Origin: Loxodes magnus
Taxonomy: Eukaryota > Ciliophora > Karyorelictea > Loxodida > Loxodidae
DNA length: 64,000 bases
Assembly: GCA_946699065.1 (NCBI GenBank)
Contig: CAMPDV010000287.1
Location: 248,001-312,000, forward strand
Direction of reading: 5' to 3'
Shown here: positions 1 through 64,000 of the stretch, piece after piece
Layout of the letters: each line of letters opens with the position of its first letter
Numbering within the stretch: position 1 is the first letter of the stretch
Notes under the pieces: model-generated
Seen by the model: only the letters and a program-made list of their open reading frames with translations
Databases searched by the model: none
Told to the model about the DNA's origin: nothing
Program-made: the position numbers and the translations under genes

Positions 1-409
1 GAGTCCTTTTTTGGAACTATAAGGATTCCTTTCAGAAATTTTTAGTCAGATCGACCGAATAAAAAGTATTTTAAGAAGCAATTAAAAAAGGAGAGACTTC
101 TTAGTGAATAAAGATGAATGGAGAAATAAAATATAAAATAAATGAAATTAATATGAAGATCTAATAATATTTTTCTTATTAATAATTGAATTTTAGATTA
201 GATTAGTATTTGAATAGCATTTATCATAATGGCTATGATTTTGATAAAATTAGATGGTTGAAGTATTTTGTATATAAGATATGATTTAAATTTAATGAAT
301 TTGAATTAGTTTTGAGCACATTTATAATATTATTGAATTTAGAATAAAATGATATGATTTATTAGTTTTATTCTATATTTTATAAATTTATTATCATTAT
401 AATTAATTT

Positions 410-800
410 TATAAAACTAATTTGAATAGAATCTATTTTAGTTATTAATTAAAATAATTTATAAATAAAATATTCTTTATACTATCCTTAATAGAAATAT
501 AAAAAGTTAAATTCATTCTATTTATATTTCAAACCCCTATAAAACTATTTACAATTATATTCAATCAACTAATTATTTTAGAAACACTTTATTAGATATC
601 ACTTTATTAGATATCACTTTATTAGATATCATACTCTAAAAAATTACATTTCCTGTATTAACTAGATAAAATGTATTAAATAACATATCTAATTTATTAG
701 ATTTAGCTTAATTTAACATTTTTTATTCAGTTTTATGTTTATGTATAGAAATTACTATACAATTGTATTTATAAAAGCCTTTATTTTTAATTATTTTAAA
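410..800 (+). repeat. Dispersed repeat block, copy A
   Basis: This AT-rich stretch resembles blocks at 5950-6560 and 14360-14700 in the same orientation. Landmarks in the same order are ctttatactatcct, aaacactttattagatatc, and a tttcct..attaactag.taaaat motif followed by a ttattagattta-like segment. The copies are diverged by eye. No coding capacity, terminal inverted repeat or target duplication was found, so the family is unknown; a MITE-like element or a duplicated gene flank are both possible. Confidence 0.5.
586..630 (+). repeat. 15-bp direct repeat, three perfect copies
   Basis: The unit actttattagatatc occurs three times head to tail at 586-600, 601-615 and 616-630. Block B at 6344-6358 has one full copy followed by a partial copy, so the array expanded inside this copy of the dispersed block. 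Confidence 0.95.
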
Positions 801-1404
801 TCCTTTTACTTCTTTTTATCTGTCATAAGTATTTCCATTACTGCTTTGGGTTTCTATAATAATCACTTTTACTTTTTTTAACTAAGCTCTCTGTTATTTA
901 AGTGCTTTTAGGAGATTTAGTTTCACTGTATTGAAGTTAATTAATTTTAGAGTAAAAGCTATTAATCCTTGCACTGATAAGCATATTTTCTAAATAATTT
1001 AATTTTATCTTTTATGTTCCAATATTAATTATTATAATTAAGTACATTTGATGCAAGAATTAGTTTTGATTAAGAATAAATTAATAGATAGAATCATTAG
1101 AGAAATAGTTTTTTTAGGCAAATATTTTTAATTAGGTATTAACTTAAAACTAAACAAACTTAAGTATCTCATTTAGACATAGCTGAATAGACGATATTCA
1201 TGTTTCTCTTAAATCTTCTTATAAATTTGGGTTTTTTAGTAGTTAATAAATTTCATTTTGAAAATAGAAGCATAAAATAATTTGATATTGGTTAAATAAA
1301 ATGAAATCCTACAATTTTATTTTGAAAAGCTAAAGGTAAGAAATAAGATATTTAGATAAAGTAGAGAAAATGCTTTTTATTTATATTCCTTAATAAAATA
1401 TTAA

Positions 1405-3075
1405 AATTATTAAAAATATGTTTCTCTATCAAGGTTTTCAATAGTTATATAGCTCAAATCTTCTAAGTCAATCATCACTATTGAGAGTTTTCTCTATTCT
1501 GCAGCAAAAACATACCCAAATTAATTTCAAACTTTCAACTTTGTAAAAACTTCAACATCTTTAAAAATTTATCTCTATTGTCACTAGTTTTTGTTTCTCT
1601 TATATATTCTTCTTGAAAATTCCATTGTAGCTAAATTTTTCATACCTCCACAAATAATCAACGGTTCTAAAGACACAATCGGACAACCAACAGCTTCAGG
1701 AAGACTCAAATTTTACTTAATCCATCTATCATTCTATATATTATACTTTCATATGTCTTTTAAAGTCTAGAAATTAAAATTTCTTCCTCCAAAAGAATAA
1801 ATATTTTGTTCAGTTTAATCTACTACTAAAGTTTAGCAAGCTATTTAAAAAGGAAACTAAGAACAGTTCTATCATTTATTTTCCTTTCCTATTTTTAATT
1901 TTTCTACTGATTATAAACTTAGATAATTTATATTACCTCCTCCAACAATATAAATATGCCCTTAAGCTACTGCTATCCCAGATCCAAATCTTCCCTAATT
2001 TAGATTACTAAGTTTTTAACTTGTACCTTCTTAATCAACTTATCAAGTATCTTTAATTACTTAATTTTAGTTCATTCCACCTACTAAATAAAATTTATTT
2101 TCATACTCTATACTTTAATTATGTTAGGGAATCATAAATTAAATTCTAATTTATCTTATTTACTATGTTTCAATATTAAATAAAAACAATTTTTTAAACC
2201 TTCAACTAAAGAAGTGAATATACTTAGATTCTTTAGAGAATTACTAAGTGCTTTTTACTTAATTTAATTTTAACTAATCCCCTTTTTATGCTTCTAAACT
2301 TTTACTTTCTTTTAGTTTCTATATTATTGATGAGATATAAACTTTACTTTAGTCTTGTGTTTATTTCATTAAAGTTTTAAGTAATTCTATTAAATTTTCT
2401 TTTTAGATTTTTAGATTTTATACTTTTTTATTTGCTAAATTTTATATAATATCAGTCAAGTTTAAATCAAAGATTTGATAAATATCTTTATAACTTGATT
2501 TAGAAATTTTAAATCTGTTCCTTGATAAGATTTCTATAATTTTTATTTTCTTATTTATTTAGCAAACACTTGAAGATTAAGTTTCCTAATTTATAAGATT
2601 GTTTATTCCTATTAAAAGAGATTTACTAATATTTTATTATTTCTTTGTAATAGTAAAAGCTTTTTCTATTATTTACCTCTATATATCTTTTAACTTCTAT
2701 TTAGTATTCTAACCTTTTTAGATTTATTATTCTTTCTCTTATATCTTTATTATTATATCTGTATAGGTAAATCTTCAAACTTAAAATGATATATCTTCTA
2801 GCAAATAGGACAAGACATTAAGCCTTATAATCAGTACTGAGTATTTAAACATAAGCCACAGTAAATATGTCCACAAGGTAAAGCAGTTGGAAGAGCGTTA
2901 GTTAAGTTGTAATCATCCAAGCAGATTAAGCATTTTGGTAAGGCTTACATTTTTATTATAATTTAGATAAAAATGTGGTTTAGAAGGTATTTTATAACAG
3001 TTAGTATCATAAAGTATGATAATAAAAATATATATTATATTTTATTTATTTTATTAATATTATTTGTTTATAAAA
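1405..3075 (-). repeat. Inverted duplication, left arm (mirror of 7345-8990)
   Basis: K1 and its upstream DNA are repeated in reverse at 7345-8990. About 60 bp of AT-rich DNA upstream of the two start codons is practically identical, including the run from aaacaaataatattaataa to atcatacttta, and similarity stops near 3072 and 7345. The arms flank two convergent zinc-knuckle fossils, so the whole 1.4-9 kb interval is roughly mirror-symmetric. Confidence 0.8.
1410..2950 (-). pseudogene. RING-kelch protein K1, probably frameshifted copy
   Basis: Reading from 2950 on the minus strand gives a C3HC4 RING nearly identical to that of K2 (CLICLDDYNL, then PCGHIYCGLC and CPIC), and after a Gln/Lys-rich middle a kelch region with SFGG and KDIWKYNIQNDRW motifs in which several Trp are TGA. 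Compared with K2, K1 lacks four bases just after the RING (near 2753; K2 has cctaaagatacag, K1 has cctatacag). This shifts the middle out of frame until the kelch part, which reads well again in its own frame. K1 also lacks the TGA that ends K2. It is either a pseudogene or carries an assembly error. Known role of the family: RING domains recruit E2-ubiquitin and kelch propellers bind substrate. Confidence 0.75.
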
Positions 3076-3089
3076 ATAGAATACGTCTA

Positions 3090-4800
3090 AAGCTTTAATA
3101 GTAGAGGAGAAAGAAGAGCTAATTAGCACAAGTCCCCTTTAATAACATAATCTTCTTCTACAGCGCTCTCAATTTAACATTAACGATTTCTCCGAATACA
3201 TTTATAAAACATCATTCGATAATTCAATTGAAGAATCACCAAAGAAGCTAAATCAGATATTTCAAGACTTTATATTTAGCTACTATATCGGTCTTGAGGA
3301 CTTAAACAAGGAACCAATCCTGGAATACCTAAGAAAGAAATGACTAAGTTTATATTAGACATTTTCAACAATATTTATAATCTGCAAAAATAATTTGATG
3401 ATCTTGCTCAAGACTATGAAGAAATAAATGGAATAAAACAGGATTTCATACAGCACAAAGATAATGATGAAGTACATATGGTGAAAAGATAAGAAACTAG
3501 GATTATTTTAATAACTATACAGATTTTCAGGAGATTGGATGATATTTGAAGAACAACAATCAAAGAATTTTCTGAATATGAAAAATAAATAATACTTTTA
3601 GTAAAATTAGAATAAAAATGAAATAAATCTAATGGAAAAGCACATTGAGCTAGGCAATATTAAGTGATGTAATAATAATGGAAATAGAATGAATAATATA
3701 AAGACTTAAATTATCTAAATACCGAAAAAGACTAAGAACTTTAAGATTTGTTAAAAGATTGGAAAATATTGAGAAAAACTTTGGGAGAAATAAAGAATTG
3801 AGAAGATTTTAAAAAATAAGATCTGAAAATTGATGATCTCTATTTATCCAGCATAGAATGACAAAATCTATAAGAAGTAGTTAAGAAATTCTGAGCTGTA
3901 TCAAAAACCCTTGAAATGTAAAGTCAGGAGAAGGTATAGATACAAGGTATTTAGTAGCAAGGTAGGGCCTAAATGCAAAAATTATTTGGATTAAAAAATT
4001 AGATTTGTGTATGATAATAGAATATAAAAATATTATTTTTTATTGATTATTTTAATGTAAATAATTAATTAAAATATTAAATATTGTTTTTTTACATATA
4101 CTATAATTTTATTCTTTTGAAATAAATAAAGTTAATTTTTAGTATATAATTAGTCTAAACTTAAAGCTAAGTATAAGAATAACAAAATAAGTATTTATTT
4201 TACAATATTAATATTAAATTTAATAAATTAGATAAATCGTCGAAGGAGTAGCCAAAGAAGCAAATTGAAAGCTTCTTGTAAAGTTAGAGAAGCTAGCAGA
4301 TTCCTTTAGAGCAGGTAAATTCGATAAGATAGAAATTGAGAAGAATTCTCAGAAAGTGAAAATAACTGCACCAAAACTCAAGATTTAGAAATTATGCTAA
4401 TACTGTAAAAGTAAATGACATCTTTGGAAGAATTGTAACGGATTTAAAATGGACCTGTCCTTTCTTATTTTTGGTGGCATCTATTGCAAGAGTACTTGCC
4501 CTGTAGACTTGACTGCACCGGATTAACTACTCGGTCAGCTTGAAACCAGATTTCATTTTAAAAATGAATATATATAATAATAAATAAGGAAAAAGAAAAA
4601 ATAGGTCTGGTGCAACGAAAAAGAATCATCTTACAGATTTAGGAAGATATTTGAACAAGTTGAACAAGAAGACTTAATTTGAATTAATAACGAAAGGTAA
4701 AGAGAATTAGAAATATAAGACTCACGAGTGCCAGGACTCTTAAAAAATCTAAATTTAAACTCTAAAACTTTTATTAAGTGGTGATCGGTTAGATAACACA
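3090..4800 (+). mobile_element. Fossil retroelement gene with CCHC zinc knuckle (Gag-like or ORF1-like), A
   Basis: A plus-strand coding relic begins with an acidic, coiled-coil-like part and ends with a zinc knuckle CQYCKSKWHLWKNC (C-x2-C-x4-H-x4-C, one Trp read from TGA), followed by roughly 110 more coding residues. Coiled coil plus CCHC is the layout of retrotransposon Gag and of many LINE ORF1 proteins. No polymerase or long terminal repeat was found beside it, so the family is undecided. It is broken in a few places and looks old. Related relics lie at 5200-5936 and 19880-20545. Confidence 0.6.
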
Positions 4801-5199
4801 GACCTTTTTAATTTTAAATTAGATAAATTTAATATATTCATAACTGGAAAAATGGAGAAATAATAAAGCATAAAAATATTAGTATAGAAAACTAGATTAG
4901 AAGATATAAGCAAAAGTTGAGTCTTGGAATAAAGAATTTGTCACAGTGATAATAAATATTTTGAATTTCTAGATATAGTTTATAAACATATTCAAAATTA
5001 GTACTTAGCTGATTACTTGAAGTTGATGACTTAAATTTATTTAGCTCTTAATAAATTATAATTGATTTTTAACTAATTGATAAAAGTGATAAATAAATAA
5101 AAAATAAAAGTTTAAATTTATGTTCTAAATATTAAGGAACTTAGAAAGATAATCTATTTTAGATGTGGTAATTTATCTAAGAATATAAATTTTTGAATA

Positions 5200-5936
5200 A
5201 ATGAACTAAAATTACTCCAGAAGCTAAAATTAAATGTTCGTACTCCACCTCTGACCTGTCTTGCTTATTCTTAAAGTTTCTGATTTCTCTTCCATTATTA
5301 GTTGACTTTTTTCTTGTATATTCCCAAGAGAGTTCATCCATAACTGTTCTCTATTCCTTCTAAGTTTGAGCTGATGCTACCTCTTTCATTTTTCCTACAA
5401 TAATCTTTGATTTACCAGTAACTCTGCTTAAAATTTAGGAATTTCCTAAATTTCCTTCACAAGTGTTCTCTTGAACCACAGTAATAGCAAGATTTCACTT
5501 CTCGCTTGTATAAAGGCTTGCCAACTTTAATTTCTTCGATTTCCATCTTGTCTTATTTCTAATCCCTTGATTCAATTTACTCTTGCTTGCTCAGATTCTC
5601 TATTAGTTTGTCTTTGCTCTTTTTTGCTTCCCGACCTCTTCCTGGAGCTTCAGTACCATTTTGATGAGCTATTCCATATGCATCTGGCTAAAGAATTAAA
5701 ATTTGAAACCTTCTAATGAAGAGCAGACTTCATCTGCTTCTTTGGTTTCTCTTATGAGATTGGAGTTATTGCATATGTTGTCTTCTGAGGTTGCTTCTAT
5801 TCCTCTCCAGGTTATTAGGATTAAGAAAAAGGTTAGCGTTGAGGGAAAGAAGACTATCCAAGATTAGATTCAGGTTTCCTCTCCAACTTTTTGGAGGTAT
5901 TGTAGAAACCTCGTTTGAATTCCTCCATTTTTTAAT
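5200..5936 (-). mobile_element. Fossil retroelement gene with zinc knuckle, B
   Basis: Reading leftward from a start at 5936, the relic has a Gln/Pro/Ser-rich N-terminus, a charged helical stretch, and a knuckle CYYCGSREHLWRKF that is recognisably related to copy A, as is the preceding DKMEIE segment (DKIEIE in A). It is broken, and the knuckle is no longer a complete CCHC set. It faces copy A tail to tail. Family assignment has the same limits as copy A. Confidence 0.55.
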
Positions 5937-5949
5937 ATGATTTAAGCTA

Positions 5950-6560
5950 TTTATAAATTGATTCTATATTTTATAAGTTAATTATGATTATAAAATAATT
6001 TATTTTTAAAAGCCAATTTAAATAAAATTTTATAATTATTAATAAAAATAATTTATCTTATTAGATTCAAAATAATCTGATCTAAATATTTAGAAATGTA
6101 TATAAGTTAGAAATATAGTCTTTATACTGTCCTAAATAAAAATCTATTATTTTAAATTAATTCAATTCATATTTCCACTTTTTATTTAATCTTATGTATC
6201 AATCAAAAAAAATTTATTATTTAAGTATAGTAATTTAAATAGTTTCCTATGTTTTTCAATTTATGATATATATTTTAAATTTACAAAACTAGTATAAAAT
6301 GTTTCTAATTATATTAAATAAACTAATTATTTTATTTAGAAACACTTTATTAGATATCACTTTATCTCATTTTAACTAAATTTCATACCGGAACTTACTG
6401 TAAAAATTTAAATTTCCTGCATTAACTAGGTAAAATAGATTATATTTTATTGATTAGATTTAGAATAATTTAGAATTTTTTTTAAGTTTATATGTTTGTT
6501 AATGAATAAATTTACCATAAAAAGTTTTATTTATAATATTTTTTATTTTAATAGATTTAA
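5950..6560 (+). repeat. Dispersed repeat block, copy B
   Basis: This block has the same ordered landmarks as copy A (ctttatactgtcct, aaacactttattagatatc, tttcctgcattaactaggtaaaat). It lies between zinc-knuckle relic B and the K2 promoter, in a gene-free AT-rich interval that runs on to about 7345. It may explain why the right half of the inverted duplication is about 1.4 kb longer than the left half. Confidence 0.5.
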
Positions 6561-7344
6561 AGTTTAATTTCAACTTGAATATCTAAAATTTAAATTAATT
6601 AATTTAGCTTTTCAATTAATTTTATTATAATAATTATTTTCAAAAGCTACACTTATACAAATAATAATTTTTTATATTTATTTTATTCAAAAATTGAGGA
6701 TACTAAATTAAAAAATACTATGTAGTTAAATTAAGTATGATTTTCTTTTTCTCGCTTGATATATTTTTTTAGTAAAACCCTATTAAGTTTATTTTTTCTA
6801 TTCATAGATTCTATTTAAAAAACTGTATATTATTATTAAATATTTATTTCTTTCTAAAACAAAATAACTTTCCATTAAATAGAAATTAATATATTATTAT
6901 CCTTTATTATTCATTTCCTTATATAATTTTTCTATTTTATTATTTGTTTTAATATTTAAAATTATTATTTTTAAATCATTATACTAAGAGAGATCAATTA
7001 CTTTCTCTTAATATTAATCTATTTTTTATTTTTTCGAGCGAAAAAACCAAATCATAAGAAATTCTATTAAAATCCTTTTAAATAATTGAAATAGATTATC
7101 CATATTCAAAAATTTTAAATTAATTAAATTAATAAAAATTAATAAAAATATATAGCATAAGTAAATATATATTTAGGCTATTTTAAGATTAAAAAACTAG
7201 AAACTTTATTGTAAAATAGATTTAAACTTTAATTATATTTAAAATATTATATATACTATTATTATTTATTTATATTATGTTTTTATTATAAACTATTTAT
7301 TATTATTTTAGACTCTTATATAAGACTAATTATTTTAAACAAAT

Positions 7345-8990
7345 AATATTAATAAAATAAATAAAATATAATATATATTTTTATTATCATACTTTATTTT
7401 TGATATTTACTGTTATAAATTTACTATTTAACCTCACTTTTTATAAACATTATAATAAAAATGTAAGCCTTACCAAAATGCTTAATCTGCTTGGAAGATT
7501 ACAACTTAACTAACGCTCTTCCAACTGCTTTACCTTGTGGACATATTTACTGTGGTTTATGTTTGAATACTCAGTACTGATTATAAGGATTAATGTCTTG
7601 TCCTATTTGCTAGAAAGCATATCATTTTAAGTTTGAAGATTTACCTAAAGATACAGATATAATAATAAAGATATAAGAGAAAGAATAATAAATCTAAAAA
7701 GGTTAGAATACTAAATAGAAGTTAAAAGATATATAGAGGTAAATAATAGAAAAAGCTTTTACTATTACAAAGAAATAATAAAATATTAGTAAGTTACTTA
7801 TTAACTTAATAGTATAAAGTAATCTTAGGAATAAAGAAATATAATCTTAAAGTGTTTTTTATTTAGATTAGAAAATAAATATCTTATAGAATTGAATAAG
7901 AGATAGAAATATAATTTCTAAATTAAATTTAAAAAGTATTTTTGAAATATAAAATTTAGACTAAAAATAAATGATATAAAAGTAATAAAATTAAAACATT
8001 AAAATCTTATAAACTTAAAAATAAAATTTTATACTTTTACTTAGAAATTTAATAAATTAAAATTACATCTCACTAATAAGAAAGAAACTATAAGAAAATA
8101 TTAATCTATAAGAATAAAAGATGGTTTAGTTAAATATAAAATAAACATAATAAAAGTTAAAAGATTCTATGTATATTCACTATTTTTAGTTTTAAACTAA
8201 AAATTTATGATTATTTAATATCGAAAAAGAATAGCTACAGCAAGTAAAAATTTAAAATATAATTCCAAAAGTAAGTAGAAGTATAGCATATTAAAATAAG
8301 TTATATTTAATTGGAGGATTATCTTAAAATTAACTTTAAGGAATAAAAGAATCTTGATAAATTGATTATGGAGGTAATAGTAAAAGACTTAGTAATCTAA
8401 ATGAAGAAAGATTTGGATTTGGAATAGCAGCAGCTTAAGAACACATTTATGTAGTTGGAGGTGCTATAAGACAGGGATATTTCTTATAATCAGTAGAAAA
8501 GTTAAAAATAGGAAATGAAAATAAATGATAGAACTGTTCTTAATTTCCTTTTTAAATAGCTAACTAAATATTAATAGTAGATAAAGATGAATAAAATATT
8601 TATTCTTTTGGAGGATTAAATTAGAAAAAATAAACTTTGAAAGACATATGAAAGTATAATATATAGAATGATAGATGGAGTAAATGTGATTTGAATCTTC
8701 CTGAAGCTGTTATTTTACCTATAGTGTGCTTAGAACCTTTAGTGATAATTGGAGGTATTACAAATATTTAAACATTAGAATATTCAAGAAGAATATATAA
8801 AAGAAACAAATAATAATGAGAATAAAGATAAATTTTTAAAAATGTTGGTACTTAAACAGATATGAAAGTAAGAGAGAAGTTTGGATATGTTTTTGCTTAT
8901 GAATAAGATAGAGCTTCAGTATTAAAGATCGACTTAGTAAATTTGAGCTATATAGCATTAAAAAGAATTGACTGAGTAATATAATTTTTT
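7345..8990 (+). repeat. Inverted duplication, right arm (mirror of 1405-3075)
   Basis: This arm contains K2 with about 115 bp of 5' flank. The first 60 bp of flank match the left arm almost base for base. The coding parts are also close, but with the indel described for K1. Confidence 0.8.
7461..8975 (+). CDS. RING finger-kelch protein K2, candidate E3 ubiquitin ligase
   Basis: A 504-residue frame closes at TGA 8973 with no shift. Residues 7-50 form a classical C3HC4 RING (C7-x2-C10, C26-G-H28-x2-C31-x2-C34, C47-P-x-C50). A Gln/Lys-rich helical linker follows to about residue 270. A kelch region comes next with LIGG, VVGG, SFGG and IIGG blades and the usual Trp near blade ends; two such Trp (NKWQNC and KDIWKY) are TGA. 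By family knowledge the RING would bind E2-ubiquitin and the propeller a substrate, in cytosol or nucleus. K2 is the intact partner of the inverted pair. I chose the start because it matches K1 and leaves only five residues before the first zinc ligand. Confidence 0.85.
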
Positions 8991-9995
8991 TAATTATAAT
9001 ATTATTTATATATAAGTATTAAATATTAAAATAATAAATTTAATTAATAGTTAAATAAATGAATAATGTATAATATATATATGTAATGTTTGAAGAGTTT
9101 GATCTAGTTAGTTGATATTTAGTAGTGAAATAGTATAAATGTATTTATGGTTACTTGATAATTTTTATAAATATTGAACTATTTAAGTAAATAATTTGAA
9201 TTATTATCTGTCTTATAATTTGATAAAATTAGAATTCTTATTATTAATAGCTATATTTAGAAGTTAAGTTTAATTTATCTTTAAGATTCTCATGGAAAAA
9301 TCTCTTATTAACATTTATATCTCAATAAAATTATTATACATAATTTATAACTTTAGGGTAAAAACTAGCTACGAAGATATCTACTAGTAAAAATAAAATA
9401 ATAGGCTCTAATTTTATAGCAAATGTAAATAAATAATTTTATTTATCTAAAATTATTTAATTATTTAAGTAGATTAAAATGATAATTCCATACAAGCTTA
9501 TATAATAATACTAACCTTTTAGAATTAAAGAGCTAAATATTAAGCATCTTTAAATATAGATAGATATTAAAATAGCTATTATATATTAAAATATCTGAAT
9601 ACATATTCATTTATAATAACTTTATTACTAATTTAAACAATTATTTTACTTAAAATGGTTACATGATATATTTGCTTGCTTCCTTTTTTGCTAGAATTTT
9701 CAACTTATAATTAATATATATAAAATATTATTAAATAATTTATATAAGAAATTTTATTTTAGTTTAATATACATCATATAGGAAATTTATACTCTTTCAA
9801 ATTTACTATTTTTATACATTAAGCTTTTCAATAATGCTAAATATTACAATACATTTTACTATTACATAGTTAGTCAGAAAATAGATAGTAAATAGGTAGA
9901 AATAGAGTATAGTCTATATCATGTAGATTTATTGCTAATCAGATACTTTTGTTTCAATTAGCTATCTTATAAATATAGACTAATTAGTAGTACTA
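8990..9995. other. AT-rich intergenic DNA
   Basis: About 1 kb of very AT-rich sequence lies between K2 and the 3' end of the LINE. No motif, repeat or RNA structure stood out. Confidence 0.6.
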
Positions 9996-10000
9996 TGTTT

Positions 10001-13000
10001 TAACTTAAACTAAAATAGTCTGGCTGCATCTTTCATTGCTAGAATTACTTCCTTCAATTAAAGATGCTTTAGAATTATTAATAAATTTTTCATCTCCCGC
10101 TTTCATCTTCATCTTATATTTCAGCTTGATTATCTTAGTTATCAATTTATTCTTTCTATTCTTCCACTTACTCTTTTAGCTCTTCTTATTATTCCTTTTC
10201 TTAAACTCGTTCTCTTCACTATTTTCTTTATTTTTTACTTTCTCTTCATTAGATTCAGTACTTTCCAATCATTCTTCTTTTTCCATTTCGAATAAATTCA
10301 AACTCCTTTGAGCAGCATCCTGTGGAAGATTTTTATTTGTAAATCTATGTATTCTATTTTGTTTTTTGGGAATTAATTGATATAATTTTAATCATAAGTT
10401 ATTAATCTTTTTATATCGCCTTATTCAATCTTTGTTATTAACCATTCTCTTATATCTATTCAACAATTGCAATCCATAATATGTTGGAGCTTGTCCAATT
10501 CTCCACAGATGCAATAAGGATTCTCGATAAGGTGATGTCTGTCTTAAAGATCTTTCAAAAGTTGTAACTTTAAGTTCTGAGTTTGTATATGCTGATTATT
10601 TCTTTTCTATATTATTTATTTAGTTTCGGATAGGTAATTTCTGGGAATTATCATTAGTTACAAAATTATTCTATAAAAATCTTTGCAGTTGGCATACATT
10701 TAAGTCTTTACTAAGTTACTTTATGGAATTTTTTTGAATCTAGTTCTTTACATATTTCGTAAAGGTAGTTAAGCTACTATTATGTTCCTAATTATTAAAG
10801 TAAATTTTGTAGTATTCAGATAATCTTGTTAATTAGTCTCTATACTAATATCCTTCCTATCAAATTCTCATAAAGAGAGTTCTTAATGTTGATTACGGAA
10901 GGTTAATATTTTCTTATCGTATTTTATAAAAAAAATCTAAAAAACCTCAAAGCCTTAATACGTTTAAATGGCATTAAGTTAAGATCTATATAGCAGGGCT
11001 CATTAAAAGTGTTTCCAGGCGCTTAGAAGGCTTTCCTTGCTATTAATCTCATATTTTTATCAATTTTATTTATTATGCCAGCAACTCCATTTTAGATTGC
11101 TCAAGGTATTAATTATCCTCCATATTCTGCTTTAGGAAGCGTGAACATTCGACACAAAGTCTTAAAATGTCAAGGTGTCTCATTTCATAGCAGACAGATA
11201 ATTAATTAAAACCGATTTGCAGTGATTAATTAGGTTCTTTTTTTTATGAAGAATTACTTCTAAATATGTTACTTATTACTTCTAAATAATTGGGTTGCCT
11301 TTTATTTTTAAGTTTAACTTAACTTCTTTTTGATTCTTTTTTAAGAATTAAATAACTTCACATTTTGAAATATTAATATTCAATTAAGTTCATTCGAATA
11401 CTTTTTATGTTTCATTCATTAAAATCTGCATGGACTTTTCAGATTTGGATAGGAGAATTAAATCATCTGTCCATCCTCTGCATGCGAAGCTTCTGCCAAT
11501 AGTATTACATTTGAATCCTATTATGTTACTTTTACTTTCTAAATATCTTATTACAATATCATAATACAGCAAAGTAAGCACTGAACTATGTGAGCTACCT
11601 TACATAACTCCATTATTGTATTTTATCTTTCTTGATAAAGTTCCATCTATAAGAAAGGAGGAATTTACGTTTTTATAGATAGATTCAAGGGCATTTATAA
11701 GTCCTAAAGGTAGCTTGACTCTCCTGAGTTAAACGAAAAGCAATCTTCTTTCTATAGTATCAAACATTTTCTCTACATCTATTAGTGTGGCAAGGAGTTT
11801 TGTCTTCCCTTTTACTTATTTGTGATAGGATTCTATTATTTACTATATTGTCAAAATTTGCATAGTAACTTATTTCCTTTTCATGAATCCCATCTAGCTT
11901 TCATGAATTAAGATTCTTTTATATATTTAATCATATAACCTTTTAGTTAAAGCTTTATCATATATTTTTAGTATAGAGTTCATCAAAGAAATAGGTCTCC
12001 CATTTTTCCAGTCATCTTTGCTTCCTTTTTTAAATATAGGAATAATGATTGACGTATTAAGTTCTTCAGGTATTCTACCTAACCTCAGCATATTATTCAA
12101 GAAAGAATGGAGAATCAAAGTAAGATAATAGCCTCCATACTTTAATAATGCTCCCTTTATGCCATCTGGATCAGCTACTTTTCCATTAGGGATTTATTGA
12201 ATAATTTCTTAAATTTCTTAAATCATAAAGAGTTTAAATTCTTGTAAATAGGAAGGTATTTACTAAGTAAGATTTTAATGCTTGTTAAAAACAAAGTTCT
12301 CTCATGAATCAATGAATTGGCTTTTAAGCTCTTAATTAAAGTTCCGTTGGTCTCTCATTTTTGGGTTAAGAATCTTTTTCGCTTGTGAAAACATAATTTT
12401 TGGTTCTTCATTAAGATTTAGAAATTTCTTCTTTGCTTAATCTTTTAACCATTTTCATAGATGATATTTGTATTTATTTCAAAGTTTATTAGCTGATCCA
12501 AAAGATTAAGGATTTATTAATTAATTCTTCCAAAATAAATTTGAGTTTCTTTATACTCTTAGTTAGCTCTTTTCGCATCTATATACTTTCTTGCAAGATT
12601 TTAAGGAAGTTTGTTTTATTTAGGATCAGGAATAAATGATCCTAGTATTGAATCTGCGTTTTCTTGAATGTTTCTGCTAATGTACATGTATATTACTCTA
12701 AATAATTTCTATCTATTTGAAAGAATTCATTACAAATTTGTATAAATGATTGTTAATATCTTTATCTATCAATTAGATCTTACAAACGATTAATTTAATA
12801 TTTTCTCTAAATTATTTTATCATCATCATAATATTTTGTATTAGACAAAAAGTTAACAATAATTGGAATGTGATCAGTTTTTAAGCAGTCATTGTGAACC
12901 TAAAAATTTACAAATTAATTATTATTTAAATGACTACTAATTAAAATATAGTCATTACAGTACTATTTTCCCGTTCCTTTGTGTATGCAAGTATTACTAA

Positions 13001-13500
13001 TCGTATTATTAACTATTTGAAGATCGTTTTATTGCAAGAATTCTTAAAATCTAGATGTGTTGTCATAATCGTTTTAAGTATTATTTCCGTAATTTTATAA
13101 TAGAGCATTGAAGTCTCCTATCAATATATGAGGATTATTTGGAAGTTATCCAATATATGTATTAATATAATAATAAGCTTAATCTTTAATAAGACTACTT
13201 TTATTATTGTCTAGCATATAGCAAGATGTGATTAATATAGTTTCCATTTTGACTGAAACAAATCGATTTTAGGTTTCTATATTTACTCTAGATTCAGTAC
13301 TATTTATTTCATCTCTAATAATCAAGCTTACATCTTCTCCTTTACCAGCATTTCTAAAGTATATCCTATATCCTTTTATTAGTATAGGAGTAAAATCTTA
13401 TTTTTGTCATATTTCATTAATTATAAATAAAAACTAAGAAAATAAAAATAAAATACAATATGAAGAGTAATAAAGTTATCTTTTTATTATATAAAAATAA
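10001..13500 (-). mobile_element. Degenerate non-LTR retrotransposon (LINE) with APE endonuclease, RT and C-terminal zinc motif
   Basis: From right to left the minus strand encodes three parts. First, an apurinic-endonuclease-like domain with NEIW (Trp by TGA), LIGDFNA and TDHIPI motifs. Second, a reverse transcriptase with DPDGIKGALLKYGG, LIDVEKMFD, a GVMQGS segment and an active-site motif WTDD where FADD or YADD is usual. Third, a tail with the C-x-C-x7-H-x4-C motif (CICGELDKLQHIMDC) common at the end of LINE ORF2. This order is typical of APE-class LINEs (Jockey/I-like breadth; clade not decided). Endonuclease, linker and RT now lie in three different frames, so there are at least two frameshifts, near 12.7 kb and 12.4 kb, and the copy is dead. 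The 3' end is set by alignment with the truncated copy at 36557. The 5' end is uncertain. Confidence 0.85.
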
Positions 13501-13690
13501 GGATGTCTGCCGCAATTAGGAGAATTAGTAGGTTATCTGGTGCAGTGTATACTGTATTGCTAGTAATCTCGCACTAGATGTCACCACGGGAAGGCTGGGC
13601 AAGCTCAGAAGAGACAAGTTTAATTTGTCCGAGGGTTTTCTCTAGCAGTATGAAAGTTTGTCTGACAGGCTTTCTAATTAATGACTTAAT
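13500..13690. other. GC-rich island upstream of the LINE endonuclease
   Basis: This stretch is close to half G+C, unlike the surrounding DNA. It sits directly upstream of the LINE coding start on the minus strand. It may be the LINE 5' untranslated region or promoter, or a remnant of another element. One minus frame is open here but matches nothing I recognise. Confidence 0.45.
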
Positions 13691-13699
13691 AACTAATTC

Positions 13700-16429
13700 T
13701 TATTTGGATCTTATTCAAGAAGACTGGAGCATTTATTTCAAAATTTAAGAATAATTTTTTATAAGAAGATTTCTCGTTTGGAGAAGCTGACATAACTCAT
13801 TGGACAAATAGAATGAACGACAAAAAAAGAGAGCATTTTTTAATATTAAACATTAATATCGAAAGAGCTGCGCATCAACAAAATCCTTCGCACTCTATAA
13901 TAATATTTATTTATTACACATTTTAATCTTAGATTAGTATTTTTCATAATGCTAATATAAGTTTTATTTTACTACAAAAATTATATTTAATAAATTTTAT
14001 ATATATTTACATTACTTAAATCTAAAATATCTTATAATTTTTTATATATGTACTACACATTTGCATTAAGATAAAATTATTTGATTATTTAATAACCAAA
14101 AATTATAAACAAATTAGAATCATTATAAATAATTACTTTTAATTATTAAATTTAAAAAAATTATCTTTTTTAACTCAAACTTTAAAATTGTTTAATGATA
14201 AATATTTATAAATTTATATAAAATAAAGATAAAATATATTTAAACTAACCTTAATTCTTGTAAAGTTAAACAATTTTATCCATCATTTTTATTTCATTTT
14301 TTTACATATCTAAAAATTTATAAATTACATTTAATAATTTAGATAGTATTAGATGTTTTTAAGTTCAATTAAAATGTAAATATGAAAAAGAAAATAATCC
14401 TAGAAATAGATTTTAATTATATTAAATAGAAAATTTTATTTAAAACATTTTTTTAGATGTTGTTTTATCTTATTTATACTATAAGTCACATTGGAATTTA
14501 CTGTAGCATTTTAATTTCCTAAATTAATTAGGTAAAATATTCTAAATCTTATTGATTATCTAAATTATTTGATTAAATTGAATTAAAATATATTTATTAA
14601 GCTTATATTTATGTTATTCTATTGGATGTAAAAAGCTTTAATTAATGAATAATATTTTATATATATTTATATTTTCTTTTTAATTTGATTGCTTTATTTT
14701 AATAATTATTATATGATCAATTCTCTCAAAAATTAATGCAATTTAATCAGATGCATATTATTGAGTTATATGAATTATGATTCTTTTTTTCTTTTAACAT
14801 ACTAAGTTATTTTTTAAAATCCTGGCAAATTTATCTTTTTTTCATAGTTTTTATTTATAAAAAAACTTTATTTTACTATTAAATATTTTTACTTTGCTAA
14901 AATAAAATCCCTTTCTGATAAAGAAGTTAACATATTTTTATCCTCTTATATAGAAATTTTCCTTATAAAATTTTTCTTATTTTATTTTTTCATTCTAATA
15001 TTTAAATCCATATACTAAAAGAGATTTATTACTTAATTTTAATATTAATCCATTTTTTATTTATTTTTTGCATTTAATCTTGTTTATTTTAGAATTTTTG
15101 TTAATTTCATTTAAAAGTTATCCTATCTCTACAGTTCCTATCATAACTTTATCTTCTGGTGAAGAGCTTGATTCCTTTTGTTTTTATTGCTTTTTCTCAA
15201 CCCATCTAGCCACTTTTTCCTTAATTTTTTGAGAGATTAGCAGAGTATTCTATTTAATATGTTTATAATAGGTTATTTTTATTTCTTAATATAATTATTT
15301 TACATAAAACTAATATTTAGCTTTAACTTTTAGTTTAATTAACATTTTATAATTTAAACTTTTTTCGTCCCAAAATTTCTATTTTATCTAAATTTAGTTT
15401 AATTATTTTTTAAAATACAAAATTTACCATAAAATAAAGTTTATATGTTTCTACTCCCTTAAATTATATTAACCATGTAAAAATAATTATCTAATCATAC
15501 CTGCAATATTATGACTACCATATTTGATATTTATATTTATTTTTGAATATTCTAAATTGCTTGAAGTTTCAGAGACAAAAATATTGGTAGAACTTAAATT
15601 TTAGCAAAATAAATTAATTTTCATTTTATTAATTTTTTAATGTATGATCGATGGTTTTAAACAGAGAAAAATATCAATTTCACTTCAACTTTAACTTCTT
15701 ATTTGAAAGGTTAAAATTATTTAATTTCATATTAAAATCTATCTAACTTGATTATTTCTTTTCACTAAATAAAATATTAAATACATATATTAAATAATAC
15801 AGTTAAGTAATTTTTCATCTATAAATGTTATCTAAGATCATAGACTGTTCAAAAGCTCTTGAAAACAAATTGAATAGAAAACTAGTTTAACTTTAATTAT
15901 TTGTTGCCTAATTAGTTTTTTGAAGAAACTTTAATAGATTATCTTAAATTTTCTTTTTAGATCAAATTTTTACCTACAACTTACTTTTTTATCTGCATCT
16001 TCATAAAGATATTAATTTTTTTCTGATGTCTAAAAGAAAAATAAATATCTGAACCAAAAATAATTTTTAAAGCCCACTGATTTTATCTTTGATATATAGA
16101 GAAATAATCAAGCAAGTTAATAAAAGTATAAAGATTATTGAAAGAAAAGGCTATATAAAGTAAAATGGAATATGAATATAGCTTCTTTAAATAAAAAAAT
16201 AAATTCAAAAAGTAAATATAGAAACTCGAGCATATATAGCTAGTAATTTTTTTTATTGAAACAAATTAGAAATCTAATTATTAGATATTTTAAAAAATTT
16301 TAATACAAAAAGAGACTAAATTTATGTCTATTTTCATAAAAATGATAAATAGCTTAAAACTTTTTCCTTTTTGTTTATGAAATAAAAAAAATGTAAATAT
16401 CAAAATATTTTAAAGTTTTTTTGATGAAA
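13700..16429. other. AT-rich intergenic DNA with repeat block C
   Basis: There is no confident gene. Block C lies at 14360-14700. At about 15090-15290 a minus frame encodes a short Lys/Gln/Ser-rich peptide that could be the end of a lost gene. The rest is low-complexity A/T sequence. Confidence 0.5.
14360..14700 (+). repeat. Dispersed repeat block, copy C
   Basis: This is the most diverged of the three blocks. It keeps the order ttaattatattaaata, then tttcctaaattaattaggtaaaat, then ttattgattat as in block B. It lacks the 15-bp actttattagatatc unit. Confidence 0.4.
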
Positions 16430-17877
16430 TCAGTGCTAGATATTTGTAAACAGCAAATTTACTAAAGGACCTTGCTTGTACCATAAGTTATGTTCTTATC
16501 TATCCCAAATATTTTATGTTTCCAAAATTTACACATTGAAATCTTCTTTATCAATACTAAAACGGAAAGATTACAAGTTAGCTTGTTATAAAACACCTCC
16601 CTTTAACTCAATAACAAGAGTATATGGAGTTTCTTGCTAAATTTCTATATCTTACATAATTCAGATTCTATGTATTTTATCTAAAAAATTATAAGATATA
16701 ACTAAGTTATCTTTAGATAAAAACTTTATATTAGATATATCATTGTCCTTCGCTTTATCACCTTAAATAATCATTATCATTGTAATTCTTGATTCTTAAT
16801 CAAAAGATTAGGGTTTGAAAATTTCAAAGCCAAAGAAAAGGCATTTCTTATTAGTTTTAAAAGTTATTATATTAGGTTAATCATTAGGCTTTCATGAGGT
16901 TTCCCTTTAGTTACTGCATCTTTACATTACTATGCAATTTTTTATTTTTCATTATTCTATTTCAAATAATTAAATAAATTTTTTTAATTTTCTTCTGCCT
17001 CTTATGATCCATATGGACTACTAAATAAAAGTTACATCAAAGTTAGTGCTTCCAGTGCTGCATTATTTTCCTATATATAAGATTTTTATATAAGTGACTA
17101 ATATTCTTCCAATTATCGATTCGCTTCGTAATCTCCAAACTAAGCTAACTATTTCAAATGATCTTCATATGTATAAATACTCTCACTTTTATTATATATA
17201 CTTTATTGTTTCTAAATTTCTACTTGCTATTCTTTGTTCATATATTTTATTTGTTTTATTTAATTGCTTATATCTGTTATTTCTATTATTTGTTCTTTTA
17301 ATAAAGTTAATAGTTAATTATCTTTTATTTCTGCTCTTATTTTTTACTTTTTATTTATTAATTTCTCTTGCTTTAGTTCATTTAATTTATTTATTAACTC
17401 CGATAAAGAGCTCTAGTTAATTTAATTTCAGTTGATATTTTATTTATAATCTTTAGATAGTGAAGTTATTTTTTGTCTTATATTTAGTTAGTTAGTTTCT
17501 ATTTGCTATAAAATTAGTTTTTATTACTCTTCTATAATTTAAATAGTTTATAACTTTCGCTACTTCAAGTCTTATACTATCTATCCTAACTAATTAGATA
17601 GAAATCCTATTTTTTACTTCTAGTCCTTTAATATGCTATTTACTTTGTTTTACTAACTTCTTTACTTTATATAATCTAGCAGAAGTAGATTAGTTCTTAG
17701 CTTTAAGTAACTATCACATTACGTGAAATTATCGAAGGGACATTTGATAAAAGAGTTATTGCATAGACATTAACAGCAACTAATACAAAGAGTATGGCCA
17801 CAATTAAGAACTTTAGGAAGTTTAGTTAAAGAGTCATATTGATTTTAGCATAGTTTACAATGAGTAAAGCTATTCAT
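16430..17877 (-). CDS. RING finger / coiled coil / PHR-like protein R1, one frameshift
   Basis: The N-terminus is a RING (C-x2-C, CGHTLC-x2-C, CPFD) nearly identical to R2. A Gln/Leu-rich coiled coil follows, then SPYGS and a C-terminal beta-rich domain (GFEIF, then FNVQILE and GPLVNLLF) shared with R2 and R3. The frame loses one base relative to R2 in a T-run near 16979-16984; after it the C-terminal domain continues in a new frame to TGA 16430. That is either a sequencing slip in a homopolymer or a real lesion. Where R2 has TGG in the C-terminal domain (KSKWTID), R1 has TGA at the aligned place (ETSWKPND), which is direct evidence that TGA means Trp. The C-terminal fold resembles PHR domains; that call is tentative. 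Confidence 0.75.
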
Positions 17878-17879
17878 TT

Positions 17880-19870
17880 TATTTATAATCTTTGAAACTA
17901 AATAAAAATATAAACAGCAATTACTTTATAAATTAAACTAAACTACTATAATTTAAATAATTTATGAAATAAGTCATACTTTATTTTATAATGAAGATGA
18001 GAAAAATATTATTTTATAAATACCTTAAATTTCTAGTTTCCATTATTTAAATTATAAGATAAATAATAACTTATAAAAGAATCTCATTTTTAATTAGTTT
18101 TACTTTTTTGTTTAAATGAGATGTATTATTACAAGCCTACTTTTTAATATACTTATGGATCAACTTAGATATTTAACAAAAATTAAGAGGATTTATCTTT
18201 TTTAAGTTCTGCTATATAAGAGTAATTACATCTTTTAGCTTATTTTATCTCTTTAGCTATAAATAACTCAATTAACTTATTGTTAAAGTAGTGCTATAAT
18301 TTTTACTTCTACTATTTTTGTTATTTTCTCTATCTTAGATACAAATTACAAAAGCATATATAAAGTCTATTAACTTTATAGATATAGTATTTAAAATTAA
18401 ATTAGTTTACTTACAACTTTACTTATATGTTAAATTAATTTATAACTATCCTATAATTATTGTGGAAATTATATGCTTTTTTATTTCTAAGTTTTCTTTA
18501 AAGATGTATATTTCTACCAGTCTATTTAAAATTAAACTTAGTATAAAAGATGTGTATAAAACTCGTATCAATCATTCTTTACATGTGTAAGATTTTAAAA
18601 TAGAGATTCTATTTAAATACTGTATGATGCAACTTTTTAATTGTAAGATTTCATAAGGTAATTGTATTTATAAGTAATTGCATATGACTGTAGATGGATT
18701 AAGTCAATAGAGTAAAAATTCTAAGTCTATGCTAATACTTGATATTTAATTCCTAATCTTTCGTTTTTTTGTACATTGGCTTATTTGCCTTTATATTCCC
18801 AAAATAAGAAATGATACCTAGGTTCTGCTTTTTATAAGATTTTAATTTAAAGTAAAAAATATATTCAGCATATTAAATACTCGTATAATATAAAAGACTT
18901 ATCAAAGTATAAATAAGTATATTATAGAATGAATATGATTTATATAAACTAAAAAAGGATTAAATTTATATATTTAATTAATAACTTTTTGAGTGACTAT
19001 TTGGTAGATTAAATAAGTGAAACTTATAAGCTAGAAATATAAATAGATAGTAAAAGAAAAATTGCCTTAAAGATAAATTATTAAGAATAAGAAGTGTTTT
19101 AAAAGGTTTGAAGGGCTTATAGACTAGAATTTATAATAATCAAGTTTTCATTGTGAGCAACATCTAGATAATGTTAAGAATAATGACTTAAGATTATTCA
19201 TCAATAAAATATTGATCCATCTCTAGAAATAAATAATATATTATGACTTAATTATATTTTCAGCTTTGACAATGGTAACTTAAAAATTAGAATTAAGTAT
19301 TAAAATTCTAAAATACTTAAAAGGAAAATTAAATATAATGTATTTCTATAAGTACTTACGTTTTACTTTTTAATTGTATATTTCAAGTACAGTAATCTAG
19401 ACACTAAAAGATAGTAAATTAAAGAAAGATTGATATAGATAAGCAATAGTTATCTTGAAGAAACTATAATCTGCTTAAATAAATGAAATATGTATAATTT
19501 ATTCCTTTTACTTATCTTTCCAAAATTTAAATTACAATTTGTTTTTTGAGCTATTAATTTGAAATAAATCTTACGAAGCATCAATTAAATATAAATGTCT
19601 ATAATTTGGATTTAAAAATTATTTTATTTAATTGATAAAGGAAAAATAAAAATATATAGATATAATTTAGATTAGTAATCAATAAATTTTCCTATTCATA
19701 TATAATCTTTATTTCCCTCAAATTTTATACTTATTAAATCAACTAAAATCTCTTTTTCGAGAGCAAGACAGTTTTAATTTAAATATATAAATTAATTTAA
19801 TTTAATTAATTAATTAATTTAAGTGATTTCACTTTTATTTGGTTAATCAGGAATTAAAAGTTTAATGCTA
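17880..19870. other. AT-rich region, no confident gene
   Basis: The first 180 bp match the 5' flank of R2 (ttatttcataaatta motif), so R1 and R2 were duplicated with their upstream DNA. Around 18980-19230 a plus frame reads like protein (FHCEQHLDNVKNND) but is too short to name. A TTAA-rich run lies near 19795-19820. Confidence 0.45.
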
Positions 19871-19879
19871 AATAAAAGA

Positions 19880-20545
19880 AACTTCATATTTACTTGGATC
19901 TTGTTTATCATAAGTTCTGAAGATTTTTAATTTGTCCTTTCTGAGAGTTTCCGGTAGGTCGACTTCCATTTATTTCTTATTGGATTCTATAATTGTATAC
20001 TGCATATTTGGAGCTTCTTTGTTTAGTTGGAGTATTTTTTTCCAATAGAGTAAATCTTCACTTGTGCAGTATATTCTAAATATATCTTACCATTTATTTT
20101 ATATTAATCTCTTTTATTTTTATTAAAAATGGTAGCAATTTCTTACTTTATGTCCTGAACGCTTGCCATATCAACATATCATTATTTTCCTATAGGGAAT
20201 ATGTTTTGTTACAGGTTGTTAATCTTTTTCCATTGGGTCATTTTGTATTTAAGATTTCTCTGGTTTACATATTTTCGAGTTTTAAATTTCTCTTACTATT
20301 TGTTCTGTCTGCAAAATTCTCCCTAAAATTGTTGCAAGTACGGGTTTAGAATTAATTCCTATCGTAGTTTTTAAATTTCCGATTTTAGAATTTCCATAGA
20401 GTTTAATAATACATTAGTTCGTTGATAAAGATCTTTAATAGCATTTACTAATTCTTAATTCTCTATCTAAAGAAGGTAGAGATCATTGGCTAAATCCTGC
20501 TAAGTGTTATTGAGTTCTGTTTGAAAGTCTGTAATTTCTTAGGCG
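19880..20545 (-). mobile_element. Fossil retroelement gene with degenerate zinc knuckle, C
   Basis: From 20545 leftward there is a clear coiled-coil segment, then a knuckle-like CWYGKRSGHKVRNC (incomplete CCHC) and a tail with a C..EDLLYWKKI stretch comparable to the region after the knuckle in relic A. It is broken in at least one place. The layout is again coiled coil then CCHC, as in Gag or LINE ORF1 proteins. No terminal repeats were seen. Confidence 0.5.
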
Positions 20546-20845
20546 CCATTTTTTAATAATATATATCATAATATCTTAGTACTTTCCAAATGATAGACTT
20601 TTAGTAACTATATACTGAATTTTTGCCTAATTTAAACGATTTATATATTTATAGCATTATATTTATTTTAATTAAATATATAAATTTTATTAAAGTTTTC
20701 TTTTTTGTATCATATCGTTAATTTTAACTTTCATATACTATTATAAAATTTTTATTTTCATTGATTTGTTCTATAATTTATTTAAATTTAGATTTTTTGG
20801 TATTTTTGCAATTAAATATTTCCATAAATATCCTACTTTATGCAT

Positions 20846-21601
20846 TCAATTTAAAAATAGTTAATATTATCTTTTGTCTTAATCAATTTAACATTTACTT
20901 TTCTCTTTTTAAATTATCTTTTTTATTCTAAATTAATTAATTTTTTATATAATTTTAGATCTTTAATTTAGATAGGACTAATCAATTTTCTATTATGACT
21001 CTTCTTTTGGAAGGATTTATATTAAACCATCAATAGTTTTATAAGAATTTAAAATTAGCTTTTTAATCAACCTTTTGATACTTATTTGCTTAATTTTTTA
21101 ACTCAGTCAATTAAAAAAGAAATTTTTTTTACCTTACTTTAGTAATCCAACAATATCTAAAGATTCTTTTATTTGCTTGAAATAACTATTATTTATATAG
21201 TTTGCTTTATTAAAATAATCAAACTAACATAATTTCAATTATTTAATTAAATTTCTTAATTTCTTAGATTTTACTTGCTGATGCACAGTTTTACAATCTT
21301 TATTAACATATATAAATATTATTTTTATCATACCAAGTTGAATAGTTTACTACTTAATATTTATAATTATTATAATAATCTTATATTAGAGAAAATTAAC
21401 TAAAACAGCATGAAAATATGGATAATTTTGTATTTTCAATTTAAAGTTATTTCCCATGTACTTATAAAAATGCTTCATTCTTATATTATTTCTATGCATA
21501 AAGTATAATCTTGAATCTGATGTATTATGCATAAATCTTAATTTTGGTAAAATAAATTTATGCATAATACATTTTATTATTACTTTGCATGTATCTTTCA
21601 T
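20846..21601 (-). CDS. Unassigned ORF of 251 residues
   Basis: A frame of 251 codons opens with ATG directly after an in-frame TGA and closes with TGA at 20846; one internal TGA would be Trp. The product is basic and rich in Lys, Ile, Asn and Gln, with several Met-His pairs near the N-terminus. I recognise no family. Its charged composition and clean boundaries make it better than background, but open frames are common in this code. Confidence 0.35.
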
Positions 21602-22120
21602 TCACTAAATTGGTTATAATATAAAGTAGATATAAAATTTAAGTTTAGAGTCTTATTAGATATGTATATATTTTATATTTTGGAAGGGATATTTTTAAAT
21701 CTTTATTTATATAATCAACTGATTCATTTCCATATAATAACATCTAAGGACTAAACTAAATCTTTTATTTATTAATTTATATTAAAATAGGAAATCGAAT
21801 AAGATAAGTAACTATACCAATTTATTGAAGATGCTTGTATATATCAGAAAAAATAAACTAAAGAAATAGAGTTTAAATAAGAGGCAAAATACATTTAAAC
21901 ATGAGCTTTAGGTGTTTAAATAAGATCTTATTAATAAAAAAGATAGGAACTGAAAAAATAATAGAAAGGAAATAAAAATTAAAGCTAAATAATTAATACT
22001 TAACTAGTACTTATAGTAACTTAGCTTTATTAGTAATTATAATATCTTAGATTTAAATTATTTTATTTAAAAAGCACTAAAATGATTAAATAGTAATAAA
22101 TCTTACACAAAACAAATAAT

Positions 22121-23557
22121 ATGCTGCAAGAAGGTTTCTAGATCTTTATTTAATAATGCTAATAACTTATGTAAAGCAGGTTGAGAAATATAGTTATAAT
22201 ATCTCTAGTATTGTTCCTGCTAATTATACTTGTCTGGTCTTTTGTGATACCTTAAAAATAGCCAAATAAATTTGATAGATTTTTATAAATAAAAATATAA
22301 TCGGGGGAGAGTTTGAAAGAAGAAGAAATTATTTATTAAGGTTATGGTGTATTTATATAAAATGGAGATAAGTATTAGGGAAATTTTACTGAGGGTTAGA
22401 AATAAGGATATGGAACTTTATGATAAGCAAATGGAGATTATTTTATAGGAGATTTTTGGAAAAATAAAAAGCATGGAAATGGAACTTTTATTTATTAAAA
22501 TGGAGATAAATATGAAGGTGAATATTTTAATGATTATATGCAAGGAAAGGGAAATTTTACTTATGCTAATGGAGATAAATATTTTGGAGAATATGCAAAG
22601 GATAAAATGTAAGGAAAAGGAATTTTCATTTATATAAACGGAGAAAAATATGAAGGGGAGTTTTTTACAGATAAATTTCATGGATAAGGAACTTATTGAT
22701 ATAAAGATGGAAGCAAATATGAAGGAAGATGGATGTGAGGATTAAAGTTTGGTAAAGGAAAATTTAATTTCACAAACGGAGATATATATGAAGGAGGGTT
22801 TTTGCAAGATAAAGTGCATGGAAATGGAAAAATGAATTATAAAAATGGAGAATAATATAAAGGATAATGAATAGAAGGCTAAAAATAAGGAAATGGAAAA
22901 TTCAAATTTGTAGATGGAAATGTTTATGAAGGAGATTTTTATCAAAATAAAAAACATGGGTATGGTGTTTTAAAATATAAAAATGGAGATTAATATAAAG
23001 GAAACTTTGTGCAAAATTTAATATAAGGTGAAGGTTCTTTATATAAAGGCAATAAAAAAATATATGCGGGAGAGTTTTGGAATAATTTAAAACAAGGAAA
23101 AGGAAAATTTTATGATGAGAATGGGGAGAAATGAGAAGGATTTTGATAGGGTTAAAACTTTACTGGTAAGGTTAAGTTTACTAATAGATTTGGAAGAGTA
23201 GAAATTATTAACTTTGATTAAGATTTGCAAGAAAGATAAAATTAGCAAGGAAGAAATTTAACTTAGATAATTTAAAAATATTAATTTATATAACTTCGAA
23301 TTAAATAAACAATTAAAAAAATCTTACTATTAAAAGCTAAAATAAATTTAACTTTAAATTAAAAAAATAATTAAAAATTTATTTAAATAATTTTGATTAA
23401 GTAGTAATATATTAAACTTTTTTATACTAAGATTTAAAATTATTAAATATATGAAAAAAATAATATTATCCAGGTGCTTAAATAGCGAAATTAAGAATTT
23501 TAAAATATCCAAAATTTTAATGAAAATTAAATTTTTTTTTATACTTAGTTTAAATGA
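22121..23557 (+). CDS. MORN-repeat protein with N-terminal membrane anchor
   Basis: The start at 22121 gives a short hydrophilic N-terminus, one strong transmembrane segment at about residues 24-40 (VIISLVLFLLIILVW), then about eleven MORN repeats (NGDKYEGE...GKG pattern) from about residue 70 to 350. Consensus Trp positions are filled by TGA (for example TYWYKDG, EKWEGFW). MORN repeats bind phospholipids or act as scaffolds at membranes and the cytoskeleton. An anchored MORN protein could sit at the alveoli or cortex, which is inference. The last recognisable repeat ends near 23150. The frame then runs through Ile/Lys/Gln-rich sequence to the first in-frame TGA at 23555, so the true C-terminus may be earlier. 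Confidence 0.8.
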
Positions 23558-23559
23558 AA

Positions 23560-24480
23560 AATATGCATAGCAATTAAAAAGATAAAATTACTTTCAAAAA
23601 GATTAAAATTAAATCTTAGAAGAATTAAATTTTTTCTAGTTCACTTAAATTAAATTTTTAATTAATAATTTTTTAACTATAAATGCTTCTTAAAAGTAAT
23701 TAGTTGTATTTAGCCAAAATATAATAGCAGCATTTAAAATATTTACTAGATTTATTTTATTCATTTAAGAAGAAACAAGAGGAATCATTATTTATTTTAT
23801 ATTTAATTAAGCTTATTTTTTTAATTATATTTAGTGTAAATTTTCTTATTTTACCTTGAAACGAAATTTTGTAAAATATATTTAAGATTTTTATAAAAAA
23901 ACTATTAAGAAAAAATATCCAAAATAATATAAATTTTTACTTAGCAACTATTTTTAAAGACTTTAATACTGATTTGTATCTAATTTAAATTCTGCTAATT
24001 ATTTATTAAAAACATTTAGTAATAATCTATAAAAAAGAAAGTTCTATCTATATTTTTCCTTTATTTATCATAAATAAAATAGTGATTAAAATTTATCTGA
24101 TAGAAAGTTTAATTATAATAAGCTATAAAAACTAATTTACAAATAATTTAATTTTGGTTTGTAAATATTTTACAATATCTAATTAATATATTGTACTTAT
24201 ATCATAATTTTTGTTTTCCTTAGAAATTATTTTTAAAATGAAAATTATTGTTTTTTATTTAATTATATTTATATTTTTTAATATGCTTATAATTGTAATT
24301 ATGTTTCTTTAAGTATTTTATTTTATATATTTATTCTCATTTCAATTTTAAAATTGTTTGCTTATTTTTTATACTTTTGCAATATTTATTACCACTTCTT
24401 ATATTCTTTTTAGTCTGTTTTAATTTTGATTTTAAACAAAAATTCTTACAAAATTATAATTTTCTAAGTTATAAGGAACA
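23560..24480. other. AT-rich intergenic DNA
   Basis: Extremely A/T-rich sequence without any motif or convincing reading frame, between the MORN gene and the acylase pseudogene. Confidence 0.6.
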
Positions 24481-24489
24481 AAAAATTAT

Positions 24490-25140
24490 AAGTAAAACTA
24501 ATTACCTTCTTTAGAGTTAGCGAGCTATGGTATTCTTCAGGTTCTATAAATTCAATCCAATCAAAATCTATTTAATAAACTCCAGAATTCTCCTTTATTA
24601 GTTAAATTTTGCTTTATGTTAGGGACTCTCTCTTATTGTTTAATATACTAAATTATCTATATCTCAAAAGAGGAGAAAATTTATAGTAGAACCGATAAAA
24701 TTAACCATAATTAATTGCCTATTTTATGTTTTGGTTTAAGTAACTCTCATTATGTTTTCAATTACTGATAATTAGGCAGTTTACATCTTATTCCTGTCAA
24801 GCTAATTTCTTTATCTTATATATCAGAAATATTAGTATATGTAAGTTAATCAGTCTTCTAAAACTAATTTATTAGAGGTTGATAGGCAATAATCTTAATT
24901 TAAACTACACAGACTTTAAGCGAACTTTTATCTTTTCTATTGCAGCTTTTAAAGAAACCCAAGTATTCTCATACCACTACTAATCAGAATTTTCATGATT
25001 TACTTTACGAATTTAAACATCTGTATTATCACACCATACTCTAGTGAAACTTTATCCTACATTAAAACTCTGTCCCATAAAAATCAGATGATTTACTAGG
25101 TATTTAACTTCTTAAATATGGAAATAATATAAAACATTTC
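24490..25140 (-). pseudogene. Penicillin-acylase pseudogene fragment
   Basis: A minus-strand piece aligns with the middle of the intact acylase at 49848-52292: GQSFNVGQSFT against GHNFHLGWSVT, DNTDVQIRKVNHEN against DNTDVYLHKINPEN, and TQWELLKPK against SQWELFKAK. The Trp in the last match is TGA here and TGG in the intact gene. Neither the start, the nucleophile Ser nor the C-terminus is present, and the homologous pieces fall in more than one frame. It is a truncated, decayed duplicate of a host gene. Confidence 0.75.
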
Positions 25141-25382
25141 TTGCTATTATATAACTTCCAGACTATCTTTAGTATAAAATCTCATCAAAATAGTCTCTTT
25201 TTAGTTTTCTAAGCTTAAATAATTTCTATTTTAAGGATATTTAATTTAACTTTTTATTAGATTAATTAATAAAAACGATAGAAAGTTCTAGCTATTTAAA
25301 AGTTTGTTGTTTTGATTTAAGTATTAAAATGCTTTAATTATAAAGCTTTAAAATTAAATTTATTTTAGGAACATAATAAAAT

Positions 25383-25877
25383 ATGGGTTGTGGTCCTAGT
25401 TGCAATTCTTAAGATATAGCTAATAGGTATATTAAAACTGTTGCTTTCATTGGACCTAAAAATTCAGGTAAATCTAGCATTATTTATTACTTGAAATATA
25501 AATAGACTAAGAAATCTTACGAAGAAACAAGATAAATCTAATAGCATGTATTTGAGTTTAAAGAAAAAGTCTATGACTTAAAAGATTTTCCAGATTATAA
25601 TTATTAAATCAAAGCTGATGCATTCGTTTATGTTACTGATAATAATAATTCATAGGAAGTCTAAGAACTGAATTAATTTTTAAATAAATAAAGAGGAGAA
25701 AAACCAATTCTTCTTTTATTAAACAAAAGTGACTTATCTGACTAGTTCGAATAAATAGATGATAGCAAAATATAATGGGGAAACGTAAAAAATTATAAAA
25801 TATTAAAAAGCTGCAAAAATGGAGTAAATATAGAGAATGGGTTTGAATGGTTACACTAGGAATTAAGGAAAAATTGA
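25383..25877 (+). CDS. Small Arf/SR-beta-like GTPase with lipidation signal
   Basis: The frame of 164 residues ends in TGA. It begins MGCGPSC, a good signal for N-myristoylation at Gly2 with palmitoylated Cys, as in Arf-like GTPases. The P-loop is G24-PKNS-G29-K30-S31, the guanine-specificity motif is N114-K-S-D117, and an SCK motif at 143-145 fits the G5 loop. The usual DxxG (G3) is not visible; the aligned region reads YDLKDFPDY. Lack of G3 suggests altered hydrolysis or nucleotide-independent function, which is inference. At 164 residues it is slightly short for the family. It may act in membrane traffic or ciliary transport. Confidence 0.8.
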
Positions 25878-25879
25878 CC

Positions 25880-28800
25880 AAAGATAGTTAATTTAGATTA
25901 TTATTAACTAATTCATTTAAATATAGCTTTTTTAAGAAATACTAGACAAAAATTTGAATATAATTGTCTTTCTAAAATATTTATTCTTCTTTTATATGAT
26001 ATAAAATATATTATTTTAGTGATAAAGACATTTATAAGTTCTTTAAACTCTCTAAATTTTTACATAATAATGCTTACGTTATAAAATAATATCTACCTTT
26101 TTCTTAAATTTTCTTTTTTATTAATAAACTATCTTCATTAAAAGCGTATTTTCTATCTTATGTATTATTTTTTCATTTTATTTACTTTTTTCTTTGTTTA
26201 ATTTTAAGATTTATCTTTCATAGATCTTAAGAAATTACTAATAACAGTGAGTATTATCATATGAGGGTAAATAGATTAATCTATACTTATTTTCTTACTC
26301 ATATATTAACACAAATTTTCTTCCTTTTGAATTATTGCATTTTAGAAATAATGGAAAAACTAAAATTAAACTTAGTTGCTATTTTAAATATTTTATATGA
26401 ATTATAAATCTAAAACGTACTTCCTTCTTTTGCTATTTTTTAACTATTCCAATTCTTCTAGTTAAACTTAGATTAGTCAATAAATATTAAACTCTTCAAT
26501 CTGATTTAAATAATATACAAACTAATTTCTAGCATTCCCTTATTCCTTGCTTTGAGAATTAAAGCTATAATTAGAAAATAAAATTAGCCTTTGGGCTTAT
26601 AATATTCTATAACTGCTTTTATATATCTTGGTATTTTGAGTTAATTAGATTGAAATATTCAGTTTCTGATATCTTTCTTTCTTAAATTTAAAGTATTTAT
26701 ATCTTTTAATTTTTAGAATGACTTAACTTGCTTTTTTGCATATTTTAATTAATTTTTTATATTAAGAATAGCTATATAACAATTATTTTTATTGCTAATT
26801 CTTAGCCTTTTTTCGCATATCCTATTTTTTAAAAAAATGTTAAAACCAAAAACTCATAAATAAGTGTTTCTCATGCAATAGATAAGAATTAAGTAATTAT
26901 AGCTTATACAAATAAAAGGCGTAGATTGCTCTAAAACTTAGTGTAATATTTTCCTTCTTGAAATTAAAGTTTAATAAGCCTAAAATATTTTAATCTCTAA
27001 ATAGATTCTTAAATTTAGTCATTCTCAATAACTCTTAAGCTGTCAAACGATATGTTCTATAACCAGTTTTGAAACTTATTTAAGCTAAATGATTTCAAAA
27101 CTTGTCCTAGTTTCTAGAGATAGCATATTCAAAATTTAATAAGCATTATATAGAGAAATATCAGTATATAATAAATGAAACCCAAACTTACTACTTTTTG
27201 GGATGAATAATAGCATTTTTTCTTAATGGCAATCTCTAATGTAAATGAGGATTATACGATACGTATTACCATATTATGATATGTCGTATTATAAACACTA
27301 AGGAAATAATCTAAGTAATAGTAGGAAATCTAGATATAAAGTGATTAATACTTTGTGATTATATATTAGCTAATTCTCAAGAAAGTAACTAGAGTTCTTT
27401 AGATTCAAATCTTGTATAAAATGCTGCTTTTTTCAGAGTTTAATTATTGCATGTAATAGAATGGATGAATGAGCAAGAATCATGTTAAAATAAACTGAAG
27501 AAGAGGGAATTCTAATTTGCTTTTTAAGTTTCTAAAATGTTTTTATTTGAAAGAAGCATATCTTATAAATAAAGGCATTCATAAACTCTTAAAGTAAAAT
27601 TATTTAATCAATTTAGAGATCTATCTTAATTAGCCTTACAAATTTTTGCTATATATATCTAATAAAAAAGTATAAAGATATTAAATCTATTAAAAAGAAA
27701 TAAGCTAAATCAAATTTTTTATTTAAGTTAATATAATAATAAGTTTTAAGTAATAAAATAGGAAAAAGTTAAGTAATGGAGCAAAATTAATTTAAAGGTG
27801 ATTTAAATTTTAAAATTAATTTCAAGAAAAAATCCATTTTATTGGATTGTGAAAAAGTATATGATAAATTATATAATAATAAACATAGCCAAAATATTTA
27901 CTATTTCTACAAGAAATTTTATTGATTTAAATTGATATTGTTATTGATTGATATAAAATAGGTTTAAGAATCTTTTTATAATATCCTTATTTTTATGCTT
28001 CTATAAAATTTTACTTATCATTGTTCCTTTTTTCTCAATCTTGCTTTGTTATCTAGTAGTATAAAACTTTTTTCAATTATTTTTTATGCTTTTATCTTAA
28101 ATAATTACAATATAATAACTTTAAATCTTACTTATAATCTTTCAGTATTTATCTTTAAGTTTTAATATCCTTATAACTTTTTTTCAGTATTCATTTTTAA
28201 AAACAAATACTTTGGAAGTCTTGATGCTTCTCTTCTGTAATTATATAAAATAGCTATTATATTCTCCTGACATTAATTTATTTTATTTAGTTCCTCTTTA
28301 GTTTCTCTTTTATTTCTTTAATTTCTTTATCAAATTTATTTTACAATCTCTCCTACTTTCAGATTATTTATTTTGTTTTTCATTTGTTTCTTTTTGCTTC
28401 TGAGCCAAATTGAAAACTTAATTTATTTCATACTTCATAAGGCATTTAAATCTCACTCTTATAGTATGAATCTTGATCCAATTTCTTTATAATTTTTAAC
28501 ATTTTTATTAATTTTAATTGTCCTTCTTGAGTCTTTTGGATTTTCTCTGTTACTAAATAATTCTTAATTAGTTTCTTAAAACTAAAGCACTAAGTTGTGA
28601 TAAATTAAAAGATCTTTAAATGTAATTTACTATTCATTTTAGAGACTTTTTTTCTAAGATTGAAGTTACATTTTAGTATGCGATTTTGATTATTTATTTC
28701 CGTTTTCTCGGATCATTAAATTGTTATTTTCTATTTCTATAAACCTTATAAAATCCTTTAAATCCTTCTAATATTCTTTTCCTATTTTTATTTTACAACA

Positions 28801-29505
28801 TGAAAACTAAATCCCTAAGAGTATAAAAGCTAGATATATCAAAATAATTATATTATATATTACTATATGTTTAATTAATTTTGCCATCATTCATATTAAA
28901 ATTCCATTTCTATTTAAATCGAAAGTGATATAATAACTGTAGTTTCTTAATTCCTCTCTTTATATCAACTAGATGTGATTTAAACTTAGTACTAGTCTAA
29001 ATATTAATCTGTTTGCTAATACTGTGTCTATAAAAATTATACGATTTATATGGCTTAAAATTTCACTTAAATACTAGAAATTTTTATCTTCATCTCTAGA
29101 ACCCTTATAGTGATAGATTATCTAGTCTAAGGAGGAAACTACCAAAAATTTATGTAGCATCTAGCCATATTAGATGCATTCTTTTTACTAGCGATTGCTA
29201 TACTTTTAAGTAGTTTTTCTAACTAAATAAAATCTAAAATGATTTCTATGTAATCTTTTTTGCTATATCTGTAAGCAATAATTTTAGTCAAAATAGGGTT
29301 ATTATAAGGGTATATGGTGTTAATATATATAAGAACATATAAATATAGTAGCTAATATACCAAACTATGCTATTATAGTTCAAAGTGTAGCTTTAGCTAT
29401 TTAGTGCAGAATTATTTTAGATATATTTAGAGTATTAAAATAGTATAGAGGTATCTCAGCTTTAAATATAAGATAAAATGATAATGAAGTTGAAAATATA
29501 ATGAA
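25880..29505. other. Mostly unassigned AT-rich region with possible decayed genes
   Basis: At about 26230-27480 two overlapping minus frames are open for several hundred codons. One includes ETRTSFEIIQLKQVSKLVIEH, which reads like a helical protein, but no family could be named. At about 28000-28700 the minus strand encodes coiled-coil-like Lys/Gln/Glu-rich stretches split over frames, probably a decayed coiled-coil gene. The remainder shows nothing. Confidence 0.35.
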
Positions 29506-29508
29506 GAG

Positions 29509-30561
29509 TCAACTTTAAATTTCCTTTATCAATAGACTTGTTAATGGGCCTTCTTTTCGCCAAGATACTTTTTCCTTTTATTAGTTGCTCTAAGTTTCCA
29601 AAATTTGCACATTAAAGTCATTATAATCGATGCTGAGCTTAAAAGTGCTAGGATCGGCTTGAAATAACTCTTCTCCTGTAAGCTACACAGATAAAGTGTA
29701 AATTTGATGTTGTTTTATTATTGGCTTTTAATTGAACTATATTCTCTATACCCTATTTCTATAGTTAAAAGAATTATCTATTTAATCGACGCATGCAAAC
29801 AAAATGGCTTCTGGTTAAACTTAGCAATCGCCCTAGTAAAGAACAATATTGGTAATTGTAGCTTTTTATTCATATGAAGATGATCCAAAAATTTCAAATC
29901 CACAAAATAAGCAGTCTTTATTAATTTTGAATAACAAAAACTAAGGGTTATTATTTATTTTCCACGTACCACGAGGCTCATAACTGCATCTTTATATTTT
30001 CATATAATCTTCTCGATTCTAATAATCCTCTCTTATAGAATTCTCAAATTCCTATAAGTTTCTTTTGTTTATTTTTGCTTCTTCTGATCCATAAGGACTA
30101 CAAAATAGAAGCTACATCATTACAAGAGTCTCTTATACCAAAATATTTTCTTCGACTAAAGACTTTTATAAGAGTATCTAATAGTCCTCTAATTGTCTTT
30201 TCGCTTCAATATTCCCTTCCGATGCTTATTATCTTAACCAATCTTCATATGAACATGCTTTCTTACCTTCAGATTCTACTACTTATAACTCCTTAGCAAG
30301 ATTCAGTGATAGTTGATTTGGTTAAGAAGGGTTTTTTATTTAAGTTTGATTTTTGATATAATCAAAAAGCAATAAATTGCTTCTAAGGTTTTAGTAGTGA
30401 GTTTGAAAAATGAAGCTATCGAACGGACATGTAATAGTTAAGGTCTTTTATCTAAGTTAGCAGCAACTAAGACAAAGAGTATGGCCACAGTCAAGAACTT
30501 TAGGTAACTTATTTTACAAATCATAAGTACTTTAACAGAGTCTACAGTAGATACCATTCAT
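29509..30561 (-). CDS. RING finger / PHR-like protein R3
   Basis: A single frame of 350 residues ends in TGA at 29509. RING ligands are C6-x2-C9, CGHTLC-x2-C and CPFD near residue 46. Compared with R2 the long central coiled coil is mostly missing. The conserved SYEDWL, RQLEDYQ and LLFCSPYGSEEA segments follow, and the C-terminal domain is complete (CGFEIFGSSSYEQ, FNVQILETQ, GPLTSLL). There are no frame breaks. By family knowledge a RING fused to a PHR-like sandwich would be an E3 ligase with a protein-binding tail. It is the shortest of the three R paralogues and lies 366 bp from the end of T2, on the same strand. Confidence 0.85.
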
Positions 30562-30926
30562 ATTAAAATAAATTTATAATCAATTGAATAGAATTAAATA
30601 GTGCAAGCTATAAAATCTAATTAAATTTAACTTTATAAAATAAAATATTTTAATTAATAAAATTAGAAAGCTAAAGTGCTTAGTTATTTAAATGGTTGTC
30701 TATTTTATATATTTGAATGAAAAAATTTTAATCTTAAATGTTAAGAATTCTAAGAAAATAGCTCCTAAATAGATTTTAATAAATCTAGCAGAATAATAAC
30801 TATAATAACTACGCAAATATAGCCAAATTGTGATTTAGAGACTTCGGTATCATATTTCTCTATTTAAATTTATGTTTATAACATAACTTGATTCCGCTTT
30901 AGTCAATATAGTTCACCATTATTTTC

Positions 30927-33551
30927 TCACTACTCATTCTTCTAATTAGCTATGAAAAGCTATTAGTTGAGAAAATCAATTTATTATAATAGTTATTATT
31001 AATACTCTCGAAAGTCGAATATTTAATCCTTCTACCTTTAGATTGAACTTTAGTTACTACTATAATTTTTATTTTTATTATTGTTTTCATTCTAAAGCAT
31101 TTAAATGAATTAAACTTGCTCCTACTGATTTTACATTTTGTGTATTTTCATATTTTTATTCTAAATAGCGAACTCTTTTTCTCTTAGTTAAATTTATCTT
31201 TCTAAAGCTAATTCTTCAAGTTGAATAATTCTGTTAATCATGAAAAAATTTTATTGCCCTAAAGATTAAATTTATTTTTCTTAGTTAAAAAGATCAAAAA
31301 TCAATTGATTTTTCTAATTTTTTAAGATTATTATTTCGTTTTTTTATTTTTAAATCAAGTTTTCTTTTTCTTTTTAATCTCGAACGCAGAAAAATTTTTA
31401 ATTACTCAATTCATCATAAGTTTTGCTTAAAGTGACATGCTTTTATTTGTAATTTTTTAAATCTTCTTTAAGTTTCTGGTATTAATGTTTGAGATTATCA
31501 TGTTACTTGGATAGATTAATTAGTTATTTATTCAGCTTTTAGATTGTGCTTTCATCTTAAGTTGATTTACTTTCTACGACTTGATTGCTACTTTGAAATT
31601 TTATCTAATCTTCCTTAAGTTTTTGGTATTAGAGTTAGAGACTTTCATATTGTTTGGTTAGGTCACTTATCTATTTATTCAGATTTTAGATTGTATTTTC
31701 ATCTTTAGCTGTGATATTTACTGCCATTTGATTACTATTTTAGCTTTTTAGCTAATCTTCCTTAAGTTTTTGGTATTAGAATTGGAGATTTTCATGTTGC
31801 TTGATTAAATCACTTATCTGATTATTAAGATTTTAGATTTTTATTTCATCTTTTGCTGAATTACTTACTGTTTTTTAATTACTACCCAGAATTTTTAACT
31901 AAGTACTAAGTTATTCTATTGTCAATTTATCATCTTATAATTTTTCATTTAAACTTTAGATCTACCTTTCATTTTCGTCTATCTATTTATTCAGATCTTT
32001 TATTTGTTCCTGGTAATTTAAAATTATCCTTTCTTTCTCTTTTTTAATATCTTGAAGTTATTATTTAGGTACTTTAAATTATTTTTCTCTAATATTCACA
32101 TCGCTTATGATCTTTAATTAGCTTTCTATTGTTGCTCTGAGCTATTAAATTTGAGATTTATTTTCTTCTTCTTTTTTTATTAACTCATTAATTTGACTCT
32201 ATTAATCTTAATTCAGTTTATCTTTCTCTTCGACATAAATATTTTTTAACAAAATAGTGCATTAGAGATCTTAGATTTTTATCTATTAACTATTTACTTA
32301 TTTTTTGGAATTTGCTATCTCTTTACTAAGACTTTCTACTTCTTTTTTTCATACTTTTTGCTATTTTTGAAAATCAACTATCTGTCTTTTTTAGTTTTAA
32401 ACCTTTGCTTTTTTTTAGTTCAACCAACCATCCATTTACTAGCTTTACCATTGATATTCTTAAATCTCAGATCCAAAAATCTCAGCATTTTTATGTACTT
32501 CCTCAAGTTCCTTTTATAAGCCTTTAATTACAGATTAATCTTCCTCTTACTACTGCTATAGATATTTAATCCTATCATTTAACTATTTAAGACAATTTAC
32601 TTATTATCTTTCATATTCTTCTTTTTACATTTATAAGTTAGCAATTTTCTGATTCAACAGCTAGATTTGATTTTCATCCTAAGGTTGATTTAATTATCTG
32701 TCTTGTATTTAATCAGTGCTTTCTAAGGGTTTTTTACTTAGTCTCTCTTATACTTTGTTCTTATAGATTTTCAGAACTTTAAGCTTTTAAAAATTTTATC
32801 ACTCTTAAACTTATCACTTTTTCTAGAAAATTTTCTCTTTAAAGTTCAAAACTGCTTACAGATCTTTCTCTAAATCCTCTATTATATGCGATTTTTTATT
32901 TTCGTGTTCAGTCAACTACTTTTGCAGCTCTTTGGCTTCTGCCAGTTTTTCTATTATTTCTTATTGATAAAGCTAAAGTGATTAAAACACGTTTTGCAGT
33001 TCTTCTGAGCATATCTAGTTTACTTATCTAACGAAAAAATTTTGAATCCCATTACTTAAATTCCTTAATTTACTTTCCTTAAAACTTACTTAGCTTTGTA
33101 TGGTTTCTAGCTCTTTTACTCTTTATTCTACCTATATTCGTTACTGCACCTCTCCAAGTTCTTGATTTATTTAGTTCTGCATTTGTTTAATTTTCTACTC
33201 GATAGTTTGTATCTTATGTCCTTTATGTGCAGTTATAGTGCATGCTCCGCATATTTGCATTCCATCATCAATACAGAAGAACTCAAATGCATTCTAATGC
33301 TACTAGCATTGCTACTTCAGCTAATTCTTTTTGATAGCCTAGTTTTCTGGTAAAGGTAAATTAGGTATTTCTAGCTCTTCTATCTTACTATAATCCTTAA
33401 ACATATGTAACTAGCATTTGAAGTATTTTTTCACTTTACCTTATATCTTCAAGCATTTTTCACAATACACACAATCGCACTAAAGTCTTCTAGGACGACG
33501 TGTGTTAAGATCATACATTTGATCGCATAATCCACAGAAGTTAGAAGACAT
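30927..33551 (-). CDS. RING/B-box/long coiled-coil protein T2 (TRIM-like)
   Basis: The frame of 874 residues starts MSSNFCGLC. A variant RING with CDC in place of CGH (C-x2-C, C-D-C-x2-C-x2-C, C-x2-H) is followed by a B-box-2 (CQQH, FFC, ICGAC, H-x2-H within about residues 85-120) and then about 700 residues of coiled coil. The coil contains a 49-residue tandem repeat (NLNKQISDL..YQKLKED). The RING/B-box/coiled-coil order is the tripartite motif of TRIM ubiquitin ligases, in which the coil dimerises. TGA at 30927 is taken as the end. If it and TGA 30903 were read as Trp the frame would continue into a hydrophobic segment, which I consider less likely. Confidence 0.8.
31420..31865 (-). repeat. 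Coding tandem repeat of about 147 bp in T2
   Basis: Three to four diverged units encode a 49-residue period inside the coiled coil of T2, each containing a Q..LN.QI..L stretch followed by YQKLKED. Length is a multiple of three, so copy changes would keep the frame. Confidence 0.75.
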
Positions 33552-33559
33552 ATTTAAAG

Positions 33560-34725
33560 TAAAAAAGAGATAACTTTAATGATTAGAGCTATCAGTAAGA
33601 CTTTAATAAGCAAGTAAGAGTGCTAATTATAACTTTAGCATTTAGTTTTTAGATAGGAAGGAGTTAATCCTTGTTTATGAATGGTATTTGTAGAATATAA
33701 AAATTGGTTATCTTACTACCGTAAGTTTGACGGAATCAATTCAACTATGACTATTAAGAAGAATAAGCTAATTTAATATTAGCTTCTTTAAGCAAACATT
33801 TTGGTACCTGTTTACTTATAAGAAAACAAGGATAGCTAAATCTTTTTCTCGCTATGATATCTGCTTAGTTTGATAAACGTAATAAAAGCTTCTTATTTCA
33901 CTTTAATACAAAATACTTTTGTACAAGCCTATCTTTTAGATAAGGCTTCATTTTAGTTCTGCTAACTTACTTTACTTACTGTTTGCAAACTTCATTTTTT
34001 TCTCTCTCTGCTCATAAAAATGAATTGCTAAGGGAATTGAATTGCTAATCAGAAAGTAAATCTTATTTACATTTTCTTCCCATGATATCATACGCTTGAA
34101 ATTTAGCGAGAAAGCTAAATAAACTCTCAGTTACTAAGAATCTTTCAGAGCACATTTAAGCAACTTTGACTATAGAAATGTATCTTTCATTATAAAATGA
34201 AGACTGAAAAGGATTTTAAAGTAGGTGCTTCCCCCTATCTCAGAGTTGCTGTTAGATTCTCATACTTGAAGATGGATGAAACAAATCCAAAATTTCCCAA
34301 CTTAATTAATGTCTTTGCCTTACCTTTAATTTATTAAATCAATAGGTTATAAAATACCCATAGGTTTTTAAAGTCATTTACTTAAAGAACCATGTATTAC
34401 TAAATAAATTTTATAATATGAACTGCAAAGCTGTAGTTAGCAAAAGCTTTCAGAGCTATAATTATCATTAAAAAACAGCTCTCATTTCAGATTTTTTGGT
34501 TATGAAGCAATCAGTTCCATATAATTGTTTAGGTAAAAATACTTGAGCAACAAATTATTGATAAAAGGAATAAAATTGTGCTGAAGAGTACTTTAAAAAA
34601 TTCATTCTTATACTTTAAATAACAATGCTTGGGCATTGGATGGTGTGTTGATAGAAGAGATGACATGAAGTGAAGGATGAAAAAAATGTATACAATTTTA
34701 TTGATAAAATTAAGATAACACTTGT
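33560..34725. other. Intergenic DNA upstream of T2
   Basis: About 1.1 kb between the T2 start and the 3' end of the kelch pseudogene. It is slightly less AT-rich than average. No coding or structural signal was found. Confidence 0.5.
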
Positions 34726-34729
34726 AAGT

Positions 34730-36240
34730 TATCTTTTCTCCTACTTTCTACTTGTATATTATAGGTAAATAATTCCTATCCATCTGTTTAGAACATTAAT
34801 AAACTCTAATTTTAATAAATACCATTGAAACAGAAAGAGTGAAAAATAGATTGACCATATATTGGAAATTTTTCTCGTGAATATAATATTGTAGGTAGTC
34901 AAAGACGTTAGTATTTTTTAATCTGTCGTAATTGTCAAAAAGGAAAATTAGCTCGATATCAAGAGTGAAAGCTGCTGAGAAAGAAGCTGATTAATTGGCA
35001 TACTATTTCAGAATTGGAATAATTAATTGTCATTGATTTTATAAAAGCATTCTCTATCGTAATAATTGCTTCCAAAACCTCCAAAAGTCACTAGAAAATC
35101 ATGCGCATAAACATTTCCAGAACGTCCCATTTTATATGGATGATCTTGTACTTAAGTCTACTTATAGTTTTATATATTAAGTAACTCACACTTGCTAGAA
35201 TAACTTTGATAAGGTAAAAATCCATTTATTACATAAATATGATTTTAATTATTATGCACTAGTGAAGTCCATAATTTAGGATATACCAAGTTAAATTTTT
35301 AAACCGAATTTACATGTACTAGGGAGATATTTTCTTAATGTCTTCATGTTCCATATCCTCCTGCCAGAGCTAATAAATCATTACTGATTTAAGTTGAAAA
35401 AGTGTAATTATGTCAAAGTTTTTCTATAGGAATGCTAAATAATTATATCTATTTTGAGCTTATTTTATAAAGCAGCTTATTATTATTATGATACTAGGAT
35501 ATAATATAATGAGTCCATTCCTATTTTTGGTGCTAGTTTCTGCTTTTTATAGTTTATTAATCATATGGCATTTCCACATAATTCTATACCTATTCCTAAC
35601 TATTTTGCGAGTAAGTTCAATACTCCGATTCGATATCTTATTCAGAGTTAACTTCAGGTAAGCATTGCTATTATTTAAATTTGTTCTTTCCATTAATTTC
35701 AGTTAATTATTTTACCTATTATTGCAGGTCTGTCTTTGCTTTTTCTAATTCTCTTAGAGTAGAAAAGTTATTCGGTTATCTTATTTGAATTTTACAGTTA
35801 TTAGTTATACTTTACATATCAATCTTTAGCATTTTCTAGCCTAAATAATCCGTAAATTTTATTTTTTACCTATAGTCCCCTCATATTCTTCAGTCTAAGT
35901 TTCCTCTATCTAACTCTAGTTTAAAAACTACTTAAATATTTTATTTTTGAATTAACTTAAAGAACTATCTTAGATGCTAATAAAATCCTTTTCATTCTCA
36001 TTATTAGCATCACTTAACGCATACTTAATCTATAAATACTTGATCCTGAGTTTAGTACTTCTCTACTTATGAATCTAGCAATTATATATATTTTTTTAGT
36101 TTAGTAAATACCTTTAAAAATTCTCATAGCAAATGAAGTTACATTCAAATTTTCTGGGTAATTTTTTATCCCTAGTTTTCTAATACTTATATAACTTTTA
36201 TCCTCTCTACTTTAAGTCAAATCGATGATTAGTTAAAGTT
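34730..36240 (-). pseudogene. TRIM-like coiled-coil/kelch pseudogene K4
   Basis: The minus strand matches the C-terminal half of T1: WTHYIIS against WTQYIIS, IPIEKLWHNYTFSTQISN against IPIEKVWHNYTFSTQISN, and QVQDHPYKM against QIQDHPYQM. At two aligned Trp the codons are swapped between TGG and TGA in the two genes. Upstream is a coiled coil (KAKTDLQQQVKQLTE). The kelch part changes frame about twice (near 34960 and 34850) relative to T1, and no RING or B-box is found upstream, where a LINE tail now sits. It is a 5'-truncated, inactive paralogue. Confidence 0.75.
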
Positions 36241-36541
36241 TACTCTAACTCTTACTTACCTAAAACAGCATTTTTTTAATTGTTACTCAAAGTTCTTTTT
36301 ATAAATAGAAATGTTTCTAATTGTGTAAGCTGCTAGCTTTAAATATTCGATTTATTTATCTCTTTCCAAATTTAGTTTTTCTCATTTCTAAAATATTCAA
36401 AAATTAAGAAAACTAAAATCCTTGAAATTTATTTTAATTGCAGAATACAAAAATTTTAGTTTGCTCTTATAGCAATTTCCAGTTAAAAATTATGATGCTT
36501 TGTTTCAAAATTAAACAAACTAATTAATTCCCAAAATTAAT

Positions 36542-36556
36542 AAAGATGATTATCAT
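36542..36556. repeat. Target-site duplication, left copy
   Basis: aaagatgattatcat, repeated perfectly at 36873-36887 on the other side of the truncated LINE. Confidence 0.9.
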
Positions 36557-36872
36557 GAAGGATGTCAATTAAAAGAAAATGAGAATTGTTTGAACTGGAA
36601 AAAGATGATTAATTAGAAAATTCTGCAGCTAAGGGAGAAGAAGTGAAAAAGATGAAGAGAATGAAGAAGATAAAGAGGAGGAAGAAGAATAAGAAGAGTA
36701 AAAGGAAGAAAAGAAGGAATGAACTGAGGAAGAAGATGATCAAGCTGAAGTAAAAGATGAAGTTGAAAGTGTGAAGAAATTAAAAACTTTTAAATAGCAT
36801 TATAACATCTTTAATTGAAGGAAGTAGTTCCAACAAGGAAAAGATGTTACAAGACTATTTTAGTTAAATTTA
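36557..36872 (+). mobile_element. 5'-truncated LINE tail
   Basis: About 316 bp match the 3' end of the LINE at 10001-13500, including the purine-rich coding tail and the end motif taattgaaggaagta and gactattttagtt. It is flanked by a 15-bp direct repeat (36542-36556 and 36873-36887). A 3'-anchored fragment with a target-site duplication is the signature of target-primed reverse transcription. Confidence 0.9.
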
Positions 36873-36887
36873 AAAGATGATTATCAT
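36873..36887. repeat. Target-site duplication, right copy
   Basis: Second copy of aaagatgattatcat, directly after the LINE 3' end. Confidence 0.9.
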
Positions 36888-37280
36888 ATGATATATACAA
36901 TAATACAGTCATACAGTAGTTAAGTAGAATTTCTATTTCAAAAAGTTATACTTGGAAATAATTATTTGAAAGGTACTCTAAACACATAAAAAGCAAAGAT
37001 TTAGAGAGATTAATAGATAGAAGCTTATAGCTTAAAAGAAAGAGAAATAGAATTAGAATAGTTAAGTTCGTATTAAGAGCATAATAAATCATTTCTTAAT
37101 AGAGATTTTAGATATATCTTGCTTAGTTTGTTAGTAAGCAAACCTTCACTATAGAGTTAATATATCTAAGATAGAGAAAATAGCTGAATAGAGTGAATAG
37201 ATTTATAACTATTCAACTAAGTTCTAAAGCTTTGAGAACTGGATATAGATATAGTTCTATTAATGAAAGGTGAGATTATA
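36888..37280 (+). other. Possible coding region, unassigned
   Basis: A plus frame from ATG 36888 reads protein-like for about 130 codons (LKEREIELEQLSSYQEHNKS, then several Trp by TGA). It has no clear end before R2 and no recognised family, so it may be a gene remnant cut by the neighbouring LINE insertion. Confidence 0.25.
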
Positions 37281-37711
37281 TTTTTATTTCTGCATATCAA
37301 TTAAATTCATAATTCTTTCTTTGATCTAGCACAAATTTTACAGTAGAATGCTGACTTTTACACAGCATAATTGAACAATAACAGTTAGAGAACTTAGATA
37401 AGTCATAAGATATTATAAAGATATCAGTAATCATCTTCGTTTTAGTTCAATACACAATATGAACTACTAAGAAACGAAAATAGGTTTACTACTATAAACT
37501 TTAAACCAAAATAAATAAAAATAAAACTCCCTTATAAAGCTACTAAGTCTCTTATACTATAACTAAAGTAACCTTATTTATAAAATAATATTATTATAGC
37601 TTTGGCTATTAAATAAGTTAGGCTTTATTTCATAAATTAACTTAATTATAGTTGCTTATTTTCATTTATTCAATAGATCTTAATTTTTTGCTTGCTTAAG
37701 TTATAAATAAA

Positions 37712-39160
37712 ATGAGTAGCTTTACTCATTGCAAGCTATGCTAAAATTAATATGACTCTTTAACTAAACTCCCTAAAGTTCTTAACTGTGGCCATACTTT
37801 CTGTATTATTTGTTGCTAATTTCTATACAATGACTCTTTTATCAGATGTCCCTTTGATAATTTTACTTAGTATGATAGTTACTCAAAGTTAAGAACTAAC
37901 TGACTTCTGCTAGATTATATAAAGGAAAGTAGTAAGTAAAGCTCAGCAGCAAACGAACTAAAAGCTTTAAAGTAAAAAGCAGAGTAACTATCTAGTTAGT
38001 TAGAATTGATAGTATAAGACTTAAAGCAGCAAAAGTTATAAACTATTTAAGCTTTAGAAGAGTAATAAAAACTAATTTTATAGCAGATAGAAACTAAATA
38101 ACCAAATATAAGACTCTAAGTCACTTCACTATCTAAAGTTTAAAAGCAGATTATCAATTAAAGTTAAATTAACTAGAGCTCTATAAAAGAGTTAGCAGAG
38201 ATACTAAAAGAACTAAAACAAGAGAATGAAATAACTTGAATTAGAAAAGAAATAAGAGATAATTAACTATTAACTTTATTAAAAGAACTAGTAATATCTG
38301 TTTAAGATAAGAGTATTGAAATAAAGCAGATAAAGTATAAAGAGGAAGAATAGAAAGTAGGAAAATAGAAATATTAATGTGGGTAAAATAATTAGGAGAG
38401 TATTTATACGTATGAAGACCATTTGAAGATGTTAGCTTCTTATGGAGATTACGAAGCGAAAAAATAATTGGAGGAAATTCAGATATTAATATAAGAATCC
38501 CTGGTTTAAGAAAATAGATTGATTTAAGAAAATCTCGTGTTGCAGCAACTTCTTTTCAATAGTCCATATGGATCAAAAGAAGCAGAAGAAAATTAACAAA
38601 ACTTACAGAAGTTTTAAACTAAAGTTAAATTATGAAAACAAAAGAGAGACAACTTTTTGATTGTATAACGATGTAGCACTTAAAATAAAAGTAAGTGGAC
38701 TATAGATAAAAAATTAAATTTGCTAACATTTCAAACTAATAAAGATTGTCTGCTGACTGGATTTTAAATTTTTAGATCTGTTTCCTATGAAACATAAGCC
38801 TCTATTGTTAACCTTTTAATTTACAAAGGAGATTGTTTGACTTAATTAAATGAAGAAGATACTTTGTTTGCAAGTCCTGAAGTCAAAGATATTACATTAA
38901 ATAGTGAAGACAATTAAAAAAAAATATATCTGAATACTGATGTATAATTAAAAAAAGGATAAATATATAGTATAATCTTTGAAATTGAAGGTGGAGATTT
39001 ACTCTAAGCTGATCTTAGTACTTTCAAAAATAGCATCGATTTAGATAATTTCAACGTCCAAATTCTAGAAATTTAGAATACCTTGATTTAAGGCATTTTT
39101 TAAAGCTGGCGTAATAAAGGCCCATTAATAGGTCTTCTGTTTGACAAAATAGAATCTTGA
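37712..39160 (+). CDS. RING finger / coiled coil / PHR-like protein R2
   Basis: An unbroken frame of 482 residues ends in TGA 39158. RING: C7-x2-C10, C26-G-H28-x2-C31-x2-C34, C46-P-x-D49. A Gln/Leu/Lys-rich coiled coil covers about residues 75-240. SYGDYEAKKQLEE and SPYGSKEAEEN segments link it to the C-terminal domain (TFQTNKDCLLTGFQIF ... GPLIGLLF), which resembles the PHR sandwich of the PAM/Highwire and BTBD families; this is a tentative fold call. It is the intact reference copy for R1 and R3. Where R1 has TGA, R2 has TGG at the first Trp of the C-terminal domain. Likely role: E3 ubiquitin ligase, dimerised by the coil, with the C-terminal domain binding target. Confidence 0.85.
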
Positions 39161-39276
39161 CTTTCTATTTAAATTTTATATCTTTTTTTTATTAATAAAT
39201 TGGCAACTCTTTGAGTTCAAAATCTCCCAATAATTAACTTAATTTTTTTTCTTTAAACGATTAATCAATTTTAAGA

Positions 39277-41405
39277 TCAGAGATCGATATTCCCAGTATA
39301 AGCTTCTATTTAAAGGATGCTAATAGGCAATTTTAGTTCTAAAGAAAATCTAGAACCTTCTTATCTAATTTTAAAAATGATTAATACAGTGAACTTTTCC
39401 TCAGTTTTAGGCTAATATCTGTACAGTATGATGCTGGAAAGATTTTTAACTAATTCAAGGAAGAGATAAGCCCTTCAGATATCAAACATATAGAAACAAA
39501 TAAACAATTACTTGAATAATTAGAATGAATAGCTATGAAATTATTGAAGAGACTTCTTTATTAAATCACTTTTATTTTCTAAGTTAGATTGATATAATAA
39601 AATAGCTTCTTTTTCAATTAAATATAACTACATTCTGTAAAAATTAGTTTAAAGTTATGGAATTTATTAGATTGTCTTTATCTAATGTTTATTTACAGAG
39701 CAGCTTAAGACCTTAAGCTTGTCTATTGATTATTTAAGCATTATTAAAATATAACTGGTTTATAAAACGAGCGCTGTTTTTTAAATTATTTGATATTAGA
39801 TATTTGCTTTAATTTTACATAATCATGTTTGGTAGTTTTGTAATTATACAAAAAGGAAATAATAACGTAATGTGAGCTTTCACTTTTGTTTTTTAATATC
39901 TAGTAATTAAGTATTTTGTAGTTCTGTTTGGTTTATACATTTTCTTAAGAGATTTATAGTGATTTATTATAACTTTAGATAGATTTTAAAAATAAGCTTT
40001 ATATTTTTTAGAATAGTTCTTCGCTTATTTATTTAGGCTGCTTGCTTTTATCTTAAGTAAAATGTACTTTGCTACCTTTTGAAAGTATATGAAGCTTTTT
40101 GTTCTTTAAGTATGATTACCTTTTATAATGTATCTGCTTTATTTTTTCACACTTCAACTTCATCCACCATAAGTGGATTGCCTTTAATTTCTTACCGACA
40201 GATTTCCCTTTTATTACTTGAATTATTTACTATTTCCTCACTTTTTAGCTCTTCTTTCAATAAAGTTTTCCATTTTAGCTTAGAAGTTTAACTAGTAAGT
40301 TGATTTATCCATTTAGTTCTTAAAATAAAGGCTGCAAAACTTATAAAGAAGCTTACTCCTAATAGCTATCTTAATTTTCTTCTTTTCAACTGATCTCTTT
40401 TATTAGTGCCTATATCACACAACCCTTAAATGATTTCCCTATAATTTTGTAGTGCTAACTAAATTAATTTTTAAAGGCTTCTAAAAATATGAAATAGCTA
40501 TTTAGTAGAATAATGTAAATAAACCTTCTAAGGATATTTCTATAAAACTACCTTCAATATGACTAAAGTACTTAGAGCGATAACTTAAAGGTCCAAATCA
40601 TAATCTTTTCATCTTTTTATATCTCTACCTGCATCATTCCCTTGTATATTACCTACAGTCTTAGAGTTTTTAACAATTCCTTGGTTTTTAGTTTTCTTAT
40701 TTTATGAATTGGGAGAAAAATTGACTATCTACTAGTGTGCTTCAATATCTGATGCTTATAGGTTAGTGGTAAGATTGTTCTTTAGGTTTTAAATTAGAGC
40801 TTAGTCAATGGAAACTATTAGCTTCTTAAGATATTTCAATCTTCACAAGTTTATTTTAATGCAAGCAAAGCGATTGAAAAAGGCTGAAAGTAGCTAATTA
40901 TAATTGATTAAGCTATTTGCTTTACCTATTTTAGAAACATTATCCGTCCCAGAGCTTTGTTTGGTTCCTAGTTCTAATTATTTATTTTACCCTTTCAAGA
41001 TTAAGGAAATTAGAAAAGACTAAGCAACACAAAAAAGAATAAAATGGTTAGAAAAGCTGTTGCTTAAAGTGGCTAGCAAGTAATTAGAAAACTTAACTAG
41101 TTCAGTCTACAAATACTCAGCTGAAATTTCTTGCCTTCATTTTCAGCTAAATAAGCCTGAGTCTAGCTCCAAGAAAAAATCCTCTATATCAGTTATTTTT
41201 TTAAATTTGCTGTTTTCTACTGGAAATTTTCCTGATTTTTTGACAGATGATATTTTAAGCATCTAGCAAGAAATTTTCAGATAAAGACATAAACTGCTTA
41301 TTTAATTCCTTTTAAACTATAAATATAAAAGAAACCATCATTACGAGTTTGGCCTCTATTTGACTATAAGTTATAGAGAACTTAGCAGCCTAACTCTCTA
41401 TGCAT
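39277..41405 (-). CDS. Unassigned ORF, possible membrane protein
   Basis: From ATG 41405 (MHRELGCQVLYN) a minus frame stays protein-like for most of 2 kb: a charged N-terminus, one hydrophobic stretch (FLTILFFFVLLSLF) near residue 110, then Lys/Gln-rich helical sequence with several TGA-encoded Trp. No stop occurs before R2 in that frame; a second frame ends in TGA at 39277. The end is therefore uncertain and a frameshift or short intron may lie between. It would converge on R2. No family was recognised. Confidence 0.4.
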
Positions 41406-41703
41406 CTCTCTCAAAATACTATATTTCAAAGCCTTTTTTTACTTAGACAAGCTTATCTTTATGTCTCTAGCTTATAAATTTGAAACTCTACCCCACATCT
41501 CAAACACCAACCTCCAAACTACCTCATCTCTCTTCTCCACCACTTTTCACTTCATCATGTTATATCCTCTTCAGCATCAAAGCTATTCTATCATAAATAC
41601 CCCAGATTCTTATAAGTATAATTCTAGATAAATTAAAGGCTTAGATTCCATCATAATTAAGCTATTGCACTGAAAACTTTAAAAATTACTATAATTTACG
41701 AAA

Positions 41704-44274
41704 ATGAACTTGTAAATGTGCTTTCAGTGTGTAAAGGAGCTTGAGTCTAATGATATGGTAGAACTCAGTTGTAGATGTTTGGTATGCATTACTTGTGTCT
41801 CTAGATAATACTAGGTTCAGGTGGTGGGGTTGGGCTAGAAGAAGTAAGAGGAGAATAAGTTTGTGGAAGAGATCGAATGTCCTGTGCTAAAGGATCATAA
41901 TCCTTCGAAGGTTAGTTCTGAAATGATTCAAAGGATCACTCAATTAAAAGGAAAAATCTTGAAAGAAGACTTAAATGCTTATGATAACGAAAACTGCCAA
42001 ACCTGCTTAGAAGCCTAGGTAATAAAATAGACCTAGCAAAAAATTTTAGAGGAGAATAGAAACTTTAGGCTAGAAATTAATGTGCTAAGGGTATAGAACT
42101 AAGAGTTAGCTTAGTAGAAGGATTAATTATGAATAGACAATTTGAAGCTTTAAGAAGAGAATAAGAGTTATTTGCAGAATAGTTAGTAGCTTAACTAAAG
42201 GAACCAGTAATTACTTGAGGAAAAGTAAAATTTTAGATAAAGACTAAACTAATCAGCTATTTAATTTGAGTAGCAATCTGACTAATAGTAGCAGTATTAA
42301 ATAATATTGCATTCCTATTAGTAGCTGCAAAGCAAAATCTAGGCTTTAAAAAGTAAGAAAAAGCTACTCAAATCTTAGAACTATGAGATTCTTAATAAAT
42401 CAAACAATTTCCAAATGCAGCTGGCTAAAATGGAACAAACAATACAAGAGTTATAACCAAATCAACAGAGATTACAATGGAATTAAGAATAAGTAAAAAG
42501 AGCTTATGAGCTAGAAATTAAAAGCCTTAATAATATAATAAAGCAGAAGGATTAATAGTTACAAATCTTTGATTACAAACTAAACTAGTTTGTGGAATCT
42601 AGATAGGCATAGATAAAATAAGATTATTAAGGTAATGAGTAATAATAGTCAGCACGAAGCTTATCATTATAAAATCAGTCGCAAATAAGAAAATCATAAG
42701 AGTAATAAATGATGCCCAATAGTCCTTTCAACTAAGGTGCTATTTAACAGCAAAACAATAACTTAGATAATTAAAACTAGAGATTAAATATCTCCAAAAA
42801 TAAGAGTTTTGATATTCAAATGGTATAAAAAGACTATCAAGTGAATTAGCAAATTATATAGAAAGAATAGAATAAATAGGATTAGAGGCTTGAGTTGTAT
42901 ACAAGTCCTATAATATAAAATGCTATTTCCCTGCCAAATGAAATTCAAAAGCAAAACAGTTTGACTCCTTTGAATAAAGCAAAAAGTAATTTTAATTCCC
43001 TTATAAATCATAGCAGTGTAAAGCAGCTGATATATTAAAGAGAGAATATAGATAATCTTAAATAAGTAGATCCTTACAACTAGATCTACTAAAACAGAAT
43101 TCAAGCTTTAAAATAAAATTACGACTGCTACAGAAGTATTTGAGCAGATGGAAATAGCTTTTACCGTGCGGCTGGCTTTGCATATTTAGAACATTTATGT
43201 AGAAGTTTGACTCCAATCTTAGAACTGGAAAATTTGATTTAGTTGTTTAAAAATACTAATAGTGGATATTTCAAAGTAAGGCCATTTGATAATAGCCATT
43301 GCTACCATAGATAGAAGTTAATTTCGATATTAGACTACATCTATAATTGGAAAAAGCAGAATAATAGCTAAATCATACAGCATCTAGAGTAATTAATTCA
43401 AGCATCTGATGGCTAGTTTGATGAAGCTTTTGTATGGGAAATGCGTTAAATATGTGCTAACTACCTAGAATGCCATCAGCAGATTTACTAACCTCTTTGT
43501 AATCCTAAACCATTTGAAAAAGTTATCTAAGAGACTCTATTAATGGGCTAAGCTGTAGAAGATATATAAATTGGAGCTTTGCAAGTAGTACTCTAGTTTA
43601 AGATTCAATGATAGTCACTCGAAGTAGAAAACGTAAACTTTATGCATTCTGAAAAGTTCAAAATATCGGGCAAAGTTCCAGTGATTCATTTACTTTCTAA
43701 GGAGGACCATTTCGAACTAATTTATACTAAGTCAGCAACAGCATAAGATGGCTATAATGTTTAGAACTGTTAATATTAAGGAACTCACATGAAGAATACT
43801 CAAAGTACAATATTCCTTCAGTAGTTCTATCACGAAATTACCAAAAATGGAAACGAAGCTATTTATGATCCGTAACTTGATTTTCAGCCTTTATGTCGAA
43901 CAGTTTATATTCAGACAGAATTAGCTTAGAAAAAGAACTTTAAAGAAACTAAAATCAAGCAATTAAATTTTTTCGATAAGTCTGAAGAAGCTCAGTAGAT
44001 AGAAGTAGATTTCTCTAAATAGTAAATGAAGGAAGGACTGGTAAATCAATAAAATTTTGAAGTATAATAAATCCAATAATCAGCATAAATCCAAAATCAT
44101 TAGCTAAATGAGAACTGGCAAAATAATAATCAGCAACTCTAATAAATTCAATATCAATAAGAAGCTCATCAATTTTATTTAAAGCAAATGAAAGATAGAG
44201 AAAAAGAGGCTAAATAAGCATAAGAATCATAAGGAGAAATGGCATTCTATAGATAGTCGTCAAGAAAGAAATGA
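41704..44274 (+). CDS. RING-like / coiled coil / otubain-like protein OTU1 with Ser in place of catalytic Cys
   Basis: The frame of 856 residues ends in TGA 44272. It starts with a RING-like zinc module (MCFQC, SCRCLVCITC, ECPV). Residues about 110-470 are a Gln-rich coiled coil. From about 475 to 690 it aligns with peptidase family C65 (otubain): ADGNSFYRAAGFAYLEHL against human OTUB1 PDGNCFYRAFGFSHLEAL, and EDHFELIYTK against GHYDILYK. The nucleophile Cys is Ser485 (AGC), while the neighbouring Asp482 and the general-base His669 are kept. By family knowledge a Cys-to-Ser otubain should not cleave ubiquitin but may still bind it. The C-terminus is Gln-rich. Three in-frame TGA read as Trp, one just before DGNS. 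Paralogue: OTU2 at 53710-56925. Confidence 0.85.
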
Positions 44275-44279
44275 GTTCA

Positions 44280-45330
44280 AAGAAATTCTAACTTATATTC
44301 ATATATTTACTTTATTTTAAAAACCTTTAAATAACAAAATTTTCATCTTTTCATGTCTTAAATCCTTTATTATTAAACTGCAAATGGTAAGTCAATTGTA
44401 CCGTAGAAACCATTTCAGAAACTAGTAAAAAAAAGGCTTAGATAGCTATGAATTAGGTTAGCTTATCATTCTCTGTCTCTTCATTATATAATTAAACATC
44501 ATAAGTTAGATCTAGCTCTTCCTCTGAATTCCTTATAGCCTTCTTAATCTAAAGACAGTAATCAACTAAATTCAATAGTAAAAATGAAAGCAACTCCGTT
44601 AATTGAGTTTCATAGCATCACTATTATACACTAATACTTAGGACTTACTAGCTCTTGGAGCATTTAGATACCCATCTAATCTTTTACGACTTCAAGTATG
44701 ATATATACAATAAGATGTTATTGATAGAATCAGTTTTGTAATTTAGAGATAAACACACTTCAATCAGAAACTTTTAATATATAAAATTAGTAATTTAGCG
44801 ACTAAAAAGATACTAGACACATCAAATGATCTAAGATGGAGCCTTATTTCCTTAGAACTGCTAATTGATATAGCATAAATAATGAAAGAGTGGATGGATT
44901 TAAAACCCATTTAAAATTAGATATTTAGAATCCAAAATGAATAAGTGTAAGGCTATAAAAAGTAATATGATAAGTAGAGATATAAGTCAAAAAAATCTAA
45001 GTTAAGAGTATTCAAAATAGCTGTTTCTTATTTAAGACATTTCGATCCTTAAATCAAGCTATAAAATAGCTTTAGATAGAATTATCGAATAACAGGTAAA
45101 CTTGATTGAGATGTACTTGAATATATGAAATTGGTTTATTTAAAGCTTTTGCTTATAAGTAAGATAAATGTTACAAAGTTTGAAGCGCAAAAAAGCTATA
45201 AATGATATAAAGGATATAAATCCTTCTTATAAATAAATTTGGTATTATACAATCTCTAAAGAGAAAGCTTAAGTAACTAGAAAAATTAATTGATGAATCT
45301 TAGTTTTATACTTTCTAGTTGTTATAGTAT
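44280..45330. other. Unresolved interval
   Basis: About 1 kb between the OTU1 stop and the end of the next minus ORF. Several plus frames are partly protein-like (around 44585-45100), but none keeps one phase with clear boundaries, so no gene is called. Confidence 0.35.
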
Positions 45331-45332
45331 AT

Positions 45333-46196
45333 TCAAAAGCTTATTAGTCTAAAATAAAAAATCCAAGAGTTTTAAACTCTAAAAAAAAGGAAAATAAAAA
45401 CTTCATCTGATTATAAATCATTTTCTGATTGAATGTTCTAAGATAATTTTAGTTAGATTATAATTTTAACAGAGCAACATCTTTGACAAGATAAACAACC
45501 TTTAAGTTTAATTTACATATAAGAATTTTTTAGATATTCTTAGTTTATTTCTCTGTGTTTTTCAAATTTAAATTGGTCAATATGAAGATTAATTAGATAT
45601 AACAATTCAGGCTTCACTTGTAAATTTAGCTTAAATTTCATTTTCTCTTCCTCTGAATTGCAACTTTTTTCCCTTCGCGAGTGTTTACTATATTTGACCT
45701 TTGATATAATCTCCAAAAGGTTTATTTCAAGAGACAATAACTGAGTTTATAACGACCTAGCATCCTTTCTTTATGATATATAGATTCTTATCTATTTGAT
45801 TTAAGGATCCTTGATTACTAACTGCAGCTGTATGATTAATCATAAAGTACATATGATACCCTTTAATTATAATCTAGATCTTTTAAGTATTTAACAGTAC
45901 AATCCAATAGGCATATTTATTGCTATTTAACTACATAGACCCAGTACATTTTCTATAAACTATGAAGCAAACAATTAAAGGAGTTCTGTACCGTTTATAT
46001 GATACTTCATAGATAGTAAGAATCTAAGAAATTGTTTTTAGTACTTTTTATCATATTCCAAAACTATTATAGCAGCATCATATTGATATCTGTCTACCAT
46101 CTTAAGCATGATAATACAAGTTTATTTTACCCCTTTAATAAAGGCATTTCTAAATAGATTAGGTAAGAAAATAAGTATATCAGTATTACACTACAT
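45333..46196 (-). CDS. Unassigned helical ORF
   Basis: Frame of 287 residues from ATG 46196 to TGA 45333 with one internal TGA as Trp. The product is helical and amphipathic (MLKMVDRYQYDAAIIVLEYD, SQFIENVLGL) and ends with a CLSCQRCC cluster. Coding-like sequence continues upstream of the ATG in the same frame, so the start may be further right. No family was recognised. The antisense and one alternative minus frame are also partly protein-like, hence the low score. Confidence 0.4.
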
Positions 46197-46493
46197 AAAT
46201 ACATAGTCTTAGTATCTTTTCAATACACTTATAGTCTGTATAACTCTATGCTTTATACCTTTTAGGGTATTTATGTTTTCATTTTTAAGTTAAGGATATG
46301 AAATCTTGTCCTATTATGAAGAAGTTAGATTAGCAGATCTAAGATGATTTCATTTCTTTTTTAGTACAATACATAATTTAATCAGTCAAGTTTCTATTCT
46401 TCGTTAGCAGTTTCAGAAGGAATTTTACTCTGATTGCAATTGCAAATTGTTTCTTGTCTAGACAAAGCGATAATTATTTTCGTTGAAAGTTTT

Positions 46494-46516
46494 GCAATTC
46501 TTGTGCTTAGAATTGC
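46494..46516. promoter_or_regulatory. Perfect hairpin just upstream of ORF P
   Basis: gcaattct and agaattgc form an 8-bp stem around a 7-nt loop, ending 9 bases before the ATG at 46526. It could affect initiation of P or be chance. Confidence 0.35.
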
Positions 46517-46525
46517 ACAGTATTA

Positions 46526-48349
46526 ATGTCTCAAACTTTGAGTAAGAAATAGAGACTAGATTTGACTACTTAAGGATATAAAAGATTTTATTTATTGACT
46601 TTATTATCGAGATCTATGAATAACTTATCTAGATCAACTGATAATGCCACTATTCTCATTTGCTCATATACATAAGAAATGGCTAACCTATTATAGATTG
46701 ATCCAAAATTAATTGATTTATCTAAAGTTGATTAATTGGTATTTGAACTCCGAATCTTACATCTGAATTAAAAATTATGGATTTAGAATATTTTATTTAT
46801 TCAATGACTGTGATTGATGTGAGAGCGATTTAAGTATATCTAGTCTACTAAAATAGAAAGTCACTTGGCTTAAAATTGGTTATATATAAAACTTTATACT
46901 TTTATCAAAATCCTTCTGAAACCAGATTCGATATTAGTGTTAAGCTATCTTTGTTGTATTATTTAGCTTATTAGTTGGAAAAAATAATTATGTGATGTAT
47001 AAAAATGAAAAATGAAATAAGATAAGAGTTCAGTTTAATTATGCTTCTATCAGTGGATATATTCATTTTTTATTTTCCGAAGTGAACTTTAATTTTTAAA
47101 CTTGTAACTTAAGTTAGACGATGAGATTATATCAATTTACTTAGTTCAAAAGGCTTACTATTCTTTTATATTAATCACCTTATTTCATATTCCTTTCTTT
47201 CTTCTTTTATTCAATTTTGATTTAGTCTCATAAATAGTAAATCTATTTTTTATCTCTTCGGTCTTATTTATTCGCACATCATTCAACTTAAATGAAACAT
47301 TTTTTTATACTAGCAATAGTGATTATCACAATGCTAGTTTCATCCATCTATTCATAAAAAGATTTTAATTGCTTGCTTTTATTTATCTTGATATAACCTT
47401 GGCCTTTTTTAATTCCTATTATACTCTCATTACTTTTACCTATCTATGAAATTATCCCTAACGCGCTTTCTTTTAACCTTTAGTATACTAAAATCTATTT
47501 ATATATAAGAATGATCTATAAGGATCAGTACTGTGATATAGAATATTTACCATTTATAATACCTCAAAGCATCAAGATCAAGCTATATCTCCTATATTGG
47601 TTATTATCTTTTACTTAATACTTTGTTTAACATATTTAAGCTCTGCTATTTATAATTTATAAAGGAACCAATAAGAAGTAATAGAGATAGATAGTAGATG
47701 AGGTTTAAAAGTATGGAAGGGTTATAGAATAAACATACTACGATTGATCTAATATAAGATATGATTATTCCTCCTATTTTCATCATTGTTTGTTATGCAT
47801 ATCTTGATTAATTATATTTCAGTTAACCATACGAAATCAAATTTTTTATGCTGCTTTTTTAAAAATTTAATTGAAAAATCAATTAAATTTGTGATTTATG
47901 ATGCTGATGAGATGTGATAGCTTTTTATGTGGTTTAGATTATGGGATTTAATATTGATGATCATACAGCATTTATAGGTTAATGCTATTATAATGAGTTA
48001 CGCCGTTTTCAGATTTCAGTATATTTGCAGAATGTGCCATGCTGTTACCTTCTGAGCTTAATTGATATTAATTCCGTTATGTTGACTATAAAACTTCTTA
48101 ACTATTTTGAAAAAGTAGAAGACTTATAAAGAAATTGATTACTAAGCATACTTAGTGTCCTTGCTACTATACTAAGTAATCTATCTTCTTTCCTAATTAC
48201 TACTTAATTTATCACTATTCTCAACCCAATCCTATTATAATATTTAACTCTTATATTTGGTAGCTTAAACTTATAGGCTACACCCAAGTAAAGATTCAAA
48301 ATTAGATCAAGAAATCCAAATTATCTTTTGATTCTAGCTTTTCAAATGA
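46526..48349 (+). CDS. Multi-pass membrane protein P, unassigned
   Basis: A frame of 607 residues starts MSQTLSKKQRLDLTTQGYKRF and closes at TGA 48347. The first 80 residues are soluble and well mixed (STDNATILICSYTQEMANLL). After that, repeated hydrophobic segments alternate with polar loops (for example ITLFHIPFFLLLFNF, PILVIIFYLILCLTYL), consistent with roughly 6-10 membrane passes. Many Trp are TGA. The stop overlaps the ATG of the next ORF (M) by the four bases ATGA, and M is also a membrane protein. They could be two genes, or one long gene split by a frameshift or a short intron. No family was recognised. Confidence 0.5.
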
Positions 48350-49869
48350 CACCCAAAGAATAAGAAATAGCATCACTTACCTTTCAACTTTTAAACGGAG
48401 GAGGAAACACTAAATTTTTACCTTAAAATACCTATCAAAGAGCGTATAATCAATAAGCTTCTCAATCATAACAGGAAAAAGTAGATCTAGATGCAATTCC
48501 TTTTACCTTCTTTAGCCATAATATTAAGTATTTTAGCTCTAACTTATAAAAATAAAGTACTTCTCGTATTGTATATCATTCTCAATAATCCTATCTTTCA
48601 GTCTTAATTTTATAAATATTCCTGAAACTAGAGTAATTTTAGCTTTATTTTGCCTTGTAATTTTAGTATATATGAAATTATAAGCGATATATTAGTAAAT
48701 ATTAGAATCCAATTAAAGGAAAGATGTTATTTGCTCTCTTATCTGTTTTTCTATTTCTTTGAGTCTACAATCGACAAATTGTGCAGTTTTTTCTTTTAAC
48801 CGTTTTTGTATTATTCTTAGCCTAGTTTTTCGTTTAGGATTTGCTAATTATAATCCTATGTTTTGGATAAGTTTTTGTATTTATACTTAAACTCCTCTAT
48901 ATGATTAATATCCACTATATTTATTAACTTTCTATCTATAAATTAATACTCAATCTCTTACATTTCTGTAACACTTTCCATTTTATATCTCAAAGCTCCT
49001 TTTTACTTATTTAATTAAGTGAAGTATCTCATTTTTTCTACTAAATAACTCTAATTAAGTTAGCTAACATAATTCCCCGTTTCATATTGCTAAACACCAA
49101 CTTATAAATTTATACTTAAGCTAGCTATTTTTAGCTTTTCTTCTAATACTCAACTATATAACTAATTTTAAAAGCTTCCTACATCAGGAATTTTAGCTTG
49201 ATTTAAGCCTTTTTGAGTAAGGTATACTTACTCATCCTTATTACTTTATATAAACACTCAGAGAGAATTGATGTAGATGCCTTTTTCTGAAAGGTAGCTT
49301 ACTAGCTGCTTTATTTATTTTTTATACTATACCATGTTGTGAAGATATGGTGGTAGTTATCTATTCAGATATCATATGGAAGCTTATTTCTCGATTTTCT
49401 GCTTCATTGTTTATACAACTGATTTGAGCTAATTTTTTAAAGGCTATTTTAGATATTTACTTCTAATAGCTTCAGGGTATAATTTAAGCTTGTCTAAAAA
49501 AAGCGCAAAATACCAAAGTTTCCTTCAGTATAGTTAAGCATGGGAATTAGCTTAGAATGAAGAAAGATGACTGATTAATTATCTGTAAGAGCAAAGGGAA
49601 AGAGAAGAGTTAATCTTTAAGATAGCATCGCATTATCCTAGAACTATCTCCATCTTTACATTTAAAACAACTGTAAGTAGTAAAACAGTATAGGTTAGGC
49701 AAGCTAGGCTATATTACAACCTCATAACTTTAATTAATACAAAGGGTTGGCGTTTTACTCTTTAGCCTACGATTTAAAGGAATAAACTAACTTCCAACTG
49801 AATAAAAAGGAGTATATAAGAGAATTAAAGAAAGAGGTTTAAATAAAATGGCTATATTGGCTATTCTGA
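48346..49869 (+). CDS. Multi-pass membrane protein M, unassigned
   Basis: Frame of 507 residues starting MTPKEQEIASL, with a soluble Gln/Gly/Asn-rich N-terminus (about 60 residues), several strongly hydrophobic segments between residues 125 and 390, and a soluble C-terminus (YKGLAFYSLAYDLKEQTNF). The first in-frame TGA (49288) is read as Trp because the same frame stays coding-like for 190 more codons; the frame closes at TGA 49867. That end overlaps the acylase start by 22 bp in another frame, so the gene may instead stop at TAA 49839. The antisense frame is also open. Together with P it may form one large membrane protein. Confidence 0.45.
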
Positions 49870-52292
49870 CTTTCTTATTTATTCCTTTGCTTTCCATTTA
49901 TCTAAAATTCATTTACTCCCTTCCTAACTATAGTGGCACCTATATTAATACTTAGGGCTATAATGCTAAAATCTTAAGGGATTAGTATGGATTACCTCAC
50001 ATATAGACGAGTACCGTTAAAGATGGATTTTTTGCGGTTGGATATACACATGGATAAGATAGATTGTGGTAGTTAGAAGCTATGAGGAGAGCTTATAGAG
50101 GTACTCTGAGTGAAGTATTTAGCTCTTTGACGCTTGAGGCGGATAAATATTTAAGAAGTGTTTAATTAGCAAGATTGGCGAAAAAATGCGAGCAGGAATT
50201 ATCTGATGAAGTGCGAGAAATCTTGTAAGCTTATAGTGATGGTATTAACTATTATGCTAGGAACAATTATCTGCCACCTGAATTTGATATCTTCTTTTTA
50301 AGTTGGGAGGATTGGACTCCTGTAGATTCTTGTGGAGTAAATGTGATCTTCGATTTTACGATAAGCTTTACATGAAGTTTCAAATTGCTTAGATCAACCT
50401 TAGTCGAAGTACTTGGTGAAAAATTAGTGGATGAAATTATGCCTGTGTCGATGACTGAAAAATTGCCAGGGCTTAAAACTGTCCTAAAAACAACTGATTT
50501 TCCAGCTTTCAAAGTTGAAAAGCAAGAGGTAAAAAACGAAGCTTAAAATCCATAAAGCGTATATTTGCACTAAGAGCAGAAAGAAATAGATGGCTCTAAT
50601 AATTGGGTGATATCAGGCAAGCATACATATTCTGGATAGCCTCTTATGGGCTCAGATCCTCATTTAGTAAACCTTTTGCCTTCTTAATGGTATCCAATTG
50701 ATTGCAACATGACTTCAATCCATGTCTAAGGAGCCACTATTCCAGGAAGTCCTCTTTCTCTAATAGGTCACAATTTCCATCTAGGTTGGAGTGTAACAGT
50801 AACATGGGGTGACAATACAGATGTTTATTTGCATAAAATAAATCCAGAAAATCCTGATCAATATTGGTATGAAGACTCTTGGGTTTCTTTCAAATTTCTA
50901 GAGGAAAATATTAAAGTTCGCTTCAAGTCAGATGTAGCTTATAGAGTAAAAGTAACTAAATACGGGCCTATAATAAGTGACTTCTCCAAGACTATTCAAC
51001 TCTTAAATAGGTTCTCACCTGATATATCCAACTAAGCAATTAGCTTAAGATGGGTAAGCCATGAAATTGGTAAAGACAATCAAATGAACTCTCAATGGGA
51101 GCTATTTAAAGCAAAAGAAATCAAACAGGCATAGAAATTTGTTTTAGATTTTAATGGTCCACCTTTAAACTTGCTTTTCATTTCACAATCAGGTGATATT
51201 GGCTATCAGTCAATTGGAAAATATCCAAAACGTAAGATAAGTTTGGAACAATATAGTAAAGTACTTGATGGTACAAACGCTGATGCTGACTGGGATGGAT
51301 TGGTAGATGTATAAAAAATGCCATAGATAATGAATCCTGAAAGAGGTTACTTAGCTTCTGCTAATAACTTAGTTCTACCTGATGAGTTAGCTGATACTCA
51401 TTTCGCAAGATTAAATGTATTCAGTCGACCTTCAACTCGTTTCGAAAGAATCGAAGAAGTGATAGAAGGTTGGCTAAAAAGCAAAAAAGTGACAGTGCAA
51501 GATATAATTCAACTGTAAATGGACAATTATAATTTCCTAGCTTGTTATAATCTAAAAACTATGCTAGAAGTACTTAAAAGCGAGCCTTTAAAAGATAAGT
51601 ATAACAAAGCAGTTAGCTCTCTATAAAAATGGGACCTCTAGATGTCTTATAACTCTGTTGAAGCTTCTTTATTCACTACGTGGTACTAAAAAATGCTAGA
51701 TCTTATGATAGCAGATCTTAAAGATTATCCTGATCTATATGAAAGAGTTTCGAGATCCTTATAGTACAAAATCTTTGCCTAGCATTTCTGGAATTAAACA
51801 TCTGAGAGCATTTTAAAGCAAAAGAATCAATTTAATGTAACAAAGTGGTGTCATGGAGACTGTGCAGTGTTATTACTTAATGCTCTAGACCAAGCTATAC
51901 AATATCTAGAAAGCTAGTCTTCTTAGAAATGGGGAGATTTGCATATTAACACTTATATTCATAAAGAGATGAACAAGATTCCTTTAATCAAATCTTTGTT
52001 CAATAGAGAGAGTAATATAGAAGGCTGTGATGATGCTTGTGTGTAGGTAAGTGCTTATGACTGGGCCGGGAATAAAAATTTCCGAGGAATATGGGGATAG
52101 AACTATAAAATGGTGCTATCTCCAGCTAATAAATGGAAAGACAGCTTGCATATTATCGATACAGGAGTATGCGGTCATTTCCTGAGTTCATATTATTTTA
52201 ACTTGAATGAAAAGTTTTATAAAGGAGAGTTTTTATCAATGGGAATAGAGAATGGAGAGCAATATATGGAAACAATCCTAAAATCAAAGTGA
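49848..52292 (+). CDS. Penicillin acylase family Ntn-hydrolase
   Basis: An unbroken frame of 814 residues ends in TGA. Residues 1-25 are a hydrophobic signal or anchor (MAILAILTFLFIPLL), so the enzyme is likely secreted or lysosomal. The alpha-chain part contains the typical ILRDQYGLPHI, GYTHGQDRLWQLEAMRR and GTLSEVF motifs of family S45. The beta chain would start at Ser250 in GSNNWV, the Ntn nucleophile exposed by autocleavage; GSDPH and PGSPLSLIGHN follow as in bacterial enzymes. Family members cut amide bonds in acyl-homoserine lactones, penicillins and N-acyl amines; the substrate here is unknown. Trp176 is encoded by TGA. The family is mostly bacterial, so old lateral transfer is possible. 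The next ORF starts 40 bp downstream. A decayed partial copy lies at 24490-25140. Confidence 0.92.
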
Positions 52293-52331
52293 GCGAACTA
52301 AAAAAATAATTTAAGTTAATTTTAAAATAAA

Positions 52332-53225
52332 ATGCCACTGAGGCAACTTACTAGTCTTCGTAATAGGCATATAGTCATAAATCTAAAATCAAGAAAAGGA
52401 AAATTTTAAGTTATCAAACTAATTTTTTCATAAGGGTTCTATCAACTTGTCAATTAAACTTAAATAATAAGCGAAATAAGTTCATAAGAGTTTCTAAGAA
52501 AGATTGGTGCTTTAATAATTTTCATATATGCTAAACATGTTAGATAGAGTTAGATTCGATATGATACTAACTTAATATAATAGGAAGAATAAGCTATCAT
52601 AGAGATGAGAATAATTATAGCTAAATTATTTGTGAATAAAGGGAGGAAATAGCTTAAGAGCTTTCACTCTCTAAATTCTATTACTAATGTTTCAATCAAA
52701 AAGAGCTTTTATTAAATAAATATTAAGTGTTAAGCTAAAAAGAACGATCATGCTAGAGAGATATTTTTCACAATAAGCTAGTAAAGAGCTTTTGAGGTTT
52801 TTTACATATTAATATATAGATATTGAGTCTATAAGTTCTTATAGACTTTAGGAACTTAACTTTTATTAAATGTTTAAAGAATATAAATGGAAGTTGAAGT
52901 ATTCTATAAGTAAGAAGGTTAGAAGGTAACTTACTAGAAGGTTAAAGACTTTATTAAGTATAAGCTAAGCAAGAAAGTATAGATGATGAATTGCTAGATA
53001 GATTTTAGCTTATAAGGATAGTATTATTTGAAAATAGCCACATATTGCCAAAACTAAATTAGAAGTATCAGAAGGTATCATATAATAATACCATCGATCT
53101 CTGGGCCTTTTGTATTTACTATAAAAATATTTCGATTTAAACTTCGAAGAACAAAGAAACTAGATAAACATTTATCACAGCAATATAAATATCATCTTCT
53201 TAGTCTAAAAAGAATCATGTACTGA
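52332..53225 (+). CDS. Unassigned ORF of 297 residues downstream of acylase
   Basis: The frame runs from ATG 52332 (MPLRQLTSLRNRHIVINLKS) to TGA 53223 with one internal TGA as Trp. The product is basic, with Lys/Arg-rich helices and no obvious signal or membrane segment. It starts only 40 bp after the acylase stop, in line with the dense packing here. Even composition over the full length and clean ends support a real gene. I recognise no domain. Confidence 0.5.
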
Positions 53226-53229
53226 AGTG

Positions 53230-53705
53230 CCTTAAATAAGGAAATCAAATATCACTACTAATCTAGAAAGAAGCAGATGTGTTCTTTATGTTAATGGGGC
53301 TTTTCAGCATATGATTAGTATTTTCGATTTCCTTAACTAATATCTAACTCTAAATCTTCTCTTTTGTTGCTTACATCTAGTATTTTGGCTAATTAAATAA
53401 GCTGATTTTAATATTTTCAATCACCATTTTTTTCTATATTTTAAATAGAAATTAAGCAATATAAGAGAAATATCTTTATGCCTTCTCATTATAAATGTAT
53501 GAGAATGTTAACTAAGTCTCTTCATTTTATTAATTTATATAGAAAATAAGTTGCCAAGCTCTGTCATGGTCTTTTCATGCACAACTTAGTTATTTAGCTT
53601 ACTACGAAAAATTGATCTCTATTTTAAGAACTTGATTAAATAATTAAATGCATTCAATATTAATTTACTTAGTTAGAATAGCTTTAACTTAAAGTTTATT
53701 AAAGG
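53230..53705. other. Short convergent intergenic region
   Basis: Between the end of the 297-residue ORF and the end of OTU2. Nothing recognisable. Confidence 0.5.
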
Positions 53706-53709
53706 TATT

Positions 53710-56700
53710 TCATCTTGCTGTTGACTTAAATTCATTTTCGAACTCTTTCTTTTCAACTAATTTTTAGATTTCTTAGTTAGTGAGTATATAAGAACACTAG
53801 GTACACTTAGCAATCTACTTGCATTCGTTTTAGTCTTATTGTATCTAATCCTCTAAGCACCATTTACATACTTTATGATTACACTGAAGTTCTATAACAC
53901 TTTCTGGTTCTATTTCTAGTAAACATTTTTAGCATTTTTCAAATTAAGTATTTAGCAACTTTGGATCTTACATCTGCTTTTAATTTTCAGCTGTGCTTGT
54001 ATAAAAAATATCGTTTTATACTTAAAGAGGTTTGTTTTCATCTAACGGATATTTATTTCTACTTTCATTCATGTAAATAAAAAAAGGTTCCGCTGGATTT
54101 TAAGTGTTATATCCTTTAGGTATCTTTGATTAAAAGCAAATTTCATTGCTTCCATCAAAACCATCAGCCTCTGATTATTCTTTTGTATATATTATGTCAA
54201 AATGGCCTGGCTTTTATAAGATGTATATTAAAGGACATAAACCTGCTACTTCTATTTTTTGAAATGGTATCTTAACCTATTTCACATCTAAAACGACTAC
54301 TTCGATTTTAATCCTCAAAGCAACTTAAAGCAAACCTATTTCAATTCCTTAAGGTTCTTTACCCATTGTAAGTATATCTTTGATCAGTTGATTGTAATTA
54401 ACTGAACTTTATTACTCAAAGTGCTCTCTATGTTGTTCTAAGTAGTTTGCAGTAAGGCATCGCATTTCCCATACAAGTGCTTCATCTTAATTGTCTTTAT
54501 TACTATAGATTTCCTCAGTTAGATATTTCATTATATAGAGGTTGTTCTTCATCTTCTACTATTCCAGATTTGTTAACAGTTACAAGAACGTTTTCCTCAA
54601 TACTTCATGACTATCACTCTAATTGTTTGGTCTTACCTAGTAATACCCAAAGCTTCTATTTATCTTATAAATAAACTCTTATAAATAACCAATGGGAGTA
54701 GTGATTCTTATCAAATGCTCTAAGAATGCAAAGCCAATAGCTCGATAGTAGCTATTTCCATCACCTCTAACAGTTCTATAAGAATTATACTTTTTCATTA
54801 GGTTTTTTACGTTTCCTCTTATAATCTAGTTATAAAAGTATTCATCCATTAAGCTTTCTAGTTTCATTCGAGGATATATTTATTAAACCTGTTGAATAAT
54901 AGAAAAGGATTACTATTTGCAGGAATCAATTTTAGTGCTTTATATATCAGAGCTGCAAGAGATCTAACATTGGTCATTCTAAGGATTCTAGCAAGATGAT
55001 TAATAAGAAAAATCTTAATCCTTTCTTTAGACTGATATTTTCGAATTATCCTATTTTTAAGATTAATCTTCAATTTCTTTTTATTTAAGCCTCGAAATTT
55101 CCTTCTCTTCCTTTTAAGAAGCACTAGCATCTAACTTTTATTCTTCTTTCAACCTTTCCCTTTAACATTCTTATTACATTTCAATATTCATTTCTATCTT
55201 TTCATCTTAAGCCTCTTTTTATTGCTCTTTTTCTTCAAGTTCGCTTTTTTATCTTTCGAGATTCTATTGCTGTTGTTCTGCTTGTATATTCAAAAGTTAC
55301 TCATTTTACTTCTCTATGATATTTCGAAGATCATTTATTTCTTTTTATTGACTTTCAATTATTCCTTTTTACTTTTCTATCAAGCTATTATTTTGGGCAT
55401 AATTCTATGCTATATCACAGCTTATTTGGTTAAGATGCTCATTTTTTTACTTAAATGTTTCTATTTCTTGCATCAGGTTTTAATTCTCAATTTTACATTT
55501 ATTTCGCTACTCTATTGCTTCTTTCATCTACATCTAGCTATAGTTTAATTCGCCTTTCTACCCTTTCTCTTATTTGATCTTTGCTAGTTCTTCACTAAGC
55601 TCTTGCTACTTTTTTTTACTTTCATCTAACTAACTCTACATAACTAGCACTTAGTTTTAATACTAGGATATGTTTTATTCATAAAGTTGCTAGTTCATGA
55701 TTACTTGATCCTGTATTCTATTTTCATTTTATAAGTCTTATTGCTTTCTGTATTTTACTAAAGCTTATTTCAGTTTTTATATCAAATTTTCTTTTTATTG
55801 ATTATCAACCTGGAATTCTTATATTTGTACTTCTAAAGATTAGACTTGTTATTTGCTATTTGATAGCTCTTCGTTAAAGCTAAGGATTTCGGATTTCATT
55901 AGCAACTACTATTGTTGAAATTTCTTGATTTCTCTTCTTTAGTTTTCAACCTTCATTTCCTTTTCCTATACCTATTGTTCTATACCTTAGCTTTCCTCAT
56001 CATATTCTTAAATATCTAAATTCAGACACTCTACAATACTTCTTGCATTCATTAATTCCTCATGCAGTCTTTTAACCTCAGCATTACTTTCTTCTTATTT
56101 TAGCCTCATTTCTTACAATTCATCACTATGTCTTTTCCTCATAATCTCCCTTTCTTGCTCCCATTCTTCTTTCTAGTTCTTTAATTTTTGAATCTCCGAA
56201 TTTAAGTTATTCAAAAAAATCTCATTGAAAGATTCAATGATCTCACTGTTTTTCTAATAAATGGTATTTTCCTACTATCAGTTTAACTACTTGAGCTTTA
56301 ATTCTACCATCTTCTTGCAGTTTTCTACTACTCTTTCTTTTTCATCGTTTGATCATTTATTTATCTTTTAAGTCAAATCTTCTCATTTCTCTTTTTAAGC
56401 TTTTATAGCTTTAAGTTTTTACTCATTTTGCTATTAAATTGAACTGCTTTATCTTTCTATTTGTTGAAGCTGATCTTATAGGATTTTAGTATCTAAATGT
56501 TTGTCTATAATCCTTTGCTAGCGAAGGAAAAAGTCATTAAAGGTATTTTATAGTTCTTCCTGACATATTTGCTGAGTTTTGTCCATTAGCTAGTTAAGGT
56601 TCTAGTTATCCTATTACCTTCTCTAGCCTTGCTGGGTATTGACCTACATTTATTAGATTTAGATCTAATTCTAATCTACTTATCTCTACTCCAACTGATA

Positions 56701-56925
56701 CTATTTCTAAGCTAGATCTTATCTTAGTAACTCATACGCTATTTCTAGCTCTTCTATGCTTTACTAGCTCTAATATTTATGCAGCTAACATTCGAAGCTT
56801 TGCTTCATTCCTTTTTCCTATCTCAAGCATTACTCGCATTTAACACAACCACATCCGAGTAGCTTAGGCAGTCGCTTTTCTATATCAAAATCTTTCAAGC
56901 AAGATCCACAAGGTTTAGAAGCCAT
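53710..56925 (-). CDS. RING / coiled coil / otubain-like / RING protein OTU2 with Ser in place of catalytic Cys
   Basis: Unbroken frame of 1071 residues, TGA stop at 53710. A variant RING at residues 6-49 (CGSC, CGCVKCEQC, C-x2-H) resembles those of T1 and T2. About 600 residues of Gln/Glu/Lys coiled coil follow. The otubain (C65) domain spans about 690-915: RGDGNSYYRAIGFAFLEHL aligns with the nucleophile loop, with Asp722 kept but Ser725 (AGC) at the Cys position, and PGHFDIIYT carries His908. After it comes a second, C-terminal RING (CQKC, LQCNHKVCKWC, CTQC) at about 985-1035. By family knowledge this should be a ligase-like protein carrying an inactive deubiquitinase fold that could read or hold ubiquitin. 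Several Trp in the coil are TGA. It is paralogous to OTU1 but longer. Confidence 0.9.
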
Positions 56926-57093
56926 TTTTATGACTAGAATTTTCCTTCTATTCCTTTAACATACTCAGACTAAGCTAAAATACCTTAAAAGCACCCACCT
57001 ACAGAAAACTACCAACTAATGCTCTTTTTCCACACTATCCCTAGCATAATCCTTTTCCTTGTTCTGTATTTTATAGTTAAATACTAAAGTGAA

Positions 57094-58341
57094 ATGATTG
57101 GTCTTAAGGATTATACTTAAAAGGGTAAATATTAAATATCAGTTGATTTAGAATTTAGTATTAGGAAGGAGAAATTAAGCAACTTCATAGAGGTATAAGA
57201 GATATAGGATAAGGTAAAGGGTATAAATATCTGGAGCTTAAGATGAGATTTATATTTGGGTCTATTAATGGAATTGCTTTGCTCTCTTTTGCTAATAGAG
57301 GAGACTAAGTTGGCTAGCATGCTAGAGGATATGAAATTTAAATAAGATCGAAAGAAGAAATCAGAGAGTAAAGGCTAAGTTGAAGCTTTAAATGAATAGC
57401 TTTCATCTTCAAGTCATAATAGAAAGAATGAAGCATTATCCTTAATAAATCAGTTGAAATCTAGATAAGGAAGTTACCATCAAAGCAAAAGAAAATTTTT
57501 CTATGAACATTAGCCAATTGAACTCATAGAAAAGCCAATCATTCTATAATTAGTATCAACATAAGCTATATAAGCGATACTAGCTCTAAATAGTTACTCA
57601 AAACTTTGGATTATAAAGTAGAAATTATATCTCATTATACTTTTAATTTTATAAGGTAAGATAAGAATATGAAAGTTTAAGAAATAAGGACTGAAGTAAG
57701 GAAAGAAGGGTATTTCTAGCAGGCTGTAAGCATAAAATCCAACTGGATATATTAGATATCAGATGACATTTCCAAATTAAATTCAATATCCCAGCGAAAG
57801 ATAAAATATAGGAAAAAAGACTAAACCAAGCTCTTAAACACTTAAACCTCATTTTTATATTTAAATCTCAGGCTAAATATCAAAGAATCTGAATATGTGA
57901 AAATAAATGAATCAGATCATAATATTTGTATACCTCTTTAGTTAATCTTATAAAATAATAATCTAGTCGTTAGAGTTAGATTTCTATTGGGGCTTTTATA
58001 AGAGAAAAGTATCTAACACATATATTAAACCCTTTTTATTAAAGTGATTAAGAACATTTATAAGAGTGGATTTGTCTTTCTCACTAGGCAATTAAAGAAG
58101 TATAGTAGTTCATTTTTAAAGTAGGGCTTATATATTTACAGCATTTGATATGAATGGTATTAACCATAATATCAAATATATGCTGGAGTTAGAAGAGTGT
58201 GGGTACTAAATAGGTTAGTTAGATGTATAAATCATACCTATAACTATGGATCTTCTAAACTGTATAGGGATCAATATGTTCGGTATTTAAACTACCTAAT
58301 TAAAATAAAGAAACTAGAGTATTCATTAGGTGAGATTATGA
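57094..58341 (+). CDS. Unassigned ORF divergent from OTU2
   Basis: From ATG 57094 (MIGLKDYTQKGKYQISVDL) a plus frame reads well for about 415 codons, with a Ser/Lys/Gln-rich part (residues 95-150), then mixed helical sequence. TGA at 58339 is chosen as stop because the frame otherwise runs into antisense of the T1 kelch domain; earlier in-frame TGA codons would be Trp. It starts 169 bp from the OTU2 start, so the two could share a bidirectional promoter. No family was recognised. Confidence 0.4.
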
Positions 58342-58548
58342 AGCTAATTAAAGGAGTTCTATATATATTTTATTAGGTAGATCTACTTTATATTGGCTAA
58401 GATCGTGAGAACATATATAGGTTCTTTAAATTATAGAATAAAGAAGCATATAAGCTTTGGAGTCATCCAGGGCTTGTTTATAAAACAGCTTTTGAAAGCA
58501 TTTTATGAAGTAAATTACTTATATAATGTCTAAGTTAAAAGATGTCTC

Positions 58549-61368
58549 TCAAAAGTTAAGCTAAATCCAGTTTCCTCCCTTTACTTCATAAGAATATAAC
58601 TTCTACCCATCTGTCTAGAACATAAATATATTCTAGTTCTGGTATATTCCGTTGAAGCAGAAGGAGTAGTATTAATATTGATGGAAGCTAGGGAATTACT
58701 ATCCATGCTTATAGAATTGCTAGAAGTCAAATGCAAAAGTTTGCTGTAGTTGGGAGTAGTTATCAAAGAGGAACGATAGCTCTAAATCAGGAGCGAAAAC
58801 TGCTGAGCAATAAGCTACTCTTGCTGGAATTTAGGACTAAGAATGAATTCATTTGTTACTAGAAATGTCATAAAAGCAAATCTTATCATCACATTTTTCT
58901 CCATAACCTCCATAAGTTCATATTAAATCATATGCATAAGCTATACCAGGTCGAGTCATTTAGTAAGGGTGATCTTATATCTAAGTTTATTAATGATTTT
59001 AGACGTTAAACATCTCACATTTGTTAGAGATGCCTTATTAAGACATAATGCCATTAACTATGAAAGCATTATTCAAATTATCATAGACTATTGAAGTTAT
59101 CAGCTTAGGTTAAAGCAATTTGAACTATTGGACTTTAGTCTGCACTAGAAATATACTATCTCGGTGTTTACTTTATTCTTATCCTCCAGCTAGAACTAAA
59201 TCTTCATTACTAATTTAAGTCGAAAATGTATAGTTATGCCAAACTTTTTCTATTGGAATAGTAAACATTTATCCTGACATGGTTTTTAATATATAAATCA
59301 GCTTATAATTACTACTGTACCAAGATATTATATATTGAGTTCATTCTTTTTTCTTGTTCTAATTTCTGCTTATAATGGCTTATTTATCATAAGCAATCTC
59401 TTTACTTTATTTTGGGTTTTCTTCATTTTTTAGCTATTTAACTATATGAGGTTCTTTTTCCTGTATCTATACAGGTCGAATTTAAGGCTCATTTTATATC
59501 TACTATTTTTAAACTTCCACTATTTTTTACTTGTTCTTTTATTGAGCTTATTATCTAACATTTTCTTAAGCTTATTATATCACTTTTTCTTAAGGTTATT
59601 ATTTAATATTTTCTTAAGCTTACTATATCACTTTTTCTTAAGCTTATTATATCACTTTTTCTTAAGGTTATTATATCACTTTTTCTTAAGCTTATTATAT
59701 CACTTTTTCTTAAGCTTATTATCTAACATTTTCTTAAACTTACTATCTCACTTTTTCTTAAGCTTATTATATCACTTTTTCTTAAGCTTATTATATCCCT
59801 TTTTCTTAAGGTTATTATCTAACATTTTCTTAAACTTACTATCTCACTTTTTCTTAAGCTTACTATATCACTTTTTCTTAAGCTTATTATATCACTTTTT
59901 CTTAAGGTTATTATATCCCTTTTTCTTAAGGTTATTATCTAACATTTTCTTAAACTTACTATCTCACTTTTTCTTAAGCTTACTATATCACTTTTTCTTA
60001 AGCTTATTATATCACTTTTTCTTAAGCTTACTATATCACTTTTTCTTAAGGTTATTATCTAACATTTTCTTAAACTTACTATCTCACTTTTTCTTCAGCT
60101 TACTATATCACTTTTTCTTAAGGTTATTATCTAACATTTTCTTAAACTTACTATCTCACTTTTTCTTAAGCTTACTATATCACTTTTTCTTCAGCTTACT
60201 ATATCACTTTTTCTTAAGGTTATTATCTAACATTTTCTTAAACTTACTATCTCACTTTTTCTTCAGCTTACTATCTAACCTTTGCTTCATCTTGCAGTCT
60301 TATTTTTTCTTCAGTTAACTATCTTACTTATTCCTCAAGATTTGATTTTGTCTTTTCCATCTCTTTCAAAGTAGAAGTTACCTAGCCTATTTATCAGCCT
60401 TTATTAACAAGATCTTAATTTAAATTTGCGTTCTGTATTTTTAAGCTCTCTATCTATTATTAAAGTTCATTAATTTGGATTTCATACTAAAAATTATTAC
60501 TTTGCTATGAATTAAATTCCTAGTTTTCTTCAAGCTAATACTTTAAGACTAAATGCTAATTTATTTTACTTTTAAAAGTTCTGATATATTAATTCAGCTC
60601 ACTATCTTAAATAATTTATTGCTCTAAGCTACTTTTGATTCTCTCATATTCTCCCTTCAACACTTAAAGTTCCTTTATTACTAACTTGCATTCTTCTATA
60701 GAGTTATTTTGCTTCTATCTAGTTTAAAATATCTTGCTTTACATGTTCATGATGGAAGTTATCTTTTGAGTATTTTCTTAGTTGAACTTTGAAAGTTCTT
60801 CAAGTTAGATCCTCAATTCTCTTAAGCATATTTAGTCAATTAAGCTGTGCAACTGAGTTTAAGTATTTATAGCTTCTTATCTTAGGTAAACTAGTTTACT
60901 TCCTAGATTCTGCTAAATAGCTTTACAGGCTTTAAGTTTTTCCTATGCTTGTAATTAATCTTCTAGGGCTTAGATTTCAAGTGCAATTTACCTTTTGATC
61001 CCATGAAATTTTTACTCTAGTGATATGAAATTATGACCTTCATGGTTTGTAATTGTACATGTTCCACATACTTTTTCATCATCATCTGAACAGAAAAACT
61101 TATACAGTTCTTAATGATGCTGGCACATTTAAGACTGCTAAACCTACTATTTTCCTGCTTCTTGCTTCAAATACTCCTAAGCTACCTCTAGACTTTCTAC
61201 CAGTTTACTACTCCTCTGCTTATGAATTTGACATTTATAGAACTTGTTTATCTTAGTAAACACCTTTAAGCATTACTCGCAATAGACACAGCCACATTCA
61301 AGTCTCCTAGGTAATTTTTTATTTCTATCATAATCTTCATCACATAGTTTACAAGCTAGCTCTGACAT
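58549..61368 (-). CDS. TRIM-like RING / B-box / coiled coil / kelch protein T1
   Basis: One frame of 939 residues, TGA at 58549. RING variant: C6, C9, C25-G-C27, C30, C33, C46-x2-H49. B-box-2: C82-x2-H85, C93, C101-x2-C104, H109-x2-H112. The coiled coil runs to about residue 650, its last 250 residues being an 8-residue repeat (QEKVIQQA) encoded by a 24-bp minisatellite. A linker and a C-terminal kelch region follow (LAGGQE, WTYGGYGEKCDDKICFYDISSNKW). TGA encodes Trp at conserved kelch and linker places. Known role of RING/B-box/coil proteins: E3 ligases; the kelch propeller would bind substrate. The long hydrophobic plus-strand frame opposite the repeat is an antisense shadow. Confidence 0.9.
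59548..60285 (-). repeat. 24-bp coding minisatellite, about 30 units
   Basis: The plus strand shows a regular 24-bp period such as cttattatatcactttttcttaag, with variants containing ctaacattttcttaaa. Read on the minus strand in the T1 frame it encodes QEKVIQQA, QEKVRQQV and QENVRQQ octads, mostly Gln from TAA and TAG. The unit is a whole number of codons, so array length can vary without a frame change. Variants occur in a higher-order order, which suggests multi-unit duplications. Confidence 0.95.
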
Positions 61369-61455
61369 TTTATACCTTTATTTTTAGCTTCAAATCTCTG
61401 AGTCTAACTTTAAAACTCACTTTAAACTAAATTCCTATATTAACTTAAAACTAGA

Positions 61456-62745
61456 TCATGGTATTTAGCTATTAGGGGTTACATGCTAGATATAGACAGC
61501 CTTTAAGGGTTTCAATTGAAAGTTATGAATGAAGCCTTTTACTTAGAACTCGAATATGATACTTTTAGACTTTTATTTTGAGATACCAGACTCTAAATTA
61601 AAGTCCTTTGAGTCTCCTTATAAAGTTTATTTGAAAGGATGTATTTAAAAGTTTGGAAATTCAGATTTTTTAGGTTTTTATAGTTGTAAAATGAGAGAAT
61701 TGAAATAGAAGTCTAATGATTTATATATAGATAAATATAAATGGTTTCTAAGGGGAATTCTGTAATGGCTTAATGTAATCAAAACACTTCTTTTGCCTTA
61801 TAATTCAAAATCTTTTAAGAGAGTTGGCTTAAATTTAGCAGGGAAAGATTGCTTTTAGTTCTTCGCTATGACAAAAATCAGCTAGTTAGTAATTTTTAAT
61901 CATTATTTTTACTAATGGGTTAAGTAATCTCTGCCAATAACTGCAGTATTAATGCTTCGAGGATATAAATACTTAAGTTATAAACTTCCTTATCCTTTGG
62001 CAATGAACTCTGTCATTTTTTTACAAGAACTTGCTCTTTCTTTTTAGTTGTAGATTCTAAAAATGATGCAACTATTTTTCCCTTTGGTAGTTTTAATTTT
62101 TTCTAAGGCTCTTTATGTTGCTATTAGGTTATGGATAATTTATTGGATGCTTATTGTCTTTAATATCATTTATACTGACTTTATATTTTTAGAAGTACTA
62201 AGTAACTCCAGTTTTAGGCTTAGTCACTACTTTTTCAGCAGCACTTCCGGCTTCAATATTTCCTTAATCAGGTTTAGCCTATACTCTCTATATAAGATCC
62301 TTAAACCTTTTCTTCTGATCTCTCAATTCCTAATCTAGTATCCTTCTGTTTTAAAGTGTAAGCATCAGTGTTTTTCTAGCATATCTTCTTGATTCTTATT
62401 CAGTTAGATAGATAGATAAATACGCTGCTGTTCTTGCAACTATTTTAATCTTCTCAATACTTGTGAAAATTGCTTTCTAATCCTTACTAATCCCGTCTAT
62501 CGAAAGCGCTTGGCTATATTAGACTAATAACACTTACATTTACGTCTACGTGCCTCCCATAGCACTTTTATGAGCTTTACCTATGAAGTCTAACTCCTTT
62601 AATTGATTATACTTATCTAGCCTTAATATAAGTTCTGCTGAAAGATGCTTCTTTCAAGCATAGAAAAGAGCTTGATAATCCGTTTAATCAAGCCAGGCTG
62701 TAAATAAAAATCTCTCAAGCCTGCTATTTTTAAATCTATAGTCAT
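61456..62745 (-). CDS. Unassigned ORF upstream of T1
   Basis: Frame of 429 residues from ATG 62745 (MTIDLKIAGLRDFYLQPGLIKR) to TGA 61456, 88 bp from the T1 start and on the same strand. The product is basic: an Arg/Lys/Cys-rich patch (EARRRKCKCYQSN), helices rich in Leu and Gln, and a Ser/Lys-rich C-terminus. Trp is encoded by TGA in KHWCLHF, RNWEIRR and KQWLSL. No domain was recognised. A plus-strand frame over the same DNA is also open but has a poorer composition. Confidence 0.5.
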
Positions 62746-62749
62746 TATT

Positions 62750-64000
62750 ATAAAAATGTATGGTATAAAGGTTTCTGATAGGTGAATTAGAGAGATTCGC
62801 TATAAAGGATTAGTTTCAATTCCATAGAAAGAGACTAGATTCAATAAGAACTATACTATAGAACCCTTTGTTTGCTATAAGAACAAACTTAGAACCTACT
62901 TTGTGAGGGGATGTTAAAATACTAAGGTAAGGAACTTCAATGGCTGATAAAATAATCAGCCAGTTAGATATTATAGCAGGAAGGAGTTAGTAGACTATAA
63001 AAGAACCAAGATTAAGATGTTTATAAAGAGTATAAAAAGAGCTTAAAATAAGGGTTTTAGCACTCTTATCTCTTTAATCTACAATGTCTGTAGTTAGTAC
63101 ATGAAGCTATTATAAGAGGATGAGTTGAGAATTAAACTAGAATTCAAAGAGCTCAAAGTCGATGTATAAAAAAAGTGATATAATTGAATGAAAATACAAA
63201 AATGATGCAATGCTAGTTTCTATGTATTTTTTATTAAGTATACATATAAAGGTAAGCTTTAAATTAAATACACTAATTGAAATTAAAATTGGTAAGATCT
63301 TTGGAAGAAAGAAATTGAAATGCTTCTAAGATATAATAAGAAGCTTGAAGAAATAAGCAATTTTAACTCTTAAAAGCGAAATAATTATAAGAATTTATCA
63401 ATTGAAGGTATCTAATTGAATAGATCAATAACTATTGTATTATACTATAATATGAGCAAGCATTTTGGTAATACAGGAGATAGGGATAATGTAATAGATA
63501 TATAAGTATTAAATTTGCAAGATAAATAGCTTTAAGTGCATATTGGTGGATGATAACTCTGATAATGCTTTAGATATTCTCATTCTTATCTTTCCCAGAT
63601 TATTTTTCACATTTGACTGGCTAAAGATAGTGGTATAGAGTAAACCTGCTATTTTCCAAAATCACTCTAGCTTCTAAGGAGAATTCATTGTTATTTACCT
63701 CAGTTTAATCCAGAGATAATGTTTGTAATCTGAATGGTTACAATATACCTATAGCGCTATCAATTCCAAGCAAACTTACTTAGTATCAGGTTAGTTAAGC
63801 TTCTCAATCTACCCACTTTCTTCAATAATCCTATCTTCCATTACACTTGTATAATACTCTCTTAATACTTAAAGAGCTACACTCTATATATTATATACTA
63901 GTTTCCCAAGAGAAAGGATTCGATAGGTGTTAGGAAATGAAGAGAACAGAATTAGCTATTTATATTAGTATGTCGCAGTTACATGTTAATGACCTAGATT
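62750..64000. other. Window end; possible plus-strand ORF
   Basis: A plus frame from ATG 62940 (MADKIISQLDIIAGRSQQTIKEPRL) reads protein-like for about 170 codons, with Trp by TGA, but its end is unclear and other frames compete. It would be divergent from the 61456-62745 ORF. The last 500 bp show nothing certain. Confidence 0.25.

What the first reader, a model, noticed from the sequence alone, without database searches (positions are those of the whole stretch)
53710..56925. RING/coiled-coil/otubain fusion with catalytic Cys replaced by Ser and a second RING (OTU2)
Seen: an otubain nucleophile loop DGNS (Ser725) where family C65 has DGNC, Asp722 and His908 conserved, flanked by an N-terminal variant RING and a C-terminal RING. 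Known: otubains need Cys for cleavage, and inactive OTU folds can still bind ubiquitin or E2. Inference: a ligase-like protein that reads or shields ubiquitin chains rather than cutting them. I know of no described protein with this architecture.
Basis: partly seen in the sequence, partly recalled or inferred. Interest (0 to 1): 0.9.

Follow-up and report, generated by a model that had tools for sequence, protein, structure and literature searches.

The report
RING protein with cysteine-less otubain domain
A ciliate-like genome carries a protein that joins ubiquitin-ligase-type RING fingers to a ubiquitin-cutting (otubain) domain whose cutting cysteine has become a serine, and a related gene nearby shows the same change, so the domain is probably kept for holding ubiquitin rather than cutting it; this has not been tested at the bench.

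Summary
Window 53710-56925 (-), read with TAA/TAG as Gln and in-frame TGA as sense, is one frame of 1071 codons: variant N-terminal RING (residues 6-49), long Q/E/K-rich region, full-length Pfam C65 otubain domain (681-913, E 6.3e-27), C-terminal C3HC4-pattern RING (998-1044). The nucleophile loop is DGNS, Ser725 = AGC; Asp722 and His908 are kept.

New here: a second RING-otubain gene in the window (41704-44271, +) has the same DGNS and AGC codon, at 39% identity over the domain, and no cysteine is invariant between the two domains. So a base error, or a shared cysteine elsewhere in the domain, is unlikely. The otubain sits where sister genes carry Kelch or PHR domains; nine RING fronts of one family were found, two of their genes with a change of frame.

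Best reading: a pseudo-deubiquitinase used as a ubiquitin-binding module on a RING scaffold. Ser-for-Cys OTU proteins are already described (Drosophila Otu, CG3251), so this is a new variant of a known kind. Binding, ligase activity and absence of cleavage are untested; structure prediction failed (pLDDT 34.3, 46.5). That TGA is sense is well supported; that it means Trp is less direct.

The parts
53710..56925 (-). OTU2 gene, 1071 sense codons plus final TGA; ATG at 56925
   Evidence: continuous frame with TAA/TAG=Q, TGA=W
56779..56910 (-). N-terminal variant RING, residues 6-49, ligands C6 C9 C25 C27 C30 C33 C46 H49
   Evidence: Pfam RING_UBOX E 0.0042, below cut-off; ligand pattern, 0 of 20000 shuffles; RING family profile
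54946..56763 (-). long Q/E/K-rich, probably coiled-coil region, about residues 55-660
   Evidence: composition and alignment to paralog 30900-33551; no coil predictor run
56278..56385 (-). stretch with the three in-frame TGA codons (56383-56385, 56353-56355, 56278-56280; residues 181, 191, 216)
54187..54885 (-). otubain domain, Peptidase_C65, residues 681-913
   Evidence: Pfam E 6.3e-27, profile 7-242/243; OTUB1 chains, phmmer E 1.8e-17 to 8.5e-17
54760..54762 (-). Asp722 codon of the DGNS loop
54751..54753 (-). Ser725 codon (AGC) where OTUB1 2zfy has Cys
54202..54204 (-). His908 codon (CAT)
53794..53934 (-). C-terminal C3HC4-pattern RING, residues 998-1044
   Evidence: ligand pattern; best PDB match 7yui_B, a RanBP-type and C3HC4-type zinc finger protein, E 0.01; Pfam E 0.2 only
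41704..44271 (+). OTU1, second RING-coil-otubain gene, ATG at 41704, TGA at the end
   Evidence: Pfam C65 E 4.2e-20; frames; RING profile; ATG
43156..43158 (+). Ser codon AGC of the DGNS loop of OTU1
43018..43725 (+). otubain domain of OTU1, with in-frame TGA codons at 43141-43143 and 43609-43611
   Evidence: Pfam match, codon list
30900..33551 (-). paralog: RING + B-box + coil; 32% identical to OTU2 in the alignment; its true end is uncertain
58552..61368 (-). paralog: RING + B-box + repeats + Kelch

Best explanation
OTU2 (and OTU1) are pseudo-deubiquitinases built on a TRIM-like scaffold: an N-terminal RING and a long coil carry, in the C-terminal slot that sister proteins give to a Kelch or PHR domain, an otubain domain that has lost its cysteine but kept the Asp and His of the site. 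Most likely the otubain binds ubiquitin, a ubiquitin chain or a ubiquitin-charged E2 without cutting it, and so brings the RINGs to ubiquitin-marked targets or controls the E2 that the RINGs use. Shown: the domains by sequence, the Ser in two related genes, the kept Asp and His, constraint on the protein. Inferred: coil pairing, ubiquitin binding, ligase activity, lack of cleavage.
For: Full-length C65 match in both genes. DGNS with AGC in both; Asp, His and 22 other columns invariant across OTU2, OTU1, OTUB1 and OTUB2. No cysteine among the invariant columns of the two domains; OTU2 has Cys only at 823 and 897 in the domain. Amino-acid constraint: pN 0.39 against a near-saturated pS 0.74; 53 of 90 columns with the same residue (Met and Trp left out) use different codons. 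The otubain occupies the slot of Kelch or PHR in sister genes. The solved OTUB1 chains 4i6l and 4ddg (the latter fused to UBE2D2) read dgns, while 2zfy reads dgnc; that the first two are engineered C91S forms that still bind is recall. OTUB1 blocks E2s without catalysis (PMC10919355 section 3.3). The Ser-OTU proteins CG3251 and Otu cut none of the chains tested (PMC4654579, parts 1-2 of 4).
Against: No binding or activity data. At the OTUB1 position T134 (proximal-ubiquitin and E2 side; role and number recalled) OTU2 has Gln and OTU1 Lys, and nearby OTU2 has 9 and OTU1 7 residues that OTUB1 lacks. Neither OTU2 RING has a hydrophobic residue before the second ligand (CGSC, CQKC), and the C-terminal one has Ser after the last ligand, so the usual E2 contacts (recalled) look poor. 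OTU1 did not match the eight-ligand pattern. CG3251 and Otu stayed inactive even as Cys forms, so other features can be lost with the Cys, ubiquitin binding among them (PMC4654579). Structure prediction failed: pLDDT 34.3 and 46.5; a fold search with the second model had 0 matches at E <= 0.001.
Confidence: 0.5

Rival explanations
1. Serine nucleophile: the Asp/Ser/His site still hydrolyses ubiquitin bonds, slowly or on ester-linked ubiquitin.
For: Asp722, His908 and Asp910 are kept in OTU2. A research paper notes that Ser mutants of deubiquitinases may keep some hydrolase activity (PMC6172466 passages). I recall a published claim of activity for Drosophila Otu, not checked here.
Against: CG3251 and Otu, with the same Ser, cut none of the chains tested (PMC4654579). 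OTU1 has Glu where OTU2 has Asp910.
Confidence: 0.12
2. Ubiquitin-independent scaffold: the fold is kept only as a protein-binding surface.
For: The two domains share stretches that OTUB1 and OTUB2 lack (GYxxVRP, DEAxVWEMR, ANYLE, IGxLQV), as for a private partner surface. PMC4654579 proposes a presumably ubiquitin-independent role for CG3251.
Against: The DGN loop is among the best kept stretches and the His is kept in all four sequences.
Confidence: 0.23
3. Relic of a birth-and-death gene cluster: OTU2 is not, or hardly, functional.
For: Two sister copies, 1000-2947 and 16430-17877, change frame once; a short intron is not excluded there. A reverse-transcriptase element endonuclease lies in the window. 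In-frame TGA codons occur in OTU1 and OTU2.
Against: No frame change in 1071 and 853 codons; Ser, Asp and His shared by both; pN well below pS.
Confidence: 0.12
4. Assembly or reading error at codon 725.
For: AGC and TGC differ by one base.
Against: The second gene has AGC at the same place.
Confidence: 0.03

Closest known systems
OTUB1 and OTUB2 (Peptidase C65 otubains)
   Same: Same domain over its whole length; DGN loop, His and other invariant columns.
   Different: Ser for Cys; RINGs and long coil fused; extra residues after the GYxxVRP stretch; OTU2 is 29% and 23% identical to them.
Drosophila CG3251 and Otu (OTUD4 family), parts 1-2 of PMC4654579
   Same: Natural Ser for Cys with Asp and His kept; loss seen in more than one gene copy.
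   Different: OTUD4 branch with a Tudor domain; no RING described in the parts read.
A20/TNFAIP3 (recalled)
   Same: OTU domain and ligase-type zinc fingers in one chain.
   Different: Active Cys; A20-type zinc fingers, not RING; other OTU branch.
TRIM proteins
   Same: RING, coil and an exchangeable C-terminal domain (general scheme recalled); two sister genes here have RING-family fronts and B-boxes.
   Different: OTU2 has no B-box match and carries an otubain and a second RING.

Membership tests
Peptidase C65 otubain | C65 domain above the Pfam cut-off | tested here: met
   95.0 bits against 24.3, profile 7-242/243
Peptidase C65 otubain | catalytic Cys in DGNC | tested here: not met
   Ser725, AGC; also Ser in OTU1
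Peptidase C65 otubain | Asp and His of the site | tested here: met
   D722, H908 aligned with OTUB1 and OTUB2
Peptidase C65 otubain | ubiquitin chain cleavage | not testable with these tools
   needs protein
OTU-type pseudo-deubiquitinase | OTU domain by sequence, nucleophile missing, no shared Cys in its place | tested here: met
   a three-dimensional check failed
OTU-type pseudo-deubiquitinase | no catalytic activity | not testable with these tools
   needs assay
RING E3 ligase | eight zinc ligands in cross-brace spacing | tested here: inconclusive
   pattern present twice, 0 of 20000 shuffles, but Pfam scores below cut-off
RING E3 ligase | E2-dependent ubiquitin transfer | not testable with these tools
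   needs assay
TRIM (RING, B-box, coiled coil) | B-box | tested here: not met
   no B-box listed at E <= 1 for OTU2; alignment gap where two sisters have it
TRIM (RING, B-box, coiled coil) | coiled coil | not tested
   Q/E/K-rich region seen; no predictor run
Karyorelict-type code (NCBI 27) | TAA/TAG=Gln, TGA=Trp or stop | tested here: inconclusive
   TGA read through in frame in five genes and kept at the same sites in two Kelch copies; Trp identity only indirect; a Condylostoma-type code is not excluded

The most novel reading that the evidence does not exclude
A ciliate family of RING proteins in which a cysteine-less otubain has taken the place of the substrate-recognition domain, so that ubiquitin itself, or ubiquitin-charged E2, is what the ligase recognises; it arose by exchange of C-terminal domains within a local cluster of RING genes that also bears Kelch and PHR forms.
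Probability: 0.3. Interest if true: 0.7.

Novelty: new variant of a known kind. Interest (0 to 1): 0.5.

Why it matters
Biochemists make the Cys-to-Ser form of OTUB1 to trap ubiquitin complexes (recalled); here two related genes carry that form naturally, on RING scaffolds. If it binds ubiquitin, it would show how a cutting enzyme becomes a reader inside a ligase-type protein, and it gives a natural test of what an otubain does without catalysis. It also adds a case of Cys loss in the otubain branch to those known in the OTUD4 branch.

Tried and rejected
Rejected: TGA as stop throughout. It would split OTU2, OTU1, both B-box genes and the acylase in frame, with no frame change in any of these five. 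Two Kelch copies (7464-8975 and 1000-2947) keep TGA at five matching sites, by my inspection of the translations. For what TGA means: with TGA read as Trp, the acylase TGA falls on a Trp of 7rep; with TGA read as Ala, the alignment with 4hsr crosses the codon but puts it beside a Trp, not on it, and the printed 4pel, 4pem and 35sz alignments end before it; the RING of 7464-8975 puts it one place after the Trp of TRIM25; in OTU1 it stands where OTU2 has Arg and Val. So sense is well supported; Trp rests mainly on the karyorelict code in print (PMC11441545 passages). Unexplained: TGA is 1 of 22 Trp-type codons (TGA + TGG) in the acylase but 15 of 27 in the four RING genes, Fisher p 1.5e-4.

Led nowhere: viral-contig scans with two alignments (547 pattern matches; 35; none confirmed by tblastn); no own genome held; AlphaFold2 with two sequences, pLDDT 34.3 and 46.5, and a fold search with the second model, 0 matches at E <= 0.001, which says nothing about the fold. 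Pfam scan of 10 further frames: 1 of 10 had a hit at E <= 0.01. Papers: PMC4654579 parts 1 and 2 of 4; PMC10919355 passages and section 8; PMC6172466 abstract, outline and passages; PMC11441545 passages; the rest seen only as search listings. Lists shown against papers found: 3 of 3, 20 of 194, 5 of 5, 20 of 156, 13 of 13, 10 of 16, 15 of 471, 12 of 99, 12 of 4478, 4 of 4.

Full report
What the window is. Under the bacterial/standard code the window has one ORF of 150 aa or more; under TAA/TAG=Gln it has 77 of 200 aa or more, many of them overlapping and not genes. Gene frames run across in-frame TGA codons without a shift: 16 TGA in 4561 codons of five genes (OTU2 3, OTU1 3, 30900-33551 5, 58552-61368 4, acylase 1). 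The last two TGA of 30900-33551 lie close to the end that I chose for that gene, so its true end is uncertain. Two Kelch copies keep TGA at five matching sites (inspection), which speaks for a sense codon under constraint. Under this reading every gene ends in TGA by construction, so the ends do not tell one ciliate code from another; three PHR-type frames do end at matching places. All this fits a karyorelict ciliate, where UGA is Trp or stop by context, with coding GC 33.5% and 3' UTR GC 18.6% in Loxodes magnus (PMC11441545 passages); the five genes here have 26-34% GC. The species was not identified, and a Condylostoma-type code is not excluded.

The finding. OTU2 is a continuous frame from ATG 56925 to TGA 53710. 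Pfam gives one strong domain, Peptidase_C65 at residues 681-913. Its loop is RGDGNSYYRA against RPDGNCFYRA in OTUB1 2zfy, with no gap. Twenty-four of 265 columns are invariant among OTU2, OTU1, OTUB1 and OTUB2, including the Asp and His but not the Cys column. OTU2 also keeps an Asp two residues after the His, as OTUB1 does; OTU1 has Glu and OTUB2 Asn.

The second gene. OTU1 (41704-44271, +) has a RING-family front, a long Q-rich region, and a C65 domain (E 4.2e-20). Its loop is also DGNS, AGC codon. The two domains are 39% identical, with weak similarity past the domain, so the Ser was most likely present in their common ancestor. No Cys is among their invariant columns; OTU2 has two Cys in the domain and OTU1 six. 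OTU1 shows no C-terminal RING, and no stretch of it fits the strict ligand pattern.

The RINGs. The N-terminal RING of OTU2 has ligands C-x2-C-x15-C-x-C-x2-C-x2-C-x12-C-x2-H; the Cys in the fourth place is shared by the two B-box genes and OTU1, while the PHR gene in the alignment has His. The C-terminal RING has the ordinary C3HC4 order. Both score below Pfam cut-offs. The pattern was absent from all 20000 shuffles. Whether either RING is an active ligase is open, and the usual E2-contact positions (recalled) look poor.

The surroundings. A profile of five RING fronts, run on all six frames of the window, found nine RING fronts with E below 1e-8 (five of them in the profile, four new): 2768-2932, 7479-7613, 17689-17865, 30376-30552, 33360-33551, 37724-37900, 41704-41886, 56734-56925, 61177-61368. 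Further rows below E 0.01 were pieces of the same fronts in overlapping chunks. Their tails are Kelch (7464-8975 and 58552-61368 by Pfam; 1000-2947 by inspection), PHR (29512-30561, 37712-39157, and a piece at 16430-16900), a coil with B-box (30900-33551), and otubain (OTU1, OTU2). The 1000-2947 copy changes frame once after its RING and then runs on through the Kelch part; the 16430-17877 copy changes frame once before its PHR part. These may be broken copies or may hold short introns. So this is a local family of RING genes whose tails differ, and the otubain occupies the tail slot.

Constraint. Between the OTU1 and OTU2 domains pN is 0.39 and pS 0.74 (near saturation); third positions differ most (0.59 against 0.47 and 0.33 at first and second), and 53 of 90 columns with the same residue (Met and Trp excluded) use different codons. 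Both have therefore been held as proteins for much of the time since they split, though this pairwise test cannot exclude a recent loss.

How it probably works. In OTUB1 the distal ubiquitin binds at the catalytic site, and the protein can hold a ubiquitin-charged E2 without cutting (PMC10919355 section 3.3). Loss of the Cys removes cutting but need not remove binding; in OTUD1 a Cys-to-Ala form binds K63 di-ubiquitin at about 40 uM, while Cys-to-Arg abolishes detectable binding (PMC6172466 passages). The same paper calls Ser the most conservative substitution. Against this, CG3251 and Otu suggest that other features can be lost too (PMC4654579). I favour a ubiquitin-holding module on a RING scaffold (0.5), over a ubiquitin-independent scaffold (0.23), a serine hydrolase (0.12) and a relic (0.12).

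Novelty. Natural Ser-for-Cys OTU proteins are in print: Drosophila CG3251 and Otu cut none of the chains tested, and their Cys forms gave no activity either (PMC4654579). I did not see the same loss in an otubain joined to RINGs in the listings; these cover open-licence full text only, five of the seven lists were capped, and no protein database of eukaryotes could be searched here. It is a new variant of a known kind.

Noticed in passing
window 1000-61368: Nine RING fronts of one family within 64 kb, on both strands, with Kelch, PHR, B-box or otubain tails; two copies change frame once.
   Followed up: partly
window 7464-8975 (+) and 1000-2947 (-): Two Kelch copies keep in-frame TGA at five matching sites, one of them in the Kelch stretch KDI-TGA-KYNIQNDRW, which speaks for TGA as a constrained sense codon.
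   Followed up: partly
window 49848-52289 (+): Penicillin-amidase family protein (Pfam E 8.8e-161) with 1 in-frame TGA and 21 TGG, a much lower share of TGA than in the RING genes.
   Followed up: partly
window 12411-13325 (-): Endonuclease of a reverse-transcriptase element (Exo_endo_phos_2, E 7.6e-11), so a LINE-like element lies in the AT-rich half.
   Followed up: no
window 59344-60393 (-): Long run of Q-rich repeats of about eight residues (VRQQ/VIQQ) inside the RING + B-box + Kelch gene.
   Followed up: no
window 56353-56355 (-) and 32799-32801 (-): OTU2 and its B-box paralog have in-frame TGA in the same alignment column of the coil.
   Followed up: no
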